Assembly: GCA_913056305.1 (NCBI GenBank)
Contig: CAJXMR010000011.1
Coordinates: 1-58,080 of the forward strand
Length of the DNA: 58,080 nt
Source of the DNA: an uncultured Ralstonia sp.
GTDB taxonomy: Bacteria; Pseudomonadota; Gammaproteobacteria; Burkholderiales; Burkholderiaceae
Direction of reading: 5' to 3'
The notes under the pieces are model-generated. The model had not been told where the DNA came from, ran no database searches, and saw only the letters and a list, made by a program, of their open reading frames with translations. The position numbers and the translations under genes were made by a program. This document shows, piece by piece, positions 1-58,080 of this stretch (positions are counted from its first letter, which is position 1; each line of letters opens with the position of its first letter).

Positions 1-157
1 CCAGGCCAGCGCCCAACTGCCACGCTTCGCCAAGCCGCGCTACCTGCGCCAGATGGACAGCCTGCCCAAGACGGCGACCGGCAAGATCCAGCGCGCCGTC
101 CTGCGCCAGCAAGGCAGCGCCGGCGCCTACGACGCCGAGGCGGCACCCGCCCGGTAA
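1..157 (+). CDS. Acyl-CoA synthetase (AMP-forming), C-terminal end only
   Basis: The reading frame is open from the left edge and stops with TAA at 155-157, so only about 51 C-terminal residues are present. They contain LPKTATGKIQR, the C-terminal lysine signature of the AMP-dependent acyl-CoA synthetase/ligase family. In that family the lysine completes the adenylation site that activates a carboxylic acid with ATP before transfer to CoA. The SDR gene follows 16 bases later behind a strong ribosome site, so the two are probably co-transcribed. Substrate cannot be told from this fragment. Confidence 0.85.
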   Translation, partial: QASAQLPRFAKPRYLRQMDSLPKTATGKIQRAVLRQQGSAGAYDAEAAPAR

Positions 158-173
158 ACAGGAGGAGCACACC

Positions 174-1007
174 ATGTCGGAAAAACTGCGCGGCAAGGTG
201 GCCGTGGTCACCGGCTCGGGCCGGGGTATTGGCCGGGCGATGGCCCTCAAGCTCGCGGGCGAAGGGGCCCGGCTCGTCCTCAACGACCTCGACGACGAAC
301 CCGCCATGGCCGTGCGCGAGGAGATCATCGCGCTGGGCGGCGAGGCGGTGGCCTGCTGCGGCAGCGTGGCCGAAGCCGGTTTCGCCGACCGGCTGATCGG
401 CACGGCCACCGGCGCGTTTGGCGGGCTGGACATCCTCATCAACAACGCGGGCTACACCTGGGACAACGTCATCCAGAAGATGAGCGACGCGCAGTGGGAC
501 GCGATGATCGACGTGCACCTGACCGCGCCGTTCCGCATCCTGCGCGCGGCGCAGCCGGTGGTCCGCGCGCTGAGCCGGGCCGACGCCGAGGCCGGCCGCC
601 GTGTGGTGCGCAAGGTGGTCAACGTCTCCTCGGTCTCGGGCGTCTTCGGCAATGCGGGGCAGGTCAACTACTCCGCCGCCAAGGCGGGCATCGTGGGCCT
701 GACCATGGCGCTGGCCAAGGAGTGGGGGCGCCTGAACACCACGGTCAATTGCGTGGCCTACGGCCTCATCCGCACCCGCATGACCGAGGCCACCGCCGAT
801 TCCGACGCCGCCATCCAGGTCGAGGGACGCGAGATCAAGGTGGGCGTGAACCCGGACCTGATGGCAGCGATGGAGCGGAACATTCCGCTGGGCCGGGCCG
901 GCACGCCCGAGGAGGCCGCCGGCGCGGCCTACCTGTTCTGCATTCCCGAGTCCGACTACGTGAGCGGCCAGACCCTGCTGTGCACGGGCGGGCTCACTGG
1001 CATATAA
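174..1007 (+). CDS. Short-chain dehydrogenase/reductase (SDR)
   Basis: A 277-residue classical SDR, an NAD(P)-dependent oxidoreductase of hydroxyl/keto groups. It has the glycine-rich cofactor motif TGSGRGIGRA near residues 13-22, the ILINNAG motif, active-site serines at 152-153, and Y166-x3-K170 within NYSAAK. AGGAGGA lies just upstream of the ATG. It sits between an acyl-CoA synthetase and an MBL-fold hydrolase, an arrangement that suggests breakdown of an acyl-CoA (3-hydroxyacyl-CoA dehydrogenase or FabG-like role). That role is inference from context; the family call is firm. Confidence 0.93.
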   Translation: MSEKLRGKVAVVTGSGRGIGRAMALKLAGEGARLVLNDLDDEPAMAVREEIIALGGEAVACCGSVAEAGFADRLIGTATGAFGGLDILINNAGYTWDNVIQKMSDAQWDAMIDVHLTAPFRILRAAQPVVRALSRADAEAGRRVVRKVVNVSSVSGVFGNAGQVNYSAAKAGIVGLTMALAKEWGRLNTTVNCVAYGLIRTRMTEATADSDAAIQVEGREIKVGVNPDLMAAMERNIPLGRAGTPEEAAGAAYLFCIPESDYVSGQTLLCTGGLTGI

Positions 1008-1016
1008 CCTGATGCG

Positions 1017-2069
1017 ATGACGAAGCCAGACACCCCCGCGCTGACCTACCCCTTCGAGCCCCCGGCGTCGCACCACACGGTCGAGGTCGCCCCCGGCGTG
1101 CGCTGGATCCGGCTGTCCATGCCGTTCCGGCTCGACCACATCAACGTCTGGGCCATCGACACGCACGATGGCTGGGTGCTGGTGGACACCGGCCTGAACA
1201 ACCCCACCACCGTGGCCGACTGGCTGGCGCTGATGGGTGAGGGGCCGCTGGCGCGACCGCTGCAGGGCGTGTACACCACGCACATGCACCCCGACCACAT
1301 CGGGCTGGCAGGCTGGTTCACGCGCCGCGCTGGCGTGCCGCTGCACATGAGCCGCCTGGAATACCTGAGCTGCCGCGTGATGCACGCCGACACGAACCGC
1401 GAGGCGCCGCCCGACGGCGTGCTGTTCCACCGCCGCGCGGGCTGGTCGGAGGCAGCCATCGAGGGCTACCGCAGCCGCTTCGGCAGCTTCGGCAAGCACA
1501 TCCATGCGCTGCCCGAGAGCTTCCGGCGCCTGCAGGATGGCGACCTGCTGCAGTTGGGCGCGCACGCCTGGCGGGTCATCACCACCGGCGGCCATTCGCC
1601 GGAGCATGCCTGCCTGTACTGCCCCGGCCTGAAACTGCTGGTTGCGGGCGACCAGGTGCTGCCGCGCATCTCGTCGAACGTGTCGGTGTTCGCCACCGAG
1701 CCGCAGGCCAATCCGCTCAAGGAGTGGTTCGAGTCGCTGGACAAGCTGGCGCGGGAAGTGCCCGCCGATGTGCTGGTGCTGCCCTCGCACAATGAACCCT
1801 TCTACGGGCTGCACGAACGCCTGGGCTCGCTGCGCGCCGGTCAGGAGCGGGCGCTGGAACGGCTGCGCCAGTCGCTGACGGGCGGGCCGCAGCGCATCGT
1901 GGACGTGTTCCCCGCCTTGTTCCACCGTGCCATCGATGAGCAGGACGGGCAGCAACTGAGTCTCGCCACGGGCGAGGCCGTGGCCTGTATGAATTACTTC
2001 ATCGCGGAAAGCGCCGTAGGGTGCACCGTGGATGGGAGCGGCGTCGCATGGTATGAGCTGAAGTCGTGA
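1017..2069 (+). CDS. Metallo-beta-lactamase-fold hydrolase
   Basis: A 350-residue protein of the MBL superfamily. The metal-binding motif H89-x-H91-x-D93-H94 (THMHPDHIGL) is intact, followed by a second histidine region (GGHSPEHA) and a distal SHNEPFYG segment, all typical of binuclear zinc hydrolases. It begins 9 bases after the SDR stop, so it belongs to the same operon. Family members of this length are often thioesterase- or glyoxalase II-like; with the synthetase and SDR neighbours a thioester or lactone hydrolase is plausible but not shown. Confidence 0.9.
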   Translation: MTKPDTPALTYPFEPPASHHTVEVAPGVRWIRLSMPFRLDHINVWAIDTHDGWVLVDTGLNNPTTVADWLALMGEGPLARPLQGVYTTHMHPDHIGLAGWFTRRAGVPLHMSRLEYLSCRVMHADTNREAPPDGVLFHRRAGWSEAAIEGYRSRFGSFGKHIHALPESFRRLQDGDLLQLGAHAWRVITTGGHSPEHACLYCPGLKLLVAGDQVLPRISSNVSVFATEPQANPLKEWFESLDKLAREVPADVLVLPSHNEPFYGLHERLGSLRAGQERALERLRQSLTGGPQRIVDVFPALFHRAIDEQDGQQLSLATGEAVACMNYFIAESAVGCTVDGSGVAWYELKS

Positions 2070-2124
2070 GGCCGCACCATCTCCGGCCTCAGCTACCTCA
2101 TTCATTGAGAGGGCAGTCCACGCT

Positions 2125-2208
2125 GGTGTTTACGACTTTAGATAGGCAGCGGCCTGGCTGGGCATTGCGAACAGCCGCATGGATGCTGGGTGGGTGTTTA
2201 CGACTTTA
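2125..2208. repeat. Pair of perfect 16-bp direct repeats
   Basis: GGTGTTTACGACTTTA occurs at 2125-2140 and again at 2193-2208, 68 bases apart, between the chromosomal MBL gene and the first element-like gene. The stretch 2070-2324 has no convincing gene. The pair could be a recombination scar at the chromosome/element border, or an unrelated local duplication. No matching copy was noticed near the right-hand border. Confidence 0.55.
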
Positions 2209-2324
2209 ATTGCCCAGAATAGCCACCGTGATGCATGAACCTGCCGAGGCATTGGCCGCCTGACCCATGCCGCAGGCAAGCGCCCGGGCCAAGGCCGGAG
2301 CGCTTTGCCGCAGGGAGCCGAACC

Positions 2325-2537
2325 ATGCCCACCATCAACATCACCAGTGGCCCGCGCATGGCGGCGGTCTACGCGCCCGGCACGGTACGCGCCCGCCGCT
2401 GGCACGGCGAGGGCGATGTGCGCGGTTACCGTCCGCCCTCGGGCTGGATGGCCCGAGCCGATCTCACCGACATTCATCCCATCACGGGCCGTGCCTTAGC
2501 GCGGGCCGTGTGGTGGATCATTGAGACAAAGGAATAA
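2325..2537 (+). CDS. Small hypothetical protein of the element left part
   Basis: A 70-residue frame starting at the ATG at 2325, behind AGGGAG. The protein is compact, with no membrane segment, and contains RPPSGWMARADLTDIHPITGRALARAVWWIIE. I do not recognise the family. It is followed by a strong inverted repeat at 2548-2582, which supports it as a real small transcription unit. A longer upstream start (2235) exists in frame but its residues look non-coding. Confidence 0.5.
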   Translation: MPTINITSGPRMAAVYAPGTVRARRWHGEGDVRGYRPPSGWMARADLTDIHPITGRALARAVWWIIETKE

Positions 2538-2547
2538 CCATCGTCAG

Positions 2548-2582
2548 CACCGCGCCTAGGTCGTTTCGCCCTAGGCGCGGTG
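2548..2582 (+). terminator. Perfect 13-bp inverted repeat after the small ORF
   Basis: CACCGCGCCTAGG (2548-2560) and CCTAGGCGCGGTG (2570-2582) pair perfectly around a 9-base loop, 11 bases after the small ORF. No T-run follows on the plus strand (AGCTTCAAAAATCC), so it is not a textbook intrinsic terminator. It may be a transcript-end stabiliser, a bidirectional terminator with the convergent helicase remnant, or a protein site. Confidence 0.5.
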
Positions 2583-2774
2583 AGCTTCAAAAATCCGGGC
2601 GCGGCGGTGGCCGCGCCCGGTGTCGAAGGCATTGCTGCATTGCGCAATGCCTTCGGGCACTGGCCCGTCCAGGGCCAGTGTCAGGAGGTGGCCGGGCGGC
2701 ACACTCGGTAGTTGCAGGGAAGTCAAGGCTTGCCGCCAGTATGACCTGTGCATGCACGGTCTCAGCCTGCACAA

Positions 2775-3611
2775 TTATTGAGGTTGAGTCATCGCCACGG
2801 CTTCATGTTCGGGAAGACGCTGGAGCGGCAAGAGATCCATGACATCACAAAACAGAGCGCGGTTCTGCCAGTCGTTGCGGTCGCCGATCACATAGAAGCG
2901 CCGCTTCGCCCGCGTTGCCGCCACGTTCAGCAGGTTGGGCTCCGAGACCGCCCAGTCGCGTGCGCCGGGACCGTCGGTATTTCCGCCCAACACCATGATG
3001 ACAACCGGCGCTTCCTTTCCCTGCATGGTGTGGATGGTTCCGGAAACCATCGTGTCGCCGAGCAAGCGTTTGAGGTTCTCCAGGACATTCTTGAAGGGCG
3101 TGATGACCGAAATGTCGGCTGCATTCACTCCGTCCTCATGAAGCAAGGCCAGCAGCGCCCGCAGGGCTTTTCCTTCAGCCGGCACCCAGTTCCCGTCGGA
3201 TGTTCCACTGGCGTGAATCCACCCCGTAGGCAGTCGGGCGGGGGTTTCCTTGTCGGCTCGCGGTGCGATGGTGCCGTACACCATCGCACCGTCGTAGGCG
3301 ATGCGGTTGGCCAGTCCGTGCATCGGCTTGTCGCAGCGCCGGTGCACGGCCAACGGCAACCCCACCCACGTCTTGCTGTCGGCCGGTCCCGCCATGCGGC
3401 CCCACGCAGTAGCCTGGTCCGCCAAGGTTTGCGCGGATTGTCGGTTGGGGAGCCAATGTGCATCGACACGGTAGCGCGTGCGCATGTGTTCCAGCACTGC
3501 GTCGGACATCCCCGCCGCGCGAGCTTGGCGCCCCTCAAATACCGCCGAACCGGCGATGCCGGATCGACCCGGCCAACGCCCCGCCACGATGGACGAGGCG
3601 CTGGCGAACAC
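2775..3611 (-). pseudogene. Superfamily I DNA helicase, C-terminal remnant
   Basis: About 278 residues matching the C-terminal half of large UvrD/RecD-like (AAA_12-type) helicases. Visible blocks are VGLPLAVHRRCDKPMHGLANRIAYDGAMVYG, the motif V-like TIHTMQGKEAPVVIMVLGG, and the motif VI-like NLLNVAATRAKRRFYVIGDRNDW. The N-terminal half with Walker A and Walker B is missing. An in-frame TGA lies upstream near 3658, and sequence before about 3500 does not look like helicase. The gene is therefore 5'-truncated and almost certainly inactive. Intact versions occur as accessory genes of related elements, so this supports erosion of the left end. Confidence 0.75.
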
Positions 3612-4135
3612 GCTGGCGCTTACTGCGGCAGGTTGTACGAATGCGTGCCGTCCTCAACGCTGGCGGTTCTCGCCCATCACGTCACGAAGGACGGTTCACG
3701 GACAACCCGCCCGGTATCGCTATGGAGCTTCCACGCCACGCCTCAAGACCGGCGCCGCAAGGTATGGCGGGGGCGTTCTCGCCTGTCGTTGCGGGGTTGA
3801 CCTGGCCCGCGTCAGCGGGCGAGCCGGAGAAGCCTTCGGGCGGGGATGCCGAGTCGGCCCCATCTCCTTTCGGAGCGGTTCGGCCCAAGGCGTCCTTGTC
3901 TCGTTGTGAATCCTGGCGGGGGCGCGGCTGCGCCTCGGGCTTCATGGCTGCAACCGTCCGGCGAAAACAATTTCCCCGCCGCTGCGCGGCTTCCTCGCGC
4001 AGCAAATTCTTTTCGCCTCCCGGCTCTCCACTGCGTTTCGACCGCAAGCGGTGCAGCCAGCCCGTCCCCCGCCGGCCGGATCACAACAAGGACGCGATGG
4101 GCGCGAACCTTGTTCAACCGAAAGGAGAAATCATC
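3612..4135. other. Gene-poor 0.5-kb stretch upstream of DUF736 gene
   Basis: Several overlapping frames are open here only because GC content is high. They are arginine-, proline- and alanine-rich with no domain. Short GC-rich palindromic pieces occur around 3975-4005 (GCCGCTGCGCGGC). The stretch probably holds the promoter and leader of the DUF736 gene and the deletion scar of the helicase. No supported gene. Confidence 0.4.
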
Positions 4136-4450
4136 ATGGCCAACATCGGCACCTTCACCGCAGACAAAGACGGCTTCACCGGCACGCTGCGCACCCTGAC
4201 GCTCAACGTCAAGGTCAAGCTGGTTCCCAACGACAAGGGCAGCAGCGAGAACGCCCCCGACTTCCGCCTCCAGGCCGCCGGCCACGACATCGGCGCGGCG
4301 TGGAACAAGACCAGCGAGGCCGGGCGGGAATACAAGTCCGTGACCCTCGACGATCCTTCGTTCCCGGCTCCGGTCTATGCCCGCCTGATCGAAGGCGAGG
4401 ACGGTACGCACGACCTGATCTGGTCGCGCAGCAAGCCCCAGGCGGCGTGA
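4136..4450 (+). CDS. DUF736 family protein
   Basis: A 104-residue DUF736 protein (MANIGTF...GFTGTLRTL...[26 protein letters not shown]..., ending LIWSR). AAAGGAGA sits 6 bases before the ATG. The family is small, soluble, of unknown biochemical role, and very common on ICEs and plasmids of Proteobacteria near ArdC/DUF2958-type genes. Length is normal. A longer frame reading in from 3458 is an open-frame artefact. Confidence 0.93.
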
Positions 4451-4513
4451 CCGCCGCAGCGCCCCGCCCATCGCGGCGGGGCGCTGTGCTGCTGTTCGCA
4501 GCACATCACCACG

Positions 4514-4819
4514 TCACGCGCGCGGCTTCGCCGCGCCGCGCTCCTTCAGCACCGCCTCCAGCTCCCGGCGCACCTGCGCCAGCAGCTCGTCGGCCTTGTG
4601 CGTGCTGTCGCCCGCGTAGGCCAGCGTCAGCAGCGTGAGCGGGTGGATCTCCATCACCTCGCACAGCTCGGCCAGCTTATGCAGGGTCGGGCTTTTCAGG
4701 TCGCGTTCGAGGGTGCTCATATAGGTGCGGCTGGACACGTCAGAGAAGGCTTCCTGGCTCAAGCCACGCGCCTTCCTGACTGTCTTCAACGCCTTCGCCA
4801 ATGAGTTCCCAGCCGCCAC
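4514..4819 (-). CDS. XRE-family transcriptional regulator
   Basis: A 101-residue protein starting at GTG (complement of 4817-4819) behind GAGGGA. An HTH_3/XRE DNA-binding domain covers residues about 7-62 (LKTVRKARGLSQEAFSDVSSRTYMSTLERDLKSPTLHKLAELCEVM), with a short helical tail. It is transcribed away from the DUF2958 gene. Two CTATAG palindromes lie just upstream (4863-4868, 4878-4883), so autoregulation is likely. Target genes are inferred to be its own and perhaps the neighbouring element genes. Confidence 0.9.
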   Translation of the reverse strand: MAAGNSLAKALKTVRKARGLSQEAFSDVSSRTYMSTLERDLKSPTLHKLAELCEVMEIHPLTLLTLAYAGDSTHKADELLAQVRRELEAVLKERGAAKPRA

Positions 4820-4859
4820 CTATGGTTTCCCTCGAAAAACCAAGATGACAGCCCATTGC

Positions 4860-4883
4860 GCCCTATAGGGCTACAATCTATAG
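4860..4883. promoter_or_regulatory. Tandem CTATAG palindromes, likely XRE operator
   Basis: The 12-bp perfect palindrome GCCCTATAGGGC (4860-4871) contains CTATAG. A second CTATAG is at 4878-4883, centre-to-centre 15 bp. Spaced symmetric boxes just upstream of a small XRE gene are typical of autoregulatory operators of phage- and controller-type repressors. The assignment to the adjacent regulator is inference. Confidence 0.5.
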
Positions 4884-5059
4884 TGTTCATTTGGTGTTCT
4901 ACGTTTTCGTGCCTTTACGGAAATCCGCATTTGCTGGTTCCAGCAAAGCCACGCAAGCGCATCCGTGCTTGCACACGAAGGCGTAAATCCGGTTTGGCGG
5001 TTCTGCGCTTGGGCGTGAAACCGCATCCGTGCATCATTGGATTTGTGGGATTGCCAACC

Positions 5060-5410
5060 ATGCCCCAGCCACTCGCCACCGTCCCGGAGCGCGCGCAACT
5101 GCTCGCCAACGGCGAGGCTCGTGCCGCTGGCCAGGCCATCGACCCGGTGCCCGTGGTGCGGCTGTTCACGCCGGACGCGCATGTGACCTGGCTGCTGGCC
5201 GCACTCGATCCCGCCGATGGCGACACCGCCTGGGGCCTCATCGACCTGGGAATCGGAATGCCGGCGCAAGGAACCGTCAAGCTGTCCGAGCTGGCTGGCA
5301 TCGTCGGGCCGCATCAGCAGCCCGTGATGCGCGACCGCTACTTCCGGCCCACGCGCACGCTGTCGGAATACACCCGGCTGGCCGAGCGCGACGGGGCTAT
5401 CCCGGACTGA
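5060..5410 (+). CDS. DUF2958 family protein
   Basis: A 116-residue DUF2958 protein. Visible family blocks include PVVRLFTPDAHVTWLLAALDPADGDTAWGLIDLGIGMPAQGTVKLSEL and a conserved end RDRYFRPTRTLSEYTRLAERDG. Function unknown; the family is a regular member of Tn4371-type ICE and plasmid accessory blocks near DUF736. The ATG at 5060 gives the usual family length; an upstream ATG at 4856 adds residues without family features. Confidence 0.9.
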   Translation: MPQPLATVPERAQLLANGEARAAGQAIDPVPVVRLFTPDAHVTWLLAALDPADGDTAWGLIDLGIGMPAQGTVKLSELAGIVGPHQQPVMRDRYFRPTRTLSEYTRLAERDGAIPD

Positions 5411-5719
5411 ACACAGCCTACTGTGACTTTTTCAGTCTGGTGTCATACCGGGCAGGTCTCAATCGAGATTCTTGCGGCGTAGCCGCGCCAGTCTGATCCA
5501 AACGGACATGATGCCTGACGCGGACTGCGGCAGGCTGGCCTGTACGGCGTCCCACGGGAGGGACGCTGCCGCCGCAGCATTGAGACGAATACCGCAACGC
5601 ATCGGAGCCAGTCGGACTTGACAGCCCAACTATTCCCTTAACCCATTTCGTTCTGATGACACCGATGTAGCACGTAGTTCTTCCGTCGCGGCCAGTCCTG
5701 TTCGCAGGGAGGTTGCGTC
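5411..5719. other. Intergenic stretch before the DUF2285 gene
   Basis: About 309 bases with no supported gene. It is less GC-rich than the surrounding genes and presumably carries the promoter of the rightward backbone operon starting at 5720. No clear repeat or terminator was seen. Confidence 0.4.
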
Positions 5720-6490
5720 ATGGTCGATCGCAGCGCCGAGCACTGGTATCCGACTGCCGCGTATCTGTACGTGCTGCACTTGGACGACCTTGGGACGGCC
5801 TGGGAATATCTGCGCAGAAACCCCGATTACCGGCTCGACTGGCTGCGCCATCATCGCCGGCCGAAAGCCGCGCAGCAGGCGGCGCATCGCTGGGGCTTGC
5901 GCCTGCTGGAAGATCCGGCGTTGGATGCGCGCGACGCGCATCCAGCCTGGTTGCCCGGCCATGTGGCCGTGGTGCAGCTCTATCCCGACGCCGATCCGCC
6001 GCAGTATGCTCCCGCGTTCACGTTTTGGCGCATTGCCGGGCACAAGCAACTGCTCCATGACGGCAAAGGGCTGGCGCTGATGGCGCACAGCCCAGGTCAT
6101 TGCCTGCGCTTCGCGCTGGCGCCCGGCCTGGAAGACGGGATGGCTGTCGCCTATGCCCGCCGCGGCGGCGCCGCCGCACCTGCGCGCAACCATGCGCTCG
6201 GCGCGGCCCTGGCTTCTGCGAAGCCCAGGCCGGCACCCGCCGCGCTGCTTGAGCTACACACCTTGCAGGCGCTCGACGCAACCCTAGCGGGTGCGTCCTT
6301 GCGCGAGGTGGCCGAAGGCTTGTTCGGCGGCGATGCCGCAGCCGATTGGTACAGCGACGGCGGCCTGCGCTCCAAGGTACGCCGCTTGGTACGGCGCGGC
6401 GATGCGCTGATGCGCGGCGGCTATCGCCGCCTAGCACAGCTTCCGCCGCTTGAGAAGGGTCGTTTTGAGGACGACGCAAAACGGCCCTGA
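5720..6490 (+). CDS. DUF2285 domain regulator of the ICE backbone
   Basis: A 256-residue protein with an N-terminal block EHWYPTAAYLYVLHLDDLGTAWEYLRRNPDYRLDW (residues 6-40, DUF6499-like) and a C-terminal DUF2285 region (about 175-245: LHTLQALDATLAGASLREVAEGLFGG...YSDGGLRSKVRRLVRRGDALMRGGYRRL) that looks like a winged-helix fold. AGGGAGG precedes the ATG. Proteins with this pair sit directly before the AlpA-like and repA genes in Tn4371-type ICEs. A DNA-binding/regulatory role is inferred from fold and position. Confidence 0.88.
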   Translation: MVDRSAEHWYPTAAYLYVLHLDDLGTAWEYLRRNPDYRLDWLRHHRRPKAAQQAAHRWGLRLLEDPALDARDAHPAWLPGHVAVVQLYPDADPPQYAPAFTFWRIAGHKQLLHDGKGLALMAHSPGHCLRFALAPGLEDGMAVAYARRGGAAAPARNHALGAALASAKPRPAPAALLELHTLQALDATLAGASLREVAEGLFGGDAAADWYSDGGLRSKVRRLVRRGDALMRGGYRRLAQLPPLEKGRFEDDAKRP

Positions 6491-6573
6491 GCAGGACAGC
6501 TTGGTTTTCTGAGACTGCCTCCATCCGGTTGCGCTGTGTGGCCGGAGCTTTGAAAGCTATGGAGGTTCACACC

Positions 6574-6855
6574 ATGCGTCCCGCTCCTTTGCGGCCTGCC
6601 GCCACTGTCTCGACCGCTGCCGCGCAGCCCCAACGCTATCTCACCAACGACGAAGCCGCCGAATACCTGCGCCTGTCGCCGCGCACGCTGGAAAAGCAGC
6701 GCGTGATCGGTGGTGGTCCGCGCTTTCGCAAGTTCGGCCGGCGCGTCATGTACGCCGTGGCCGACCTCGATGCCTGGGCCGCCGACCGCAGCTTCGAGAC
6801 GACTTCCGATCCCGAGTACGCCGAGCACCACTCGGCCGACAGCCGTGCGCGCTGA
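6574..6855 (+). CDS. AlpA/excisionase-like helix-turn-helix protein
   Basis: A 93-residue protein with a MerR-type helix-turn-helix (YLTNDEAAEYLRLSPRTLEKQRVIGGGPRFRKFGRRVMYAVADLDAWA, residues about 22-67), as in excisionases and AlpA-type activators. The start at 6574 is chosen because GGAGG lies 8 bases before it. Related proteins control excision or transcription of mobile elements. It is placed between the DUF2285 regulator and repA, as in other Tn4371-type elements. Confidence 0.9.
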   Translation: MRPAPLRPAATVSTAAAQPQRYLTNDEAAEYLRLSPRTLEKQRVIGGGPRFRKFGRRVMYAVADLDAWAADRSFETTSDPEYAEHHSADSRAR

Positions 6856-6881
6856 TCGGCGGCGCGCGGCAGGCCATCACC

Positions 6882-7739
6882 ATGTCCAGCTCCGCGCTGC
6901 CGTTCCGGCAGCGGTCGTTGCAGGAGCGCGAACAGCTCGACCTGTTCCGCGCCTTGCCCGGCGACATGGCGCCGCGCGACAGCCAGGACTTGATGGCCTA
7001 TCCGTTCTTCTCGCTCGGCAAGTCCAAGCGGGTCAAACCCATCGACTTCCGCGCGGGCAACGTGACGATCCGCGTAGAGGGCACGCAGGAGCACGGCATC
7101 GCCACGATTTGGGATGCGGACGTGCTGATATGGGCGGCCTCGCAGATCGTGGAAGCGAAGGACGCGGGCCTGCGCCCGTCGCGGCTGATGCGCGCGACGC
7201 CCTACGAGATCCTGCGCTTCATCGGGCGCGGCAAGTCGCTGCGCGACTACCAGCGCCTCAAGGCCGCGCTGGATCGCCTGCAATCGACCACGGTGGCCAC
7301 GTCCATCCGCGAGACAACAGGCCGGCGCCTGCACCGCTTTTCGTGGATCAACGAATGGAAGGAACTGGCCGATGCCAGCGGCACGCCGCTGGGCATCGAG
7401 CTGATCCTGCCGGACTGGTTCTTTGCCGGCGTGCTCGACGCCGCGCTGGTGCTGACCATCGACCCGGCGTATTTCCGGCTCACCGGCGGCATCGAGCGGT
7501 GGCTGTACCGCCTGGTGCGCAAGCACGGCGGCAAACAGCCGGGCGGCTGGCAGTTCGACTTCCGGCACCTGCACCGCAAATCGGGCAGCACGGCGAAGCC
7601 CTACGACTTCGCTTGCGACCTGCGCGCGCTGGTCGCGCGGCAGTCGCTGCCCGGCTATGTGCTCGGCATCGAGCGAACGCTGGATACCGGCGAGGAACTG
7701 TTGACCTTTCGACCCGTGCCGCCCACGGCACGGGGATAA
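6882..7739 (+). CDS. repA: Replication initiator RepA
   Basis: A 285-residue RepA-type replication initiator, with conserved blocks AYPFFSLGKSKRVKPIDFRAGNVTIRVEGTQEHGIATIWDADVLIWAASQI and RATPYEILRFIGRGKSLRDYQRLKAALDRLQSTTV typical of the RPA (pfam10134-type) initiator family. It starts 26 bases after the AlpA-like gene. Three iteron-like repeats and an AT-rich stretch lie directly downstream (7764-7910), which suggests a plasmid-like replication origin used during the excised phase. Confidence 0.93.
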   Translation: MSSSALPFRQRSLQEREQLDLFRALPGDMAPRDSQDLMAYPFFSLGKSKRVKPIDFRAGNVTIRVEGTQEHGIATIWDADVLIWAASQIVEAKDAGLRPSRLMRATPYEILRFIGRGKSLRDYQRLKAALDRLQSTTVATSIRETTGRRLHRFSWINEWKELADASGTPLGIELILPDWFFAGVLDAALVLTIDPAYFRLTGGIERWLYRLVRKHGGKQPGGWQFDFRHLHRKSGSTAKPYDFACDLRALVARQSLPGYVLGIERTLDTGEELLTFRPVPPTARG

Positions 7740-7763
7740 CTCGGGGAAAACTTGTGAACGGCC

Positions 7764-7910
7764 TCGTGCTATCAGGCGTGCCGGGTATCGTGCTATCAGG
7801 CGTGTCCCTATCGTGCTATCAGGCGTGCGAAATCGCCGGAAAGCTAATAGTGGCGCGGGTTTCGGCGTGCTCTAACTTCCCTAACTCAAATACTCTAACT
7901 TTTAATAAGA
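7764..7910. repeat. Three 17-bp iterons plus AT-rich stretch, candidate oriV
   Basis: TCGTGCTATCAGGCGTG occurs exactly at 7764-7780, 7788-7804 and 7811-7827, start-to-start 24 and 23 bp, close to two helical turns. A stretch unusually rich in A/T for this window follows, with CTAACT at 7872, 7881 and 7895. The block lies in the only sizeable gap between repA and parA. This is the normal layout of an iteron-controlled origin, with the initiator encoded just upstream. Origin function is inference. Confidence 0.75.
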
Positions 7911-7992
7911 GCGCGCCGTTTCGGTGGAAAACCGCGAGACGGCACTGCGGGCAACTGCGAAAGCCTGGCCTTCACACACGGAGGGCCGCGCC

Positions 7993-8631
7993 ATGATCGT
8001 CGCGTTGCTCAACCAGAAAGGCGGGGTTGGCAAGACCACGCTTGCCACACACATCGCCGGCGAACTGGCAATGCGCGGCCAGCACGTCATCTTGCTCGAT
8101 GCCGACCCGCAAGGTTCTGCGCTGGACTGGACGCAGCGCAGAAGCCAGCAAGGCTTGCCGCGCTTGTTCAGCGCCGTGGGCCTCGCCCGCGAGACGCTGC
8201 ACCAGGAAGCGCCGGAGCTGGCCCGCCGCGCCGATCACGTGGTCATCGACGGCCCGCCACGCATTGCCGCCTTGGCGCGCTCCGCGCTGCTGGCGGCCGA
8301 GCGTGTGCTGATCCCCGTACAACCGAGTCCCTACGACTTGTGGGCGTCGGCCGAGATGGTGTCGCTGATCCGCGAGGCGCAAGTGTTCCGGCCCGCGCTG
8401 CGCGCGGCCTTCGTCGTCAACCGTCGCGTCAGCACCACCGTCATCGGACGCGAGGCGCGCAGCGCGCTCGCCGAGCAGCCGCTGCCGGCGCTGCGCTCGG
8501 AAGTGCATCAGCGCATCGTCTTTGCCGACAGCGTGACCGCTGGCCGGCTTGCACGCGAAATGGCGCCTGATAGCGCCGCTGCGCGCGAGATCGCCGCGCT
8601 CACCGACGAGCTGCTGCGGTGGCCAGCATGA
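7993..8631 (+). CDS. parA: ParA-family partition ATPase
   Basis: A 212-residue P-loop ATPase of the ParA/MinD group. The deviant Walker A is NQKGGVGKTT at residues 7-16, DADPQGSALDW follows as the A' motif, and VVIDGPPR as Walker B. The ATG at 7993 is supported by GGAGG upstream and by the family's usual start one strand before Walker A. It drives segregation or retention of the circular form by ATP-dependent positioning. It overlaps the next small gene by ATGA and probably works with it. Confidence 0.95.
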   Translation: MIVALLNQKGGVGKTTLATHIAGELAMRGQHVILLDADPQGSALDWTQRRSQQGLPRLFSAVGLARETLHQEAPELARRADHVVIDGPPRIAALARSALLAAERVLIPVQPSPYDLWASAEMVSLIREAQVFRPALRAAFVVNRRVSTTVIGREARSALAEQPLPALRSEVHQRIVFADSVTAGRLAREMAPDSAAAREIAALTDELLRWPA

Positions 8632-8879
8632 GCGAGCGCAACGGCAAGCGCATCGCTATCGGCGCGCGTCCGCCGGCGAATCCACACGCCGAGGCGTGGA
8701 TTCGCCAGGGCGACGCTGACGGCGTCCAGAAAGGCGACCTCTACACCGCGCGCCTGACCCTCGACATCACGCCTGCGATGCGCGCCCGTATCAAGGTATC
8801 GGCGTTCACGCAGGGCGTGACTGTCGCCGAACTGCTGCGCGCGCTGCTCGAACGCGAGTTCCCGGAGAAGACCTCATGA
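8628..8879 (+). CDS. Small ribbon-helix-helix partner of ParA
   Basis: An 83-residue protein whose start overlaps the parA stop (ATGA). The C-terminal half reads as one strand plus two helices (YTARLTLDITPAMRARIKVSAFTQGVTVAELLRALLEREFP), the ribbon-helix-helix pattern of ParG/CopG-type DNA-binding proteins. The N-terminal half is flexible and basic. With a translationally coupled ParA it is best read as the centromere-binding component of the partition pair. That role is inferred; no parS was identified. Confidence 0.75.
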   Translation: MSERNGKRIAIGARPPANPHAEAWIRQGDADGVQKGDLYTARLTLDITPAMRARIKVSAFTQGVTVAELLRALLEREFPEKTS

Positions 8880-9409
8880 ACGCATCCGCTCTGGCGGCCA
8901 CGGCTGCCCCGCCGCCATCGCCCGCAGTGCTCGCCGGCCAGGCCGGCGCCGCGCCGCTGACCCGCGTTTCGCTCGCCTACGTCGAGCAACGCATCGACTT
9001 GTATCTGCGCTTCGGCGAGCCGGCGCGCATCGTCCGGCTGGACCGCTGGCGTCGCGTCGCGGTGTTCCTGCCTGGCGCGATGTTCTGCCGCATCCGCTGG
9101 CACGCCAACGACTACGGAACCGTGCGCTGGCAGCTCATGGTGATGCAGGCTTGCACACCACTGGACGCGGCACAGCGCATTCCCGGCGTGCTGCCCAGTG
9201 CGCGCCTGCTGCTGCACGCCGAAGGTGAACCCACCGTGCGCGCCGTGTTGGCACAGCTCGACGCCATCGAGGCGCTGGGCATTGCGCCGAACGCCGCTTT
9301 GCCGGCGTATTGGCGCACGCTCGGCAACCGGCTCGCGGCACGCTTGCCGCTGCCAGAGTACACCGCCGAGCGGCACGCCGCCTGGCTCGCCGGGAGGGCG
9401 CTGCCATGA
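8876..9409 (+). CDS. DUF2840 family protein
   Basis: A 177-residue DUF2840 protein, overlapping the previous gene by ATGA and the traF start likewise. Visible features are an alanine/proline-rich N-terminus (1-30), then RVSLAYVEQRIDLYLRFGEPARIVRLDRWRRVAVFLPGAMFCRIRWHANDYGTVRW, the family core. It is a standard Tn4371-type ICE backbone gene located between par and traF. Biochemical role unknown. Confidence 0.9.
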   Translation: MNASALAATAAPPPSPAVLAGQAGAAPLTRVSLAYVEQRIDLYLRFGEPARIVRLDRWRRVAVFLPGAMFCRIRWHANDYGTVRWQLMVMQACTPLDAAQRIPGVLPSARLLLHAEGEPTVRAVLAQLDAIEALGIAPNAALPAYWRTLGNRLAARLPLPEYTAERHAAWLAGRALP

Positions 9410-10002
9410 CGACGCTTCCCACGTCCGCAAACACCACTGGAACAGCGCCGCGTCGTCGCTCGCGTCTGCGCGCTCGCCTCGTGCTGGCGAGCCTGTCCAT
9501 CGGCGGCTTCGCTGCGCTGGCATGGGCATCCTTCGTGTCGCCGCTGCCGCGCCTGACCTACAACCCGTCCGACAGCGTGGCGGTCGGCTGGTATCGCATC
9601 GAACCGTTCGACCCGCATACCGCCTTGTTGTCACGTCCGTTGTCCGTGGACAGCATCGTGCTGGTGCCCTTGCCGGCCGAAGCCGCTGCGCTGGCTGCGC
9701 AGCGCGGCTACCTGCCGACGCGCATTCCGTTGCTCAAGCGCGTTGGTGCCGTCGCGCCGCAGGAGGTGTGTATTGTCGGTCGCAGCGTGCGCATCGACGG
9801 CGTGCCAGTGGCCGCCGCATTGCCTGCCGACCGCATGGGCCGGCCGCTGCCATCCTGGCAGCAGTGCCGCCGCCTCGAACCGGGCGAGCTGTTCCTGCTG
9901 AGCGTGACCAATCCCGCGTCGTTCGACAGCCGTTACTTCGGGCCGGTGCGCGCATCGGCCGTGCTCGGCCTCGCGCATCCGGTCTGGTTGGAGACACGCT
10001 GA
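9406..10002 (+). CDS. traF: TraF-type conjugative transfer S26 peptidase
   Basis: A 198-residue signal-peptidase-like serine protease. One membrane segment lies at about 24-43. The catalytic serine is S57 in YNPSDSVAVGWYRI and the general-base lysine is K111 in PLLKRVGAV, as in RP4 TraF. In RP4 the enzyme matures and cyclises the TrbC pilin in the inner membrane/periplasm; trbC of this element is at 25239. It overlaps the DUF2840 gene by four bases. Length is normal for the family. Confidence 0.93.
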   Translation: MTTLPTSANTTGTAPRRRSRLRARLVLASLSIGGFAALAWASFVSPLPRLTYNPSDSVAVGWYRIEPFDPHTALLSRPLSVDSIVLVPLPAEAAALAAQRGYLPTRIPLLKRVGAVAPQEVCIVGRSVRIDGVPVAAALPADRMGRPLPSWQQCRRLEPGELFLLSVTNPASFDSRYFGPVRASAVLGLAHPVWLETR

Positions 10003-10441
10003 TGATGGCTGCCGATTCGCTGCGCTTCATCGTGCCATCCGGCGTGTCGTCCTGCCGCCCTTTGCCGTGTCGTCGCGCATGTCGTGCGAGCGCATCCGCG
10101 TCGCACGTTGCGCAGCATCCGGCATCGCTTTCACACGTGCAGGCGTCTTGCCTCGAACGCGCCCGGCCGGTGGCCGTGGGCGCGTTCGCCGGCGCGCTGG
10201 CTGCAAGCAGCGCAGCGCCGCCGGGCCGCCGACGCCCGGAGCGACAGCGCAGGGCAAAGGCGGAAGGCAAGATAAAAGGTCGCGGCACGTGGCCGCTTGG
10301 AAACCTTGTCTGCACATGGGGGTGGCGCGGCACGCGCCAGGGGGCGGCAGCGTGCCGCGAAGGTGCGCAACGCCGCATCGCCGTTGGCGAAACCGCGTGC
10401 TTCGTCCGCTGGACTGCGACGGCCTTGGATGTAACCGCACC
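10003..10441. other. Hairpin-rich gap before the relaxase, candidate oriT
   Basis: A 439-base stretch without a convincing gene, directly upstream of the relaxase. It holds three close inverted repeats: GCGGC/GCCGC (10282-10296), TGGCGCG/CGCGCCA around a 3-base loop (10323-10339), and GCGGCA/TGCCGC around a 3-base loop (10345-10359). Origins of transfer usually lie next to the relaxase gene and contain such structures, so this is the prime oriT candidate. Open frames through it are continuations of high-GC DNA. Confidence 0.45.
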
Positions 10442-12403
10442 ATGAGCAGCCGTGACGACGACCGATTCCGCGTTCGGCCTGGTGCGCCGAAGCAGCGTGG
10501 CGACGCCTTCATCAACAAGGTACTGCGCCAGACCAACAAGGCCGGCGCCAAGCTCGGCAAGGCGGCTGGCAAGGTCGGCCAGCGACCCGGTTCCCGGTTA
10601 GGGCGCGGCCACGTCGCCGCTCGCTTTGCTGGTCGTGGACTTGGGGCAAACGCCCGGCGCGTGACGATCAAGGCGAGGCTGGTCAATCTGGCACAGGCGG
10701 GGCCGCGCTCCACTGCTGCGCACCTGCGCTACATCGAGCGCGAAGGCGTTGATCGCCAAGGCGGCCCAGGCCATGCCTACGGGCCGACGACCGATGCCGC
10801 CGACCTCGAAGTGTTCAAGGAACGTGGTGCCGACGACCGCCACCAGTTCCGGTTCATCGTTTCGCCGGAGGACGCCGAACAGCTCGACGACCTGCGAACC
10901 TACACGCGGCACCTGATGGCGCGCATGGAGGCCGACCTGGGCACGCGGCTGGAATGGGTGGCCGTCGATCACTGGAACACCGACAACCCACACACGCACG
11001 TCGTTCTGCGCGGCAAGGACGACACCGGCAAAGACCTCATCATTTCGCGTGACTACATCGCCGAAGGGATGCGTCGGCGTGCGTCGGAGCTGGCGACCGA
11101 ATGGCTGGGGCCGCGCACCGAGCTGGAGATGCAGCAGGCTATGCTGCGCGAAGTCGAACAGGAGCGATGGACAGGTCTGGATCGCACCTTGCAGCGCGAG
11201 GCCGGCGACGACGGCTTGGTGCATATCGAACGCTTCGCAGAACCCCGGCTGCAACGCCAGCGACAAATGCTGATCGGCCGTTTGCAACGCTTGCAACGCA
11301 TGGGCCTGGCGAGCGAGCAACAGCCCGGCGTGTGGGCCGTCCACGCCGAGGCCGAGCCGGCCTTGCGGGCAATGGGCGAGCGCGGCGACATCATCCGCAC
11401 GATGCAGCGGGCTATGAGTGGCAAGCAGCGCGAGCTGGTCGTGTTCCAACCTGGCGAGGCTGGCCGCGCCATCGTCGGTCGCGTCGCTGGCAAGGGGCTG
11501 GCGGACGAGTTGTACGACAAGGGCTATCTGATCGTCGATGGCACGGACGGCAAGGCGCATTACGTCGCTTTGCCGCCGCGCTCGGAGTTGGAGCAGTACC
11601 CGACCGGGGCCGTGATAGAGGTGAAAAGGGCGGCCAACGTGCGCGTTGCCGACCGCAACATCGCCGCACTGTCCGTTGGTGGCGTGTACCGGACCGACCA
11701 CCATCTTGCGCTTGCCCAAGGACAGGCTACGCCCGACCGCGATCCGCGTGAGGTGGTGGCCGCACACGTGCGCCGGCTCGAAGCCCTGCGCCGCGCCGGC
11801 ATCGTGGAGCGCGAGGCCGAAGGCGTCTGGCGAGTGCCCGACGACCTCACCGAGCAGGGCCGCCAGTACGACGCGCAGCGCCTTGGCGGCGGCGTGGCGG
11901 TGGAACTGAAATCGCACCTACCCATCGAGCGCCAAGCGCGTGTCGTCGGCGCCACCTGGCTCGATCAGCAGTTGATCGGAGGCGGCAAGGGCTTGGGCGA
12001 CCTGGGCTTTGGGGCCGAGGTGAAGGACGCGCTACGCCAGCGCGCCGACTTTCTGACTGAACAGGGCTTGGCCGAGCAGCGCGGGCAGCGCGTCGTCCTC
12101 GCGCGCAACCTGCTGGCGACGCTGCGCGGGCGCGAGCTGGTGCAGGCCGCGAAGGACATTGCCGCCGAAAGCGGCCTGGCGCATCGCCCCCTCACGGACG
12201 GGCAGCGCGTGGTTGGCATCTACCGGCGTTCGGTTGTGCTCGCCAGTGGGCGCTACGCGATGCTCGATGACGGCATGGGCTTCTCACTGGTGCCGTGGAA
12301 GCCGGTGATCGAACATCGCCTGGGCCATCAGCTTGCCGCGAACGTGCGCGGCGGCGCCGTGTCTTGGGAGCTGGGGAGGCAACGAGGCCCCGCCGTGGGC
12401 TAA
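10442..12403 (+). CDS. Conjugative relaxase (MobP/VirD2-like, DUF3363)
   Basis: A 653-residue relaxase. The N-terminal basic region (1-65) is followed by a likely catalytic tyrosine Y97 in HLRYIEREG. The metal-binding three-histidine region is H177-W-N-T-D-N-P-H184-T-H186. The rest (about 200-653) is the DUF3363 extension. It nicks oriT and leads the strand through the Trb channel via TraG. The start at 10442 fits the family start MSSRDDDRFRVRPGAPKQRG; a frame open from 10067 reads through the oriT candidate. It is the last leftward backbone gene before the cargo. Confidence 0.93.
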   Translation: MSSRDDDRFRVRPGAPKQRGDAFINKVLRQTNKAGAKLGKAAGKVGQRPGSRLGRGHVAARFAGRGLGANARRVTIKARLVNLAQAGPRSTAAHLRYIEREGVDRQGGPGHAYGPTTDAADLEVFKERGADDRHQFRFIVSPEDAEQLDDLRTYTRHLMARMEADLGTRLEWVAVDHWNTDNPHTHVVLRGKDDTGKDLIISRDYIAEGMRRRASELATEWLGPRTELEMQQAMLREVEQERWTGLDRTLQREAGDDGLVHIERFAEPRLQRQRQMLIGRLQRLQRMGLASEQQPGVWAVHAEAEPALRAMGERGDIIRTMQRAMSGKQRELVVFQPGEAGRAIVGRVAGKGLADELYDKGYLIVDGTDGKAHYVALPPRSELEQYPTGAVIEVKRAANVRVADRNIAALSVGGVYRTDHHLALAQGQATPDRDPREVVAAHVRRLEALRRAGIVEREAEGVWRVPDDLTEQGRQYDAQRLGGGVAVELKSHLPIERQARVVGATWLDQQLIGGGKGLGDLGFGAEVKDALRQRADFLTEQGLAEQRGQRVVLARNLLATLRGRELVQAAKDIAAESGLAHRPLTDGQRVVGIYRRSVVLASGRYAMLDDGMGFSLVPWKPVIEHRLGHQLAANVRGGAVSWELGRQRGPAVG

Positions 12404-12461
12404 TCCCGTGTCCCGGCGACCATCGCCTTGACTCCACGAAAGTCGGAGAGCCAGCGATCCG

Positions 12462-13802
12462 TCAGGAGGCTGCGCCGCCTCGCTGGATGCGCCACAAGGC
12501 CAACGTGCCGGCGCCCATCAAGGCAGCAGCGAGACCGAACCCGAACACTGGCGAAACAGCCGTCCAGAGCAAACCGACCGTCGCGCTGGAAAGGAATTTC
12601 GCACCGCCATTGACCGTGCCCAGCGCGCCGTAGCTGGTCGCCAGCGTTTCGGGACCCACCATGTCGGCCGTCACGGTGGATTCCAGGGCCTCTTGCACCG
12701 CGACATACAGCCCGGCGGCAACGAAGACCCCGGCGAGCAGCGGCACGCTTGCGGTATGGAACCAGAAGGCCAGGACCATCAACACGGCTGTCAGTGCGCC
12801 GAGCGCGTATCCCACCACGAGCAGCGGCAGCGAGCCGATACGGTCGGCCCATGCGCCGATGGGATAGGAGGCCACCACCTGAACCACGTTGCGGCCAACG
12901 TACAGCAGCCCGGCAACCTGCGCGGCCTGTACGACGCCGAGCGACGACGTGAGCAATTGCGTCGCCCCGAGAATCAGCAGGCTGTGCGAGAAGTCGCCCA
13001 GGCCGAATATTCCCACCGCGCCTAGGTAGCGCTTGAAGCGTCCCGGCAGGCCGCGCAGCGTGCTCCACAGCCGCAGGCCCGGATTGGGCGAATGCTCTGG
13101 GTCTTTGACCAGGGCCAGGAATGCCAGCACGGCCAGCACGCCCGGAATCACCGACAGCCAGAGGACGAAGCGGAACGGCCCGGCCGCATCGTCCCAATGC
13201 AGGGACTGCGCCCAGCCCAGCACGGCCACGCCCAGCAAGGGGCCGATGACCGCGCCGATGGTGTCCACCGCGCGGTGGAAGCCGAAGGCACGGCCTCGCG
13301 TCTGCGGGCTGACGGCTTGGATCACGATGGCGTCGCGCAAGGGGCCGCGCAGTCCCTTGCCGAACCACGACACCAGCCGTCCAAGCAGCAGCAGCGGCCA
13401 GCCCGCCGCCAGCGCGATGAAGACCTGCCCCACCGGCGTCAGCGTATAGCCGACCAGCACGAGGCTCTTGCGGTGGCCGAGCTTGTCCGCGATATAGCCG
13501 GAGACCATCTTGGTGAAGCTGGCGACGGCATCGGCAATGCCTTCGATGATGCCCAGCGCCGCCGCCGGGATGCCCAGCACGGCCAGGAAGCCCGGCAGGA
13601 TGACCGTTGTTGTTTCGTAGCAGAAGTCGCCCAGGGCGCTGGTCAGTCCCGCGCCAGCGACGGTGCGATTGAACCAGCCCTTCGTCGTGGCGGGGGCTTC
13701 GGGAGCCGCTTCTTGTAGTTCATTCTGCATGGAGGGCAATTCGTGATGTTGGTCGTTAAGCGGCCGCAGGCGCAGGCGCGCGGCCAGTGTCGGGGGCAGC
13801 AT
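12462..13802 (-). CDS. MFS transporter (cargo)
   Basis: A 446-residue major facilitator protein with about 12 hydrophobic segments and the conserved loop 2-3 motif GYIADKLGHRKSLVLVGY. The second half has a matching GAWADRIGSLPLLVVGYALG loop. Substrate is not evident. It lies 15 bases downstream of the EEP-fold gene on the same strand, so it belongs to the leftward cargo transcript that begins at the ChrB-like gene. The ATG at 13802 has CGGAG in front; another ATG at 13730 is possible. Efflux of a toxic anion or metabolite is an inference from position beside the fluoride operon. Confidence 0.88.
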   Translation of the reverse strand: MLPPTLAARLRLRPLNDQHHELPSMQNELQEAAPEAPATTKGWFNRTVAGAGLTSALGDFCYETTTVILPGFLAVLGIPAAALGIIEGIADAVASFTKMVSGYIADKLGHRKSLVLVGYTLTPVGQVFIALAAGWPLLLLGRLVSWFGKGLRGPLRDAIVIQAVSPQTRGRAFGFHRAVDTIGAVIGPLLGVAVLGWAQSLHWDDAAGPFRFVLWLSVIPGVLAVLAFLALVKDPEHSPNPGLRLWSTLRGLPGRFKRYLGAVGIFGLGDFSHSLLILGATQLLTSSLGVVQAAQVAGLLYVGRNVVQVVASYPIGAWADRIGSLPLLVVGYALGALTAVLMVLAFWFHTASVPLLAGVFVAAGLYVAVQEALESTVTADMVGPETLATSYGALGTVNGGAKFLSSATVGLLWTAVSPVFGFGLAAALMGAGTLALWRIQRGGAAS

Positions 13803-13817
13803 GGGCGGGCTCCGAGG

Positions 13818-14627
13818 TCATTGCTGTAACTCGAAGCGTGCGAGGACGGGGTAGTGGTCCGAGGCGCCATCCGTGGCCGGCGTGCGGATCACCTCGTAAT
13901 GCCGCGCCGCCTGGGCGAGCGAAGCGGAGGCCAACAGGTAGTCGCAGCGCATCGTCGCAAACTCGGTGCCCGTGAAGCCGGCCGTGGGCACGGTTGCCAC
14001 CTTGGCCGGGTCCAGCCGGTAGCCTAGATCGACCCACCCCGCCGCCTCCAGATGCGCCAGCACGCTACGGTCGGCGCTTTGCAGATCGTCGGCCAGGTAG
14101 CGGGCGCGATGCTGCGCCGGCAGCGCGTCGAAACCTTCCGGCTCGGGATCGTGAGGCGAGGCCGAATTGAAGTCACCAGTGACCAGCGTGAGCCGGTCCG
14201 GGGCGGCCTGCACCGCCAGGTAAGCCGCTTCGCGGCGTCGTACCTCGGGGCCGTTGGGGCACAGGTGCGCGCTGATGAAGGTGATCGGTTCGCTGCTGCC
14301 CGGCACGGCCACCTTGAGCGTTGCCAGCGCGTGGTGGAAGTGCGCGCCATCCGCGTCGAAGGCGAGCGGGCGCAGCGGCTCGCGGATGAAGATGGCGACG
14401 TTCTGGCCGGTACGCGGCGCGATGGCGAGAAAGCCGCGCATGCCGATGCGATCTTCCGTGGCATACAGCCACGCGCCGCCATTGGCATCGAAGCCCTTGG
14501 CTTCCTGCATCAGAAACACATCGGGCCGCACCTGGTTGATAAGGTCGATTTGCGCCTGGGCACGTGCGTCGTTGGCGCCATCGCGGCCGGCGAACAGGGT
14601 GTTGTAGGTCAGGACGGTCAGTTTCAT
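13818..14627 (-). CDS. Endonuclease/exonuclease/phosphatase-fold hydrolase
   Basis: A 269-residue protein of the EEP (DNase I-like) superfamily. Signatures are LTVLTYNTL at the start, an acidic catalytic residue in DVFLMQEAKGF, LVTGDFNSASPHDPE (GDFN), and the terminal GASDHYPVLARFEL (SDHYPV), all conserved metal/catalytic blocks. AAAGGAG precedes the ATG at 14627. Members hydrolyse phosphodiesters or phosphomonoesters of varied substrates (DNA, inositol lipids, nucleotides). The specific substrate is unknown. It lies between the ChrB-like gene and the MFS gene on the same strand. Confidence 0.92.
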   Translation of the reverse strand: MKLTVLTYNTLFAGRDGANDARAQAQIDLINQVRPDVFLMQEAKGFDANGGAWLYATEDRIGMRGFLAIAPRTGQNVAIFIREPLRPLAFDADGAHFHHALATLKVAVPGSSEPITFISAHLCPNGPEVRRREAAYLAVQAAPDRLTLVTGDFNSASPHDPEPEGFDALPAQHRARYLADDLQSADRSVLAHLEAAGWVDLGYRLDPAKVATVPTAGFTGTEFATMRCDYLLASASLAQAARHYEVIRTPATDGASDHYPVLARFELQQ

Positions 14628-14638
14628 TGCGGCTCCTT

Positions 14639-15181
14639 TCAGCGGTTTTCGTCGTGTGACTCGAAGACCCGCTGGGCATAGGCGTCGAGCAGCGCCTCGC
14701 AGCGCTGCAGGCGCTGCTGCGCCTCGACGGCCCGCGTAGCGCCGTAGAAGTCGAGCTTGCGAATCTTCTCCAACCACGTCTGGAGCTTCTTGAGGTCGGC
14801 GTCGTTTTCTTCGAGTTCTGCGTAGGTGAAGTGGCTGGCCGCCGTCTCCTTGGCAATCTCCGCGTCGAAGTCGTCGCATTTGGCGATGAATTCGGTGTAT
14901 TGCTCATCGCGATCGGCCTTGAAGCGCGCCACGACTTTTTCCTCCTGGGACTTGTCCAGCGCGACGGTCTCCAGCAGCACCGACTCCCCGGCAATTTCGT
15001 CGATTTCGTTCTCGATGATCTTGAGGCGGCGAGTGTGGTCGTCGGTCTTGGGCAGCAGGCAGACGCCGTTCTGCAAATAGATGGCTCCCATGCCCTTGAG
15101 CCTTCGCCAGATAGCGATGCGCTTCTTGGCGGGTTCGGCGGGCACCTTGTACGTGAGCAACAGCCAGTTTTGAATTTTCAT
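14639..15181 (-). CDS. ChrB N-terminal-domain protein
   Basis: A 180-residue protein matching the N-terminal domain of ChrB (WLLLTYKVPAEPAKKRIAIWRRLKGMGAIYLQNGVCLLPKTDD..., continuing as long helices). Full ChrB, a chromate-responsive regulator, is about 300 residues; here the C-terminal chromate-binding domain is absent and no chrA is nearby. In this setting it may be a regulator of the leftward cargo transcript. A promoter (TTGATT, 17 bp, TATGAT) sits so close to the ATG at 15181 that the transcript may be leaderless; an ATG at 15193 overlaps the -10. Confidence 0.85.
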   Translation of the reverse strand: MKIQNWLLLTYKVPAEPAKKRIAIWRRLKGMGAIYLQNGVCLLPKTDDHTRRLKIIENEIDEIAGESVLLETVALDKSQEEKVVARFKADRDEQYTEFIAKCDDFDAEIAKETAASHFTYAELEENDADLKKLQTWLEKIRKLDFYGATRAVEAQQRLQRCEALLDAYAQRVFESHDENR

Positions 15182-15188
15182 GCGAACA

Positions 15189-15217
15189 ATCATAGTGAAA
15201 CCACCGTAACAAATCAA
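15189..15217 (-). promoter_or_regulatory. Strong promoter for the ChrB-like/EEP/MFS transcript
   Basis: On the minus strand TTGATT (complement of 15212-15217) is followed after 17 bases by TATGAT (complement of 15189-15194). Only 7 bases separate the -10 from the ATG at 15181, which places the expected transcription start at or next to that codon. The match to a sigma-70 promoter is strong. The leaderless reading is inference. Confidence 0.65.
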
Positions 15218-15273
15218 TTGTTTCAATAAGGCATGCCTGTTGTTCTGGATACACACGTCGGATGAAATCAATG

Positions 15274-15302
15274 TGGACGCGCCAACGGGGATGCGGTAAA
15301 TT
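15274..15302 (+). promoter_or_regulatory. Promoter of the fluoride operon
   Basis: TGGACG (15274-15279), a 17-base spacer and TAAATT (15297-15302) give a moderate sigma-70 match. The expected transcription start, about 15309, coincides with the first base of the riboswitch, as expected for a riboswitch leader. Confidence 0.6.
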
Positions 15303-15308
15303 ACGTGG

Positions 15309-15398
15309 TAGGAGATGGCGTTCCTCCTTTAACCGCAGCGATTTCTTAGCTGCTGATGACGCCTACAGACACCTGACCACGGTCGGGGGCTGTAGGCG
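15309..15398 (+). promoter_or_regulatory. Fluoride riboswitch (crcB motif) with switching hairpin
   Basis: The leader carries all conserved parts of the fluoride aptamer: GGAGATGG...CTCC as P1 (from 15311), TTTAACCGC, the GCAGC/GCTGC stem (15334-15338 with 15349-15353), and GATGACGCCTAC (15355-15366). GGCG at 15317-15320 can pair with CGCC at 15360-15363 as the pseudoknot. Downstream, CTGTAGGCG (15390-15398) pairs perfectly with CGCCTACAG (15360-15368), capturing the pseudoknot strand. This hairpin and the fluoride-bound fold are mutually exclusive, which gives an ON switch. No T-run follows, so control may be at translation or through another step. Confidence 0.92.
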
Positions 15399-15456
15399 CT
15401 CGCGTTCACATCCCTTGCCGTTGGTCAGCCCGATTTATTTCGAGCAGACATGACCA

Positions 15457-16824
15457 ATGCGCCGATTCCGTCCCGAACAACTTGAGCTGCTGCCCTACAT
15501 CGGCAAGTGGCTTGTCATCGCCAGCCTGGTTGCCTTCCTGGCAGGCACCGCTTCCGCCTTCTTTCTCGTGTCCCTGGATCGCGCCACCGCGTGGCGCGAA
15601 GCGCACCGCTGGGTCATCTGGCTGCTGCCGGTAGCCGGCTTCGCTGTCGGGTGGATCTACCACCTGATGGGCAAGACCGTCGATGGCGGCAACAACCTCA
15701 TCATTGACGAGATCCACGACCCCAAGAAGGTCGTGCCGCTGCGCATGGTTCCGCTGGTGCTGGGCGGCACCGTCGTTTCCCATCTGTTCGGTGCCTCGGT
15801 AGGCCGCGAGGGAACCGCCGTGCAGATGGGCGGCGCGCTGGCCGACCAGCTCACCCACCTGTTTCGCATGAAGCACGAGGACCGGCGCATCCTGTTGATG
15901 GCCGGCATCAGCGCCGGCTTCGCGTCCGTGTTCGGCACGCCGCTGGCCGGCGCCGTGTTCGGTCTTGAAATCCTCGCCATTGGGCGCATGCGCTACGACG
16001 CGCTGTTCCCGTGCGTCGTGGCCGGCATCGTCGCCGATCAGGTCTGCTTGGCCTGGGGCGTCCACCACACGCACTACGTGATGGGCGAAATCTTGCCCAT
16101 CAGTTTCTGGAGCGTGATGGCGGTGGTCGCGGCCGGGATCGTGTTCGGCCTCGTGGGCATGTTGTTCGCCACGGCCGCCCACAAATTGAGCGCGTGGGTC
16201 AAACGCCTGATTCACTACGCGCCGCTTCGGCCCGCTGCTGGCGGCATCGTCATCGCCACGGCGGTGTGGGCGCTCGATGCCTACAGCTACATAGGCCTGG
16301 GCATCCCTGACATCGTGCGCTCCTTCCAGGAGCCGATGGCGCCCTGGGACTTCCTCGGCAAGATGGCGTTCACGGTCGTCTCGCTGGGCACGGGATTCAA
16401 GGGTGGCGAAGTCACGCCGCTGTTCTACATCGGCGCGACGCTGGGCAACGTCCTGGCCCCGCTGCTGCAATTGCCGTTTCCCATGCTGGCCGGCATCGGC
16501 TTCGTCGCCGTGTTCGCGGGCGCTGCCAATACGCCCATTGCCACCACGCTCATGGCGATGGAACTGTTCGGCGCGGAAATCGGCCCGCTGGCCGCCGTCG
16601 GCTGCATCACGGCCTATCTGTTCTCCGGCCACACGGGCATCTACCGCGCGCAGCGCGTGGGCCACAGCAAGCACAGCAAGCACCGCAACGCCGTTCCCGA
16701 AGAACTGCGCATTGCCGACCTCGCGCATTTCCGCAAACAGAAGGACGAGTCGGCGAAAGAAGACCCGCCGCCGCCGGAGAACAAGGCCGAAACATCCGTC
16801 ACGACCAAGGAAAACGCCCAATGA
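15457..16824 (+). CDS. CLC-F type fluoride/proton antiporter
   Basis: A 455-residue CLC-family membrane protein with about 10-12 hydrophobic segments. The CLC-F subgroup signature is seen: GREGTAVQMG with gating glutamate E118, preceded by NNLIIDEIHDPKKVVPLRM. The distal GFKGGEVTPLFYIGATLGN corresponds to the second anion-site motif. CLC-F proteins expel fluoride from the cytoplasm in exchange for protons. The charged tail (about 405-455) is cytoplasmic. It is the first gene after the fluoride riboswitch and overlaps the next gene by ATGA. Confidence 0.93.
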   Translation: MRRFRPEQLELLPYIGKWLVIASLVAFLAGTASAFFLVSLDRATAWREAHRWVIWLLPVAGFAVGWIYHLMGKTVDGGNNLIIDEIHDPKKVVPLRMVPLVLGGTVVSHLFGASVGREGTAVQMGGALADQLTHLFRMKHEDRRILLMAGISAGFASVFGTPLAGAVFGLEILAIGRMRYDALFPCVVAGIVADQVCLAWGVHHTHYVMGEILPISFWSVMAVVAAGIVFGLVGMLFATAAHKLSAWVKRLIHYAPLRPAAGGIVIATAVWALDAYSYIGLGIPDIVRSFQEPMAPWDFLGKMAFTVVSLGTGFKGGEVTPLFYIGATLGNVLAPLLQLPFPMLAGIGFVAVFAGAANTPIATTLMAMELFGAEIGPLAAVGCITAYLFSGHTGIYRAQRVGHSKHSKHRNAVPEELRIADLAHFRKQKDESAKEDPPPPENKAETSVTTKENAQ

Positions 16825-17222
16825 CCTCAAAAGCCAGTCAGCAGCATATCGCCGCCTTGCGGCTGTATTTTCCGATCGCCACCAAAGCCAAGGTCACGCG
16901 CTTCTGGCATCACTTGAGCGCGCCGGCGCTGGCGCATCATCTGCTGACGGTCGCCAAGCAGGCCAACATCGTGCAGGCCATGCTGCATCAGGTCAGCTCC
17001 GGCTACCTGCCGGGCGAACGCATGTCGCACCACCATCCCGAATTGACCGGCATGCGGCATCCGCAATGCCTGGAGCTGCTGGATACCGAGGAGCGCCTGC
17101 GCGAGTTCATGCACGAGCACGCCGAGGAACTGCGCAAGGTGCATGTCGTGCTGTTCCTGTGCGAATTGCCGCTGGGTCGCCACCGCGCCGCGCATGCGAC
17201 ACATGCCAGCAAGGCCAGCTAA
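16821..17222 (+). CDS. DUF190-like protein, first copy
   Basis: A 133-residue cytoplasmic protein related to DUF190 (LRLYFPIATKAKVTRFWHHLSAPALAHHLLTVAKQANIVQAMLHQVSSGYLPGERMSHHHPEL...PQCLELLDTEERLREFMHEH). DUF190 genes are regular partners of crcB and fluoride riboswitches, and the fold is ferredoxin/PII-like. This copy is longer and more divergent than the second (17629). It overlaps the CLC-F gene by four bases. A regulatory or trafficking role in fluoride response is inferred. Confidence 0.85.
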   Translation: MTSKASQQHIAALRLYFPIATKAKVTRFWHHLSAPALAHHLLTVAKQANIVQAMLHQVSSGYLPGERMSHHHPELTGMRHPQCLELLDTEERLREFMHEHAEELRKVHVVLFLCELPLGRHRAAHATHASKAS

Positions 17223-17224
17223 CG

Positions 17225-17614
17225 ATGGCCGGCGCCTACGCAATCCTCGCGGTGAGCATCGGGTCGGTGATCGGTGCGCTGATGCGCTACGGCCTGAGCT
17301 TGAGCATGAACGCGCTTGCGCCGCACATCCCAATGGGCACCCTGGCGTCCAACCTGATCGCGGCCTACATCGTGGGTGCCGCCATCGCCTATTTCGGCTC
17401 GGCGCCGAACCTGTCGCCGGCCTGGCGGCTGTTCGTTATCACCGGCCTGGCCGGCGGCTTATCCACCTTCTCGACGTTCTCGGCCGAACTGCTGACGCTG
17501 CTGCGCGACGGCCGCCTGGGGTGGTCGGCCGGCATGCTGGCACTGCACGTGGGCGGCTCGCTCGCGATGACGGTGCTTGGCATGGCCACGGTTTCCCTCA
17601 TTCGCCAACCATGA
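17225..17614 (+). CDS. crcB: Fluoride channel CrcB/Fluc
   Basis: A 129-residue, four-helix membrane protein of the CrcB/Fluc family (GSVIGALMRYGLSLSMN near 11-27, GTLASNLIAAYIVG, ITGLAGGLSTFSTFSAELL). The SNL and STFSTFS motifs line the dual fluoride pores of the antiparallel dimer. It starts 2 bases after the DUF190-like gene. It lets cytoplasmic fluoride leave passively. Having both CrcB and CLC-F in one operon gives redundant export. Confidence 0.95.
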   Translation: MAGAYAILAVSIGSVIGALMRYGLSLSMNALAPHIPMGTLASNLIAAYIVGAAIAYFGSAPNLSPAWRLFVITGLAGGLSTFSTFSAELLTLLRDGRLGWSAGMLALHVGGSLAMTVLGMATVSLIRQP

Positions 17615-17628
17615 CCCAAGGAGCTGCT

Positions 17629-17952
17629 ATGAAAGGCTATCAACTCACGTTCTTCACGGGACAAGACCGCAGGCACCGGCACACGCCCATTGGCGAGTGG
17701 CTGCTGAAATTCGCCAAGGAACAGGGCGCCGCCGGCGGCACGTTGGTCGGCGCCGCGGAAGGCTTCGACCACGCCGGGCGCTTCCATTCCGCGCATTTCT
17801 TCGAGCTGGCGGACCAGCCGCTCGCCATCACCGTCTCGGTGGACGAGGCGGCATGCCAGCGCCTGATGGACGCGCTCGCCCAGGAAGACATCAACCTGAC
17901 CTACGTAAAAGTGCCTGTCGAGTACGGGCGCGTGGGCAAGGCCGTGACGTAA
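17629..17952 (+). CDS. DUF190 protein, second copy
   Basis: A 107-residue, well-conserved DUF190 protein (YQLTFFTGQDRRHRHTPIGEWLLKFAKEQGAAGGTLVGAAEGFDHAGRFHSAHFFELADQPLAITVSVDEAACQRLMDAL). AAGGAG lies 6 bases before the ATG. The gene directly follows crcB, the commonest position for this family. It shares the fold with the 16821 gene but little obvious sequence. Function unknown; fluoride-related by association. Confidence 0.92.
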   Translation: MKGYQLTFFTGQDRRHRHTPIGEWLLKFAKEQGAAGGTLVGAAEGFDHAGRFHSAHFFELADQPLAITVSVDEAACQRLMDALAQEDINLTYVKVPVEYGRVGKAVT

Positions 17953-17999
17953 ACGTATATCAGCCGAAAGTTTTTGCCCCAACCATAAGGAGACTCACC

Positions 18000-18284
18000 A
18001 TGTTGACCGTTCGCAATCTTCGACCGGAACCCACGTTGTCCGACTGGTTCAGGGACAACAACAACCTGCTGGCCGGCCTGATCCTGTGGGCGGCTGCTCT
18101 GCTGTGGCTTGCCGGTATTCAGCCGCGCTTGAAAGAGTCAGCTTGGTACCACGTCAGCTTCGTCGAAGGCGGTTTGATGTACGACCGCATGCCGGATGAG
18201 GCGGCGTGCCGTGCCAGCGTGGCGGACAACACCACCGCCTGCCTATCGGGTGCGGAACTGGACGGGAACGGTTCCGGCCATTGA
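18000..18284 (+). CDS. Small single-pass membrane protein of the fluoride operon
   Basis: A 94-residue protein starting at 18000 behind AAGGAG. It has one hydrophobic segment (about 24-42, NLLAGLILWAAALLWLAGI) and an outer, cysteine-containing region (EAACRASVADNTTACLSG) with two cysteines that could form a disulfide in the periplasm. I do not recognise a family. It lies between the second DUF190 gene and enolase on the same strand, so it is probably expressed with the fluoride genes. Confidence 0.75.
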   Translation: MLTVRNLRPEPTLSDWFRDNNNLLAGLILWAAALLWLAGIQPRLKESAWYHVSFVEGGLMYDRMPDEAACRASVADNTTACLSGAELDGNGSGH

Positions 18285-19661
<1,377 letters not shown>

Positions 19662-19691
19662 CTGATTTTTTTGCTACATGGAGAAGACCTT

Positions 19692-20321
19692 ATGACGACC
19701 ATCATCCTGACACGCCACGGCCACGTGGATTGGATAGCCCCCGAACGTTTCCGTGGACGGGCCGAAATTCCATTGTCCGAGCTGGGGGAGCGACAGGCCA
19801 AGGCTCTCGGCCGGCGCGTAGCCCAAACATGGAAGCCTGATGCGATCTACACCAGTCCGCTGGGCCGTTGCGTGCGCACTGGCGCGGAGATAGGCGAGGC
19901 AACAGGCGCCAAGCCTGAAATTCTCGATGACCTGGCCGACACGCACTATGGCGAATGGCAGGGTCTCACGCATGACGAAGTGCGCGCCCGCTGGCCGGAG
20001 GAACATCGGATATGGTTCGAAGCACCGGACCTCGCCGCCATCCCCGGCGGCGAAACGCTCGCTCAGGTCCTGGCGCGCGGCATCAGCGTGCTGCAACGGG
20101 TGTTGAAGAAGCACAAGGGCCAGGCTGTGGTTCTGGTCGGTCACGACAGCATCAACCGGGTGATCCTGACGCACACCCTCGGCTTGTCCTTGTCCCGCTA
20201 TTGGCGGATCAAGCAGGAGCCGTGCTGCATCAATGAAATTTCCATTGATGGAGAGACTTTCACCATCCAACGCATCAACGAAAGCCACCACTTGATCGAT
20301 GTAGCCGATGAAGTGATCTAG
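19692..20321 (+). CDS. Histidine phosphatase (phosphoglycerate mutase-like)
   Basis: A 209-residue histidine phosphatase with the RHG motif (LTRHGHVDW, residues about 7-13), a second histidine region VVLVGHDSINRVIL, and SPLGRCVRTGAEIGE. GGAG precedes the ATG. It could act as a phosphoglycerate mutase or a broader phosphatase; the sequence does not settle it. It lies 30 bases after enolase, the neighbouring glycolytic step. Its place in the fluoride module suggests help in lower glycolysis or removal of an accumulating phosphoester during fluoride stress (inference). Confidence 0.9.
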   Translation: MTTIILTRHGHVDWIAPERFRGRAEIPLSELGERQAKALGRRVAQTWKPDAIYTSPLGRCVRTGAEIGEATGAKPEILDDLADTHYGEWQGLTHDEVRARWPEEHRIWFEAPDLAAIPGGETLAQVLARGISVLQRVLKKHKGQAVVLVGHDSINRVILTHTLGLSLSRYWRIKQEPCCINEISIDGETFTIQRINESHHLIDVADEVI

Positions 20322-20345
20322 GCGCCAATGACAGGGAGGCGATAG

Positions 20346-21290
20346 ATGGAGATTCGACACCTACGTTGCTTCCTCGCGGTAGCCGAAGAACTCCATTTCG
20401 CTCGCGCCGCCGAACGACTGCATATCGAACAGTCGCCTCTTTCGAGGGCGATCAAAGAGCTGGAAGAAGACCTGGGCGTCAAGTTGTTTGTTCGCACGAC
20501 GCGCAGCACACGGCTGACTCGCGCAGGAAAGCTGTTTCAAGAACATGTGCCGCGAGTGTTCACCGCTTTACAGCAGGCCCGCGACAGTGTGAAAGCCGCC
20601 GCCAACGGCTTTCATGGCCAGTTGCGGGTCGCGCTGTCGGACGGCATCACGCCGTCGCGGTTTTCTACATTCCTGGCGTTGTGCAGGCAGGAAGAGCCCG
20701 AAATCGAGATTCGCTTGTCCGAGGTTCCGCTTACGCAGCAAATCAAGGGCCTTCACGACGATCTGTACGACGTAGGGTTCGCGCAATCGGACGAGGTTGG
20801 CGATGGAGTCATCGCGGAACCCGTTTGGGACGATCCTCTGATGGTGGCGGTGCCTGCTCGACATCCACTCTTGAAGTACAAACGTATTCCGTTGGAAGAG
20901 GTGCTGCACTATCCGCTGGTACTCGGCGATCCTCTGGCCTGCGAGGGTCATGCACGCCAGGTAGATCGCGCGCTGCGCCGAGTGGAGCAGGAGCCACTGA
21001 TTGCCGAGCGAGTCACAACTATCGACCTAATGATGGCGTTGGTATCGGCGGGCTTTGCCTTGGGATTGGCTGGCGCCTCGCAGATCGCGGCCAGCCGCGA
21101 GCCGGGCGTAGTGGCACGTCCGCTGGCCGGCCGCACACCCATGCTCACCACCTATCTGCTGCGTCTGGACGGCGAGCCTTCGCAGCCGCTGGCTCGTTTC
21201 ATCGAGAGAGTCAGCACTGTCGAATCGTCCGGTGGACAGAAGCCTTCCACACCACCCCAATCTGATCCTTCGGAGGAACCAGAGACATGA
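20346..21290 (+). CDS. LysR-type regulator next to traG
   Basis: A 314-residue LysR-family regulator: N-terminal winged HTH (MEIRHLRCFLAVAEELHFARAAERLHIEQSPLSRAIKELEEDLGVKLFVRTTRSTRLTRAGKLF, 1-65), then the periplasmic-binding-like effector domain. A LysR gene at this place, before traG, is common in Tn4371-type elements, so it may belong to the backbone and not to the cargo. It overlaps the following lipoprotein gene by ATGA. The effector is unknown. Confidence 0.93.
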   Translation: MEIRHLRCFLAVAEELHFARAAERLHIEQSPLSRAIKELEEDLGVKLFVRTTRSTRLTRAGKLFQEHVPRVFTALQQARDSVKAAANGFHGQLRVALSDGITPSRFSTFLALCRQEEPEIEIRLSEVPLTQQIKGLHDDLYDVGFAQSDEVGDGVIAEPVWDDPLMVAVPARHPLLKYKRIPLEEVLHYPLVLGDPLACEGHARQVDRALRRVEQEPLIAERVTTIDLMMALVSAGFALGLAGASQIAASREPGVVARPLAGRTPMLTTYLLRLDGEPSQPLARFIERVSTVESSGGQKPSTPPQSDPSEEPET

Positions 21291-21535
21291 ACAAGAGCAT
21301 GCTGTTGATACTCGCCGTCGTGCTGGCCTCCTGCGGCAAGCCCGAGCCAACCGAAACAGTGGAGTCGCTGGTAGCCAATCCCGAAAGACTCAAGGAGCTG
21401 CGCGCGCAGTGCAAATCGGATCGTGCCAAGCTAGGCGACGAACTATGCAATCGCGTGGCTGAAGCGACGAACCGCCGCTTCCTGGGGGATGGCAAGACGC
21501 CCTACAACCCGCCGAAGGAAGCCCCCAAGTTCTGA
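21287..21535 (+). CDS. EexN-type entry-exclusion lipoprotein
   Basis: An 82-residue lipoprotein: signal peptide with lipobox LASC (cysteine 16), then VESLVANPERLKELRAQCKSDRAKLGDELCNRVAEATNRRFLGDG, with two spaced cysteines. This matches the small EexN family that blocks redundant conjugative entry. The same pattern recurs in the trbK-position lipoprotein at 29090, so the two are paralogues. It is translationally coupled to the LysR gene. Confidence 0.82.
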   Translation: MNKSMLLILAVVLASCGKPEPTETVESLVANPERLKELRAQCKSDRAKLGDELCNRVAEATNRRFLGDGKTPYNPPKEAPKF

Positions 21536-21755
21536 TTGCCACGGACTCGCACGAAATTTCGCCTTCCTAACGAGATACGTTGCAACACGCCGTTGCTCGC
21601 GGCATTTTTCCTCGATTCGCCGCGACGCGAAATCTTGCTTTTTTCTCGACATTTCTTCCGATAACGGTCTTTGACCGCCCCTGACATGACTCCGATCCTC
21701 ACGTGTGCGGCACGCCTTTGTGCTGCGTGTCAACGAGGAGAAAGCGGAGGCCAGG

Positions 21756-23759
21756 ATGCAAGGTCAAGGCGTGCTGTTCGGGCAAGTCGGTGTCGTGTTC
21801 GGCATCGTGATTGCAGGCGTGTGGACCGCCACGCAGTGGACAGCCGCCGCCCTGGGCTATCAGCTACGCCTTGGCTCGCCCTGGTTCGATTTCTTCGGCA
21901 AGCCGGTCTATCACCCTTGGCGGTTGTTCGAGTGGTGGTTCTCCTACGATGCCTATGCGCCGCGCATCTTCGACACCGGTGGCGCGATCGCGGGCGGCAG
22001 CGGCCTGGTCGCCGTCGTGGTCGCCATCGCTATGTCGGTGTGGCGCTCGCGACAGTCGAAGCTGGTCACGACTTACGGCTCGGCACGTTGGGCCGAAGTT
22101 GCCGACATTCGCAAAGCCGGCCTCGACAAGCCGGCCGGTGTCTTCCTCGGCCTGCATCGCGGCCAATACCTACGGCATGAGGGCCCGGAACACGTCCTGA
22201 CTTTCGCGCCGACACGCTCCGGCAAGGGTGTCGGCCTGGTGGTGCCGACGCTGTTGAGCTGGCCGGCGTCAGCCGTCATTCACGACATCAAGGGCGAGAA
22301 CTGGCACATCACGGCCGGCTGGCGCTCGCGCTTCTCGCACTGCCTGTTGTTCAACCCGACCGATCCGAAATCGGCCGCGTACAACCCGCTGCTGGAAGTC
22401 CGGCGCGGCGCGCATGAGGTGCGCGATGTGCAGAACATCGCGGACATCCTGGTCGATCCCGAAGGCGCACTCGAACGCCGCAACCATTGGGAGAAGACTT
22501 CGCACGCGCTGCTGGTCGGCGCCATCCTGCATGTGCTCTACGCCGGCGAGGACAAGACGCTGCGCGGCGTCGCCAACTTCCTCTCCGACCCGGCTTGCCC
22601 GTTCGAGCTGACGCTGCATCGAATGATGACGACGCGCCACCTGGGCGACGTGCCGCATCCCGTTGTCGCATCCGCCGCGCGCGAGGTATTGAACAAGTCG
22701 GACAACGAGCGGTCGGGCGTGCTGTCCACCGCCATGTCGTTCCTCGGCCTGTACCGCGATCCTACGGTGGCCGAAGTCACCTCTCGCTGCGACTGGCGCA
22801 TCGCCGATCTGATCGCCGCCGACCATCCCGTTTCGCTGTACCTGGTCGTGCCGCCTTCGGACATCAGCCGCACCAAGCCGCTGGTGCGCCTGATCCTCAA
22901 CCAGATCGGCAGACGCCTGACCGAATCGCTCGACGGCAGCGACGGCATCGCACGTCGCCACAAGTTGCTGCTGATGCTCGACGAGTTCCCGGCGCTGGGC
23001 CGGCTCGACTTTTTCGAGACGGCGCTGGCGTTCATGGCCGGCTACGGCATCCGCAGCTTCCTCATCGCGCAGTCGCTCAACCAGATCGACAAAGCCTACG
23101 GCCAGAACCATTCGATCCTCGACAACTGCCATGTGCGCGTGACGTTCGCCACCAACGACGAACGCACCGCCAAGCGCATCTCCGAAACGCTCGGCACGGC
23201 GACCGAGCTGCGCGCACAGCGCAACTATGCCGGCCATCGGCTCGCGCCGTGGTTGGGGCACCTGATGGTGTCGCGCCAAGAGACGGCGCGCCCGCTGCTG
23301 ACGCCCGGCGAGGTGATGCAGCTTCCACCGGACGATGCCGTGGTGATGGTGTCCAGCGTCGCGCCGATCAGGGCCAAGAAGCTCCGCTACTACGCCGACG
23401 CCAACTTCAAGCGCCGCGTGCTATCGCCGCCGGCACTTGCGAACGGCCGCTACGTCGATGCGCCACCGGTTCGTCCTGACGACTGGAGCGGGCTGGCTAT
23501 CCCTGTTGTTCCGGTTGCTCCCTCAGCCGTCGGCCTGGCCGGCGGCGACGCCGGCACCACGGACGACGGCGGCCCGCGCCGTCAGCCGGAGCTGTCCGAG
23601 GTCGCCGAATACCGCCCCGAACAGGAGCTGGTGGCCAACGACTTGGCGCTGCTCGATGACGACGACGCGCCGTTGCCGCTTCCTCGCCAGCTCGACCCGG
23701 CCATGCAGCGCACGGCCCGGCTGGCTTCCCTTGACCAACACGACGGGATCGAGCTATGA
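21756..23759 (+). CDS. traG: Type IV coupling protein TraG/VirD4
   Basis: A 667-residue inner-membrane ATPase that links the relaxosome to the Trb channel. It has two N-terminal membrane segments (about 7-25 and 72-95), Walker A APTRSGKGV with K157, and a Walker B-like LLLMLDEFPALG. The start at 21756 (MQGQGVLFG) has GGAGG before it; a longer in-frame start at 21705 is less likely. It is followed by an ATGA overlap with the RHH gene. Confidence 0.95.
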   Translation: MQGQGVLFGQVGVVFGIVIAGVWTATQWTAAALGYQLRLGSPWFDFFGKPVYHPWRLFEWWFSYDAYAPRIFDTGGAIAGGSGLVAVVVAIAMSVWRSRQSKLVTTYGSARWAEVADIRKAGLDKPAGVFLGLHRGQYLRHEGPEHVLTFAPTRSGKGVGLVVPTLLSWPASAVIHDIKGENWHITAGWRSRFSHCLLFNPTDPKSAAYNPLLEVRRGAHEVRDVQNIADILVDPEGALERRNHWEKTSHALLVGAILHVLYAGEDKTLRGVANFLSDPACPFELTLHRMMTTRHLGDVPHPVVASAAREVLNKSDNERSGVLSTAMSFLGLYRDPTVAEVTSRCDWRIADLIAADHPVSLYLVVPPSDISRTKPLVRLILNQIGRRLTESLDGSDGIARRHKLLLMLDEFPALGRLDFFETALAFMAGYGIRSFLIAQSLNQIDKAYGQNHSILDNCHVRVTFATNDERTAKRISETLGTATELRAQRNYAGHRLAPWLGHLMVSRQETARPLLTPGEVMQLPPDDAVVMVSSVAPIRAKKLRYYADANFKRRVLSPPALANGRYVDAPPVRPDDWSGLAIPVVPVAPSAVGLAGGDAGTTDDGGPRRQPELSEVAEYRPEQELVANDLALLDDDDAPLPLPRQLDPAMQRTARLASLDQHDGIEL

Positions 23760-24220
23760 GCCAGTACCGCCTCAACCTGTTCATTCCGCACGAGCACGCA
23801 AAGCGCCTCGACGAGCTGGCCGCCAAGAAAGGCGTGTCCAAGTCATCCATCGTCGCGGCAGCGCTGGCGTCCTGGCTGTCGCCCGACGCGGGCGACCAGC
23901 GCGAGGCCGCCATCGCCAAGCGGCTCGATCGGCTGACGCGCCAGTTCGAGCGGCTGGAGCGCGACCAGAACATCGAGATCGAGACGCTGGCACTGTTCGT
24001 GCGCTACTTCCTGACCGTCAGTACGCCGGTTCCCGAAGCCCATCAGGAGGCCGCACGCGCGCAAGGCAAAGCGCGGTTCGAGCAGTTCGTCGAACAGCTC
24101 GGCCGCCGCCTGATGCGCGGACGCAGCCTCGTGCGTGAAGTGGTGGAGGAACTGAACCCCGATGCCGCACGGCTGGATGGCGCGGCGGCGCTGGGCGAGG
24201 ACCAGGAGCGCGACTCATGA
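23756..24220 (+). CDS. CopG/RHH-family protein of the trb operon
   Basis: A 154-residue protein with an N-terminal ribbon-helix-helix (YRLNLFIPHEHAKRLDELAAKKGVSKSSIVAAALASWLS, 3-42) and a helical C-terminal part with coiled-coil character (about 55-80). It overlaps traG and trbB by four bases at each side. It probably regulates the trb operon or assists relaxosome docking; either is inference from position in Tn4371-type elements. Confidence 0.9.
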   Translation: MSQYRLNLFIPHEHAKRLDELAAKKGVSKSSIVAAALASWLSPDAGDQREAAIAKRLDRLTRQFERLERDQNIEIETLALFVRYFLTVSTPVPEAHQEAARAQGKARFEQFVEQLGRRLMRGRSLVREVVEELNPDAARLDGAAALGEDQERDS

Positions 24221-25242
24221 GCGCGCAACCGCAGTCCTTCGCCACTACGTCGCTCGACCGGCGCATCCGCATGTTGCGCACGGCGATGGGGCCGCTGATC
24301 GCCGCCGCGCTCGAAGACCCTGACGTGGTTGAAATCATGCTCAATCCAGACCACACGCTCTGGATCGATCGCCTGTCGTCGGGCCGTGCACCAATGGGCG
24401 CGGAGCTGTCCGAGGAAGACGGCGAGCGCATCATCCGTCTGGTCGCGGCGCACGTCGGCGCAGAGGTGCATCGCAGCCAGCCGCTGCTCACCGCCGAACT
24501 GCCGGAAACGGGCGAACGCTTCGAGGGCATCCTGCCGCCTGCGGCGCCGGGGCCGGCCTTCGCACTGCGCAAGCGCGCGGTTGGCGTGATCCCGCTGGAT
24601 CGCTACGTCACCGACGGGATGATGACCGCCGAGCAGGCCGAGTTCCTGCGCCGCGCAGTGCGCGAGCGGCAGAACATCCTGATCGCCGGCGGCACCAGCA
24701 CCGGCAAGACAACGCTCGCCAATGCCTTGCTCGCGGAAATCGCCGCAACGGGCGACCGCGTGTTGGTGCTCGAAGACACCATCGAACTGCAATGCACTGC
24801 GCGCGATCACGTGCCGCTGCGCACCCGCGCCGGCGTCGTGTCGATGACCGAGCTGGTGCGCGCCACGATGCGCCTGCGTCCCGATCGCGTGATCGTCGGC
24901 GAGGTGCGCGGCGGCGAGGCCCTGGATCTCATCAAGGTGTGGGGCACAGGCCATCCGGGCGGCATCGCCACCATCCACGCCGGTTCCGCGCTCGGCGCAC
25001 TGCTGCGCCTGGAGCAATTGATTCTCGAAGTCGCCGTGAATCCGCCGCGGGCGCTGGTCGCCGAGGCGGTCAATGTCGTCATCCACATCGCCGGCCGCGG
25101 CCGGCGCCGTCGTATCGAAAGCATCGCCCGCGTCGTCGGCTTCGACGGCGTGGGCTACCGCTTGGCGGATGCGCTGGAGGCGCCGCTTCCAGAACTGCCG
25201 CTGTCTTCCTCATCCCTCAACCCCTCTGGAGAACTGCCATGA
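24217..25242 (+). CDS. trbB: TrbB, VirB11-like conjugation ATPase
   Basis: A 341-residue secretion ATPase of the VirB11/TrbB family. Walker A GGTSTGKTT lies at 158-166, the Asp box VLEDTIELQC follows, then RLRPDRVIVGEVRGGEA (Walker B) and the His box GHPGGIATIHAGS. A cytoplasmic hexamer, it powers pilus assembly and transfer. It overlaps trbC by ATGA. Confidence 0.96.
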   Translation: MSAQPQSFATTSLDRRIRMLRTAMGPLIAAALEDPDVVEIMLNPDHTLWIDRLSSGRAPMGAELSEEDGERIIRLVAAHVGAEVHRSQPLLTAELPETGERFEGILPPAAPGPAFALRKRAVGVIPLDRYVTDGMMTAEQAEFLRRAVRERQNILIAGGTSTGKTTLANALLAEIAATGDRVLVLEDTIELQCTARDHVPLRTRAGVVSMTELVRATMRLRPDRVIVGEVRGGEALDLIKVWGTGHPGGIATIHAGSALGALLRLEQLILEVAVNPPRALVAEAVNVVIHIAGRGRRRRIESIARVVGFDGVGYRLADALEAPLPELPLSSSSLNPSGELP

Positions 25243-25622
25243 CGCAGATGCACGCCCCTGCTTTCCGCTTTTCCGTAAATCCGGCTTCGTACCTCGCGCG
25301 CCTGCGTCGCCTCGCCGGCCCGGCGCATCACGGCCTGCTGCTGGCCGCCATCTCGCTGATGACGGCGGGCACGGCGAAGGCCGCCGGTTCCTCGATGCCC
25401 TGGGAGGCACCGCTGCAATCCATCCTCGAATCCATCCAGGGGCCGGTTGCGCGCATCGTCGCGGTCATCATCATCATCGCCACGGGCCTGGCCCTCGCAT
25501 TCGGCGACACCAGCGGCGGCTTCCGCAAGCTGATCCAGATCGTCTTCGGTCTGTCGATCGCCTTCGCCGCATCCTCGTTCTTCCTGTCGTTCTTCAGCTT
25601 CTCCGGCGGGGCCGTCGTATGA
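25239..25622 (+). CDS. trbC: TrbC, conjugative pilin precursor
   Basis: A 127-residue VirB2/TrbC-type pilin. A long signal region (1-48) ends at GTAKAAGSS, followed by two hydrophobic helices (about 68-87 and 99-122). In RP4 the pilin is trimmed and cyclised by TraF, which this element also encodes (9406). Start and end overlap trbB and trbD by four bases. Confidence 0.92.
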   Translation: MTQMHAPAFRFSVNPASYLARLRRLAGPAHHGLLLAAISLMTAGTAKAAGSSMPWEAPLQSILESIQGPVARIVAVIIIIATGLALAFGDTSGGFRKLIQIVFGLSIAFAASSFFLSFFSFSGGAVV

Positions 25623-25888
25623 GCACGGCCAGCGACTTGCCGGGCTTCGAGGTGCCGCTGCATCGCTCGCTGACCGAGCCAATCCTGCTGGGCGGCGCAC
25701 CGCGCACCGTGGCGATCGCCAACGGCACGCTGGCCGCCGCCGTGGGCCTGGGCCTGCAACTCTGGATTCCCGGCGTCGTGCTCTGGATCGTCGGTCATTC
25801 GCTGGCGGTGTGGGGCGCGCGCGTCGATCCGCAGTTCATGCAGGTGTTCGCCAAGCACCTCAAGCACAAGCCACTGCTGGACGTGTGA
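25619..25888 (+). CDS. trbD: TrbD, VirB3-like inner-membrane protein
   Basis: An 89-residue VirB3/TrbD protein with the usual N-terminal block VPLHRSLTEPILLGGAPR and two closely spaced membrane segments (about 30-65). It anchors or aids the TrbE ATPase at the inner membrane. Length and place between trbC and trbE are normal. Confidence 0.93.
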   Translation: MSTASDLPGFEVPLHRSLTEPILLGGAPRTVAIANGTLAAAVGLGLQLWIPGVVLWIVGHSLAVWGARVDPQFMQVFAKHLKHKPLLDV

Positions 25889-25902
25889 CGGAGGACGCCA
25901 CG

Positions 25903-28353
25903 ATGCTCAACCTCGCCGAATACCGCCAGCGTCCGGCTTTGCTCGCCGATTGGCTGCCGTGGGCCGGGCTGGTCGCGCCCGGCGTCGTGCTGAACAAGGA
26001 TGGCAGCTTTCAGCGCACTGCACGTTTTCGCGGGCCTGACCTCGATAGCGCGACACAAGGCGAGCTGGTCGCCACGACCGCGCGCTTGAACAATGCACTG
26101 CGCCGTCTCGGTGTCGGCTGGGCGCTGTTCGTCGAAGCCGAGCGCCGGCCGGCAGCGGACTATCCGCATTCGGATTTCCCCGAGCCGCTGTCGTGGCTGG
26201 TGGACGAGGAACGGCGCGCAACCTTCGAGGAATCCGGCAACCACTTCGAGAGCGGCTATCACCTCACGCTGCAATACCTGCCGCCGGAGGAATCTCGGGC
26301 TCGTGCCGCCAAGCTGCTGTACGAGAACACGCCAAGCGCAGGTGTGGATTGGCGCGAACGCCTGACTGCATTCGTCGCGGAAACCGGGCGCATCTTCGAC
26401 CTGCTCGATGGCGTGATGCCCGAAATCGACTGGCTCGACGACGCCGAAACACTGACTTACCTGCACGCGACTGTCTCGACGCGGCGCTACCGCATCGGCG
26501 TGCCGGACGTGCCGTTCCACCTCGACGCATTGCTGGCGGACGCGCCGCTGATCGGCGGCCTCGCGCCGATGCTTGGAGATGCGCACCTGCGCGTCGTGAC
26601 GGTGCGCGGCTTTCCGACCTCGACCTGGCCGGGGATTCTGGACGACCTCAACCGGCTTGGCTTCGCGTATCGCTGGAGCACGCGCTTTCTCTGCATGGAT
26701 AAGGCAGAGGCCGAGAAGGAGCTGGTCCGCCTGCGACGCCAGTGGTTCGCCAAGCGCAAGAACGTCCTGGCGCTGCTGCGCGAAACGATCTTCCAGCAAG
26801 AGAGCCCGCTGGTCGATACCGACGCGAGCAACAAGGCGGCCGACGCCGATGCGGCCCTGCAGGAGCTGGGCAGCGATCAAGTCGCCTTCGGCTACGTCAC
26901 GGCGACCGTGACGGTGCTCGATGCCGATGCCGACACGGCCGACGAGAAACTGCGCATGGTGGAGCGCGTGATTCAGGGTCGGGGCTTCGTGACCATCCCC
27001 GAAACCCTCAATTCCGTGGAGGCGTGGCTGTCGTCGGTGCCGGGCAATACCTACGCCAACGTGCGCCAGCCCATCGTCTCGACGCTGAACCTCGCGCACC
27101 TGATGCCGGTATCAGCGGTGTGGGCTGGACCGGAGAAGAACGACCACCTTGACGGCCCGCCGCTGATCGTCACCCGCACCGAAGGCGCCACGCCGTTTCG
27201 GCTGGTGACACACATCGGCGACGTGGGCCACACGCTGGTCGCCGGCCCGACCGGCATGGGCAAGTCCGTCCTGCTCGCCACGCTGGCGATGCAATTCCGC
27301 CGCTATCCCGGCTCCCGCATCTTCGCCTTCGACATGGGACGCTCGATGCGGGCGACCGCGCTGGGCCTGGGCGGCGAATACTATGACCTGGGTGCCGATG
27401 GCGCGATCGCGTTCCAACCGCTCGCGCGCATCGACCAAGAGAGCTACCGCACCTGGGCCGCCGAATGGGTTGAAGGTCGCCTGCAACATGAAGGCGTCGC
27501 CGTCGGCCCCGACGAGAAGGCGGCCATTTGGTCGGCGCTCGGCAGCCTTGCCGGCGCGCCGGTCGAACAGCGCACGCTCACGGGCCTGTCGGTACTGTTG
27601 CAGTCGAACGCGCTGCGCCAGGCGCTTGCGCCGTATGTGCTTGGCGGTGCGCACGGCAAGCTGCTCGACGCCGATCACGACCGGCTGGGCGCGGCCGACG
27701 TGCAGTGCTTCGAGATGGAAGAACTGATGCACAGCAAGGCCGCAGTGCTGGCCGTGCTGGGCTATCTGTTCGCGCGCTTCGAGGAGCGTTTCGACGGCGC
27801 ACCGACGCTGCTGATCCTCGACGAGTCCTGGCTGTTCCTGGATGACCCGGTGTTTGCAGCGCGCATCCGCCAGTGGCTCAAGACGCTGCGCAAGAAGAAC
27901 GTCAGCGTCATCTTCGCCACGCAGTCGCTCGCCGACATCAAGGATTCGAGCATCGCGCCCGCAATCATCGAGAGTTGCGCCAGCCGGATCTTCCTCGCGA
28001 ACCCGCAGGCCACCGAGCCGCAGATTCGCACGATCTACGAAGGCTTCGGCCTCAACAGCCGGCAAATCGAGATCGTCGCCACCGCGCAGCCCAAGCGCGA
28101 CTACTACTACCAATCCCGCGCAGGCAATCGCCTGTTCGACCTCGACCTGGGGCCGGTCGCGCTCGCGTTCGCAGGCGCTTCGACACCCCAAGACCAGCGC
28201 GCCATCGACCGCGTGCTGAACGACGCCGGAGCACCGGGCTTCGCCGGCGCCTGGCTGCGCCACCGCGGCCTCGATTGGGCGGCCGACCTGCTGCCGTCCG
28301 CGCCATCCGCCGCGTCCTTCCTCGCTTCACAACCACAGGAGATTTCGCCATGA
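25903..28353 (+). CDS. trbE: TrbE, VirB4-like conjugation ATPase
   Basis: An 816-residue VirB4-family ATPase. Walker A is GPTGMGKS (K454) and Walker B is LLILDESWLFLDD. The N-terminal CagE/VirB4 domain spans about 1-430. The start at 25903 is behind GGAGG, 14 bases after trbD; a frame open from 25810 inside trbD is not used. It energises pilus biogenesis and substrate transport. Confidence 0.96.
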   Translation: MLNLAEYRQRPALLADWLPWAGLVAPGVVLNKDGSFQRTARFRGPDLDSATQGELVATTARLNNALRRLGVGWALFVEAERRPAADYPHSDFPEPLSWLVDEERRATFEESGNHFESGYHLTLQYLPPEESRARAAKLLYENTPSAGVDWRERLTAFVAETGRIFDLLDGVMPEIDWLDDAETLTYLHATVSTRRYRIGVPDVPFHLDALLADAPLIGGLAPMLGDAHLRVVTVRGFPTSTWPGILDDLNRLGFAYRWSTRFLCMDKAEAEKELVRLRRQWFAKRKNVLALLRETIFQQESPLVDTDASNKAADADAALQELGSDQVAFGYVTATVTVLDADADTADEKLRMVERVIQGRGFVTIPETLNSVEAWLSSVPGNTYANVRQPIVSTLNLAHLMPVSAVWAGPEKNDHLDGPPLIVTRTEGATPFRLVTHIGDVGHTLVAGPTGMGKSVLLATLAMQFRRYPGSRIFAFDMGRSMRATALGLGGEYYDLGADGAIAFQPLARIDQESYRTWAAEWVEGRLQHEGVAVGPDEKAAIWSALGSLAGAPVEQRTLTGLSVLLQSNALRQALAPYVLGGAHGKLLDADHDRLGAADVQCFEMEELMHSKAAVLAVLGYLFARFEERFDGAPTLLILDESWLFLDDPVFAARIRQWLKTLRKKNVSVIFATQSLADIKDSSIAPAIIESCASRIFLANPQATEPQIRTIYEGFGLNSRQIEIVATAQPKRDYYYQSRAGNRLFDLDLGPVALAFAGASTPQDQRAIDRVLNDAGAPGFAGAWLRHRGLDWAADLLPSAPSAASFLASQPQEISP

Positions 28354-29078
28354 AGATTCGCCTTCTCGCCCTCGCTGTCGCTGCGTTCGTCGGCGCCATG
28401 CCTGCTGCGCACGCGCAATGGGCCGTCATCGACGCGACCAACCTCGTGCAGAACACGATGACCGCCGCGCGTACGCTGGAGCAGATCAACAACCAGGTCA
28501 GGGAACTCCAGAATCAAGCGCAGTCGCTGATAAATCAAGCGCGCAACCTGGAGAGTCTGCCGTTCAACGTGGTCAGCCAGTTGCGCACGAACCTGGCGAC
28601 CACCCAGCAGCTCATCGCGCAGGCGCAAGGGTTGGCGTTCCAGGTGCAGAGCATGGATCAACAGTTCGCGCGCCTGTACCCGGAGCAGTACGCCGCCACC
28701 GTCAGCGGCAACCAGATGTACCAGGACGCGCATCAGCGTTGGCAGAACACGCTCGAAGGCTTGCAGACCTCGATGCGGATGCAAGCGCAGGTGTCGCAGA
28801 ACGTGACCGCAGACGAAAGCACGCTGACCGATCTCGTCGGCCAGAGCCAGTCGGCCACGGGCGCCTTGCAGGCCATGCAAGCGACGAATCAGCTTCTCGC
28901 CTTGCAGGCCAAGCAGTCCATCCAGACGCAGCAGCTTCAGCTTACGCAGGGGCGCGCCACGTCGCTGGAACTGGCACGCCAGGCCGCCGCCGTCGAGCGC
29001 GGCCGCGAGGTGACGCGGCGCTTCCTCGGCACCGGCACGGCGTATACGCCGCAGCCCGTGACCTTCTACGGCAACTGA
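28350..29078 (+). CDS. trbJ: TrbJ, VirB5-like secreted pilus component
   Basis: A 242-residue exported protein with a signal peptide (cleavage near AHAQ, residues 20-23) and long glutamine-rich coiled-coil helices (about 38-90 and 120-215), as in TrbJ/VirB5. It is thought to be a minor pilus-tip protein. It overlaps trbE by ATGA. Confidence 0.93.
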   Translation: MKIRLLALAVAAFVGAMPAAHAQWAVIDATNLVQNTMTAARTLEQINNQVRELQNQAQSLINQARNLESLPFNVVSQLRTNLATTQQLIAQAQGLAFQVQSMDQQFARLYPEQYAATVSGNQMYQDAHQRWQNTLEGLQTSMRMQAQVSQNVTADESTLTDLVGQSQSATGALQAMQATNQLLALQAKQSIQTQQLQLTQGRATSLELARQAAAVERGREVTRRFLGTGTAYTPQPVTFYGN

Positions 29079-29089
29079 CGGGCACAGCC

Positions 29090-29383
29090 ATGAAACGCGC
29101 GTCCGTCCTGTTCGCCATCACGTGCCTGCTCGCTGGCTGCGACCGGCCACACGCGCTGTCGGTCGATGCACTGGCCACCGACCCAACTCGGCTGCACACG
29201 CTGCTTGCGCAGTGCCGGCGTGGCGAGCATGGCGGCGCGTTCTGCGCGCAGGTCGCACAAGCCGACCTGCGCCGCTTCCTCTCCGGGCGCGCCGGGCCCG
29301 ATGAATACCAAACGCTGGCCGACCTGCCGCCGATCCCGGCCAGCTTCGACGGGCCAGACGCGCCGTTGGAGGCAGAGCCATGA
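29090..29383 (+). CDS. TrbK-position entry-exclusion lipoprotein (EexN-like)
   Basis: A 97-residue lipoprotein with lipobox LAGC (cysteine 17). The body VDALATDPTRLHTLLAQCRRGEHGGAFCAQVAQADLRRFLSG lines up with the 21287 lipoprotein: V-D/E-x-L, D/N-P-x-RL, AQC, a second C, VA-x-A and RRFL are shared. The place between trbJ and trbL is that of trbK, the RP4 exclusion gene. The protein probably stops the host from acting as recipient of the same element. Confidence 0.8.
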   Translation: MKRASVLFAITCLLAGCDRPHALSVDALATDPTRLHTLLAQCRRGEHGGAFCAQVAQADLRRFLSGRAGPDEYQTLADLPPIPASFDGPDAPLEAEP

Positions 29384-30744
29384 ACGACGTCTCAATCATC
29401 GACCACTTCCTCAACGTCTTTTCCAACTACATCGACTCCGGCTTCGGCCTGCTGCGTGGCGAGGTTGCGTTCCTGACCGCGACGCTGGTGGCGATCGACA
29501 TGACGCTTGCCGGGCTGTATTGGGCGCTCGGTCACGCCACCGGCCAGGGCGAAGACGTGATGGCGAAGCTCATCCGCAAGGTGCTCTACGTCGGCGCCTT
29601 CGCCTACATCATCGGCAACTTCAACATGCTGGCCGGCATCGTGTTCCGCTCGTTCGCCGGCCTGGGCCTGACGGCCACTGGCTCGGCCGTGAGCATGGAG
29701 ACGTTCCTGCAACCGGGGCATCTCGCCAAGACCGGCATCGACGCGGCGGCGCCGATCCTCGACCAGATCAGCGAGATGGCCGGCTTCCCCGAGGTGTTCA
29801 TCAACATCACGCCCATCGTCGTGATGTTCCTCGCGTGGTTCACCGTCATCGTCTGCTTCTTCGTGCTGGCGGTGCAGCTTTTCATCACGCTGATCGAGTT
29901 CAAGCTGACCACGCTCGCCGGCTTCGTGCTGGTGCCGTTCGCCCTCTGGAACAAGACCGCGTTCCTCGCGGAAAAGGTGCTCGGCAACGTGGTGTCGTCG
30001 GGCATCAAGGTATTGGTGCTGGCGGTCATTGTCGGCATTGGCACGGGCTTGTTCGCCGAGTTCCAGGTTACGCCCGACGAACCTTCTATCGACCACGCGC
30101 TGGTCGTGATGCTGGCCTCGCTCGCCATGCTGGCGCTCGGCATCTTCGGGCCGGGCATCGCCACAGGGTTGATTTCTGGCGGCCCACAACTCGGCGCTGG
30201 TGCGATGGCTGGTGCGGCCTTGGGCGCGGCGGGAACTGCCGTTGCCATCGGTGCGGCGGCCACTGGCGTTGGTGGTGCGGTCGCGGCCGGGGCGCGCATG
30301 GCACCCGCCGCCGCTGGCGCGATTGGTAGCGGCGCGCGTGCCGCCGCCTCAACTGCCAGCAGCGCGCGGTCGGCGTTCCAGGCCGGTTCCGCTGCTGCGG
30401 GTGGTGGCTTAAAGGGCGCTGCCGCCGGTGTAGGCAACGTCGCAAGGACTGGCGCACAGGCCGCCGGGCAGAAAGTCGCCGCCGGCGCACGCGCATTCGG
30501 CGAGCGAGTTGCCGGTGCATTCCGTGGCGAGGGTGGCGCGGCTGCTGGCGGGTCTGCCGAAGCGAGCGCATCCGAAACCGGCCCGTCCTCGGCTGCTGCC
30601 GATCAAAAGCAACCTGCTTGGGCCAAGCGCCTGCATCGTCGCCGGCAAATCGCCCATGCCGCGACCACCGCCGCGCACACGCTGCGCGGCGGAGACGGCG
30701 GTGGCTCGGCGCAAGGCCCAAGCCTGGGCGATTCCGATTCTTGA
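29380..30744 (+). CDS. trbL: TrbL, VirB6-like polytopic membrane protein
   Basis: A 454-residue inner-membrane protein with about 6 membrane segments within residues 25-265 (VirB6/TrbL fold) and a long alanine/glycine-rich low-complexity tail (about 265-420) ending in a charged segment. It forms part of the inner-membrane channel. Overlaps the upstream lipoprotein gene by ATGA. The Ala/Gly tail is typical of TrbL. Confidence 0.94.
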   Translation: MNDVSIIDHFLNVFSNYIDSGFGLLRGEVAFLTATLVAIDMTLAGLYWALGHATGQGEDVMAKLIRKVLYVGAFAYIIGNFNMLAGIVFRSFAGLGLTATGSAVSMETFLQPGHLAKTGIDAAAPILDQISEMAGFPEVFINITPIVVMFLAWFTVIVCFFVLAVQLFITLIEFKLTTLAGFVLVPFALWNKTAFLAEKVLGNVVSSGIKVLVLAVIVGIGTGLFAEFQVTPDEPSIDHALVVMLASLAMLALGIFGPGIATGLISGGPQLGAGAMAGAALGAAGTAVAIGAAATGVGGAVAAGARMAPAAAGAIGSGARAAASTASSARSAFQAGSAAAGGGLKGAAAGVGNVARTGAQAAGQKVAAGARAFGERVAGAFRGEGGAAAGGSAEASASETGPSSAAADQKQPAWAKRLHRRRQIAHAATTAAHTLRGGDGGGSAQGPSLGDSDS

Positions 30745-30756
30745 GGAGAACGACCT

Positions 30757-31461
30757 ATGCGATTCAAGCGACCGCAGGTGCGCTATGCCGATACGCCGCA
30801 GCCTGCCACTCCGTATCAATCCGCCGCGCAGGCGTGGGACGAGCGCATCGGCTCGGCCCGTGTGCAGGCGAAGAACTGGCGGCTGATGGCCTTCGGCTGC
30901 CTCGTGCTCGCGCTGCTGATGGCCGGCGGTCTGGTGTGGCGTTCGGCGCAATCCATCGTGACGCCCTATGTAGTGGAGGTGGACAAGTCCGGTCAGGTGC
31001 GCGCGGTCGGCGAAGCCGCCACGCCGTACCGGCCGGCCGATGCGCAGATCGCCTACCACCTCGCGCACTTCATCACGCTGGTTCGCTCGCTGTCCATCGA
31101 CCCGATCGTGGTGCGGCAGAACTGGCTCGACGCCTACGACTACACCACCGACCGAGGCGCGGCCGTGCTCAACGACTACGCGCGCACCAATGACCCGTTT
31201 GCGCGCGTCGGCAAGGAGTCGGTGACGGTGCAGATCACCAGCGTCGTTCGTGCCAGCGACTCGTCGTTCAATGTGCGCTGGACCGAGCAGCGATTTGTCA
31301 ACGGCGCGCCGGCCGGTGCCGAACGCTGGAACGCAGTGGTCTCCATCGTCCTGCAAACCCCGCGCACCGAGCAACGCCTGCGCAAGAACCCGCTGGGTAT
31401 CTACGTCAACGGCCTGTCGTGGAGCCGTGAACTCGATGCGTCCGAAGGAGCCAAGCCATGA
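30757..31461 (+). CDS. trbF: TrbF, VirB8-like inner-membrane protein
   Basis: A 234-residue bitopic protein: cytoplasmic N-terminus, one membrane helix (about 46-64), then the periplasmic VirB8/TrbF domain (TPYVVEVDKSGQVRAVGEA...). AGGAG precedes the ATG at 30757. It scaffolds the translocation channel. It overlaps trbG by ATGA. Confidence 0.95.
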   Translation: MRFKRPQVRYADTPQPATPYQSAAQAWDERIGSARVQAKNWRLMAFGCLVLALLMAGGLVWRSAQSIVTPYVVEVDKSGQVRAVGEAATPYRPADAQIAYHLAHFITLVRSLSIDPIVVRQNWLDAYDYTTDRGAAVLNDYARTNDPFARVGKESVTVQITSVVRASDSSFNVRWTEQRFVNGAPAGAERWNAVVSIVLQTPRTEQRLRKNPLGIYVNGLSWSRELDASEGAKP

Positions 31462-32447
31462 ACCAGTCTTTCCGCTTTTACGCTTTCGTGCTGACCTTGG
31501 CGGCCCTGTCGGGCTGCGCCTCGCAGGGCAAGCCACCACCGCGCATTTCTCTCGACGAGCCGGTGCAGGCACAACCGCTGCCCGAACCGCCGAAGCCTGT
31601 TGAAGTGGTGGCGGTGCCGAAGGTGTTGCCGATGCCGGCGCAGATGAAGCCGCTGCCGGAAGTGGATGAGGCCAAGCCAGCGCCGGAGCCTGCCGACGAA
31701 ACCTTGCGCGTATCGCGTGCGAACGCCGAAGCGCGCATGGCACCCACGCGCGAGGGCTATGTCAATGCGATCCAGGTCTGGCCCTTCACCGATGGCGCGC
31801 TGTACCAGGTCTATGCGGCGCCGGGGCGCGTCACGGTGATTTCGCTCCAACCCGGCGAGGAGTTGGTGACGGTCGCCGCCGGCGATACGGTACGCTGGAT
31901 TGTCGGCGACACGTCCAGCGGCGCCGGCAACTCGCTGCGTGTCAGCGTGTTGGTCAAGCCGATCCGCTCGGGCCTCAAGACGAATCTGGTCATCACCACC
32001 AGCCGGCGCACTTACCTGATCGAGCTGACATCGACTGACAAGGCGTGGATGGCGTCAGTGTCATGGGAGTATCCGAAAGACCAGATGCTTGCCTTGCAGC
32101 GTCAGGATCAGGCCGCGCAAGCGGCAGCGCCGGTCGATACTGGCCTATCGCTGGAGAAGATCCGCTTTCGCTACGCGGTCAGCGGCAGCAATCCGCCTTG
32201 GAAGCCGCTGCGCGCTTTCGACGACGGCGAGAAGGTCTACATCCAGTTCCCTCCTGGCATCGCGCAAGGCGAGCTGCCTCCGCTGTTCGTCATCGGCGCG
32301 CAGGGTGACGGGCAACTGGTGAACTACCGCTTCCGTGCCCCGTACTACATCGTGGACCGGCTGTTCGGCGCAGCCGAACTGCGCCTGGGCGGCGATAAGG
32401 GCGACGTGGTGCGCATCGAGCGCACGGACGGTACGAAGGGGAAATGA
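31458..32447 (+). CDS. trbG: TrbG, VirB9-like outer-complex protein with lipobox
   Basis: A 329-residue VirB9/TrbG protein. The N-terminus FVLTLAALSGCASQ has a good lipobox with cysteine 20, followed by a proline-rich linker (25-75) and the VirB9 beta domains. Canonical VirB9 is not lipidated; a separate small lipoprotein (VirB7/TrbH) does that job, and no trbH is seen here. TrbG may therefore anchor itself in the outer membrane. Confidence 0.94.
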   Translation: MNQSFRFYAFVLTLAALSGCASQGKPPPRISLDEPVQAQPLPEPPKPVEVVAVPKVLPMPAQMKPLPEVDEAKPAPEPADETLRVSRANAEARMAPTREGYVNAIQVWPFTDGALYQVYAAPGRVTVISLQPGEELVTVAAGDTVRWIVGDTSSGAGNSLRVSVLVKPIRSGLKTNLVITTSRRTYLIELTSTDKAWMASVSWEYPKDQMLALQRQDQAAQAAAPVDTGLSLEKIRFRYAVSGSNPPWKPLRAFDDGEKVYIQFPPGIAQGELPPLFVIGAQGDGQLVNYRFRAPYYIVDRLFGAAELRLGGDKGDVVRIERTDGTKGK

Positions 32448-33727
32448 CCATGAGCCAGGACGACACCCCGGACGTGCCCATTCCCGACGCTGCGCCAAAG
32501 GTCGCGCCTGAGAACGTGGCGCTGCGTGCGCAGCCGCGCCCGGTAACGCGGCTCAATCGCCGCACGCTGGCGATGCTGACCGGCGGCCTCGGCGTCGCTG
32601 TGCTGGGCGCAACCATGTGGTCGTTGCAGCCGGCGCATCGGCGCGGCGGCAACGAACCGGCCGAGCTTTACAACGTGGATCGCGTCTCGCGCTCCGAAGG
32701 ACTGGACCAGCTTCCCGCCGACTACTCCAAGCTACCGCCCAAGGTGCCAGAGCTGGGGCCGCCGTTGCCCGGCGACCTGGGGCCGGCAATCGTGAAGTCA
32801 CAACCGGCGGTGGCCAGCTACACGCCGCCCGGCCAAGACCCCGGCGCGGCCGAGCGTGACGCACGGCGCAAGGAGGCGGAAGCGGCTGCGGGATCGACGG
32901 TGTTCTTCCGCTCCAGCAACCAGCACGCCGCAACCGCACCGGCGCAGGTGGCTGCTGCCGGTCCGACATCTGGCTTGGCGGGCTTCGATCCGCAGGCCGC
33001 GGGGCCGGCCTCGACAGCGGCGCAGCCTGCCGACCCAACCGCTGTGCAGAACCGGCAAGACCAGAAAGAGGCGTTCCAGAAAGCCGGAACCATCGAAACC
33101 CGTAATTCCGGCAACCTGCAAATGCCGACCTCGCCGTATCAGGTGATGGCGGGGACAGTGATCGCGGCGGCGCTGGTGACAGGCATCAAGTCGGACTTGC
33201 CGGGCGACGTGATTGGCACAGTGACGGAGCCGGTGTACGACACCGCGACCGGCCGCTATCTGCTGATCCCGCAGGGGTCGCGCATCTTTGGCAAGTACAA
33301 CAGCCAGGTCGCCTACGGGCAAAGCCGCGTGCAAGTAGTGTGGAATCGCATCATCCTGCCGGACACGTCTTCCCTGACGCTGGACAACCTTGCCGGCACC
33401 GACCCGGCCGGCTACGCCGGCCTGGAGGATGGCGTCGATTGGCATTGGGATCGCATCGTTGCAGGCGCGGCGCTGACGACGCTGCTGGGCGTCGGCGCCG
33501 AGTTGGCCGCGCCGGAGAACCGCAATGGTGATCGCATCATCGTCGCCGGGCGAGACAGCCTGCAGGACAGCGTGAATCAGGCCGGGCAGGAGATGACCCG
33601 ACGCAACCTCAACATCCAGCCCACACTGACCGAACGACCGGGCTTGCCGGTGCGCATCATCGTTAACCGCGACCTGGTACTGCGGCCGTACCAGCCGCTG
33701 TTCTTTAATCGGAGGGCTTCGCAATGA
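32444..33727 (+). CDS. trbI: TrbI, VirB10-like core protein
   Basis: A 427-residue VirB10/TrbI protein: one membrane helix (about 44-62), a proline-rich periplasmic linker, and a C-terminal core with YQVMAGTVIAAALVTGIKSDLPGDVIGTVTEPVYDTATGRYLLIPQGSRIFGKY, the VirB10 signature. It spans both membranes and senses ATPase activity. It overlaps trbG and the DUF2274 gene by four bases each; ATG at 32450 is an alternative start. Confidence 0.96.
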   Translation: MTMSQDDTPDVPIPDAAPKVAPENVALRAQPRPVTRLNRRTLAMLTGGLGVAVLGATMWSLQPAHRRGGNEPAELYNVDRVSRSEGLDQLPADYSKLPPKVPELGPPLPGDLGPAIVKSQPAVASYTPPGQDPGAAERDARRKEAEAAAGSTVFFRSSNQHAATAPAQVAAAGPTSGLAGFDPQAAGPASTAAQPADPTAVQNRQDQKEAFQKAGTIETRNSGNLQMPTSPYQVMAGTVIAAALVTGIKSDLPGDVIGTVTEPVYDTATGRYLLIPQGSRIFGKYNSQVAYGQSRVQVVWNRIILPDTSSLTLDNLAGTDPAGYAGLEDGVDWHWDRIVAGAALTTLLGVGAELAAPENRNGDRIIVAGRDSLQDSVNQAGQEMTRRNLNIQPTLTERPGLPVRIIVNRDLVLRPYQPLFFNRRASQ

Positions 33728-33960
33728 GCACGACCCGCAAGCTGCGACTGGGGCCGCTGCCGAAAACCGAAAGCGTCAAGCTGACCTTCGCGTGTCCTGC
33801 CGCGCTGAAGGCCGATCTGGACCGCTACGCCGCACTGCATGCGCAGGCATACGGCGAAGCGGTCGATGCGACCACGCTGATTCCTCACATGCTGGAAGCG
33901 TTTATCGCAGGGGATCGCGAGTTCAAACGGGGGAGGGGTGTCAAAGGGGGTGCGTCCTAG
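33724..33960 (+). CDS. DUF2274 protein closing the trb operon
   Basis: A 78-residue DUF2274 protein (KLRLGPLPKTESVKLTFACPAALKADLDRYAALHAQAYGEAVDATTLIPHMLEAFIAGDREF). The strand-helix-helix pattern resembles ribbon-helix-helix DNA binders. It is the usual last gene of the trb cluster in Tn4371-type elements and overlaps trbI by ATGA. It may autoregulate the operon (inference). Confidence 0.9.
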   Translation: MSTTRKLRLGPLPKTESVKLTFACPAALKADLDRYAALHAQAYGEAVDATTLIPHMLEAFIAGDREFKRGRGVKGGAS

Positions 33961-34017
33961 CTGTTAGTTCGAGCAATCGTCGCTACCGCGACGCGCCGGC
34001 CTGTGGCGGCGCGTAAA

Positions 34018-34047
34018 GGGCATATTTACTGCACTGTAAATATGCCC
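34018..34047. promoter_or_regulatory. Perfect 12-bp inverted repeat at trb/defence boundary
   Basis: GGGCATATTTAC (34018-34029) and GTAAATATGCCC (34036-34047) flank a 6-base loop. The AT-rich core is unusual here. It lies 57 bases past the last trb-operon gene and before the convergent methyltransferase. It may be a terminator-like hairpin without T-run, or an operator. It marks the switch from element backbone to the next block. Confidence 0.5.
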
Positions 34048-34134
34048 GTCCTATCAAATATGCGCTGAAACCGAAGGGGAAATCCACTGCACACCCTCAA
34101 TCGCGCTTTTACGTTGAGGCGGGGGCGGCGAACC

Positions 34135-34860
34135 CTACACGTTGGCCATTCGACGAGCCAGGATGGAGATGATCACGGGCTTGGGCTTGCCGGCGGGCAG
34201 GTCCGGTCTCACGGTCTGAACATAGGGGAATGGGGTTGCCCCTTGATTCCAGTCCAGCACCTGTACGTCCGTCACGGTAAATCCTGAGTTGTTGAACATG
34301 TACGTTTCGTATTCTTTCGCCAACTCATCCTTGATTTGAGCCTCGCTAACCCCGGGTGGAGCGGCACCGCGTTGCACGGTGTGGACCCACTCCACGGATG
34401 GAGGGCAGAGCGGCAGCGCAACTAGTCGATCCTCGACATTTTCTCGGTAGACCTTGGGCTTTTCGTCGATGCGCAGGTCGGCCGGAGTACGCTTGTCATT
34501 GTCGTCAGGATGGGAGCCGATGAACCATCCGACCACGACCTTCGGCTGGAATGCCTCGATCGCCTTGAGCAGGTCCTCGGACGGCTCGAACAAGTCAGAC
34601 TGGATGATCTGCGCAGTCACTCCGTGGGTGTTCAATCGGGATCGAGCGAGGCCAATCAAATAGGCGTTGTTGTCGATCGCCAAGACAGGCCGATTTGTCG
34701 CAAGACTCAACGTACTCCATCCTGCGCCGCAACCCACTTCCAAGGTCGCTTCGGTGGGAACAATCTGGCTGAGATGTGCATAGATATTGTCACTGGAGAA
34801 TTGGGACGATTCACGCTCCCAGAACTCCGAATAGTCTTTTGGTGTCATTCGCTGCAGCAT
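34135..34860 (-). CDS. Class I SAM-dependent methyltransferase
   Basis: A 241-residue protein with the SAM-binding motif I LEVGCGAGW (40-48) and an acidic motif II (VLAIDNNAYLIGLARSRL). Beyond that, VVVGWFIGSHPDDNDKRT and PSVEWVHTVQRGAAPPGVSEAQIKDELAKEYETYMFNNSGF are visible; substrate unknown. Base composition is clearly lower in GC than the trb genes, which suggests separate acquisition. It points towards the trb operon and away from the AbiE pair. Confidence 0.85.
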   Translation of the reverse strand: MLQRMTPKDYSEFWERESSQFSSDNIYAHLSQIVPTEATLEVGCGAGWSTLSLATNRPVLAIDNNAYLIGLARSRLNTHGVTAQIIQSDLFEPSEDLLKAIEAFQPKVVVGWFIGSHPDDNDKRTPADLRIDEKPKVYRENVEDRLVALPLCPPSVEWVHTVQRGAAPPGVSEAQIKDELAKEYETYMFNNSGFTVTDVQVLDWNQGATPFPYVQTVRPDLPAGKPKPVIISILARRMANV

Positions 34861-35033
34861 TACGCCCCCTGTTGAATTGACGAATTCCTAATGTGTTCGC
34901 GACTGCGCAAATTGCGTAGCCCCATTCATGATCAGATGCGCGCGCTGCGAAACGCAATGCACAACCTCGCGACCAACTCAACGTCCTGGCTCTGCGCCTT
35001 CCCGCCAGGTGCTCGCTTTGCTTCGCCCAGGAC

Positions 35034-36080
35034 TCACGCAGACGGTTGGCTCTCCAGGTCCCCATTCGCTCCAACGGCATTCGCCTTCTGCTGAATAGCC
35101 TGGCATTGCTGGAGCAGGGCGTCGAACGATTCGACCTCATCGAGGAACAGCCCGTCGTCGACCATGTGTTGGTAGTCGGCGGCCAACTTGGCCAAGGCCT
35201 CGTCGTTGGGCACTAGGCACAGCCCGCCCGAGACGGCGGCGTAGTAGTCGATCGATGCGCCGTCCGGGCTTTTTTCCGCGAAGAAGATGCTCTTGTGATC
35301 GGCCACCGCCTTCGCGAGCGCCCTGTCGGCGATCGCCGCGTCAGCGAAGCCGGCGGCGTCCAAACGCGTTACGTCGTGCCAGTGACGTGCAAAGCGCTCA
35401 CCACCGCGAAAGACACCTTGCGCGCAAAACACGTGGATCGCGGTGGCCTTCTCCCAGAAGGTCCGCTCGGCACGCATCACCTGCGGCGTCGCTTCGGGGA
35501 ATTCCACGCCTTCGAGGTGCGCGGCGGCGTCGCAACGGACCGCGCGCGGTTCGCAAGGCTCCCCGGTGGAGCGCGCGCCGAATTCGAGCATGACCGCCGG
35601 CGGCACATAGCCCGTTCCTGAAGCCAACGGCGTGTAGTCGATGAACACCTTGTCGCCTTCGGCGCGGGCCTGGGCCGGCAGACCCTGCTGCTGCAGGTCC
35701 TGCTGAAGCCGCAGGACGACCTCGTCCGTCACCCATTCAGCCAGCCGGGTGCGAATCTCCTTGCTCCATTTCTTTTCCTGGCTCTTGCTGGCGGGAAGGG
35801 GCGTGCCTGCCTCGCCGATCAGATCGCCGGCGATGGCGCGGATGTCATAGGTGAGATCCACGTCCTCGGAAAAACGCTGGATGACGCCGTAGGCCTTCGA
35901 CAGCGAGGTGCCGCCCTTGAAGATGAGATGCGACGCGTAGGGCGCAGCGAAGAGATGGCCCAGAGCCCATACCACCCAGACATCCTTCTCCAGCAGGTGG
36001 GGAGGGCGGCCGGAAGCGTTGGCCGCCTGGGCCAGCGCTTCCAGACGCTCATCGGCAGACAGGTCGAAGAACTTAGCCAT
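35034..36080 (-). CDS. AbiEii-type nucleotidyltransferase toxin
   Basis: A 348-residue nucleotidyltransferase of the AbiEii/AbiGii family. The active site G56-G-T-S-L-S-K62 is followed by D73-V-D75, and KDVWVVWALGHLF upstream is also typical. Such toxins act as the killing half of type IV toxin-antitoxin systems giving phage abortive infection; MenT-type relatives transfer nucleotides to tRNA. Its start overlaps the antitoxin gene by 8 bases, the expected arrangement. Confidence 0.92.
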   Translation of the reverse strand: MAKFFDLSADERLEALAQAANASGRPPHLLEKDVWVVWALGHLFAAPYASHLIFKGGTSLSKAYGVIQRFSEDVDLTYDIRAIAGDLIGEAGTPLPASKSQEKKWSKEIRTRLAEWVTDEVVLRLQQDLQQQGLPAQARAEGDKVFIDYTPLASGTGYVPPAVMLEFGARSTGEPCEPRAVRCDAAAHLEGVEFPEATPQVMRAERTFWEKATAIHVFCAQGVFRGGERFARHWHDVTRLDAAGFADAAIADRALAKAVADHKSIFFAEKSPDGASIDYYAAVSGGLCLVPNDEALAKLAADYQHMVDDGLFLDEVESFDALLQQCQAIQQKANAVGANGDLESQPSA

Positions 36081-36669
36081 GCGACACCAGCGCGCTCACT
36101 TCCTTTGCCATCCATGTCGGCAGGCGCGCACGTGCCGATGCGACTTCCTTCATCTCGGCCGCCGGCAGTTTGGCGCGCAGCGTGCGCAGCGCTTCACCGG
36201 CGCGCTCGGGCCCCAGCCAGGCCAATGCCCGCACGACATCGCCGGCAGCGCGGCCAGGAAAAATCAACTGCCACACCGGCGCGTGCCGGAATTCGACGGT
36301 CTGGGCCCCCAGCTTCAACCGGCGGCTGGGGCCGGAGGTCAGGTAGACGGAGCGCACGGGCACTTGCGTGGTCAGGCCCAGCGCGTTGGCCGCCGCCGCA
36401 CCATGCGACACGATGGTTTCGCCGCGCTGGTGGGCCAGCCCCTCGACCATTTTGGAGGCCGAGGGGGCGCGGGAGCCAAAACGGCTCTCCACCGGCAGGA
36501 CATAGATGCCGCGACCGGCGCGCAGCAGGGCGCCGCGCTGCACGAGTCGAGACAGCACCTGGTCCATCGCCGCCCGGTTTCCCAAATGGAGCAGTTCCTT
36601 GGCGACCAAGGGTGTGCCCTCCGGCAATCCGGCGGCGTGCTCTAGTACCTGTTTGGCGAGGGTTTGCAT
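36073..36669 (-). CDS. AbiEi/DUF6088-type antitoxin
   Basis: A 198-residue protein with an N-terminal winged-helix region (LLHLGNRAAMDQVLSRLVQRGALLRAGRGIYVLP, about 26-60) and an AbiEi-like C-terminal part (SRFGSRAPSASKMVEGLAHQRGETIVSHGAAAANALGLTTQVPVRSVYLTSG). It neutralises the partner toxin and represses the operon in the family. AGGAGA lies upstream of the ATG at 36669. It is divergent from the 36838 operon. Confidence 0.9.
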   Translation of the reverse strand: MQTLAKQVLEHAAGLPEGTPLVAKELLHLGNRAAMDQVLSRLVQRGALLRAGRGIYVLPVESRFGSRAPSASKMVEGLAHQRGETIVSHGAAAANALGLTTQVPVRSVYLTSGPSRRLKLGAQTVEFRHAPVWQLIFPGRAAGDVVRALAWLGPERAGEALRTLRAKLPAAEMKEVASARARLPTWMAKEVSALVSHG

Positions 36670-36775
36670 GGTGGGAATCTCCTAACTGGTAGAAGTATGA
36701 AGGAATTTCTGACACTTTTCAAGAGATGAGGGCTTCTGTACTTGCCATGGAAGCAAGCATTCCCGTAGTTTTCTG

Positions 36776-36804
36776 TTCTAAACGAAACTTTTTCGTGGTA
36801 AAAT
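36776..36804 (+). promoter_or_regulatory. Promoter with palindromic operator of the defence operon
   Basis: A -10-like TAAAAT lies at 36799-36804, about 34 bases before the first ATG of the operon. Between it and a weak -35 (TTCTAA at 36776-36781) sits ACGAAACTTTTTCGT (36782-36796), a 6-bp inverted repeat around 3 bases. A palindrome in the promoter spacer is a typical repressor site. The XRE-ImmA protein encoded second in the operon is the natural candidate to bind it. Confidence 0.55.
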
Positions 36805-36837
36805 GCCGAAAAGCGAAATCAGACCTTTGGAGGACGA

Positions 36838-37485
36838 ATGGCCCAGCCGCCCGTAGACACAATTCCCGACCTGTTGCAGCGCAGCCTGCCGCGCGAGCTG
36901 GTGATGGCCGTCGAGGAAGCCTTGACCGTCGGCGCCCAGCGCGCGCACGCCGCATCCAAAGGCATGGACGAAGGCCACTTGCCCCACGTCGTGGGTCAAC
37001 TGCGGCATTTCCACATGAACGAGGCGTTTCATCGGGCACTGGAAATGGGCGAGGCTTCGCCAACCGCCATTCGCGGTAACGGCATCGTCAGCGGCCGGGC
37101 CGGGGTGTTCACACTGGCCAGGTTCAACATCCCGGACGGCTTCTGGATCAACGGCCGACGTAGCCACACGCGCCGCCAGATGTCCTATGCGAACAAGGCC
37201 ATTGAGCCGTTGGTGCAACCGGAACTGTTCGATCAATACACCGCGCCTGCCGATGCGGTCGCGTTTTTCGTGGCGTGCTTCTCGGGCTCGCTGCATATCC
37301 AGCCAGAGTCGCCCGTGTCGATCCAGATTGCGGTGCCGGACCGCGAGATGCGCGGCTGGCTGTTCAAGGAACCACTGAATGCGTTCCTGCAGCGGTACGA
37401 ACAAAAGCCGGCGGCGCAGGACGACCTGGCCAAGCCCAAGCTCAAGAAGATCAAGAAGCAGGGCAACGATGGCAGCGCGTCATGA
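36838..37485 (+). CDS. Unknown protein, first gene of defence operon
   Basis: A 215-residue protein starting behind TTGGAGGA. I do not recognise the family. It looks soluble and mixed alpha/beta. Histidine-containing helices (HVVGQLRHFHMNEAFHRALEMGE) occur near 50-75, VFTLARFNIPDGFWINGRRSHTRRQ near 88-113, and a lysine-rich tail (KPKLKKIKKQGN, about 198-210) that could bind nucleic acid. It overlaps the XRE-ImmA gene by ATGA, so the two are translationally coupled and may act together, for example as a substrate or partner of that protease. Confidence 0.8.
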   Translation: MAQPPVDTIPDLLQRSLPRELVMAVEEALTVGAQRAHAASKGMDEGHLPHVVGQLRHFHMNEAFHRALEMGEASPTAIRGNGIVSGRAGVFTLARFNIPDGFWINGRRSHTRRQMSYANKAIEPLVQPELFDQYTAPADAVAFFVACFSGSLHIQPESPVSIQIAVPDREMRGWLFKEPLNAFLQRYEQKPAAQDDLAKPKLKKIKKQGNDGSAS

Positions 37486-38690
37486 GCCGCGGTGGTATTC
37501 AAGGCTTTGAAAGCGAGCGCCTCAGTCAGATTCTTGCCGCGAGGCGTTTGAGCCAAGCGCAACTTGCCTCGCTGGTCGGCGTGTCGCCCGCGACGGTCAG
37601 CAAATGGCGGTCGGGCAATCAGGCGCCCGAACGGGAAACCCTGGAGCGCCTTGCCGGCGTGGTCAACGTCACGCCCGAATGGTTCACGCGGGCGCCCTCG
37701 GCCAAGGTGTCGCTGCCGCTGTTTCGCAGTAACGCGTCCGCCCACGTGGCGGCGCGCGCGATGCTGGAAGCGCGCATGGAGTGGGCGCAGGACGTCGCGC
37801 TCGCGTTGTCCGAGTTCGTGGACTACCCGGCGCTGAATTTGCCGACCCGGCAGTTCAAGGAGCCCGATGAGATCACGCCTGACGAGATTGAACTGGCGGC
37901 GAGCGAATGCCGCGATCTGTGGCGTATCGGCCGTACGGCGGTGCCCGACCTGGCGCTGGCCATTGAAGGCGCTGGCGTCGTCCTGATCCGCGAGGAAACG
38001 GGCATTTCGCAGATCGAGGGCCTGTCGGCATGGAGCGATGCGCTGGGGCGCCCGCTGGTATTGCTCTCGGCCGACAAGGATAACGGCTATCGAAGCCGTT
38101 TCGACTTGGCGCACGAACTTGGCCACCTGATCCTGCATCGGTTCATTCCCCGGCCGACCGAGCGTGACCGTCATAAGCAACTGGAACAGCAAGCCCATCG
38201 CTTTGCGGGCGCATTCCTGCTACCGGCCGAAACGTTTGCAAATGAAGTCCGCACGCCGGTGACGCTGGACGATCTTCTCTTGCTCAAACGCAGATGGGGT
38301 GTGTCCGTCGCTGCGATCGTGATGCGTTTGCGTGCGCTGAAGATTCTGGATGAAGAAGCGGCCCAGTCGCTGTTCAAACGTCGGTCCGCCCGTTGGGGCG
38401 CGAAGTCCGAGCCGGGCGACGGCGATAGGCCACCCGAGCGGCCGCGCCTGCTGCGTCGAACGATCGATCTGCTCGTCGAGGAAAACGTGATGCCGATCGA
38501 CTCGATCCCCAGGCACATTGGCCTGGCGGCCCATGACATCGAGATGCTGGCTGGCTTATCGGAAGGGTACTTCCAGGGCAAGCCCAAGGTTGTGCAGCTG
38601 GCTCGGTTGCGTTCAGTGCCCAGTGGCGCGGACGCACCGGTTGCCACGGACAGCAACGTCGTGCCGTTTCGATTTTCGCCGAAGCGTTGA
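37482..38690 (+). CDS. XRE-ImmA/IrrE regulator metalloprotease
   Basis: A 402-residue fusion. The N-terminal XRE helix-turn-helix (LSQILAARRLSQAQLASLVGVSPATVSKWRSGNQAPERETLERLAGVV, about 13-60) is followed by an ImmA/IrrE metallopeptidase domain with H211-E212-L-G-H215 and the downstream EQQAHRFAGAFLLP. A C-terminal domain (about 300-402) resembles the extra part of ImmA regulators. Relatives cleave repressors after DNA damage or phage cues. It probably represses or derepresses this operon. Confidence 0.92.
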   Translation: MSRGGIQGFESERLSQILAARRLSQAQLASLVGVSPATVSKWRSGNQAPERETLERLAGVVNVTPEWFTRAPSAKVSLPLFRSNASAHVAARAMLEARMEWAQDVALALSEFVDYPALNLPTRQFKEPDEITPDEIELAASECRDLWRIGRTAVPDLALAIEGAGVVLIREETGISQIEGLSAWSDALGRPLVLLSADKDNGYRSRFDLAHELGHLILHRFIPRPTERDRHKQLEQQAHRFAGAFLLPAETFANEVRTPVTLDDLLLLKRRWGVSVAAIVMRLRALKILDEEAAQSLFKRRSARWGAKSEPGDGDRPPERPRLLRRTIDLLVEENVMPIDSIPRHIGLAAHDIEMLAGLSEGYFQGKPKVVQLARLRSVPSGADAPVATDSNVVPFRFSPKR

Positions 38691-38701
38691 TCGGCGCGTC
38701 T

Positions 38702-39604
38702 ATGGAGATCAGTCAAGCGATGAATGACATTGACGCAGTACTGAGCAACAAACCGATTTCACCGTCGCGGGAGATGGCGGCGTACGAGGCGTTGTGGGCG
38801 CATCAAAAAGCGACGTTCAAGACGATCGCTGACTGCTTCCGCGATAGCCCGAATGCGATGCCCTCCGAGCTGGTCTCGGAAGAGGAAATTGACACGGCGC
38901 TACAGCGGGTGCAAGACCAGATTGCGCACACGAAGATTCACGACTTTGGTGTGCGTTTGCATGGCGCAGAAGACTACCCCGATCGGTTGCGCGATGCCGC
39001 GCATCCCGTCGAACTGTTGTACTACCGAGGCTGGTGGGATCTGATCGACTCGCCTAAGCGGATCGCCATCGTTGGCTCGCGCAGCGTGTCCGACGACGGC
39101 TTGCGCCGAACCCGCAAGTTGGTGAAGCTGCTGGTCCAAGACGGCTACACCATCGTCTCCGGTTTGGCCAAAGGCGTGGATACCGCGGCACACACGACGG
39201 CCATTGACAACGGCGGCAGCACGATTGCCGTGATCGGCACACCGATTACCGAGTATTACCCACCCGAGAACCGGGCGCTGCAAGACTTGATTGCCGAGAA
39301 ATTCCTGCTGGTGAGCCAGGTGCCGATCTGGCGCTACTCGACCCAGGACTACCGTAGCAATCGCCTGTTCTTCCCTGAGCGCAATGCCACGATGTCAGCG
39401 CTCGCGCAGGCAACGGTCATCGTCGAAGCCAGCGATACGTCCGGCACGCTGGCGCAAGCACGCGCGGCGCTGCAGCAGGGGCGCAAGCTGTTCATTCTGG
39501 ACAACTGCTTTCGCAATCCGAAGCTGACATGGCCGGCCAAGTTCCAGAGTCAAGGGGCCATTCGCGTCACCGGCATCGACGACATCAGGGCAGCTCTTGG
39601 CTAA
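38702..39604 (+). CDS. DprA/Smf-like Rossmann protein
   Basis: A 300-residue DprA-related protein. The Rossmann core shows IAIVGSRSVSDDG with G125-S-R127, then VSGLAKGVDTAAHTTAIDNGGSTIAVIGTPI (from about 152) and ATVIVEASDTSGTLAQARAALQQGRKLFIL. The core fold is that of DprA, which loads RecA on single-stranded DNA; here it is in a defence setting, beside PRTase genes, as in ShosA of the ShosTA system. The N-terminal 90 residues are distinct. The ATG at 38702 is chosen; 38720 (better spaced from GGAG) and TTG 38687 are alternatives. Confidence 0.9.
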   Translation: MEISQAMNDIDAVLSNKPISPSREMAAYEALWAHQKATFKTIADCFRDSPNAMPSELVSEEEIDTALQRVQDQIAHTKIHDFGVRLHGAEDYPDRLRDAAHPVELLYYRGWWDLIDSPKRIAIVGSRSVSDDGLRRTRKLVKLLVQDGYTIVSGLAKGVDTAAHTTAIDNGGSTIAVIGTPITEYYPPENRALQDLIAEKFLLVSQVPIWRYSTQDYRSNRLFFPERNATMSALAQATVIVEASDTSGTLAQARAALQQGRKLFILDNCFRNPKLTWPAKFQSQGAIRVTGIDDIRAALG

Positions 39605-40235
39605 GCGCGTACTCAAAATCGATGCCCTGACACTTCCGGATCATCACTATCTGGACGCACAGGACATTTGCTACTACGCAGGTGAATACACTGCGGGCGA
39701 GGGGCATGCCTACAGCGAAACCAACCAGCTGATCCTCAACTTCAAGAAGTCCGTGGACAAGCGTGGAACCGCGCAGTGGCAATACAAAGAGCGCGCGATC
39801 CTGCAGGCAGCGGCAATCTTTCGTGCCGCGATCAAGGCTGACGCCGAAATCACCTTCGTCCCGATCCCGCCGTCGAAGGTGAAGAGCGATCCGCTATACG
39901 ACGATCGCATGCTGCAATTGCTGCAGGCCGTCTGCCGGGGGCGTCACACCGACATCCGTGAACTGGTCGTCCAGCGCGAATCGGCGGCGGCGGCCCATCT
40001 GTCGGACACGCGCCCGACGCCGGACGAACTGGTCGCCAACTATCAACTCGACGAGAGCTTGGCCGAGCCGGCCCCCCAGACCATTTTTGTCGTAGACGAC
40101 GTGCTCACCACAGGCTGCCATTTCAAGGCGGTGAAGCAAGTGCTGGAGCGGCGATTTCCCGAGGCACGCATCGTCGGGCTGTTCCTCGCGCGGCGAGCGC
40201 CCAAGTCGGTGGACTTGGATTTTGACAGCATCTAA
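39597..40235 (+). CDS. ComF-like phosphoribosyltransferase
   Basis: A 212-residue PRTase-fold protein with the PRPP loop TIFVVDDVLTTGCHF (D167-D168, T171-T172-G173) and a VPIPPSKVKSDPLYDDRM block as in ComF-type proteins. No ATG occurs before the core, so it very probably begins at the TTG at 39597, overlapping the DprA-like stop by 8 bases (TTGGCTAA). DprA plus PRTase mirrors ShosTA, in which the PRTase is the toxin. The intact PRPP loop suggests it is active. Confidence 0.88.
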   Translation: MAKRVLKIDALTLPDHHYLDAQDICYYAGEYTAGEGHAYSETNQLILNFKKSVDKRGTAQWQYKERAILQAAAIFRAAIKADAEITFVPIPPSKVKSDPLYDDRMLQLLQAVCRGRHTDIRELVVQRESAAAAHLSDTRPTPDELVANYQLDESLAEPAPQTIFVVDDVLTTGCHFKAVKQVLERRFPEARIVGLFLARRAPKSVDLDFDSI

Positions 40236-40258
40236 GAACAGGACAAGGGACACGCCAC

Positions 40259-41398
40259 ATGCTGATCGTCATGACCTCTCCGGACGCCGTCCTGCGTAAT
40301 GGCCAACCCGACCCGCAACTCGCCCAGGTGTTGATCAACGCCAAGGCGGCGGGCAATCCGGTGGGCTTGATTTCCAATCATGCGGAACCGGCCTGGTTTA
40401 ACGGGACGTTTGGCACCAGTGGCGTTCAGTTCCTGCAAAGTCGAGGGCGGCAATCGGGCGAGATCGTGTCGCAGAACGCCAAGAAGTTTGCGCTCAATCC
40501 CTTCGATGCGCTGGTTCTCGCGGCAAAGGACGAAGACGTCCAGATGGGGAAGAACGGCGGTGCGATCCTCGTGGCAGCCGGATGGTCGGCAGCACAGCAG
40601 GTCGCCTCACTGGGCATTCGCGTGGACAGCGCCGCGCAGCTGCAAGAGATCATCAACCTGACGGCCGGCTGGTCGGGGCAGTGGTGGTATGCAGGCGACG
40701 CTGGCCGCTATCGGGTGCGTGCGCTTAGCGACTTGTCCGGCCTTGGCAAAGGTGTCACGCAGCAACTGTTCGCGCAGCGGCTGACCGCCACCGTCAAAGG
40801 CGGTGGCGCGCGACTGAACGCTTTGCTGGCCGTCACCTCGCGTTCGCTGCTCATGGAAAAAGTGAACGAACTGGATGGACTGGTATGGGGCGTCTATCCG
40901 TCGTCGAAGAGTGCTAACGACGATGACGAGATCCTTAGCGATTTCACGCATCGCTTGCGAACGACGGTTTCCCGCGTTCGCTTCTCCAAGCGGGGAGAGC
41001 CGCTATTCATTCGGCACACCCCTTCGCCGAAGCGCTCGGCGGGTGGTGGCGGTGATCGAACCGATCCGACCGGCCAAATTTCGACCATCCACCTGAACCC
41101 TTTCTACAAACAGAGCGGACGATTGGTCGGAAAGCACGTGATCGTTGTGGACGATTGCACGACCTACGGTGTGTCGTTTGGCGTTGCCGCGGCCTTCTTG
41201 CGCAAAGCCGGTGCCGCCTCCGTGACGGGCGTTGCGCTGGGGAAGTTTGGCAATCAGTTGCGTTACTACGAGATCGACATCAAGACCGATCCGTATCAGC
41301 CGGTCGTGGCCGGCGGCTTCACCGTGGCCGCACCGGGGTGGTTCCCCGGCGCCACCAGTGGCGTCGCTCAGCAGGTTCTGCTGACCTTGATCCCGTAA
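40259..41398 (+). CDS. HAD-like/phosphoribosyltransferase fusion
   Basis: A 379-residue two-domain protein. The N-terminal part resembles a HAD phosphatase fold (MLIVMTSPDAVLRNG at the motif I place, LISNH as motif II, and AKDEDVQMGKNGGAIL as motif III/IV), but the first aspartates DxD are replaced (TSPD), so it is probably degenerate. The C-terminal domain has a PRPP loop HVIVVDDCTTYGVSFG (D298-D299). It is the second PRTase in the operon and could be toxin, modifier or partner of the first. ShosT-like identity is inference. Confidence 0.85.
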   Translation: MLIVMTSPDAVLRNGQPDPQLAQVLINAKAAGNPVGLISNHAEPAWFNGTFGTSGVQFLQSRGRQSGEIVSQNAKKFALNPFDALVLAAKDEDVQMGKNGGAILVAAGWSAAQQVASLGIRVDSAAQLQEIINLTAGWSGQWWYAGDAGRYRVRALSDLSGLGKGVTQQLFAQRLTATVKGGGARLNALLAVTSRSLLMEKVNELDGLVWGVYPSSKSANDDDEILSDFTHRLRTTVSRVRFSKRGEPLFIRHTPSPKRSAGGGGDRTDPTGQISTIHLNPFYKQSGRLVGKHVIVVDDCTTYGVSFGVAAAFLRKAGAASVTGVALGKFGNQLRYYEIDIKTDPYQPVVAGGFTVAAPGWFPGATSGVAQQVLLTLIP

Positions 41399-41412
41399 CC
41401 AGGCTGACGGTC

Positions 41413-42237
41413 ATGGACCTGCGGGCGCTATTCCAAAGTTACAAGCCAGCCTTGGTGCGCATCACGGTGCAGACGCCGGTGGGCGATTTGAGTACCGGCA
41501 CCGCCTTCCATATCGGTGACGGTTGGCTGGTCACGGCGGCCCATGTGCTGCGCGATGGTGTCGTGCAGGAAGTGGTGTCCGAGCATGCGTCGGTGCCATT
41601 GACCGTGCAGTCGGTGATCTTCAACAAGGACGATCGCATCGACCTGGCCCTGATGAAGACCGATCTGGATCTGTCGCACTACCTGGACATGACGACGATT
41701 CATGGTTCACCGAAAGGCTTTGTGCAAACTGACCATATCGAGATCGGTGGGCATCTGGACGACTGGATCGGCGACGAGTTGGTGCTCTCAAAAGTGCTGC
41801 TCATGGGCTATCCGCCGATTCCGTTTTCGCAGCAGGCCGTGCTCCTGGCGTCGGAAGGAGAGGTCAACGCGGTGATGGACAAATACAGTGGGCCGCACCC
41901 GCATTTCATCATCTCGTGTCCGGCGAGGGGTGGTTTTAGCGGTGGCCCCGTATTGAGTGAATATGGCTTTTTGCTGGGGGTGCTTGTCGAAGCGCTCGTG
42001 ATGGATGGCAAGGACGCGGAGACCGGCTATTCGAGCGCCATCTCGATCGAGCCCCTGCTGGTCATGTTGCACGACAACGGCATCTATCCCGGCAAGAACC
42101 GCCAGATCATCGAGGCGCTTATTGGTGGCATCGACAACGGCTTCGGGAAGCCGTCCTTGCGGATGCGCTGGATGTGGTTCATCGAGAAATCAATTCTAAA
42201 AATTCGGATGCTGATCCGGCGAAACAAGAGGATGTGA
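41413..42237 (+). CDS. Trypsin-like serine protease
   Basis: A 274-residue chymotrypsin-fold protease with complete triad: H44 in VTAAHVL, D77 in RIDLALMK, and S176 in GGFSGGPV. There is no signal peptide, so it should act in the cytoplasm. The C-terminal tail (about 250-274, LRMRWMWFIEKSILKIRMLIRRNKRM) is basic and amphipathic and may touch membrane or nucleic acid. The ATG at 41413 is 14 bases after the HAD-PRTase gene, and the Argonaute gene follows 6 bases later. Caspase- and trypsin-like proteases are known effectors in bacterial immunity; here it may process a partner. Confidence 0.92.
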   Translation: MDLRALFQSYKPALVRITVQTPVGDLSTGTAFHIGDGWLVTAAHVLRDGVVQEVVSEHASVPLTVQSVIFNKDDRIDLALMKTDLDLSHYLDMTTIHGSPKGFVQTDHIEIGGHLDDWIGDELVLSKVLLMGYPPIPFSQQAVLLASEGEVNAVMDKYSGPHPHFIISCPARGGFSGGPVLSEYGFLLGVLVEALVMDGKDAETGYSSAISIEPLLVMLHDNGIYPGKNRQIIEALIGGIDNGFGKPSLRMRWMWFIEKSILKIRMLIRRNKRM

Positions 42238-42243
42238 GGGCCT

Positions 42244-44499
42244 ATGGGACGACAGCTGCAGCTCAATTTCACGCCGCTGCGAGTGCGCGGTGATGCCATT
42301 CGGCTGCAGGCGTTGCCCTTTGAGGACGCGCAGCAGTTCCGGAATCTGCGCGACGAGCACCGCGCGCACTACGCCGTGACCCGTCGATCAGATCACATCG
42401 TGGCGCTGCCGCTTACTTTGAATGCGTCGCCCATCGGCGAAGAAAAGATTGTTTCGGTGGTTGAGCATGCTTCGCTCATCCGGCCGCTGCTTGAGCAGCG
42501 TCTCGTGACCTTGCTCAGTTCCAATCGGCGACCGGTGGCGCGCTATAACCCGATTACCACCATAGGGCGCACCTTGCCGACGGGCTTCATCGAAGCCGAC
42601 CGGCATCTTCATCTGCAATCGCGGGTCTTGATCGCGATCCGCTCGTTAAAGCTACCGGACGCAGAACCACTCGGTCTCTTGTGGGACATCGAGATTCAGA
42701 AGACTTGCGCAACCAGCCTTGCCGTGTTGCATGCGCAAGGCGTTCGGCTGGATGGGTTGACGGTCGAGCGCCTGGTGCCGGTCGAAGATGTGCGCATGCT
42801 GCCCTATCGCCGGCTGGTGGGTCGAGTCGGCGCGCTCACGGACGGCCACGCGCGCCTGTCCGAGCGGTTTCAGAATGTAGAGGAGTTGCTTCCACTCGAC
42901 GAGCTGTACCTGGAGGCCTCACCTGAGAATCTTCGGCACCTGCTGCAGCACTTCATGCGGAATACGTCGGGCAGGGTGCAGGGCAAGATCGATGAGATCG
43001 TGTTCGAGAACAGCAGAGGGCGTGCGCGCATGGAGCACATTGCCCGGATTTCGGACTGGCTCCGCGGCCTCGGCGAGATCGAGCTGCAAGAAGGTCTCAG
43101 CGTTGGCATCGGCAACCTGCTGAGCGAGAAAGATGCGCAGAACTTCCCCCGTTTCACCGAGGGCACGACGCCGACCTATGTTTTCGACGCCGGGACGCTC
43201 AAGTCGGAGTCGCGGGCTGCGGTCGGTCTAAGCAAGTTCGGTCCCTACAGTCGCCACGTCTTCACGCCCACGCGGCCTAATGTCTGCGTGATCTGCGACC
43301 GCGCGCGGCGTGGTCAATTTGAACTGTTCCTTCGGAAGTTTCGGGATGGCCTAACGGTCGACGGCAAGTCACTGCCATTTGGGCGAGGGTTTCTCGGCAT
43401 CTACGGACTGCAGGACATCAACCTGACGTTTGTGGAGGCCGACGCCTTCACGGCCGACGCCTATCATGCGGCTGCTTCCAAGGCGGTCCGGATGGGCGCC
43501 GAGGGCGCGCCCTGGCATCTGGCCTTGGTGCAGACCGAGCGAGACTCACGCCAATTGGCGCCGCCGAAGAATCCGTATCTGGTGGCCAAGGCGGCGTTTC
43601 TCTCCAATCAGATCCCCACGCAGTTCGTCGCGTTCGAGACGTTCTCGATGGCGCCGCTCAATCTCGCCTACACCCTTAGCAATCTCGCCCTTGCGGTCTA
43701 TGCCAAGCTCGGCGGCATTCCCTGGTTGATCAAGTCGGATAAGGGTATCGCGCACGAGGTGGTCATCGGCCTAGGCAGCGCAGCGATTGGCGAATCCCGC
43801 TTTTCAAGGAAAGAACGCATTGTCGGCATTACCAGCGTCTTTCGCGGTGACGGCGGCTATCTGCTATCGAATCTGTCGAACGCTGTTCCCATGTCGAAGT
43901 ACGGAGAGGCCCTGACCGAATCATTGCAGGCCACCCTTCAGCGCGTGCGCAACGAGATGAACTGGATCAGGGGCGATTCGGTACGCGTGATCGTTCATGC
44001 GTTCAAGCCAATGCGCAATACCGAGGTGGAATCGGTCAAGGCGGCGTTGAAGGAGTTCTCTGAATTCGATCTGCAGTTCGCCTTCCTGCACGTCAAACAG
44101 GACCATCCGTATCTGCTGTTTGACGATGATTCCATCGGGACCAAGGGCAGGGGAGAGAAGACGCCGGTTCGAGGTCTTTTTGCGGAAGTCGGACACAATG
44201 AGACCTTGTTGACGTTGACGGGGCCGCAGCAGCTCAAGCGCCCGACGGATGGCCTACCCAAACCGCTACTGCTAAGCCTGCATCGCGATTCGACGTTCAC
44301 GGACATCATCTATCTCACCAAACAGGTCTATTGGTTTTCGAACCATTCCTGGCGCAGCTTCCTGCCGGCGGCGATGCCGGTCACCATCTACTACTCCGAC
44401 CTTGTCGCGGGTCTCTTAGGGCGGCTTGACCGTTTGGGTAGCCGGTGGAGTCCGAGTGTGATGCTCGGCAAGATCGGCACAACGCGGTGGTTTCTATGA
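42244..44499 (+). CDS. Long prokaryotic Argonaute, catalytically inactive
   Basis: A 751-residue Argonaute-type protein. The MID domain (about 370-500) has NPYLVAKAAFLSNQIPTQF with Y445, K449 and Q460 at the 5'-guide binding positions. The PIWI domain (about 500-751) begins EVVIGLGSA, where the first catalytic aspartate is glycine (G511). The third acidic position (RDG in active enzymes) reads VHAFKPM. Hence it should bind guides but not cut, like long-B pAgos. The first 370 residues show no clear PAZ. It overlaps the nuclease gene by ATGA, so that nuclease is its likely effector. Confidence 0.88.
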   Translation: MGRQLQLNFTPLRVRGDAIRLQALPFEDAQQFRNLRDEHRAHYAVTRRSDHIVALPLTLNASPIGEEKIVSVVEHASLIRPLLEQRLVTLLSSNRRPVARYNPITTIGRTLPTGFIEADRHLHLQSRVLIAIRSLKLPDAEPLGLLWDIEIQKTCATSLAVLHAQGVRLDGLTVERLVPVEDVRMLPYRRLVGRVGALTDGHARLSERFQNVEELLPLDELYLEASPENLRHLLQHFMRNTSGRVQGKIDEIVFENSRGRARMEHIARISDWLRGLGEIELQEGLSVGIGNLLSEKDAQNFPRFTEGTTPTYVFDAGTLKSESRAAVGLSKFGPYSRHVFTPTRPNVCVICDRARRGQFELFLRKFRDGLTVDGKSLPFGRGFLGIYGLQDINLTFVEADAFTADAYHAAASKAVRMGAEGAPWHLALVQTERDSRQLAPPKNPYLVAKAAFLSNQIPTQFVAFETFSMAPLNLAYTLSNLALAVYAKLGGIPWLIKSDKGIAHEVVIGLGSAAIGESRFSRKERIVGITSVFRGDGGYLLSNLSNAVPMSKYGEALTESLQATLQRVRNEMNWIRGDSVRVIVHAFKPMRNTEVESVKAALKEFSEFDLQFAFLHVKQDHPYLLFDDDSIGTKGRGEKTPVRGLFAEVGHNETLLTLTGPQQLKRPTDGLPKPLLLSLHRDSTFTDIIYLTKQVYWFSNHSWRSFLPAAMPVTIYYSDLVAGLLGRLDRLGSRWSPSVMLGKIGTTRWFL

Positions 44500-45710
44500 G
44501 CGCCGGCAACCCGATGCTGCACGAAGCGCTGCGCGCAGTAGCGGGGCAGGCCGAGACACTGACGACTGCGGGCCCGCTGTCGATTGCCTTTTATCACTGG
44601 GTGCTCGCCGAAGGGTTGTCCACCCAGCAGAGCGCCGCGATGGCGCGGGACCTGTGCGAAGAGATTTCCGGCGGTGGTCGGTCGATTCATGCCGTGGCGG
44701 CTTTGGGGTTCCTGCTGAGCATCGATCCGACGTTGAGTGATGCATGCCGCGACTCATTCGCGCAGGGCGTGGACTGGCTGATGGGGCGTAGAGGCGATTC
44801 CCAAACGGCTCTCGTCAGTCTGATGCAGCCGTTAGCGCATACCGGCGTTCTGGTGGGTTTGTTGGCCACATCCGATGATGTGCGGTGGTCGAAATTCGGC
44901 GCATGGTTCGCGTCGCTCTATGCAAAGCTGCAGCCGCTGTTGCCGGCGGAAGTCGGCTGGCGCCATGAACTGCTGTCCATGATCAAGACGCGGTCCGAGG
45001 TGGGATTGAAGGGCGAGCTGGCGGTGGTGCCCGCCACCGCGGGCGCAGCTATTTACGTCGCACGTCGCTTGGCGGATGCTTCGCCGGCGGTCGATAACGA
45101 CTTTGCGTCGCAGTTGCTTAGCCGCATCAAGTCGGTTGTTTATGACGACCCTGAACAGGCGGCCTTGGATCTGGCAGCGTTTCACTATCTCGCCCAGGGC
45201 GCGGCGCAGATCGATCTGCGCGCACCGAGCCTAGACGATGTCGGACTGCTGCTTCGCCGGCTCCCATCCGGGTTGCGTCGGTGGACCTGGGACGAACAGA
45301 AGAAGACGCCGAACTCGACCGCGCAAAAGTGGGCGGTTGAAAACGAATATCACTTTCAGAATCTTCTGTGCGCGGTGCTTTCGCCAGTGTTGCCCGATCT
45401 GCGTGATGAAGAGTGGCTTGCGTCGGTGGGGCAAAAGAAACCGCGGGCAGACTTAGTAGTCCCGTCGCTGCACCTGGTGATCGAGGTCAAGTATTGGCGA
45501 AAAAGCAGCACGCCGCAGGACCTGATTTCGCAGATTGGTGAAGACGTCAGCCTTTACCTGAAGCGGGGCAGCCCCTATCGCAAAGTGCTTCCGATCATCT
45601 GGGACCAAGGACGACGCACAGAGCAATACGACCTGCTTATTGCGGGACTTAGTGAGATTCGCGACGTGGTCAGCCCGGTCGTTATCGCTCAACCGGCGTT
45701 TATGGTTTGA
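44496..45710 (+). CDS. pAgo-coupled PD-(D/E)XK nuclease
   Basis: A 404-residue protein whose C-terminal domain has the PD-(D/E)XK nuclease signature D319...E330-V-K332 (PRADLVVPSLHLVIEVKYW), preceded by NEYHFQNLLCAVL and followed by DLISQIGEDVSLYLKRG. The N-terminal 290 residues are helical and unrecognised, perhaps the Argonaute-contact part. Its start overlaps the Argonaute stop (ATGA). In known BPAN-type systems an inactive long-B pAgo activates such a nuclease to degrade DNA, giving abortive infection; that mechanism is inferred here. Confidence 0.88.
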   Translation: MSAGNPMLHEALRAVAGQAETLTTAGPLSIAFYHWVLAEGLSTQQSAAMARDLCEEISGGGRSIHAVAALGFLLSIDPTLSDACRDSFAQGVDWLMGRRGDSQTALVSLMQPLAHTGVLVGLLATSDDVRWSKFGAWFASLYAKLQPLLPAEVGWRHELLSMIKTRSEVGLKGELAVVPATAGAAIYVARRLADASPAVDNDFASQLLSRIKSVVYDDPEQAALDLAAFHYLAQGAAQIDLRAPSLDDVGLLLRRLPSGLRRWTWDEQKKTPNSTAQKWAVENEYHFQNLLCAVLSPVLPDLRDEEWLASVGQKKPRADLVVPSLHLVIEVKYWRKSSTPQDLISQIGEDVSLYLKRGSPYRKVLPIIWDQGRRTEQYDLLIAGLSEIRDVVSPVVIAQPAFMV

Positions 45711-45759
45711 GCAGTGTCCACACAAAGCCAATGAAATTGCATGAAGAGAGGAGACCCGA

Positions 45760-46191
45760 ATGAGTAGTTCGAACTGCCCACTTGAGGAAGGCGATCGCAT
45801 CGATCACAAGCTCTTCGGATTCGGAACTGTCGTGGGCGCACCTGTTCCCATGGTGGGCCCTGACCTCCGAAGCGCCAGTGGCGTCCGCGACGCCGGCTGG
45901 AGCGTTCCGGCCAAATGGGACGACCCGACGCGGACCGCCGGTGCCGTGATGCACCAGGCGCTACGCAAAGTGTCATCGCCTGACTCGCGGCCCTTCGGCC
46001 ACTGGGATCGGCAGTGGCAGCCTCTGCTGCAGGCTTGGCTAGCCGCTCGACGCGACGTTGAACAGTTGTCGTCAAGCTTCCGGCCCGTACCCGAGCCTGA
46101 TGCTTTGGCACGAATGCAGGACGTTGAGAGAAAAGCCTTCGAAGCGATGCGGCACTTTTGGGACGCCGAGCAATCGGGGGAGCATCCCTAG
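45760..46191 (+). CDS. Hypothetical protein closing the island
   Basis: A 143-residue protein behind GAGGAGA. The N-terminus LEEGDRIDHKLFGFGTVVGAPV resembles the small G-D-x-V-x-H-x-x-FG-x-G-x-V beta-barrel seen at the C-terminus of UvrD-type helicases, followed by VPAKWDDPTRTAGAVMHQALRKV. The rest is helical. Separate by 49 bases from the nuclease gene, so possibly co-transcribed. Function unknown; a nucleic-acid-linked role is a guess from the barrel. Confidence 0.7.
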   Translation: MSSSNCPLEEGDRIDHKLFGFGTVVGAPVPMVGPDLRSASGVRDAGWSVPAKWDDPTRTAGAVMHQALRKVSSPDSRPFGHWDRQWQPLLQAWLAARRDVEQLSSSFRPVPEPDALARMQDVERKAFEAMRHFWDAEQSGEHP

Positions 46192-46360
46192 ACGCGCTCC
46201 AAGTCCCAGCGACCGGATGGTGCTCGCCTGCCTGCGCTTACGTCGGCTGACGGTTGGGGATTTCTCCGGTATCCTGAGAGCTGATTGATGATGGTGTCGA
46301 AAACCCAGCTCCCGCGCAAAGCGCTCCATCTCCCGCGCCAGCAAAAGATGGTCGCCCTTG

Positions 46361-46450
46361 ACGGTAAAAGCGACGGTAGTGCCCCATGTCGATCAGGCCC
46401 AATCCCTTTAACCACGCGGGTTTGCGAGGCTCATTGATGATCGAGTGGGA
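46361..46450. repeat. Imperfect direct repeat, copy A
   Basis: The last 50 bases (46401-46450) align without gaps to 49065-49114 at 36 of 50 positions, and the preceding AAAGCGACGGTA is shared as well. Shared blocks are CCTTTA, ACGC, TGATGA and GAGTGGG. The other copy lies about 2.66 kb to the right, beyond the LysR gene. It is likely a dispersed intergenic element or remnant. Confidence 0.6.
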
Positions 46451-46500
46451 ATAATTCCGCCTCTGGCAGCCACCGGCATCCGGTGGCGCCAACTTCCTGA

Positions 46501-46529
46501 AAGCCCGCGTCCTAGCGGGCTTTTTTTTT
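46501..46529 (+). terminator. Rho-independent terminator
   Basis: AAGCCCGC (46501-46508) and GCGGGCTT (46515-46522) form an 8-bp stem around a 6-base loop, followed by an unbroken run of nine T (46521-46529). It is a strong intrinsic terminator for rightward transcripts coming from the defence island; the minus-strand direction has only three T. Confidence 0.9.
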
Positions 46530-46574
46530 CTGCTTGGTTCCGGCAACAATAGGCAGCGTGCAGGGGCAAGCCGG

Positions 46575-46757
46575 TCAGCCTCCTTTTGTAGCCAAGCTGT
46601 ACGCAGCCCTGCCTCGGCGCCCAAAGCAAAGCACCTTGGTCGCGATCAGTACCATCGCCAGCGCTGCAAACACCCAGCCACCGACCACGCCAAATTCGTT
46701 GGTGTAGAGGCAGAACCGCCTCAACGCGATGAGGAACAGCGCGCGCCCGGCGTTCAT
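46575..46757 (-). CDS. Small single-pass membrane protein
   Basis: A 60-residue protein whose ATG overlaps the stop of the serine hydrolase gene (46754-46757), indicating translational coupling. It has one hydrophobic helix (GVVGGWVFAALAMVLIATKVLCF, about 23-45) and a basic C-terminus. No family recognised. The coupling is the main support for its being real. Confidence 0.6.
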   Translation of the reverse strand: MNAGRALFLIALRRFCLYTNEFGVVGGWVFAALAMVLIATKVLCFGRRGRAAYSLATKGG

Positions 46758-47950
46758 CGCTGCGCCTCCGCCAGCCCGGCATAAACGGCATCGCGCAGTT
46801 GCGTCACGAACGCGCCGGACATGCCTTCCAGCGCGGTATTGGTCAGGGCCACGACACTGAGCTTGCGTGCGGGGTCGACAAACCAGGCATGCCCATAGGT
46901 GCCGCCCATGCGCCACGTCCCCACCGACTCCGGCGATGCGGCCGCCACCGGATCCTTCAGCACGGTAAAGCCCAGGCCGAAGCCACACCCGGGCCAGTAA
47001 GCCATCGCATGATCCCCGATCTGGTTGCGTGCCATCTCGTCGACCAAGCTCGCCGGCAGCAGTGGCGCGCCGCCCGTACGCAGGATTTCCAATAGACGCA
47101 GCAGATCCCCCGCGCTGCCGACCATGCCCGCGCCGCCGGAGGGGAAAGCGGCAGCATCCAGCGCGCGATGGGGAGCGAGCCGGAAGCCTGCCGTGCGGTC
47201 GACGAAGGGGATGTGGTCCGCGTCCGCCAGGCGTCGCGGCGCCGGTTGTGCGTTGGCATAGGCTGCCGTCAAGCGCTGCGGATCGACTGCCACGAAGGCG
47301 GTGTCGTCCATGCCCAGCGGTGCGGTCACGAGGGTGCGCACGGCCTGATCCAGGCGCGCCTCTGCGACCCGTTCGATCACGGCGCCCAGCACATCCGTGG
47401 CGATCGAGTAGGCCCAAGCCGTGCCCGGCGCATACAGTAGCGGCGCCTCCGCGATGCGGCGCAGGTTCTCATCCAGGCCGAACTGCACGCGGTCCATGCC
47501 GTCAGACACGCCCGCGCGCGCGTAGAACCCGCCTTCTGGTTGGAAAAAGCGATAACTGAGGCCCGCCGTATGCGTCATCAGGTGCCGGATCGTGATGTCC
47601 GGCACCGTGCCGTCGGGCAGGCGCGGGCGGAAGGCGGGAAGCCACTGGTCGACCCGGTCGTCCAGCCGCAGGCGGCCTTGGGCGATCAGCGTCAGGGCTG
47701 CTGCCGAGACGATGGGCTTGGAGACCGAGGCCAGGCGGAAGAGGGCATCTTTGTGCATCGGGCGGCCGGCTTCCCGATCGGCCAGTCCAGCGGCGCGGTG
47801 GTAAATCCGTTCGCCATCCTGAGCGATCAGGATCACCGCGCCGACCAGCCGGCGTTCAGCCAAGGCTTGGTCGATCACCGAGTCCAGGCTCTGTGGCAAG
47901 GCGCGCGGGAATCGGGTTCGCTGCGGGGAAACGGCGTCTGCTAGGGACAT
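46754..47950 (-). CDS. Serine hydrolase, class C beta-lactamase-like
   Basis: A 398-residue protein of the beta-lactamase/penicillin-binding-like hydrolase superfamily (EstB/class C type). The nucleophile motif S75-V-S-K78 is in FRLASVSKPIV, and the second motif is at YSIATDVLG. HLMTHTAGLSY is also typical. There is no evident signal peptide, which favours an esterase or peptidase over a true periplasmic beta-lactamase. It is divergent from the LysR gene at 48063, which may control it. Confidence 0.9.
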   Translation of the reverse strand: MSLADAVSPQRTRFPRALPQSLDSVIDQALAERRLVGAVILIAQDGERIYHRAAGLADREAGRPMHKDALFRLASVSKPIVSAAALTLIAQGRLRLDDRVDQWLPAFRPRLPDGTVPDITIRHLMTHTAGLSYRFFQPEGGFYARAGVSDGMDRVQFGLDENLRRIAEAPLLYAPGTAWAYSIATDVLGAVIERVAEARLDQAVRTLVTAPLGMDDTAFVAVDPQRLTAAYANAQPAPRRLADADHIPFVDRTAGFRLAPHRALDAAAFPSGGAGMVGSAGDLLRLLEILRTGGAPLLPASLVDEMARNQIGDHAMAYWPGCGFGLGFTVLKDPVAAASPESVGTWRMGGTYGHAWFVDPARKLSVVALTNTALEGMSGAFVTQLRDAVYAGLAEAQR

Positions 47951-48062
47951 GACGGCACTCCGTAAAGGGATGAGCCGAATGTTAAGCAGGCCTGTACCGA
48001 GGAGAAAAGAAGCTATAGTTCTTGGTTATGCGGACATTAATGTCCTTAATTGAGGGGCCGCC

Positions 48063-48965
48063 GTGGAGAGTTTGAACAGCTATGCCGTCTTCGTGCAGGC
48101 GGCGGAGAGCCGTAGCTTCGTGGCGACTGGGCGCCATTTCGGGATCTCCGCCTCCGCCGTAGGCAAGAGCATCGCCCGCCTGGAGCAACGCCTGGGCGTG
48201 CGCCTTTTTCATCGCAGCACGCGCAGCATCACGCTGACTAGCGAGGGCGCGATGCTGTTGGAGCGCAGCCGCCGAATCCTGGGTGAGGTGGACGCCATGG
48301 AGCAGGCGCTGTTGCAAAGGACCCAGGCGCCCCGCGGCCGCCTGAAGGTCAGCCTGCCCGTGGTCAGCAATTTGGTCCTGCCGGTGCTATCCGACTTCAT
48401 GGCGGCCTACCCCGAGATCGAGCTCGACCTGGAGTTCAGCGACCGCCTGGTGGACGTGATTGATGAAGGCTTTGACGCCGTGGTGCGCACGGGCGAGCCG
48501 GCCGATTCGCGCCTTGCCGCGCGTCGGCTCGGTACTTTTCGCCAATATCTGGTCGGTGCGCCGACGTATTTCGAGCGTCATGGCGTGCCCCAGCGGCCCG
48601 CGGACCTGGCGATTCATCACTGCCTGCACTATCGGTTCGCGCACACGGGCAAGCTGGAAGTCTGGCCGCTTCGCACGGAAACCGGCGCTGTGCCGGAACT
48701 ACCGACCTCGATGAGTTGCAACAACATCGAGACGCGCCTGTGTTTCGCACTGCGCGGCCGCGGCATCGCCTACCTGCCTGAGTTCGCCGTCCGCGAAGCG
48801 CTGCGCGAAGGCCACCTGCGTTGCGTGCTGGACGATTTTCTCGACGCGCGGCGCCAGGTCACCCTGCGTGTACTCTGGCCTTCAGGCGGTCCGCTGTCGC
48901 CCAAGCTGCGCGTCTTCGTGGATTTCCTCGGCGCTCGTGTATTTCCGGAGGCGATACACGGATAG
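48063..48965 (+). CDS. LysR-type regulator, divergent from the hydrolase
   Basis: A 300-residue LysR regulator starting at GTG 48063. The winged HTH (MESLNSYAVFVQAAESRSFVATGRHFGISASAVGKSIARLEQRLGVRLFHRSTRSITLTSEG) covers 1-63, then the effector domain with the common FSDRLVDVIDEGFDAVVRTGEPADSRLAARRLG block. The 112-base gap to the divergent serine hydrolase is the usual LysR control region, so it probably regulates that gene; the signal is unknown. Confidence 0.93.
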   Translation: MESLNSYAVFVQAAESRSFVATGRHFGISASAVGKSIARLEQRLGVRLFHRSTRSITLTSEGAMLLERSRRILGEVDAMEQALLQRTQAPRGRLKVSLPVVSNLVLPVLSDFMAAYPEIELDLEFSDRLVDVIDEGFDAVVRTGEPADSRLAARRLGTFRQYLVGAPTYFERHGVPQRPADLAIHHCLHYRFAHTGKLEVWPLRTETGAVPELPTSMSCNNIETRLCFALRGRGIAYLPEFAVREALREGHLRCVLDDFLDARRQVTLRVLWPSGGPLSPKLRVFVDFLGARVFPEAIHG

Positions 48966-49529
48966 TGCCAGTTCATCGCCTCGCAATTCACCCATTGCCA
49001 ACATCAGTAAAAACTCTGTGCAAGTCACGTTAAAGCGACGGTAAGCGTCCGGTCGACTATGGCAAATTCCTTTAGCTACGCTGGTTTTGGCGATCTAATG
49101 ATGATTGAGTGGGCGTCATGTTCTTCTCCACGGCATTGGAGAAAGCTCGCTTTGTGTGGGTTTTCTTTGTTCATCAAAACCATGTAAGAAGGGTGTCGGG
49201 AATGGTTTGAATCATTGATAACGCGCGATGACATATTTGACCGGGGCGCACACGTGAGTGGTGCTGGCCCTTTCGATATGCATGAATTGGAGGCGCCTGG
49301 ATATACCCAATATGGAGGGGCTGCGGGGTAAGGGCGCCGACGAGCGACGCGTGTTGCCAAAACGTTGTTTTTCTTGCCGCACGCATAGGCCGTCGAATAT
49401 TTTCCCGGCGGCTGATGGATAATTTTGCGTGCACTTGGACCCCAGGAAATAGGGGATGCCAAGACGCGACAAACTGAAGACACAGGGGCGTGCCTGAACG
49501 TGGCAACGTTCTGCTAAGGAATAATAACA
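48966..49529. other. Long gap with repeat copy B, before alpha-2-macroglobulin gene
   Basis: A 564-base stretch with no convincing gene. Copy B of the imperfect repeat lies at about 49027-49114. The sequence is lower in GC than the neighbours in parts, consistent with promoter DNA for the 49530 gene, whose ATG is preceded by AAGGA. Confidence 0.5.
49027..49114. repeat. Imperfect direct repeat, copy B
   Basis: It matches copy A (46361-46450), including AAAGCGACGGTA and the ungapped 50-base block 49065-49114 with 36 identities. Read on the minus strand, both copies translate to similar HSII-x-x-PKPA-like peptides, but copy B has a stop inside. It looks like a decayed dispersed element. Confidence 0.6.
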
Positions 49530-52500
49530 ATGGACTTGCTGCGTTTTCTGCTGCGGTTGCCCGTCCGGGTCATTGGTTTCCTGCTGTCTTTGATTGCGCG
49601 GAGTTTGCGCCCCATATTCGGCAGCATTGCCTGGTCGGCGCCTGCATGGATCCCCGCAACGGCGGCCGTGGCACGGCGCCGGCCATGGCATCTCGGTGGC
49701 GGCGTGGTGGCCGCTATTGCACTGGCCGTGGCCGGCGCCTTCGGCTGGCACTGGTATCAGCACCGCCCCAAGCCGGTCGAGCCCGAGCGCATCACCTTCA
49801 AGGTCAGGGCGCCCGCCCTCACGAGCTATGCGGACGACGAGGGCAAGCCCAAGGTCACCATCCATCCGTTGGAGATCGACTTCTCGCGCTCGGCGGCGCC
49901 GATCGAGCAGGTCGGCAAGCCGGCCGGCAACGGCATTTCGATGCAGCCGGCCCTCAAGGGCGAGTGGACGTGGGTCAATGACCGCACCCTGCGCTTCACG
50001 CCCGCCGCCGACTGGCCAATCGGCGCGCACGTCGAGGTGAACTTCGACGTAGCGCAGGTCTTTGCGCCGCACGTGCTGCTGGCGGACAACCATCTCGACT
50101 TCAACGTGCCGGCATTTGACGTGCAGTTCGGCGCCAGCGAGTTCTACCAGGACCCGCAGAACGCCGCGGCCAAGAAGACGATCTTCCCGATCAAGTTCAA
50201 CTACCCGGTCGACGCCGCGCAGTTCGAGAAGCGCATCGCGCTGGTGATGGTCGGTCGCGACGGCAAGTCGACCACGCCGCTGCGCTTCAGCGTGACCTAC
50301 GACGCGGCCAAGCTCAACGCGTGGGTGCACTCGCAGCAGCTCGATGTTCCTCGCGACGATCTGTCGGCGCGGCTGACGCTGGACAGCGGCGTGCGCAGCG
50401 CCCGTGGCGGCGATGGCACCAAGGCGCCGCTGGAGGCCTCCGTGCGCGTGCCGGGCCTGTACAGCCTGACGGTCAACCAGCTCTCGCCAACGCTGGTCGA
50501 CAACGACCGCTATGAACCCGAGCAGGTGCTGCTGGCGGAGATGAGCGGCGCGGTGCGCGGTAGCGATCTCGCTGGCCTCGCGAAGGCCTGGGTACTGCCC
50601 AAGCACAAGGCCAGTGCCGGCTGGCCGGACTACGAGCAGCAGTACCAATGGGCCGTGAGTGACATCAGCGAAGACGTGCTGCGCCAATCGCAGCCGCTCA
50701 ACCTGGAGCTGACCGCGACGGAGGGCGAGTATGCCCCGCTACAGAGCTTCAAGTACCGCGCGCAGCCGGGGCAGCGCATCTATGTGCGGGTCGAGGCCGG
50801 TCTGAAGTCATTCGGCGGCTACCTGCTCGGCAAGCCGGTGCAGCAGGTATTCGATGTGCCGGATTATCCGAAGCTGCTGCGTTTCATGGCCGACGGCTCG
50901 CTGCTCTCGATGAGCGGCAGCAAGCGCATCTCGGTGGTGTCGCGGAACCTGCCGGGGATGAAGCTGGAGATCGGCCGGGTCATGCCCGACCAGCTGCAGC
51001 ACCTGGTGAGCTTCAACCAGGGCAGCTATGCGCGGCCCGAGCTGGCCTACAACTTTGGCGAAGACCACATTGTCGAGCGCTTCGAGCAGAAGCTCGCCTT
51101 CCCGGAAACGGAAGCGGGCAAGGCGCACTACGAAGGCATCGACCTGGGCCAATACCTGAAGAACGGCAAGCGCGGCGTCTTTCTGCTGCATCTGTCGGGC
51201 TATGACCCCGCCAAGGAGAAGAAGTCGGTCGATGGCGATGCGCAGTCCAGCGGTGACGCCGATAACAGCGCCGATGCCGAAGCCGGCAACAACGATGGCG
51301 ACAGCAACAACAGCGGCGGCGACGGCCAGGTGCCGACCGACACGCGCCTGATCGTCGTGACGGACCTCGGCATGCTGGTCAAGCGCGCGCTGGACGGCAG
51401 TCAGGACGTGTTCGTGCAGTCGATCCGCACCGGGCGTCCGGTGGCCGGTGCGACGGTGTCGGTGCTGGCGGTCAATGGCCAGGCGCTCTACACGCAGACG
51501 ACCAGCGCCGACGGCGTCGTCCACTTCCCGACCTTCAAGGGCCTGGAGCGCGAGAAGCGTCCCAAGCTGTACATCGTCAAGAAGGGCGACGACCTGTCGT
51601 TCCTGCCGATCGCCAGCCATGACCGGCAGCTCGACTTCTCGCGCTTCGATGTCGGCGGCGAGCGCAATGCAACGAACCAGGGCCAACTGTCGGCCTACCT
51701 GTTCTCCGACCGGGGCATCTACCGGCCGGGCGACCAATTCCACATCGGCCTGATCGTGCGTGCCGCGAGCTGGGCGCGCAGCCCGGCCGGCGTTCCGCTG
51801 CAGGCGGAAATCGTCGACCCGCGCGGCATGACCGTGAAGCGGCAGCCGGTGACGGTCGACGCCTCGGGTTTCACGGAGCTCGACTACACCCCGTCCGAGA
51901 CGGCGCCCACAGGCACCTGGGCGGTCAACCTGTACATCACCAAGAACGGCCTGGCCGTCGATGCACCGATCGGCAGCACCACCGTGCAGATCAAGGAGTT
52001 CCTGCCCGACCGCATGAAGGTCGAGGCCAAGCTGTCGGCGCAGGTGGCCGAGGGCTGGGTCAAGCCGGATCAGCTCAAGGGCATCGTTGATGCGCAGAAC
52101 CTGTTCGGCACGCCGGCGGCCAACCGGCGCGTGACCGCATCGCTCACGCTGCGGCCGGCCTGGCCGTCGTTCCGCAGCTGGCCGGGCTACCAGTTCTTCG
52201 ACGCGCGGCGCGCCAAGGAGGGCTATACGACCCAGCTGCAGGACGGCAAGACCGATGATAAGGGGCATGCCGAATTCGACCTCGACCTGAAGAAGTACGC
52301 CGATGCCACGTATCAGCTGTACTTCCAGAGCAAGGCGTTCGAGCCCGAAGGAGGGCGCAGTGTGGCCGCCAACGCGCAGGGGCTGGTATCGAACAACGCA
52401 TGGCTGGTCGGCTACAAGTCGGTCGACGACCTGGGCTATGTGAAGCGCGGCAGCCCGCGCACGGTCAAGCTCGTCGCCATCGACCCGAATGCCAAGGCCA

Positions 52501-55500
52501 TCGACCTGAAGGACCTGCGCGCGCAACTGGTCGAGCTGCGCTATGTGTCGGTGCTGACCAAGCAGGACTCCGGCGCCTACAAGTACGACTCGCGGCTCAA
52601 GGAAGTGCCGATCGACGAGAAGCCGCTGGCGATTCCCGCCGCCGGGCTCGACTACGCGCTGCGTACCGACAAGCCGGGCAACTACGCGCTGGTGATCCGC
52701 AACGCCGACCGCACCGAGGTGAACCGCATCCAGTACCTGGTGACGGGCGAGGCCAACGTATCGCGCTCGCTCGATCGCAACACCGAGCTGCAGATCAGCC
52801 TGAGCAAGCACGACTACAAGCCGGGCGAGTCGGTGGAGGTGGCCATTCGCGCGCCGTATGCGGGCAGCGGCCTGATCACGATCGAACGCGACAAGGTCTA
52901 TGCGCAGGCGTGGTTCCATGCCGATACGACCAGCTCCGTGCAGCGCATCACCGTGCCCGCCGGCTTCGAGGGCAACGGCTACATCAACGTGCAATACATC
53001 CGCGATCCGTCGTCCGACGAGATCTTCATGAGCCCGCTGAGCTACGGCGTGGTGCCGTTCTCGGTCAACATGGATGCGCGGCGCAATGTGCTGAAGGTCG
53101 ATGCGCCGGCGCTGGTCAAGCCAGGCGAGACGGTCAACTTCGACGTGCACTCGACGCGGCCGGGCAAGGTCGTGGTGTTTGCCGTGGACGAGGGCATCCT
53201 GCAGGTGGCGCACTACAAGCTGGGCGATCCGCTCAAGTACTTCTTCCGCAAGCGCATGCTGGAAGTCGGCACCTCGCAGATCCTCGACCTGATCCTGCCG
53301 GACTTCGAGAAGCTGATGTCGATGGCCGCCCCGGGCGGTGACGCCGACGACGCGATCGGCCGGCAGCTCAACCCGTTCAAGCGCAAGCGCGACAAGCCGG
53401 TGGTCTACTGGTCGGGCATCGTCGAGGTGAACGGAGACAAACGCCTGAGCTACACCGTGCCGGATTACTTCAACGGCAAGCTGCGGGTGATGGCGGTCTC
53501 GGTGTCGCCCGATCTGGTCGGCACCTACGAGGGCGCGACCACCGTGCGCGGCGATTTCGTGCTGTCGCCGAACGTGCCGACCACGCTGGCGCCGGGCGAT
53601 GAGGCCGAGGTCAGCGTGGGCGTGGCCAACAACGTGGCCGGCGCCGGCGACAAGCCGATGCCGATTGCCGTGGCGCTGAAGGTCGGGCCGCAGCTGCAGG
53701 TGGTCGGCCCGGCCACGCAGAACCTGACGCTTGCCGCGATGCATGAAGGCGTGGCGCTGTTCCGCGTGAAGGCCACCGACACGCTGGGCTCGGGCAACCT
53801 GAGCTTCAGTGCACGCGCGGGCGGCAAGGCGGCGCAGCAGGCGGTCGACGTGTCGATCCGCCCAGCGGCGGCCTTCCGCACGCAGCTCGACGTGTCGCGC
53901 ATCGATGCCGACAAGAAGGAGAAACTGCCGAACCTGCGCAAGATGTACGACGCCTATGCGGCACGCGAGGCGAGCATGTCGACCGGGCCGCTGGTGCTGT
54001 CGCAGGGGCTGGCGTCCTACCTCGTCAACTACCAGCACTACTGCAGTGAGCAGCTGGTCAGCGCGAGCGTGCCGCGCCTGTTTGCGGCCAAGTGGATGTC
54101 GACGCCGTCGCTGCGCAATGCGCTGCAATCACAGCCTGTCGACGACAAGGGCGCGAACGCAGCAGCCATTGGGCAGTTCCTCGATGTGTTGCGCGCGCGG
54201 CAGAACGGGCAGGGCGGCTTCGGCGTGTGGACGGCGACGCCGGATGCCGATCCGTTCGTGTCGGCGTATGCCATGCACGTGCTGATCGATGCGCGCGAGC
54301 GTGGCATCGCGGTGCCGAAGGAAATGCTGGACGCAGGCACCCAGTACCTGCAGCAGCTTGCCGCCAACGAGCGTCTCGGCACGCTCGACCAACTGCGGCA
54401 GCGCGCCTACGCGGTATACCTGCTGACGCGCCAGGGCAATGTCACGACCAACAGCCTGGCAGCTGTGCAGAAGCGCTTGCAGGACGCCTTCCCGAACGAC
54501 TGGAAGAGCGACCTGGCCGCGGGCTGGCTGGCGGCGTCGTACCAGCTGCTCAAACAGGACAAGGAAGCCGCCCGGCTGATCGCCGGACCGCAGGAGGTGC
54601 TGGAGCGCAAGCCGTCGCGAGATGAGCCGTATAGCTATGGCTATTACTTTGATCCGCTCACGCGTGATGCCAGCGTGCTGTACCTGCTGGCCAAGCACTT
54701 CCCGGACCGCGCGCAGGCGCTGCCGCCACGTGTGCTGGACAACCTGGCCGGGCCGATTCAGCACAACCGGTTCAACACGCTGTCGTCGGCCATGACGATC
54801 CTGGCGCTCGACGCCTATGCCTCGCAGAACGCCGCCGGGCTGGACAAGCTGGCGATCGAGGAGGTGCGCGCGGACGACAGCGCGAAGGACATCTCGTCGG
54901 CGCAGGGCAGCGTGATGCGCTCTGGCACGTGGAGTGCGGCAGCATCGCAGCTGCGCTTCGTCAACGGCAGCAGCCTGCCCGCATGGCAGATCACGAGCCA
55001 GACCGGCTATGACCGCACCGCGCCCACGCAGGCGATCAAGAACGGGCTGGAGATCATCCGCGAGTACACCGATGCGAGTGGCAAACCGCTCGACAAGGTC
55101 ACGCTCGGCCAGGAAATCGACGTGCACCTGAAGATCCGCGCGACCGACAACAAGACCCTCGGCAACGTGGCGATCGTCGATCTGCTGCCGGGTGGCTTCG
55201 ACCCGGTCACCACGCCGCCGCCCGTTACTGACGCGGCGGACGGCGATGCGCAGGCTGGTCAGGATGCCGCCGCCAACGCGGCACCGGCACCGTGGCGTTC
55301 GCCCGTGGGGCTGCCGGGGTCGACCTGGCAGCCGCAGTACGCGGACGTGCGCGAAGACCGCGTGGTGATCTACGGTAGCGCCAGCGGCGACGTGCGCGAG
55401 TTCGTCTACCGGATCAAGGCGACCAACGCGGGCCGCTTCATCGTGCCGCCGGCCTATGGCGAGTCGATGTATGACCGGCGCGTGCAGGCGCAGTCGGCCG

Positions 55501-55535
55501 GCGGCGCGGCGCTCGACGTGGTGCGGGCGCCGTAA
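49530..55535 (+). CDS. Bacterial alpha-2-macroglobulin (YfhM-like)
   Basis: A 2001-residue alpha-2-macroglobulin, longer than E. coli YfhM (about 1650). A hydrophobic anchor lies at about 53-72 with no lipobox. MG-type domains follow, with an acidic Asp/Asn/Ser-rich insert near 565-600. The thioester motif is C1505-S-E-Q1508 in YQHYCSEQLVS, in place of the commoner CLEQ. The C-terminal part holds the TED and receptor-like domains. In the periplasm it traps proteases that breach the outer membrane. It is followed, 1 base after its stop, by the penicillin-binding protein 1C gene, its usual partner. Confidence 0.95.
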   Translation: MDLLRFLLRLPVRVIGFLLSLIARSLRPIFGSIAWSAPAWIPATAAVARRRPWHLGGGVVAAIALAVAGAFGWHWYQHRPKPVEPERITFKVRAPALTSYADDEGKPKVTIHPLEIDFSRSAAPIEQVGKPAGNGISMQPALKGEWTWVNDRTLRFTPAADWPIGAHVEVNFDVAQVFAPHVLLADNHLDFNVPAFDVQFGASEFYQDPQNAAAKKTIFPIKFNYPVDAAQFEKRIALVMVGRDGKSTTPLRFSVTYDAAKLNAWVHSQQLDVPRDDLSARLTLDSGVRSARGGDGTKAPLEASVRVPGLYSLTVNQLSPTLVDNDRYEPEQVLLAEMSGAVRGSDLAGLAKAWVLPKHKASAGWPDYEQQYQWAVSDISEDVLRQSQPLNLELTATEGEYAPLQSFKYRAQPGQRIYVRVEAGLKSFGGYLLGKPVQQVFDVPDYPKLLRFMADGSLLSMSGSKRISVVSRNLPGMKLEIGRVMPDQLQHLVSFNQGSYARPELAYNFGEDHIVERFEQKLAFPETEAGKAHYEGIDLGQYLKNGKRGVFLLHLSGYDPAKEKKSVDGDAQSSGDADNSADAEAGNNDGDSNNSGGDGQVPTDTRLIVVTDLGMLVKRALDGSQDVFVQSIRTGRPVAGATVSVLAVNGQALYTQTTSADGVVHFPTFKGLEREKRPKLYIVKKGDDLSFLPIASHDRQLDFSRFDVGGERNATNQGQLSAYLFSDRGIYRPGDQFHIGLIVRAASWARSPAGVPLQAEIVDPRGMTVKRQPVTVDASGFTELDYTPSETAPTGTWAVNLYITKNGLAVDAPIGSTTVQIKEFLPDRMKVEAKLSAQVAEGWVKPDQLKGIVDAQNLFGTPAANRRVTASLTLRPAWPSFRSWPGYQFFDARRAKEGYTTQLQDGKTDDKGHAEFDLDLKKYADATYQLYFQSKAFEPEGGRSVAANAQGLVSNNAWLVGYKSVDDLGYVKRGSPRTVKLVAIDPNAKAIDLKDLRAQLVELRYVSVLTKQDSGAYKYDSRLKEVPIDEKPLAIPAAGLDYALRTDKPGNYALVIRNADRTEVNRIQYLVTGEANVSRSLDRNTELQISLSKHDYKPGESVEVAIRAPYAGSGLITIERDKVYAQAWFHADTTSSVQRITVPAGFEGNGYINVQYIRDPSSDEIFMSPLSYGVVPFSVNMDARRNVLKVDAPALVKPGETVNFDVHSTRPGKVVVFAVDEGILQVAHYKLGDPLKYFFRKRMLEVGTSQILDLILPDFEKLMSMAAPGGDADDAIGRQLNPFKRKRDKPVVYWSGIVEVNGDKRLSYTVPDYFNGKLRVMAVSVSPDLVGTYEGATTVRGDFVLSPNVPTTLAPGDEAEVSVGVANNVAGAGDKPMPIAVALKVGPQLQVVGPATQNLTLAAMHEGVALFRVKATDTLGSGNLSFSARAGGKAAQQAVDVSIRPAAAFRTQLDVSRIDADKKEKLPNLRKMYDAYAAREASMSTGPLVLSQGLASYLVNYQHYCSEQLVSASVPRLFAAKWMSTPSLRNALQSQPVDDKGANAAAIGQFLDVLRARQNGQGGFGVWTATPDADPFVSAYAMHVLIDARERGIAVPKEMLDAGTQYLQQLAANERLGTLDQLRQRAYAVYLLTRQGNVTTNSLAAVQKRLQDAFPNDWKSDLAAGWLAASYQLLKQDKEAARLIAGPQEVLERKPSRDEPYSYGYYFDPLTRDASVLYLLAKHFPDRAQALPPRVLDNLAGPIQHNRFNTLSSAMTILALDAYASQNAAGLDKLAIEEVRADDSAKDISSAQGSVMRSGTWSAAASQLRFVNGSSLPAWQITSQTGYDRTAPTQAIKNGLEIIREYTDASGKPLDKVTLGQEIDVHLKIRATDNKTLGNVAIVDLLPGGFDPVTTPPPVTDAADGDAQAGQDAAANAAPAPWRSPVGLPGSTWQPQYADVREDRVVIYGSASGDVREFVYRIKATNAGRFIVPPAYGESMYDRRVQAQSAGGAALDVVRAP

Positions 55536-55536
55536 G

Positions 55537-57918
55537 GTGTGGCGCGCGTTGGGCGGCTGGCTGGTTCGGTGGCAGAACTGGCTGGCGGGGGGCTTGCTGA
55601 TCGCGGCGGTGTTCGCGGGGTGCCGGCTGTGGCCGCATCCGCCGCTGCGCGAGTGGAAGCCCTCGTCGATCGCCGTGCTCGACGACCAGGGCCGGCTGCT
55701 GCGGCTCGCGCTGGCCAAGGACGACCGCTACCGGCTGTGGGTGCCGCTCGACCAGATGTCGCCGCAACTGGTCGAGGCGGTGCTGCTGCATGAAGACCGC
55801 TGGTTCCACTGGCACGCGGGTTTCAACCCGTATGGGCTGGCGCGTGGCGCGTGGGTGACCTACGTGCGCGGCGGCAGCCCGCAGGGCGGCTCGACCATCA
55901 CGATGCAGCTCGCGCGGTCGCTGTGGCAGCTCAATACGCGCACGCCGCTCGGCAAGCTCAAGCAGGTGGCGCGTGCCGTGCAGCTGGAGCTGTTCTATTC
56001 GAAGCGGCAGATCCTGGAGGCGTATCTGAACGATGCGCCGTACGGCCGCAACGTTGAGGGCGCCGGCACGGCGAGCCTGGCGTACTTCGACAAGCCGGTC
56101 GGCAACCTGACCCTGCCCGAAGCGCTGGCGCTGGCCGTGATTCCGCAGGACCCGGTGCGGCGGTTACGCGGCGCACCCGCGCAGGACCAGATCAACCGGC
56201 AACTGACCGAGTCGCGCAATCGGCTGTATGCGCGCTGGCTCAAGAACCATCCGCAGGACGCCGCGCTGCAGCCGCTGTTTGCGTTGCCGCTGGCAGTGCG
56301 GCCGCTGATGGCGCTGCCGTTCGAGGCGCCGCATGCGGTCGATCAGGTGTTAGCGGCGCGCCGTGCCCTGGGCGATTGGAACGGCGCAGACAACCGCGAC
56401 GCGCGCGTCGCCACGACCCTCGACCTCGACCTGCAGCACGTGTTGGAGCGCCAGATCAACCGCTATGTCGCGCGCAACGGCGGACGCGGCATCCGGAACA
56501 CTGCAGCGCTGCTGGTGGACACGCGCGACATGGGCGTGAAAGCGCTGGTCGGGTCGGCCAACTTTTTCGATCGCGCGATCCAGGGGCAGGTCAACGGCAC
56601 GCTGGCGCGCCGCTCGCCGGGGTCGACGCTCAAGCCGTTCATCTATGCGCTGGGGTTCGATCAGGGCGTGCTGCATCCGCAGACGGTGCTGCGCGACGTG
56701 CCGACGTCGTTCGGGCCGTACTCGCCGGAGAACTTCGACGGGCATTTCCTGGGGCCGATCACGGCGACCGACGCGCTCAACCGTAGCCGCAACATCCCGG
56801 CCCTGTGGGTGGCGTCGAAGCTGCACCAGCCTGATCTCTATCAACTGCTGCAACAGGCCGGCGTGAGCCGCTTGGCCAGTCCGCAGCACTACGGCCTCGC
56901 GCTGGTCCTGGGCGGTGGCGAGGTCACCATGCAGGATCTGGCCGGCCTCTACGCCATGCTCGCGAACGACGGCATGTTCAAGCCGCTGCGCCTACGCGCG
57001 GACGCCCCCACGGAGCCCGGCACGCCCCTGCTGAGCGCGGAGGCCAGCTTCATGGTGCGGGACATGCTGCGCCAGCACCTGCGCCCCGACGAGACCAGCG
57101 GCGCGCAGCCCTCGCGCCTGCCGGTGTACTGGAAGACCGGCACGTCGTGGGCGTTCCGCGATGCGTGGACAGCCGGCGGGTTCGGCCCCTACGTGCTGGT
57201 CGTGTGGGTCGGCAATTTCGACAACACCGCCAACGCCTCGTTTGTCGGCGTGGATGCAGCGGCACCGCTGTTCTTCCAGATCGTCGATGCGCTGCGGGCC
57301 GAGCAGCCGCAACTGGCGGAGCCCGCGCGGCGCTTGCCGCCGAACGTCAAGCGCGTGCAGATCTGCCTGGCCAGCGGCGACTTGCCGAACCAGTGGTGCC
57401 CGCAGACCGGCTCGACGTGGTTCATCCCGGGCGTTTCGCCGATCCGGGTGAGCAGCGTGCACCGGCCGGTGGTCATCGACGATGGCACCGGGCTGATGGC
57501 GTGCCCACCCTATGCCGGCAAGCGCACGCATGAGGAGGTCTACGAGTTTTGGCCGACGGATCTGCAGCAGGTCTTCGCGCAGGCGGGCATCCCGCGCCGC
57601 AAGCCGCCGCAAAACCCGGCGTGCCGCGCGACGGGCGAGGTGGAGGGCGATCCGCCGCAGATCACCTCGCCGGTGCGGGGCAGCATCTATGCGGTGCGCG
57701 TCAAGCAATCCGCCGAGACGCGCATCGCCTTCAACGCCACCGCCGATGCGAGTGCGCATGCGCTGTACTGGTTCGTCAACGATGCCTACGTCGGCAGCAC
57801 GGCGGCAGGCGCGACCCTGTTCTGGCAGCCGCCGACGGCGGGCGAGTACAACGTGCGCGTGGTGGATGATCACGGCCGGGGCGATCAGCGGCGGTTGCAG
57901 GTGCAGCTAGTGGACTAG
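55537..57918 (+). CDS. pbpC: Penicillin-binding protein 1C
   Basis: A 793-residue bifunctional peptidoglycan synthase starting at GTG 55537. After one membrane anchor (about 13-30) the glycosyltransferase 51 domain shows E86 in LHEDRWFHWH and GGSTITMQLARSLW. The transpeptidase domain has S363-T-L-K366, SRNIPA and K533-T-G535, and a C-terminal BiPBP_C domain follows (about 700-793). It builds and repairs septal or lateral wall and is paired with alpha-2-macroglobulin in many Proteobacteria. Confidence 0.95.
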   Translation: MWRALGGWLVRWQNWLAGGLLIAAVFAGCRLWPHPPLREWKPSSIAVLDDQGRLLRLALAKDDRYRLWVPLDQMSPQLVEAVLLHEDRWFHWHAGFNPYGLARGAWVTYVRGGSPQGGSTITMQLARSLWQLNTRTPLGKLKQVARAVQLELFYSKRQILEAYLNDAPYGRNVEGAGTASLAYFDKPVGNLTLPEALALAVIPQDPVRRLRGAPAQDQINRQLTESRNRLYARWLKNHPQDAALQPLFALPLAVRPLMALPFEAPHAVDQVLAARRALGDWNGADNRDARVATTLDLDLQHVLERQINRYVARNGGRGIRNTAALLVDTRDMGVKALVGSANFFDRAIQGQVNGTLARRSPGSTLKPFIYALGFDQGVLHPQTVLRDVPTSFGPYSPENFDGHFLGPITATDALNRSRNIPALWVASKLHQPDLYQLLQQAGVSRLASPQHYGLALVLGGGEVTMQDLAGLYAMLANDGMFKPLRLRADAPTEPGTPLLSAEASFMVRDMLRQHLRPDETSGAQPSRLPVYWKTGTSWAFRDAWTAGGFGPYVLVVWVGNFDNTANASFVGVDAAAPLFFQIVDALRAEQPQLAEPARRLPPNVKRVQICLASGDLPNQWCPQTGSTWFIPGVSPIRVSSVHRPVVIDDGTGLMACPPYAGKRTHEEVYEFWPTDLQQVFAQAGIPRRKPPQNPACRATGEVEGDPPQITSPVRGSIYAVRVKQSAETRIAFNATADASAHALYWFVNDAYVGSTAAGATLFWQPPTAGEYNVRVVDDHGRGDQRRLQVQLVD

Positions 57919-57958
57919 CCGTGCCTCTGCATGGCGTGCTGCCGGGGCGCGTGATCGA

Positions 57959-58080
57959 TCATTCGGCTGCAGCTTTGGCCGATGCCTTCTTGGGGCGACG
58001 CACGGCGCGTATCTTCCCGCTGGTTCCGCCACCGCAGAAAAACTGATCGCCCCCATCCGACTCCAGCCCTGACACACCCA
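57959..58080 (-). CDS. C-terminal end of a convergent gene, partial
   Basis: On the minus strand a frame enters from the right edge and stops at TGA (complement of 57959-57961), giving 39 residues ending in a lysine/alanine-rich tail (SGKIRAVRRPKKASAKAAAE). The tail looks coding and the direction is convergent with pbpC. Too short to name. Confidence 0.45.
   Translation of the reverse strand, partial: GVSGLESDGGDQFFCGGGTSGKIRAVRRPKKASAKAAAE

Follow-up and report, generated by a model that had tools for sequence, protein, structure and literature searches.

The eight genes at positions 36838–45710 of the window (the whole 58,080-nucleotide stretch of an uncultured Ralstonia sp. contig that was analysed) are three catalogued defence modules placed head to tail, not one new system. 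RosmerTA (g1–g2) is followed by a ShosTA-type module with two PRTases (g3–g5) and by BPAN (g7–g8), with a serine protease gene (g6) between the last two. The run is probably a stacked defence super-operon of three separable abortive-infection modules, RosmerTA, an extended ShosTA and BPAN. The protease gene lies repeatedly beside DprA/PRTase modules, an association that is apparently undescribed. No description of such a protease with DprA/PRTase systems was found in the literature searched, which included few subscription papers, and because of that limited coverage the missing description is weak evidence of novelty.

Operon layout

36779–36818, plus strand: conserved promoter/operator footprint ahead of rmrT (columns invariant across six RosmerTA loci; predicted regulatory role)
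36838–37485, plus strand: g1, RmrT-type toxin, 215 aa (PADLOC RmrT, 7e-23)
37482–38690, plus strand: g2, RmrA with HTH and ImmA/IrrE (M78) peptidase, 402 aa (PADLOC RmrA, 8e-127; Pfam M78, 3e-20)
38720–39604, plus strand: g3, ShosA-type DprA antitoxin/sensor (PADLOC ShosA, PDLC03961, 2e-100; solved ShosA 9vzo, 3e-17)
39597–40235, plus strand: g4, short PRTase of ShosT type, 212 aa, motif VVDDVLTTG (PADLOC ShosT, 2e-48)
40259–41398, plus strand: g5, second PRTase, 379 aa, motif VVDDCTTYG (PADLOC ShosT, 1e-51)
41413–42237, plus strand: g6, trypsin-like serine protease, 274 aa, triad H44/D77/S176 (Pfam Trypsin_2, 1e-12)
42244–44499, plus strand: g7, catalytically inactive long-B Argonaute of BPAN (PADLOC pAgo_II, 2.5e-243)
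44496–45710, plus strand: g8, Argonaute-associated nuclease (bAgaN), D-x10-EVK motif (PADLOC Aga_Helical-REase, 6e-119)
46499–46524, plus strand: terminator-like stem-loop, 10-pair stem and T-run

All eight genes are rightward with open frames, and the ORF calls bear out both this arrangement and the three overlaps (37482/37485, 39597/39604 and 44496/44499) given in a preliminary description. The junction gaps are, in order, -4, 29, -8, 23, 14, 6 and -4 bp. Gaps of 24 bases or fewer had been claimed throughout, which is true of six junctions; that between g2 and g3 is 29 bp, because the homologue in genome G028 starts at the residue encoded by ATG 38720 and not at TTG 38687. The start of g3 was chosen on this homology, with 38687 and 38702 as alternatives. 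The gene identities proposed earlier hold, with one reserve on g5: its HAD part is without a Pfam match and is proposed from an alignment with ShosT relatives. The product of g1, left unnamed there, is RmrT. The tight junctions, including the 6 bp between g6 and g7, would also be expected of one integrated system and count against a stack of modules.

The operon is apparently cargo of a conjugative element. A near-identity plasmid search returned no copy of the region and only two short AbiEii matches.

The RosmerTA module and the promoter

RosmerTA consists of RmrA, which carries an HTH and an M78 (ImmA) domain with HExxH at residue 211, and the adjacent RmrT, recognised by its PADLOC profile (PDLC03937, 7e-23) and without a match in Pfam or NCBIfam. 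The pair occurs without ShosTA at three other loci (L106, L108 and L109); at a further one, L107, the contig stops 0.3 kb past g2.

The footprint upstream of rmrT contains CGAAA (36783–36787), a -10-like TAAAAT (36799–36804) and a second CGAAA (36814–36818). The exact palindrome CGAAANNNTTTCG lies within it and occurs once in the window against 0.08 expected, and the other five RosmerTA loci keep its first half-site only. All eight genes are apparently under one promoter. The earlier claim of a single upstream promoter is supported by the conservation of the footprint in six RosmerTA loci, but a generic sigma-70 scan of 36650–46700 gave no plus-strand site. Shared control is plausible because an RmrA-type gene (HTH and ImmA peptidase) heads the operon behind this conserved footprint, and RmrA may thus control all eight genes. 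Such an ImmA-type switch over the whole operon is plausible but unproven. As for the island terminator placed at 46501, a stem and T-run are indeed present, but the nine terminator-like matches across the region equal the shuffle mean of 9.0 and so are not above chance, and this one sits 789 bp beyond g8, past a further ORF (45760–46191).

The ShosTA-type module

The likeness of the DprA/PRTase genes to ShosTA, already suggested, is confirmed by profile matches and by solved ShosA and ShosT. The DprA-type ShosA (g3) adjoins two PRTases, g4 and g5, that both match the ShosT profile PDLC03962; g5 matches solved ShosT at 1e-9 over residues 64–325, and a structure search with g4 alone gave no solved relative. 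The N-terminus of g5 resembles a degenerate HAD domain in which the nucleophile position would be replaced, and this part is degenerate in its relatives too. An AlphaFold model of g5 built from a four-row alignment had a mean pLDDT of 40.8 and was not used. Assignment of g5 as PsyrT (RecQ-helicase-PRTase) was rejected, as it matches PsyrT at the PRTase end only (2e-4); g4 does not match PsyrT even at E up to 1.

Modules with a g5 relative of at least 65% identity include a DprA gene at 7/7 loci, and the protease adjoins g5 at five of these. In G028 and Bordetella petrii g5 is present without the protease, and G028 keeps g1–g5 together without g6–g8. No locus was confirmed in a scan of viral contigs with g5, and the later protease scan gave a g5 relative there (L141). 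A search for the ShosA family in 398 genomes was dominated by housekeeping DprA (367/398 "matches"); two genomes, G675 and G736, stood out besides the window and were followed up.

The BPAN module

The Argonaute g7 matches EcAgo of BPAN (23wq) at 5e-106 over residues 8–751 and inactive RsAgo at 4e-98 over residues 158–751. It carries G and F (VIGLGS, VHAFK) at what we take to be the catalytic Asp positions of active Argonaute enzymes, and so lacks the catalytic tetrad. The nuclease g8 matches EcbAgaN (23wq) at 9e-34, with the D-x10-EVK motif aligned at equal spacing. The resemblance of an inactive long pAgo and nuclease to BPAN, noted previously, is thus borne out by this solved pair. The available sections of PMC10620215 describe BPAN operons as simple, of two or three genes, in which the Argonaute is encoded ahead of the nuclease (section 6), and place a D-EVK motif at the C-terminus of the nuclease (section 7). 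The Argonaute–nuclease order and C-terminal motif are both found here.

It is most improbable that the operon is decayed or chimeric and without coordinated function. Similar islands in the sample do hold broken modules (PRTases in L117 and L118), but here none of the eight frames is interrupted, and the inspected catalytic motifs are intact save the Argonaute tetrad and the HAD-like part of g5; loss of the former characterises the long-B family, and degeneration of the latter is shared by relatives.

Separate occurrence of the modules

In the stretches fetched around each locus, to which all co-occurrence counts refer, none of the 11 other long-Argonaute loci has DprA/PRTase genes, and all 11 also lack RmrTA and the protease; a g8-like nuclease is present in eight. 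Among 22 other ShosTA-type loci, none has a long-B Argonaute and 12 are without the protease. Since none of the 11 has the DprA/PRTase half and none of the 22 a long-B Argonaute, the two halves largely occur independently. The protease is linked to the DprA/PRTase half, and the DprA/PRTase and pAgo/nuclease halves show no repeated linkage.

A short Argonaute does lie near ShosTA-type genes in 2/22 loci, at 46 bp in L052 and, in L103, with its partner gene at 2.4 kb and the Argonaute gene at 3.7 kb. Proximity of Argonaute and ShosTA is therefore not unique to the window. It is not taken as a rule, because short-Argonaute and DprA plasmid matches had, by eye, no common accession among the matches listed (60 of 96; 60 of 124 and 50 of 50).

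These counts bear on the earlier proposal of one immune system under an ImmA-type sensor. In a strict form of it, RmrA/ImmA would trigger every module, and the PRTases, the protease and the Argonaute–nuclease would be obligate effectors that depend on one another. The single conserved promoter footprint, junction gaps of 29 bp or less throughout and the joint presence of g1–g5 in G028 are consistent with such integration. However, all 11 other long-Argonaute loci are without the rest, no long-B Argonaute occurs at the 22 other ShosTA-type loci, and two-gene loci of ShosTA (L102, L104) occur as well as those of RosmerTA. The full set of genes is present in the window and at no other locus examined. 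One integrated system is thus very unlikely, and this part of the earlier view is not supported. Each module is catalogued.

The protease and its neighbours

The best PADLOC matches of g6 are retron type XI RT-Protease, LmuA, HamA1 and PDC-M35A (E 1e-11 to 3e-3). Assignment as a retron type XI RT-Protease was rejected: the protein has 274 aa, trypsin-type Pfam matches only and no reverse transcriptase. The catalytic triad is intact in all 21 protease-family sequences.

A PRTase or DprA gene is the immediate neighbour (10–228 bp) in 15/22 protease-family loci examined, the 15 forming about nine groups of near relatives and so not being independent. The partners are two ShosTA backbones and PsyrTA, in varying gene order, and the gene for the nearest relative of g6 (67%) lies immediately ahead of a PsyrT–PsyrA pair. 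Locus L051 of Rhizobium sp. Leaf453 carries a cassette in the order ShosT, DprA, g5, protease. Three of the 15 have a ComF-type PRTase on the opposite strand with a non-DprA antitoxin. The remaining seven loci (L054, L136, L137, L057, L056, L061 and L062) lie beside Kiwa (L054), ABC-3C/Lamassu-like (L136), HEPN-Toprim (L137) or CBASS (L057) genes, or have no partner seen. A repeat scan of the viral contigs gave the same contigs, and a repeat plasmid search gave the same records plus one from Rhodococcus, left out of the locus set. There was no relative in the phage collection at E 1e-5, and of 100 genomes from the same family as G578, G578 itself was the only one with the protease. Partner exchanges cannot be ordered because the protease tree is too poorly resolved (5/14 inner branches well supported); the PRTase label is no more clustered on it than in 118/500 shuffles.

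The seven loci with other partners or none would suit a protease that travels with defence islands in general, without any particular link to DprA/PRTase systems, and the adjacency figure is a raw count over the protease loci themselves. Against this, a PRTase or DprA gene is the immediate neighbour in 11/18 loci fetched via protease searches, all four full-length loci from viral contigs adjoin ShosTA genes, and the protease goes with two ShosTA types as well as PsyrTA. We regard a mere passenger as rather unlikely.

Trypsin-like domains presumably sit at effector positions in LmuA, HamA1 and the retron RT-Protease fusion. Because these are among the best profile matches of g6, a second effector is ranked above an activator, tentatively and at somewhat under even chances. 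As an activator, g6 would upon infection cleave the DprA antitoxin, or the antitoxin–PRTase complex, and free the PRTase toxin; its invariably intact triad and its place beside three DprA/PRTase types in any gene order are compatible with this. However, the available sections of PMC9122126 and PMC12593503 describe ShosTA and PsyrTA as two-gene toxin–antitoxin pairs, and the protease also lies beside Kiwa and ABC-3C genes, which are without DprA. Activation is possible but the less probable role.

Proposed mechanism

The activities of the RosmerTA, ShosTA and BPAN proteins would follow those of relatives, whose mechanisms are treated in the available parts of PMC10620215, PMC12593503, PMC9122126 and PMC10440598. 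RmrA, the HTH/ImmA protein, would neutralise RmrT and probably repress the single promoter. The DprA protein ShosA would sense abnormal replicating or single-stranded DNA and restrain two PRTase toxins able to upset the nucleotide pool, and g6 may act as an accessory effector that this sensing also sets free. In BPAN the inactive Argonaute with guide RNA would recognise invader DNA and switch on g8, which would then destroy cellular DNA.

A bolder joint reading, which we consider improbable, is that DprA, PRTase and serine protease make up a mobile immune system in their own right, with a single DNA-sensing DprA controlling the release of a nucleotide-pool toxin as well as that of a protease effector. 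The RmrA/ImmA promoter switch would place this system and BPAN under one damage-responsive control, with three kinds of suicide released in sequence.

The repeated adjacency to three types of DprA/PRTase toxin–antitoxin system predicts a protease that is gated by, or acts on, a DNA-sensing DprA. With its stacked modules, the operon also invites the question whether defence systems brought together on mobile elements come to share a single switch. Should the protease link prove to be a passenger effect only, the locus would be an ordinary, though dense, defence island.

Comparison with known systems

The genes g1–g2 match the RmrT and RmrA profiles and correspond to the two-gene RosmerTA loci, but in the window the pair heads an eight-gene run. 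The ShosTA-type genes match the ShosA (g3) and ShosT (g4 and g5) profiles, and g3 and g5 also match the solved proteins; the window differs in having two PRTases per DprA and a trypsin-like protease. The protease regions of retron type XI RT-Protease and LmuA/HamA1 are among the best matches of g6, but the similarity spans that region only and g6 stands alone. PsyrTA/RqlHI is linked through the 67% relative of g6 that heads a PsyrT–PsyrA pair, whereas the window is without a RecQ-PRTase. Finally, as in BPAN (EcAgo–EcbAgaN), an inactive long-B Argonaute lies upstream of a D-x10-EVK nuclease, but here the pair lies 6 bp downstream of the protease gene.

Organization of the operon

The eight rightward ORFs named in the preliminary description are present from 36838 to 45710, preceded by a conserved upstream element.

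36783-36787: CGAAA repeat
36799-36804: hexamer, TAxAAT
36814-36818: second CGAAA repeat
36838-37485, plus: g1, RmrT
37482-38690, plus: g2, RmrA
38720-39604, plus: g3, ShosA-type DprA
39597-40235, plus: g4, phosphoribosyltransferase (PRTase)
40259-41398, plus: g5, second PRTase
41413-42237, plus: g6, trypsin-like serine protease
42244-44499, plus: g7, Argonaute
44496-45710, plus: g8, nuclease

Successive junctions measure -4, 29, -8, 23, 14, 6 and -4 bp. All had been described as 24 bases or fewer, which holds except between g2 and g3, where the 29 bp gap results from placing the g3 start at the ATG at 38720, matching the first residue of the homologue in genome G028; an alternative start at 38687 would overlap g2. 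G+C content is 0.576–0.618 for g3–g8 and 0.633–0.639 for g1–g2, while four of six flanking genes lie at 0.649–0.687 and the other two at 0.565 and 0.632. The repeats and hexamer upstream of g1 are invariant columns in six RosmerTA loci (the window, G028, G175, G164, G116 and G134). This element agrees with the single upstream promoter proposed earlier, although a generic promoter scan does not pick it up. The suggested island terminator is more doubtful: a hairpin exists at 46499–46524, but a further ORF separates it from g8, and shuffled sequence gives such matches just as often. The intervening ORF (143 aa, 45760–46191) matches no family above the cut-off.

Immediately to the left of the island (29380–33960) are Trb-type conjugation genes (TrbL, VirB8, CagX, TrbI and DUF2274), in the order known from Tn4371-like elements. 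An AbiEii/AbiEi-type toxin–antitoxin pair on the minus strand (35034–36669), divergent from the operon, is a further defence-type module of the same cargo region.

Recognized modules

The first two genes match PADLOC RmrT (7e-23) and RmrA (8e-127), together a RosmerTA pair. g2 is additionally similar to CapP/CapH (PADLOC), which are regulators of CBASS operons. In the RosmerTA account cited here the antitoxin is an ImmA-type protein and one RmrT depolarises membranes (PMC10440598). The pair also occurs in four genomes besides the window and G028, with no ShosTA in the stretches fetched from these four (the L107 contig ends 0.3 kb after g2).

The next three genes form a ShosTA-type module, as had been suggested from the DprA and PRTase genes. 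g3 matches PADLOC ShosA (2e-100) and the solved ShosA 9vzo (3e-17), and g4 and g5 each match PADLOC ShosT (2e-48 and 1e-51). The g5 profile matches the solved ShosT 8zvb (1e-9, residues 64–325); a structure-database search found no solved relative of g4. In alignment the N-terminus of g5 has T/S at the HAD nucleophile position of Rhizobium ShosT, with no Pfam HAD match. Both PRTases retain a PRPP-type motif. By a review's account, ShosT is a phosphoribosyltransferase/pyrophosphatase that disturbs purine metabolism, ShosA binds DNA, and T7 Gp0.7 is the trigger (PMC12593503); a phage single-stranded-DNA-binding protein is mentioned as trigger elsewhere (PMC10732053). Protection against T7 and lambda is reported for a DprA/PRTase system (PMC9122126).

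Relatives of g5 with at least 65% identity occur at seven loci (the window, G028, L048, L050, L051, L052 and L141; a fragment in L053 is excluded). All seven modules contain a DprA gene, and in five the protease adjoins g5; it is absent after g5 in G028 and in Bordetella petrii (L052), adjoining contig included. The gene is rare: of 399 genomes searched in the order, two have a strong match over its full length, one of them the genome of the window, and 24 weaker matches to parts of it were set aside as other PRTases. In the family of Rhizobium Leaf453, with 199 genomes searched, Leaf453 alone carries it. Four rhizobial plasmids (L058, L059, L118 and L119) carry two different ShosA/ShosT pairs tail to tail, and in L118 one PRTase is interrupted by an IS66 element.

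The earlier comparison of the last two genes with BPAN is borne out. g7 matches PADLOC pAgo_II (2.5e-243), EcAgo of the BPAN complex 23wq (5e-106, residues 8–751) and RsAgo (4e-98, residues 158–751); g8 matches PADLOC Aga_Helical-REase (6e-119) and EcbAgaN of 23wq (9e-34), in an alignment that pairs the D-EVK motifs. BPAN relatives are described as coupling guide-RNA-directed recognition of invader DNA to degradation of cellular DNA (PMC10620215). Among 398 genomes searched across the phylum, five encode a long-B Argonaute, counting the window; the match in G760 is weak.

The serine protease

The Trypsin_2 protease (Pfam) encoded by g6 best matches, in PADLOC, the protease region of retron RT-Protease XI (1e-11), with weaker matches to PDC-M35A, LmuA and HamA1; no solved relative was found by structure-database search. 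The family is present in 4 of 299 genomes of the phylum (window included), in six viral-contig loci (the partial, weak L143 and L144 dropped) and in 18 plasmid records. Twelve of these records were examined, L048 being the twelfth; five of the six unfetched (H41–H43, H46 and H47) share the identities of H40 or H45, and the sixth, H55, matches only in part. With L050 and L051, reached via g5, the loci total 22. An intact catalytic triad is present in all 21 sequences compared, with the broken L056 left out.

A DprA or PRTase gene is the immediate neighbour, at 10–228 bp, in 15 of the 22 loci, which are not independent and, judged by eye, fall into about nine clusters of close relatives. Twelve have DprA (the window, L048, L050, L051, L055, L058, L059 and L138–L142), and three have a ComF-type PRTase with an HI1420-type antitoxin on the opposite strand (L060, called from record annotation only, and L130 and L131, under Pfam's curated cut-off). 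Positives make up 11 of 18 loci fetched by protease search (L055 and L059 also turned up in the g5 plasmid search), and each of the four full-length loci from viral contigs has ShosTA genes next to it. The nearest relative of the g6 protease (67%) heads a PsyrT–PsyrA pair in L138 (5e-257 and 2e-128). The protease gene is first in L058, L059 and L138–L140, last in the window, L048, L050, L051 and L055, and on the opposite strand in L141, L142, L130, L131 and L060.

In L130 (3419–7802) and L131 (1881–6270; pair by annotation) the PRTase and antitoxin genes adjoin protease and CBASS genes, and RosmerTA lies upstream, no more than 5 kb from the protease and PRTase genes. They are perhaps a PRTase toxin–antitoxin without DprA.

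Protease loci with other partners or none seen (7 of 22)
L054: Kiwa
L136: ABC-3C/Lamassu-like
L137: HEPN-Toprim
L057: CBASS without PRTase
L056, L061, L062: no DprA/PRTase neighbour

In L054 (6347–8786), KwaA (7e-75) and a gene annotated DUF4868 precede the protease, a Kiwa-like neighbour.

The protease is absent from 12 of 22 other ShosTA-type loci, and from 12 of the 15 of those reached without protease search. By these raw counts it is an optional and not a defining part of ShosTA-type modules. The association of the protease with DprA and PRTase genes is where the observations reach past known systems.

One system or several modules

The proposal that the eight genes form one immune system is not supported: the complete set turned up nowhere else, and the modules occur apart in the loci fetched. 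A DNA search across 200 genomes of the order gives some match in 22, and only G028 has a lengthy one beyond g1–g2; there g1–g5 are colinear at 78–84% protein identity, and nothing else of the set is found. Eleven other long-Argonaute loci (four phylum genomes and seven plasmid loci, the latter from 13 plasmid records with the best six among them) include some broken Argonaute genes; eight have a g8-like nuclease, and nothing further from the set was detected (tblastn, 1e-6). The 22 other ShosTA-type loci (L048–L052, L055, L058, L059, L102–L105, L117–L122 and L139–L142) have no long-B Argonaute in the stretches fetched, some of them cut off near the module (e.g. L104); PRTase is broken in L117 and L118, and in L122 the DprA gene alone is recognised. 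With DprA/PRTase in 0 of 11 Argonaute loci and long-B Argonaute in 0 of 22 ShosTA-type loci, the two halves therefore occur largely independently, but modules of these kinds still meet repeatedly in islands.

RosmerTA lies within 5 kb of the module in 2 of the 22, G028 and Agrobacterium tumefaciens L117, the latter with a different RmrT/RmrA subfamily; in L048 an RmrA-like gene is 6 kb away. A short Argonaute is near the module in two, L052 and L103. In Bordetella petrii L052 (3601–10840) a SIR2/short-Argonaute pair (Class I Aga and pAgo_I) is followed 46 bp on by the ShosT–DprA–g5 module, a second, different Argonaute–ShosTA junction. In L103 (7763–15211) the ShosTA pair is 2.4 kb from a 440 aa partner gene, which overlaps the short-Argonaute gene.

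Proposed mechanism and comparison with known systems

RmrA would repress the footprinted promoter upstream of g1, and the genes downstream of g1–g2 would use the same transcript, since the junctions leave little room for promoters other than any inside genes. The protease may be a second effector under control of the DprA sensor. By the features testable from sequence, each module is a member of a catalogued family. As far as a limited open-access literature search can tell, three features are new: a serine protease that recurs next to ShosTA and PsyrTA, the single DprA with two PRTases, and three systems stacked behind one RosmerTA promoter.
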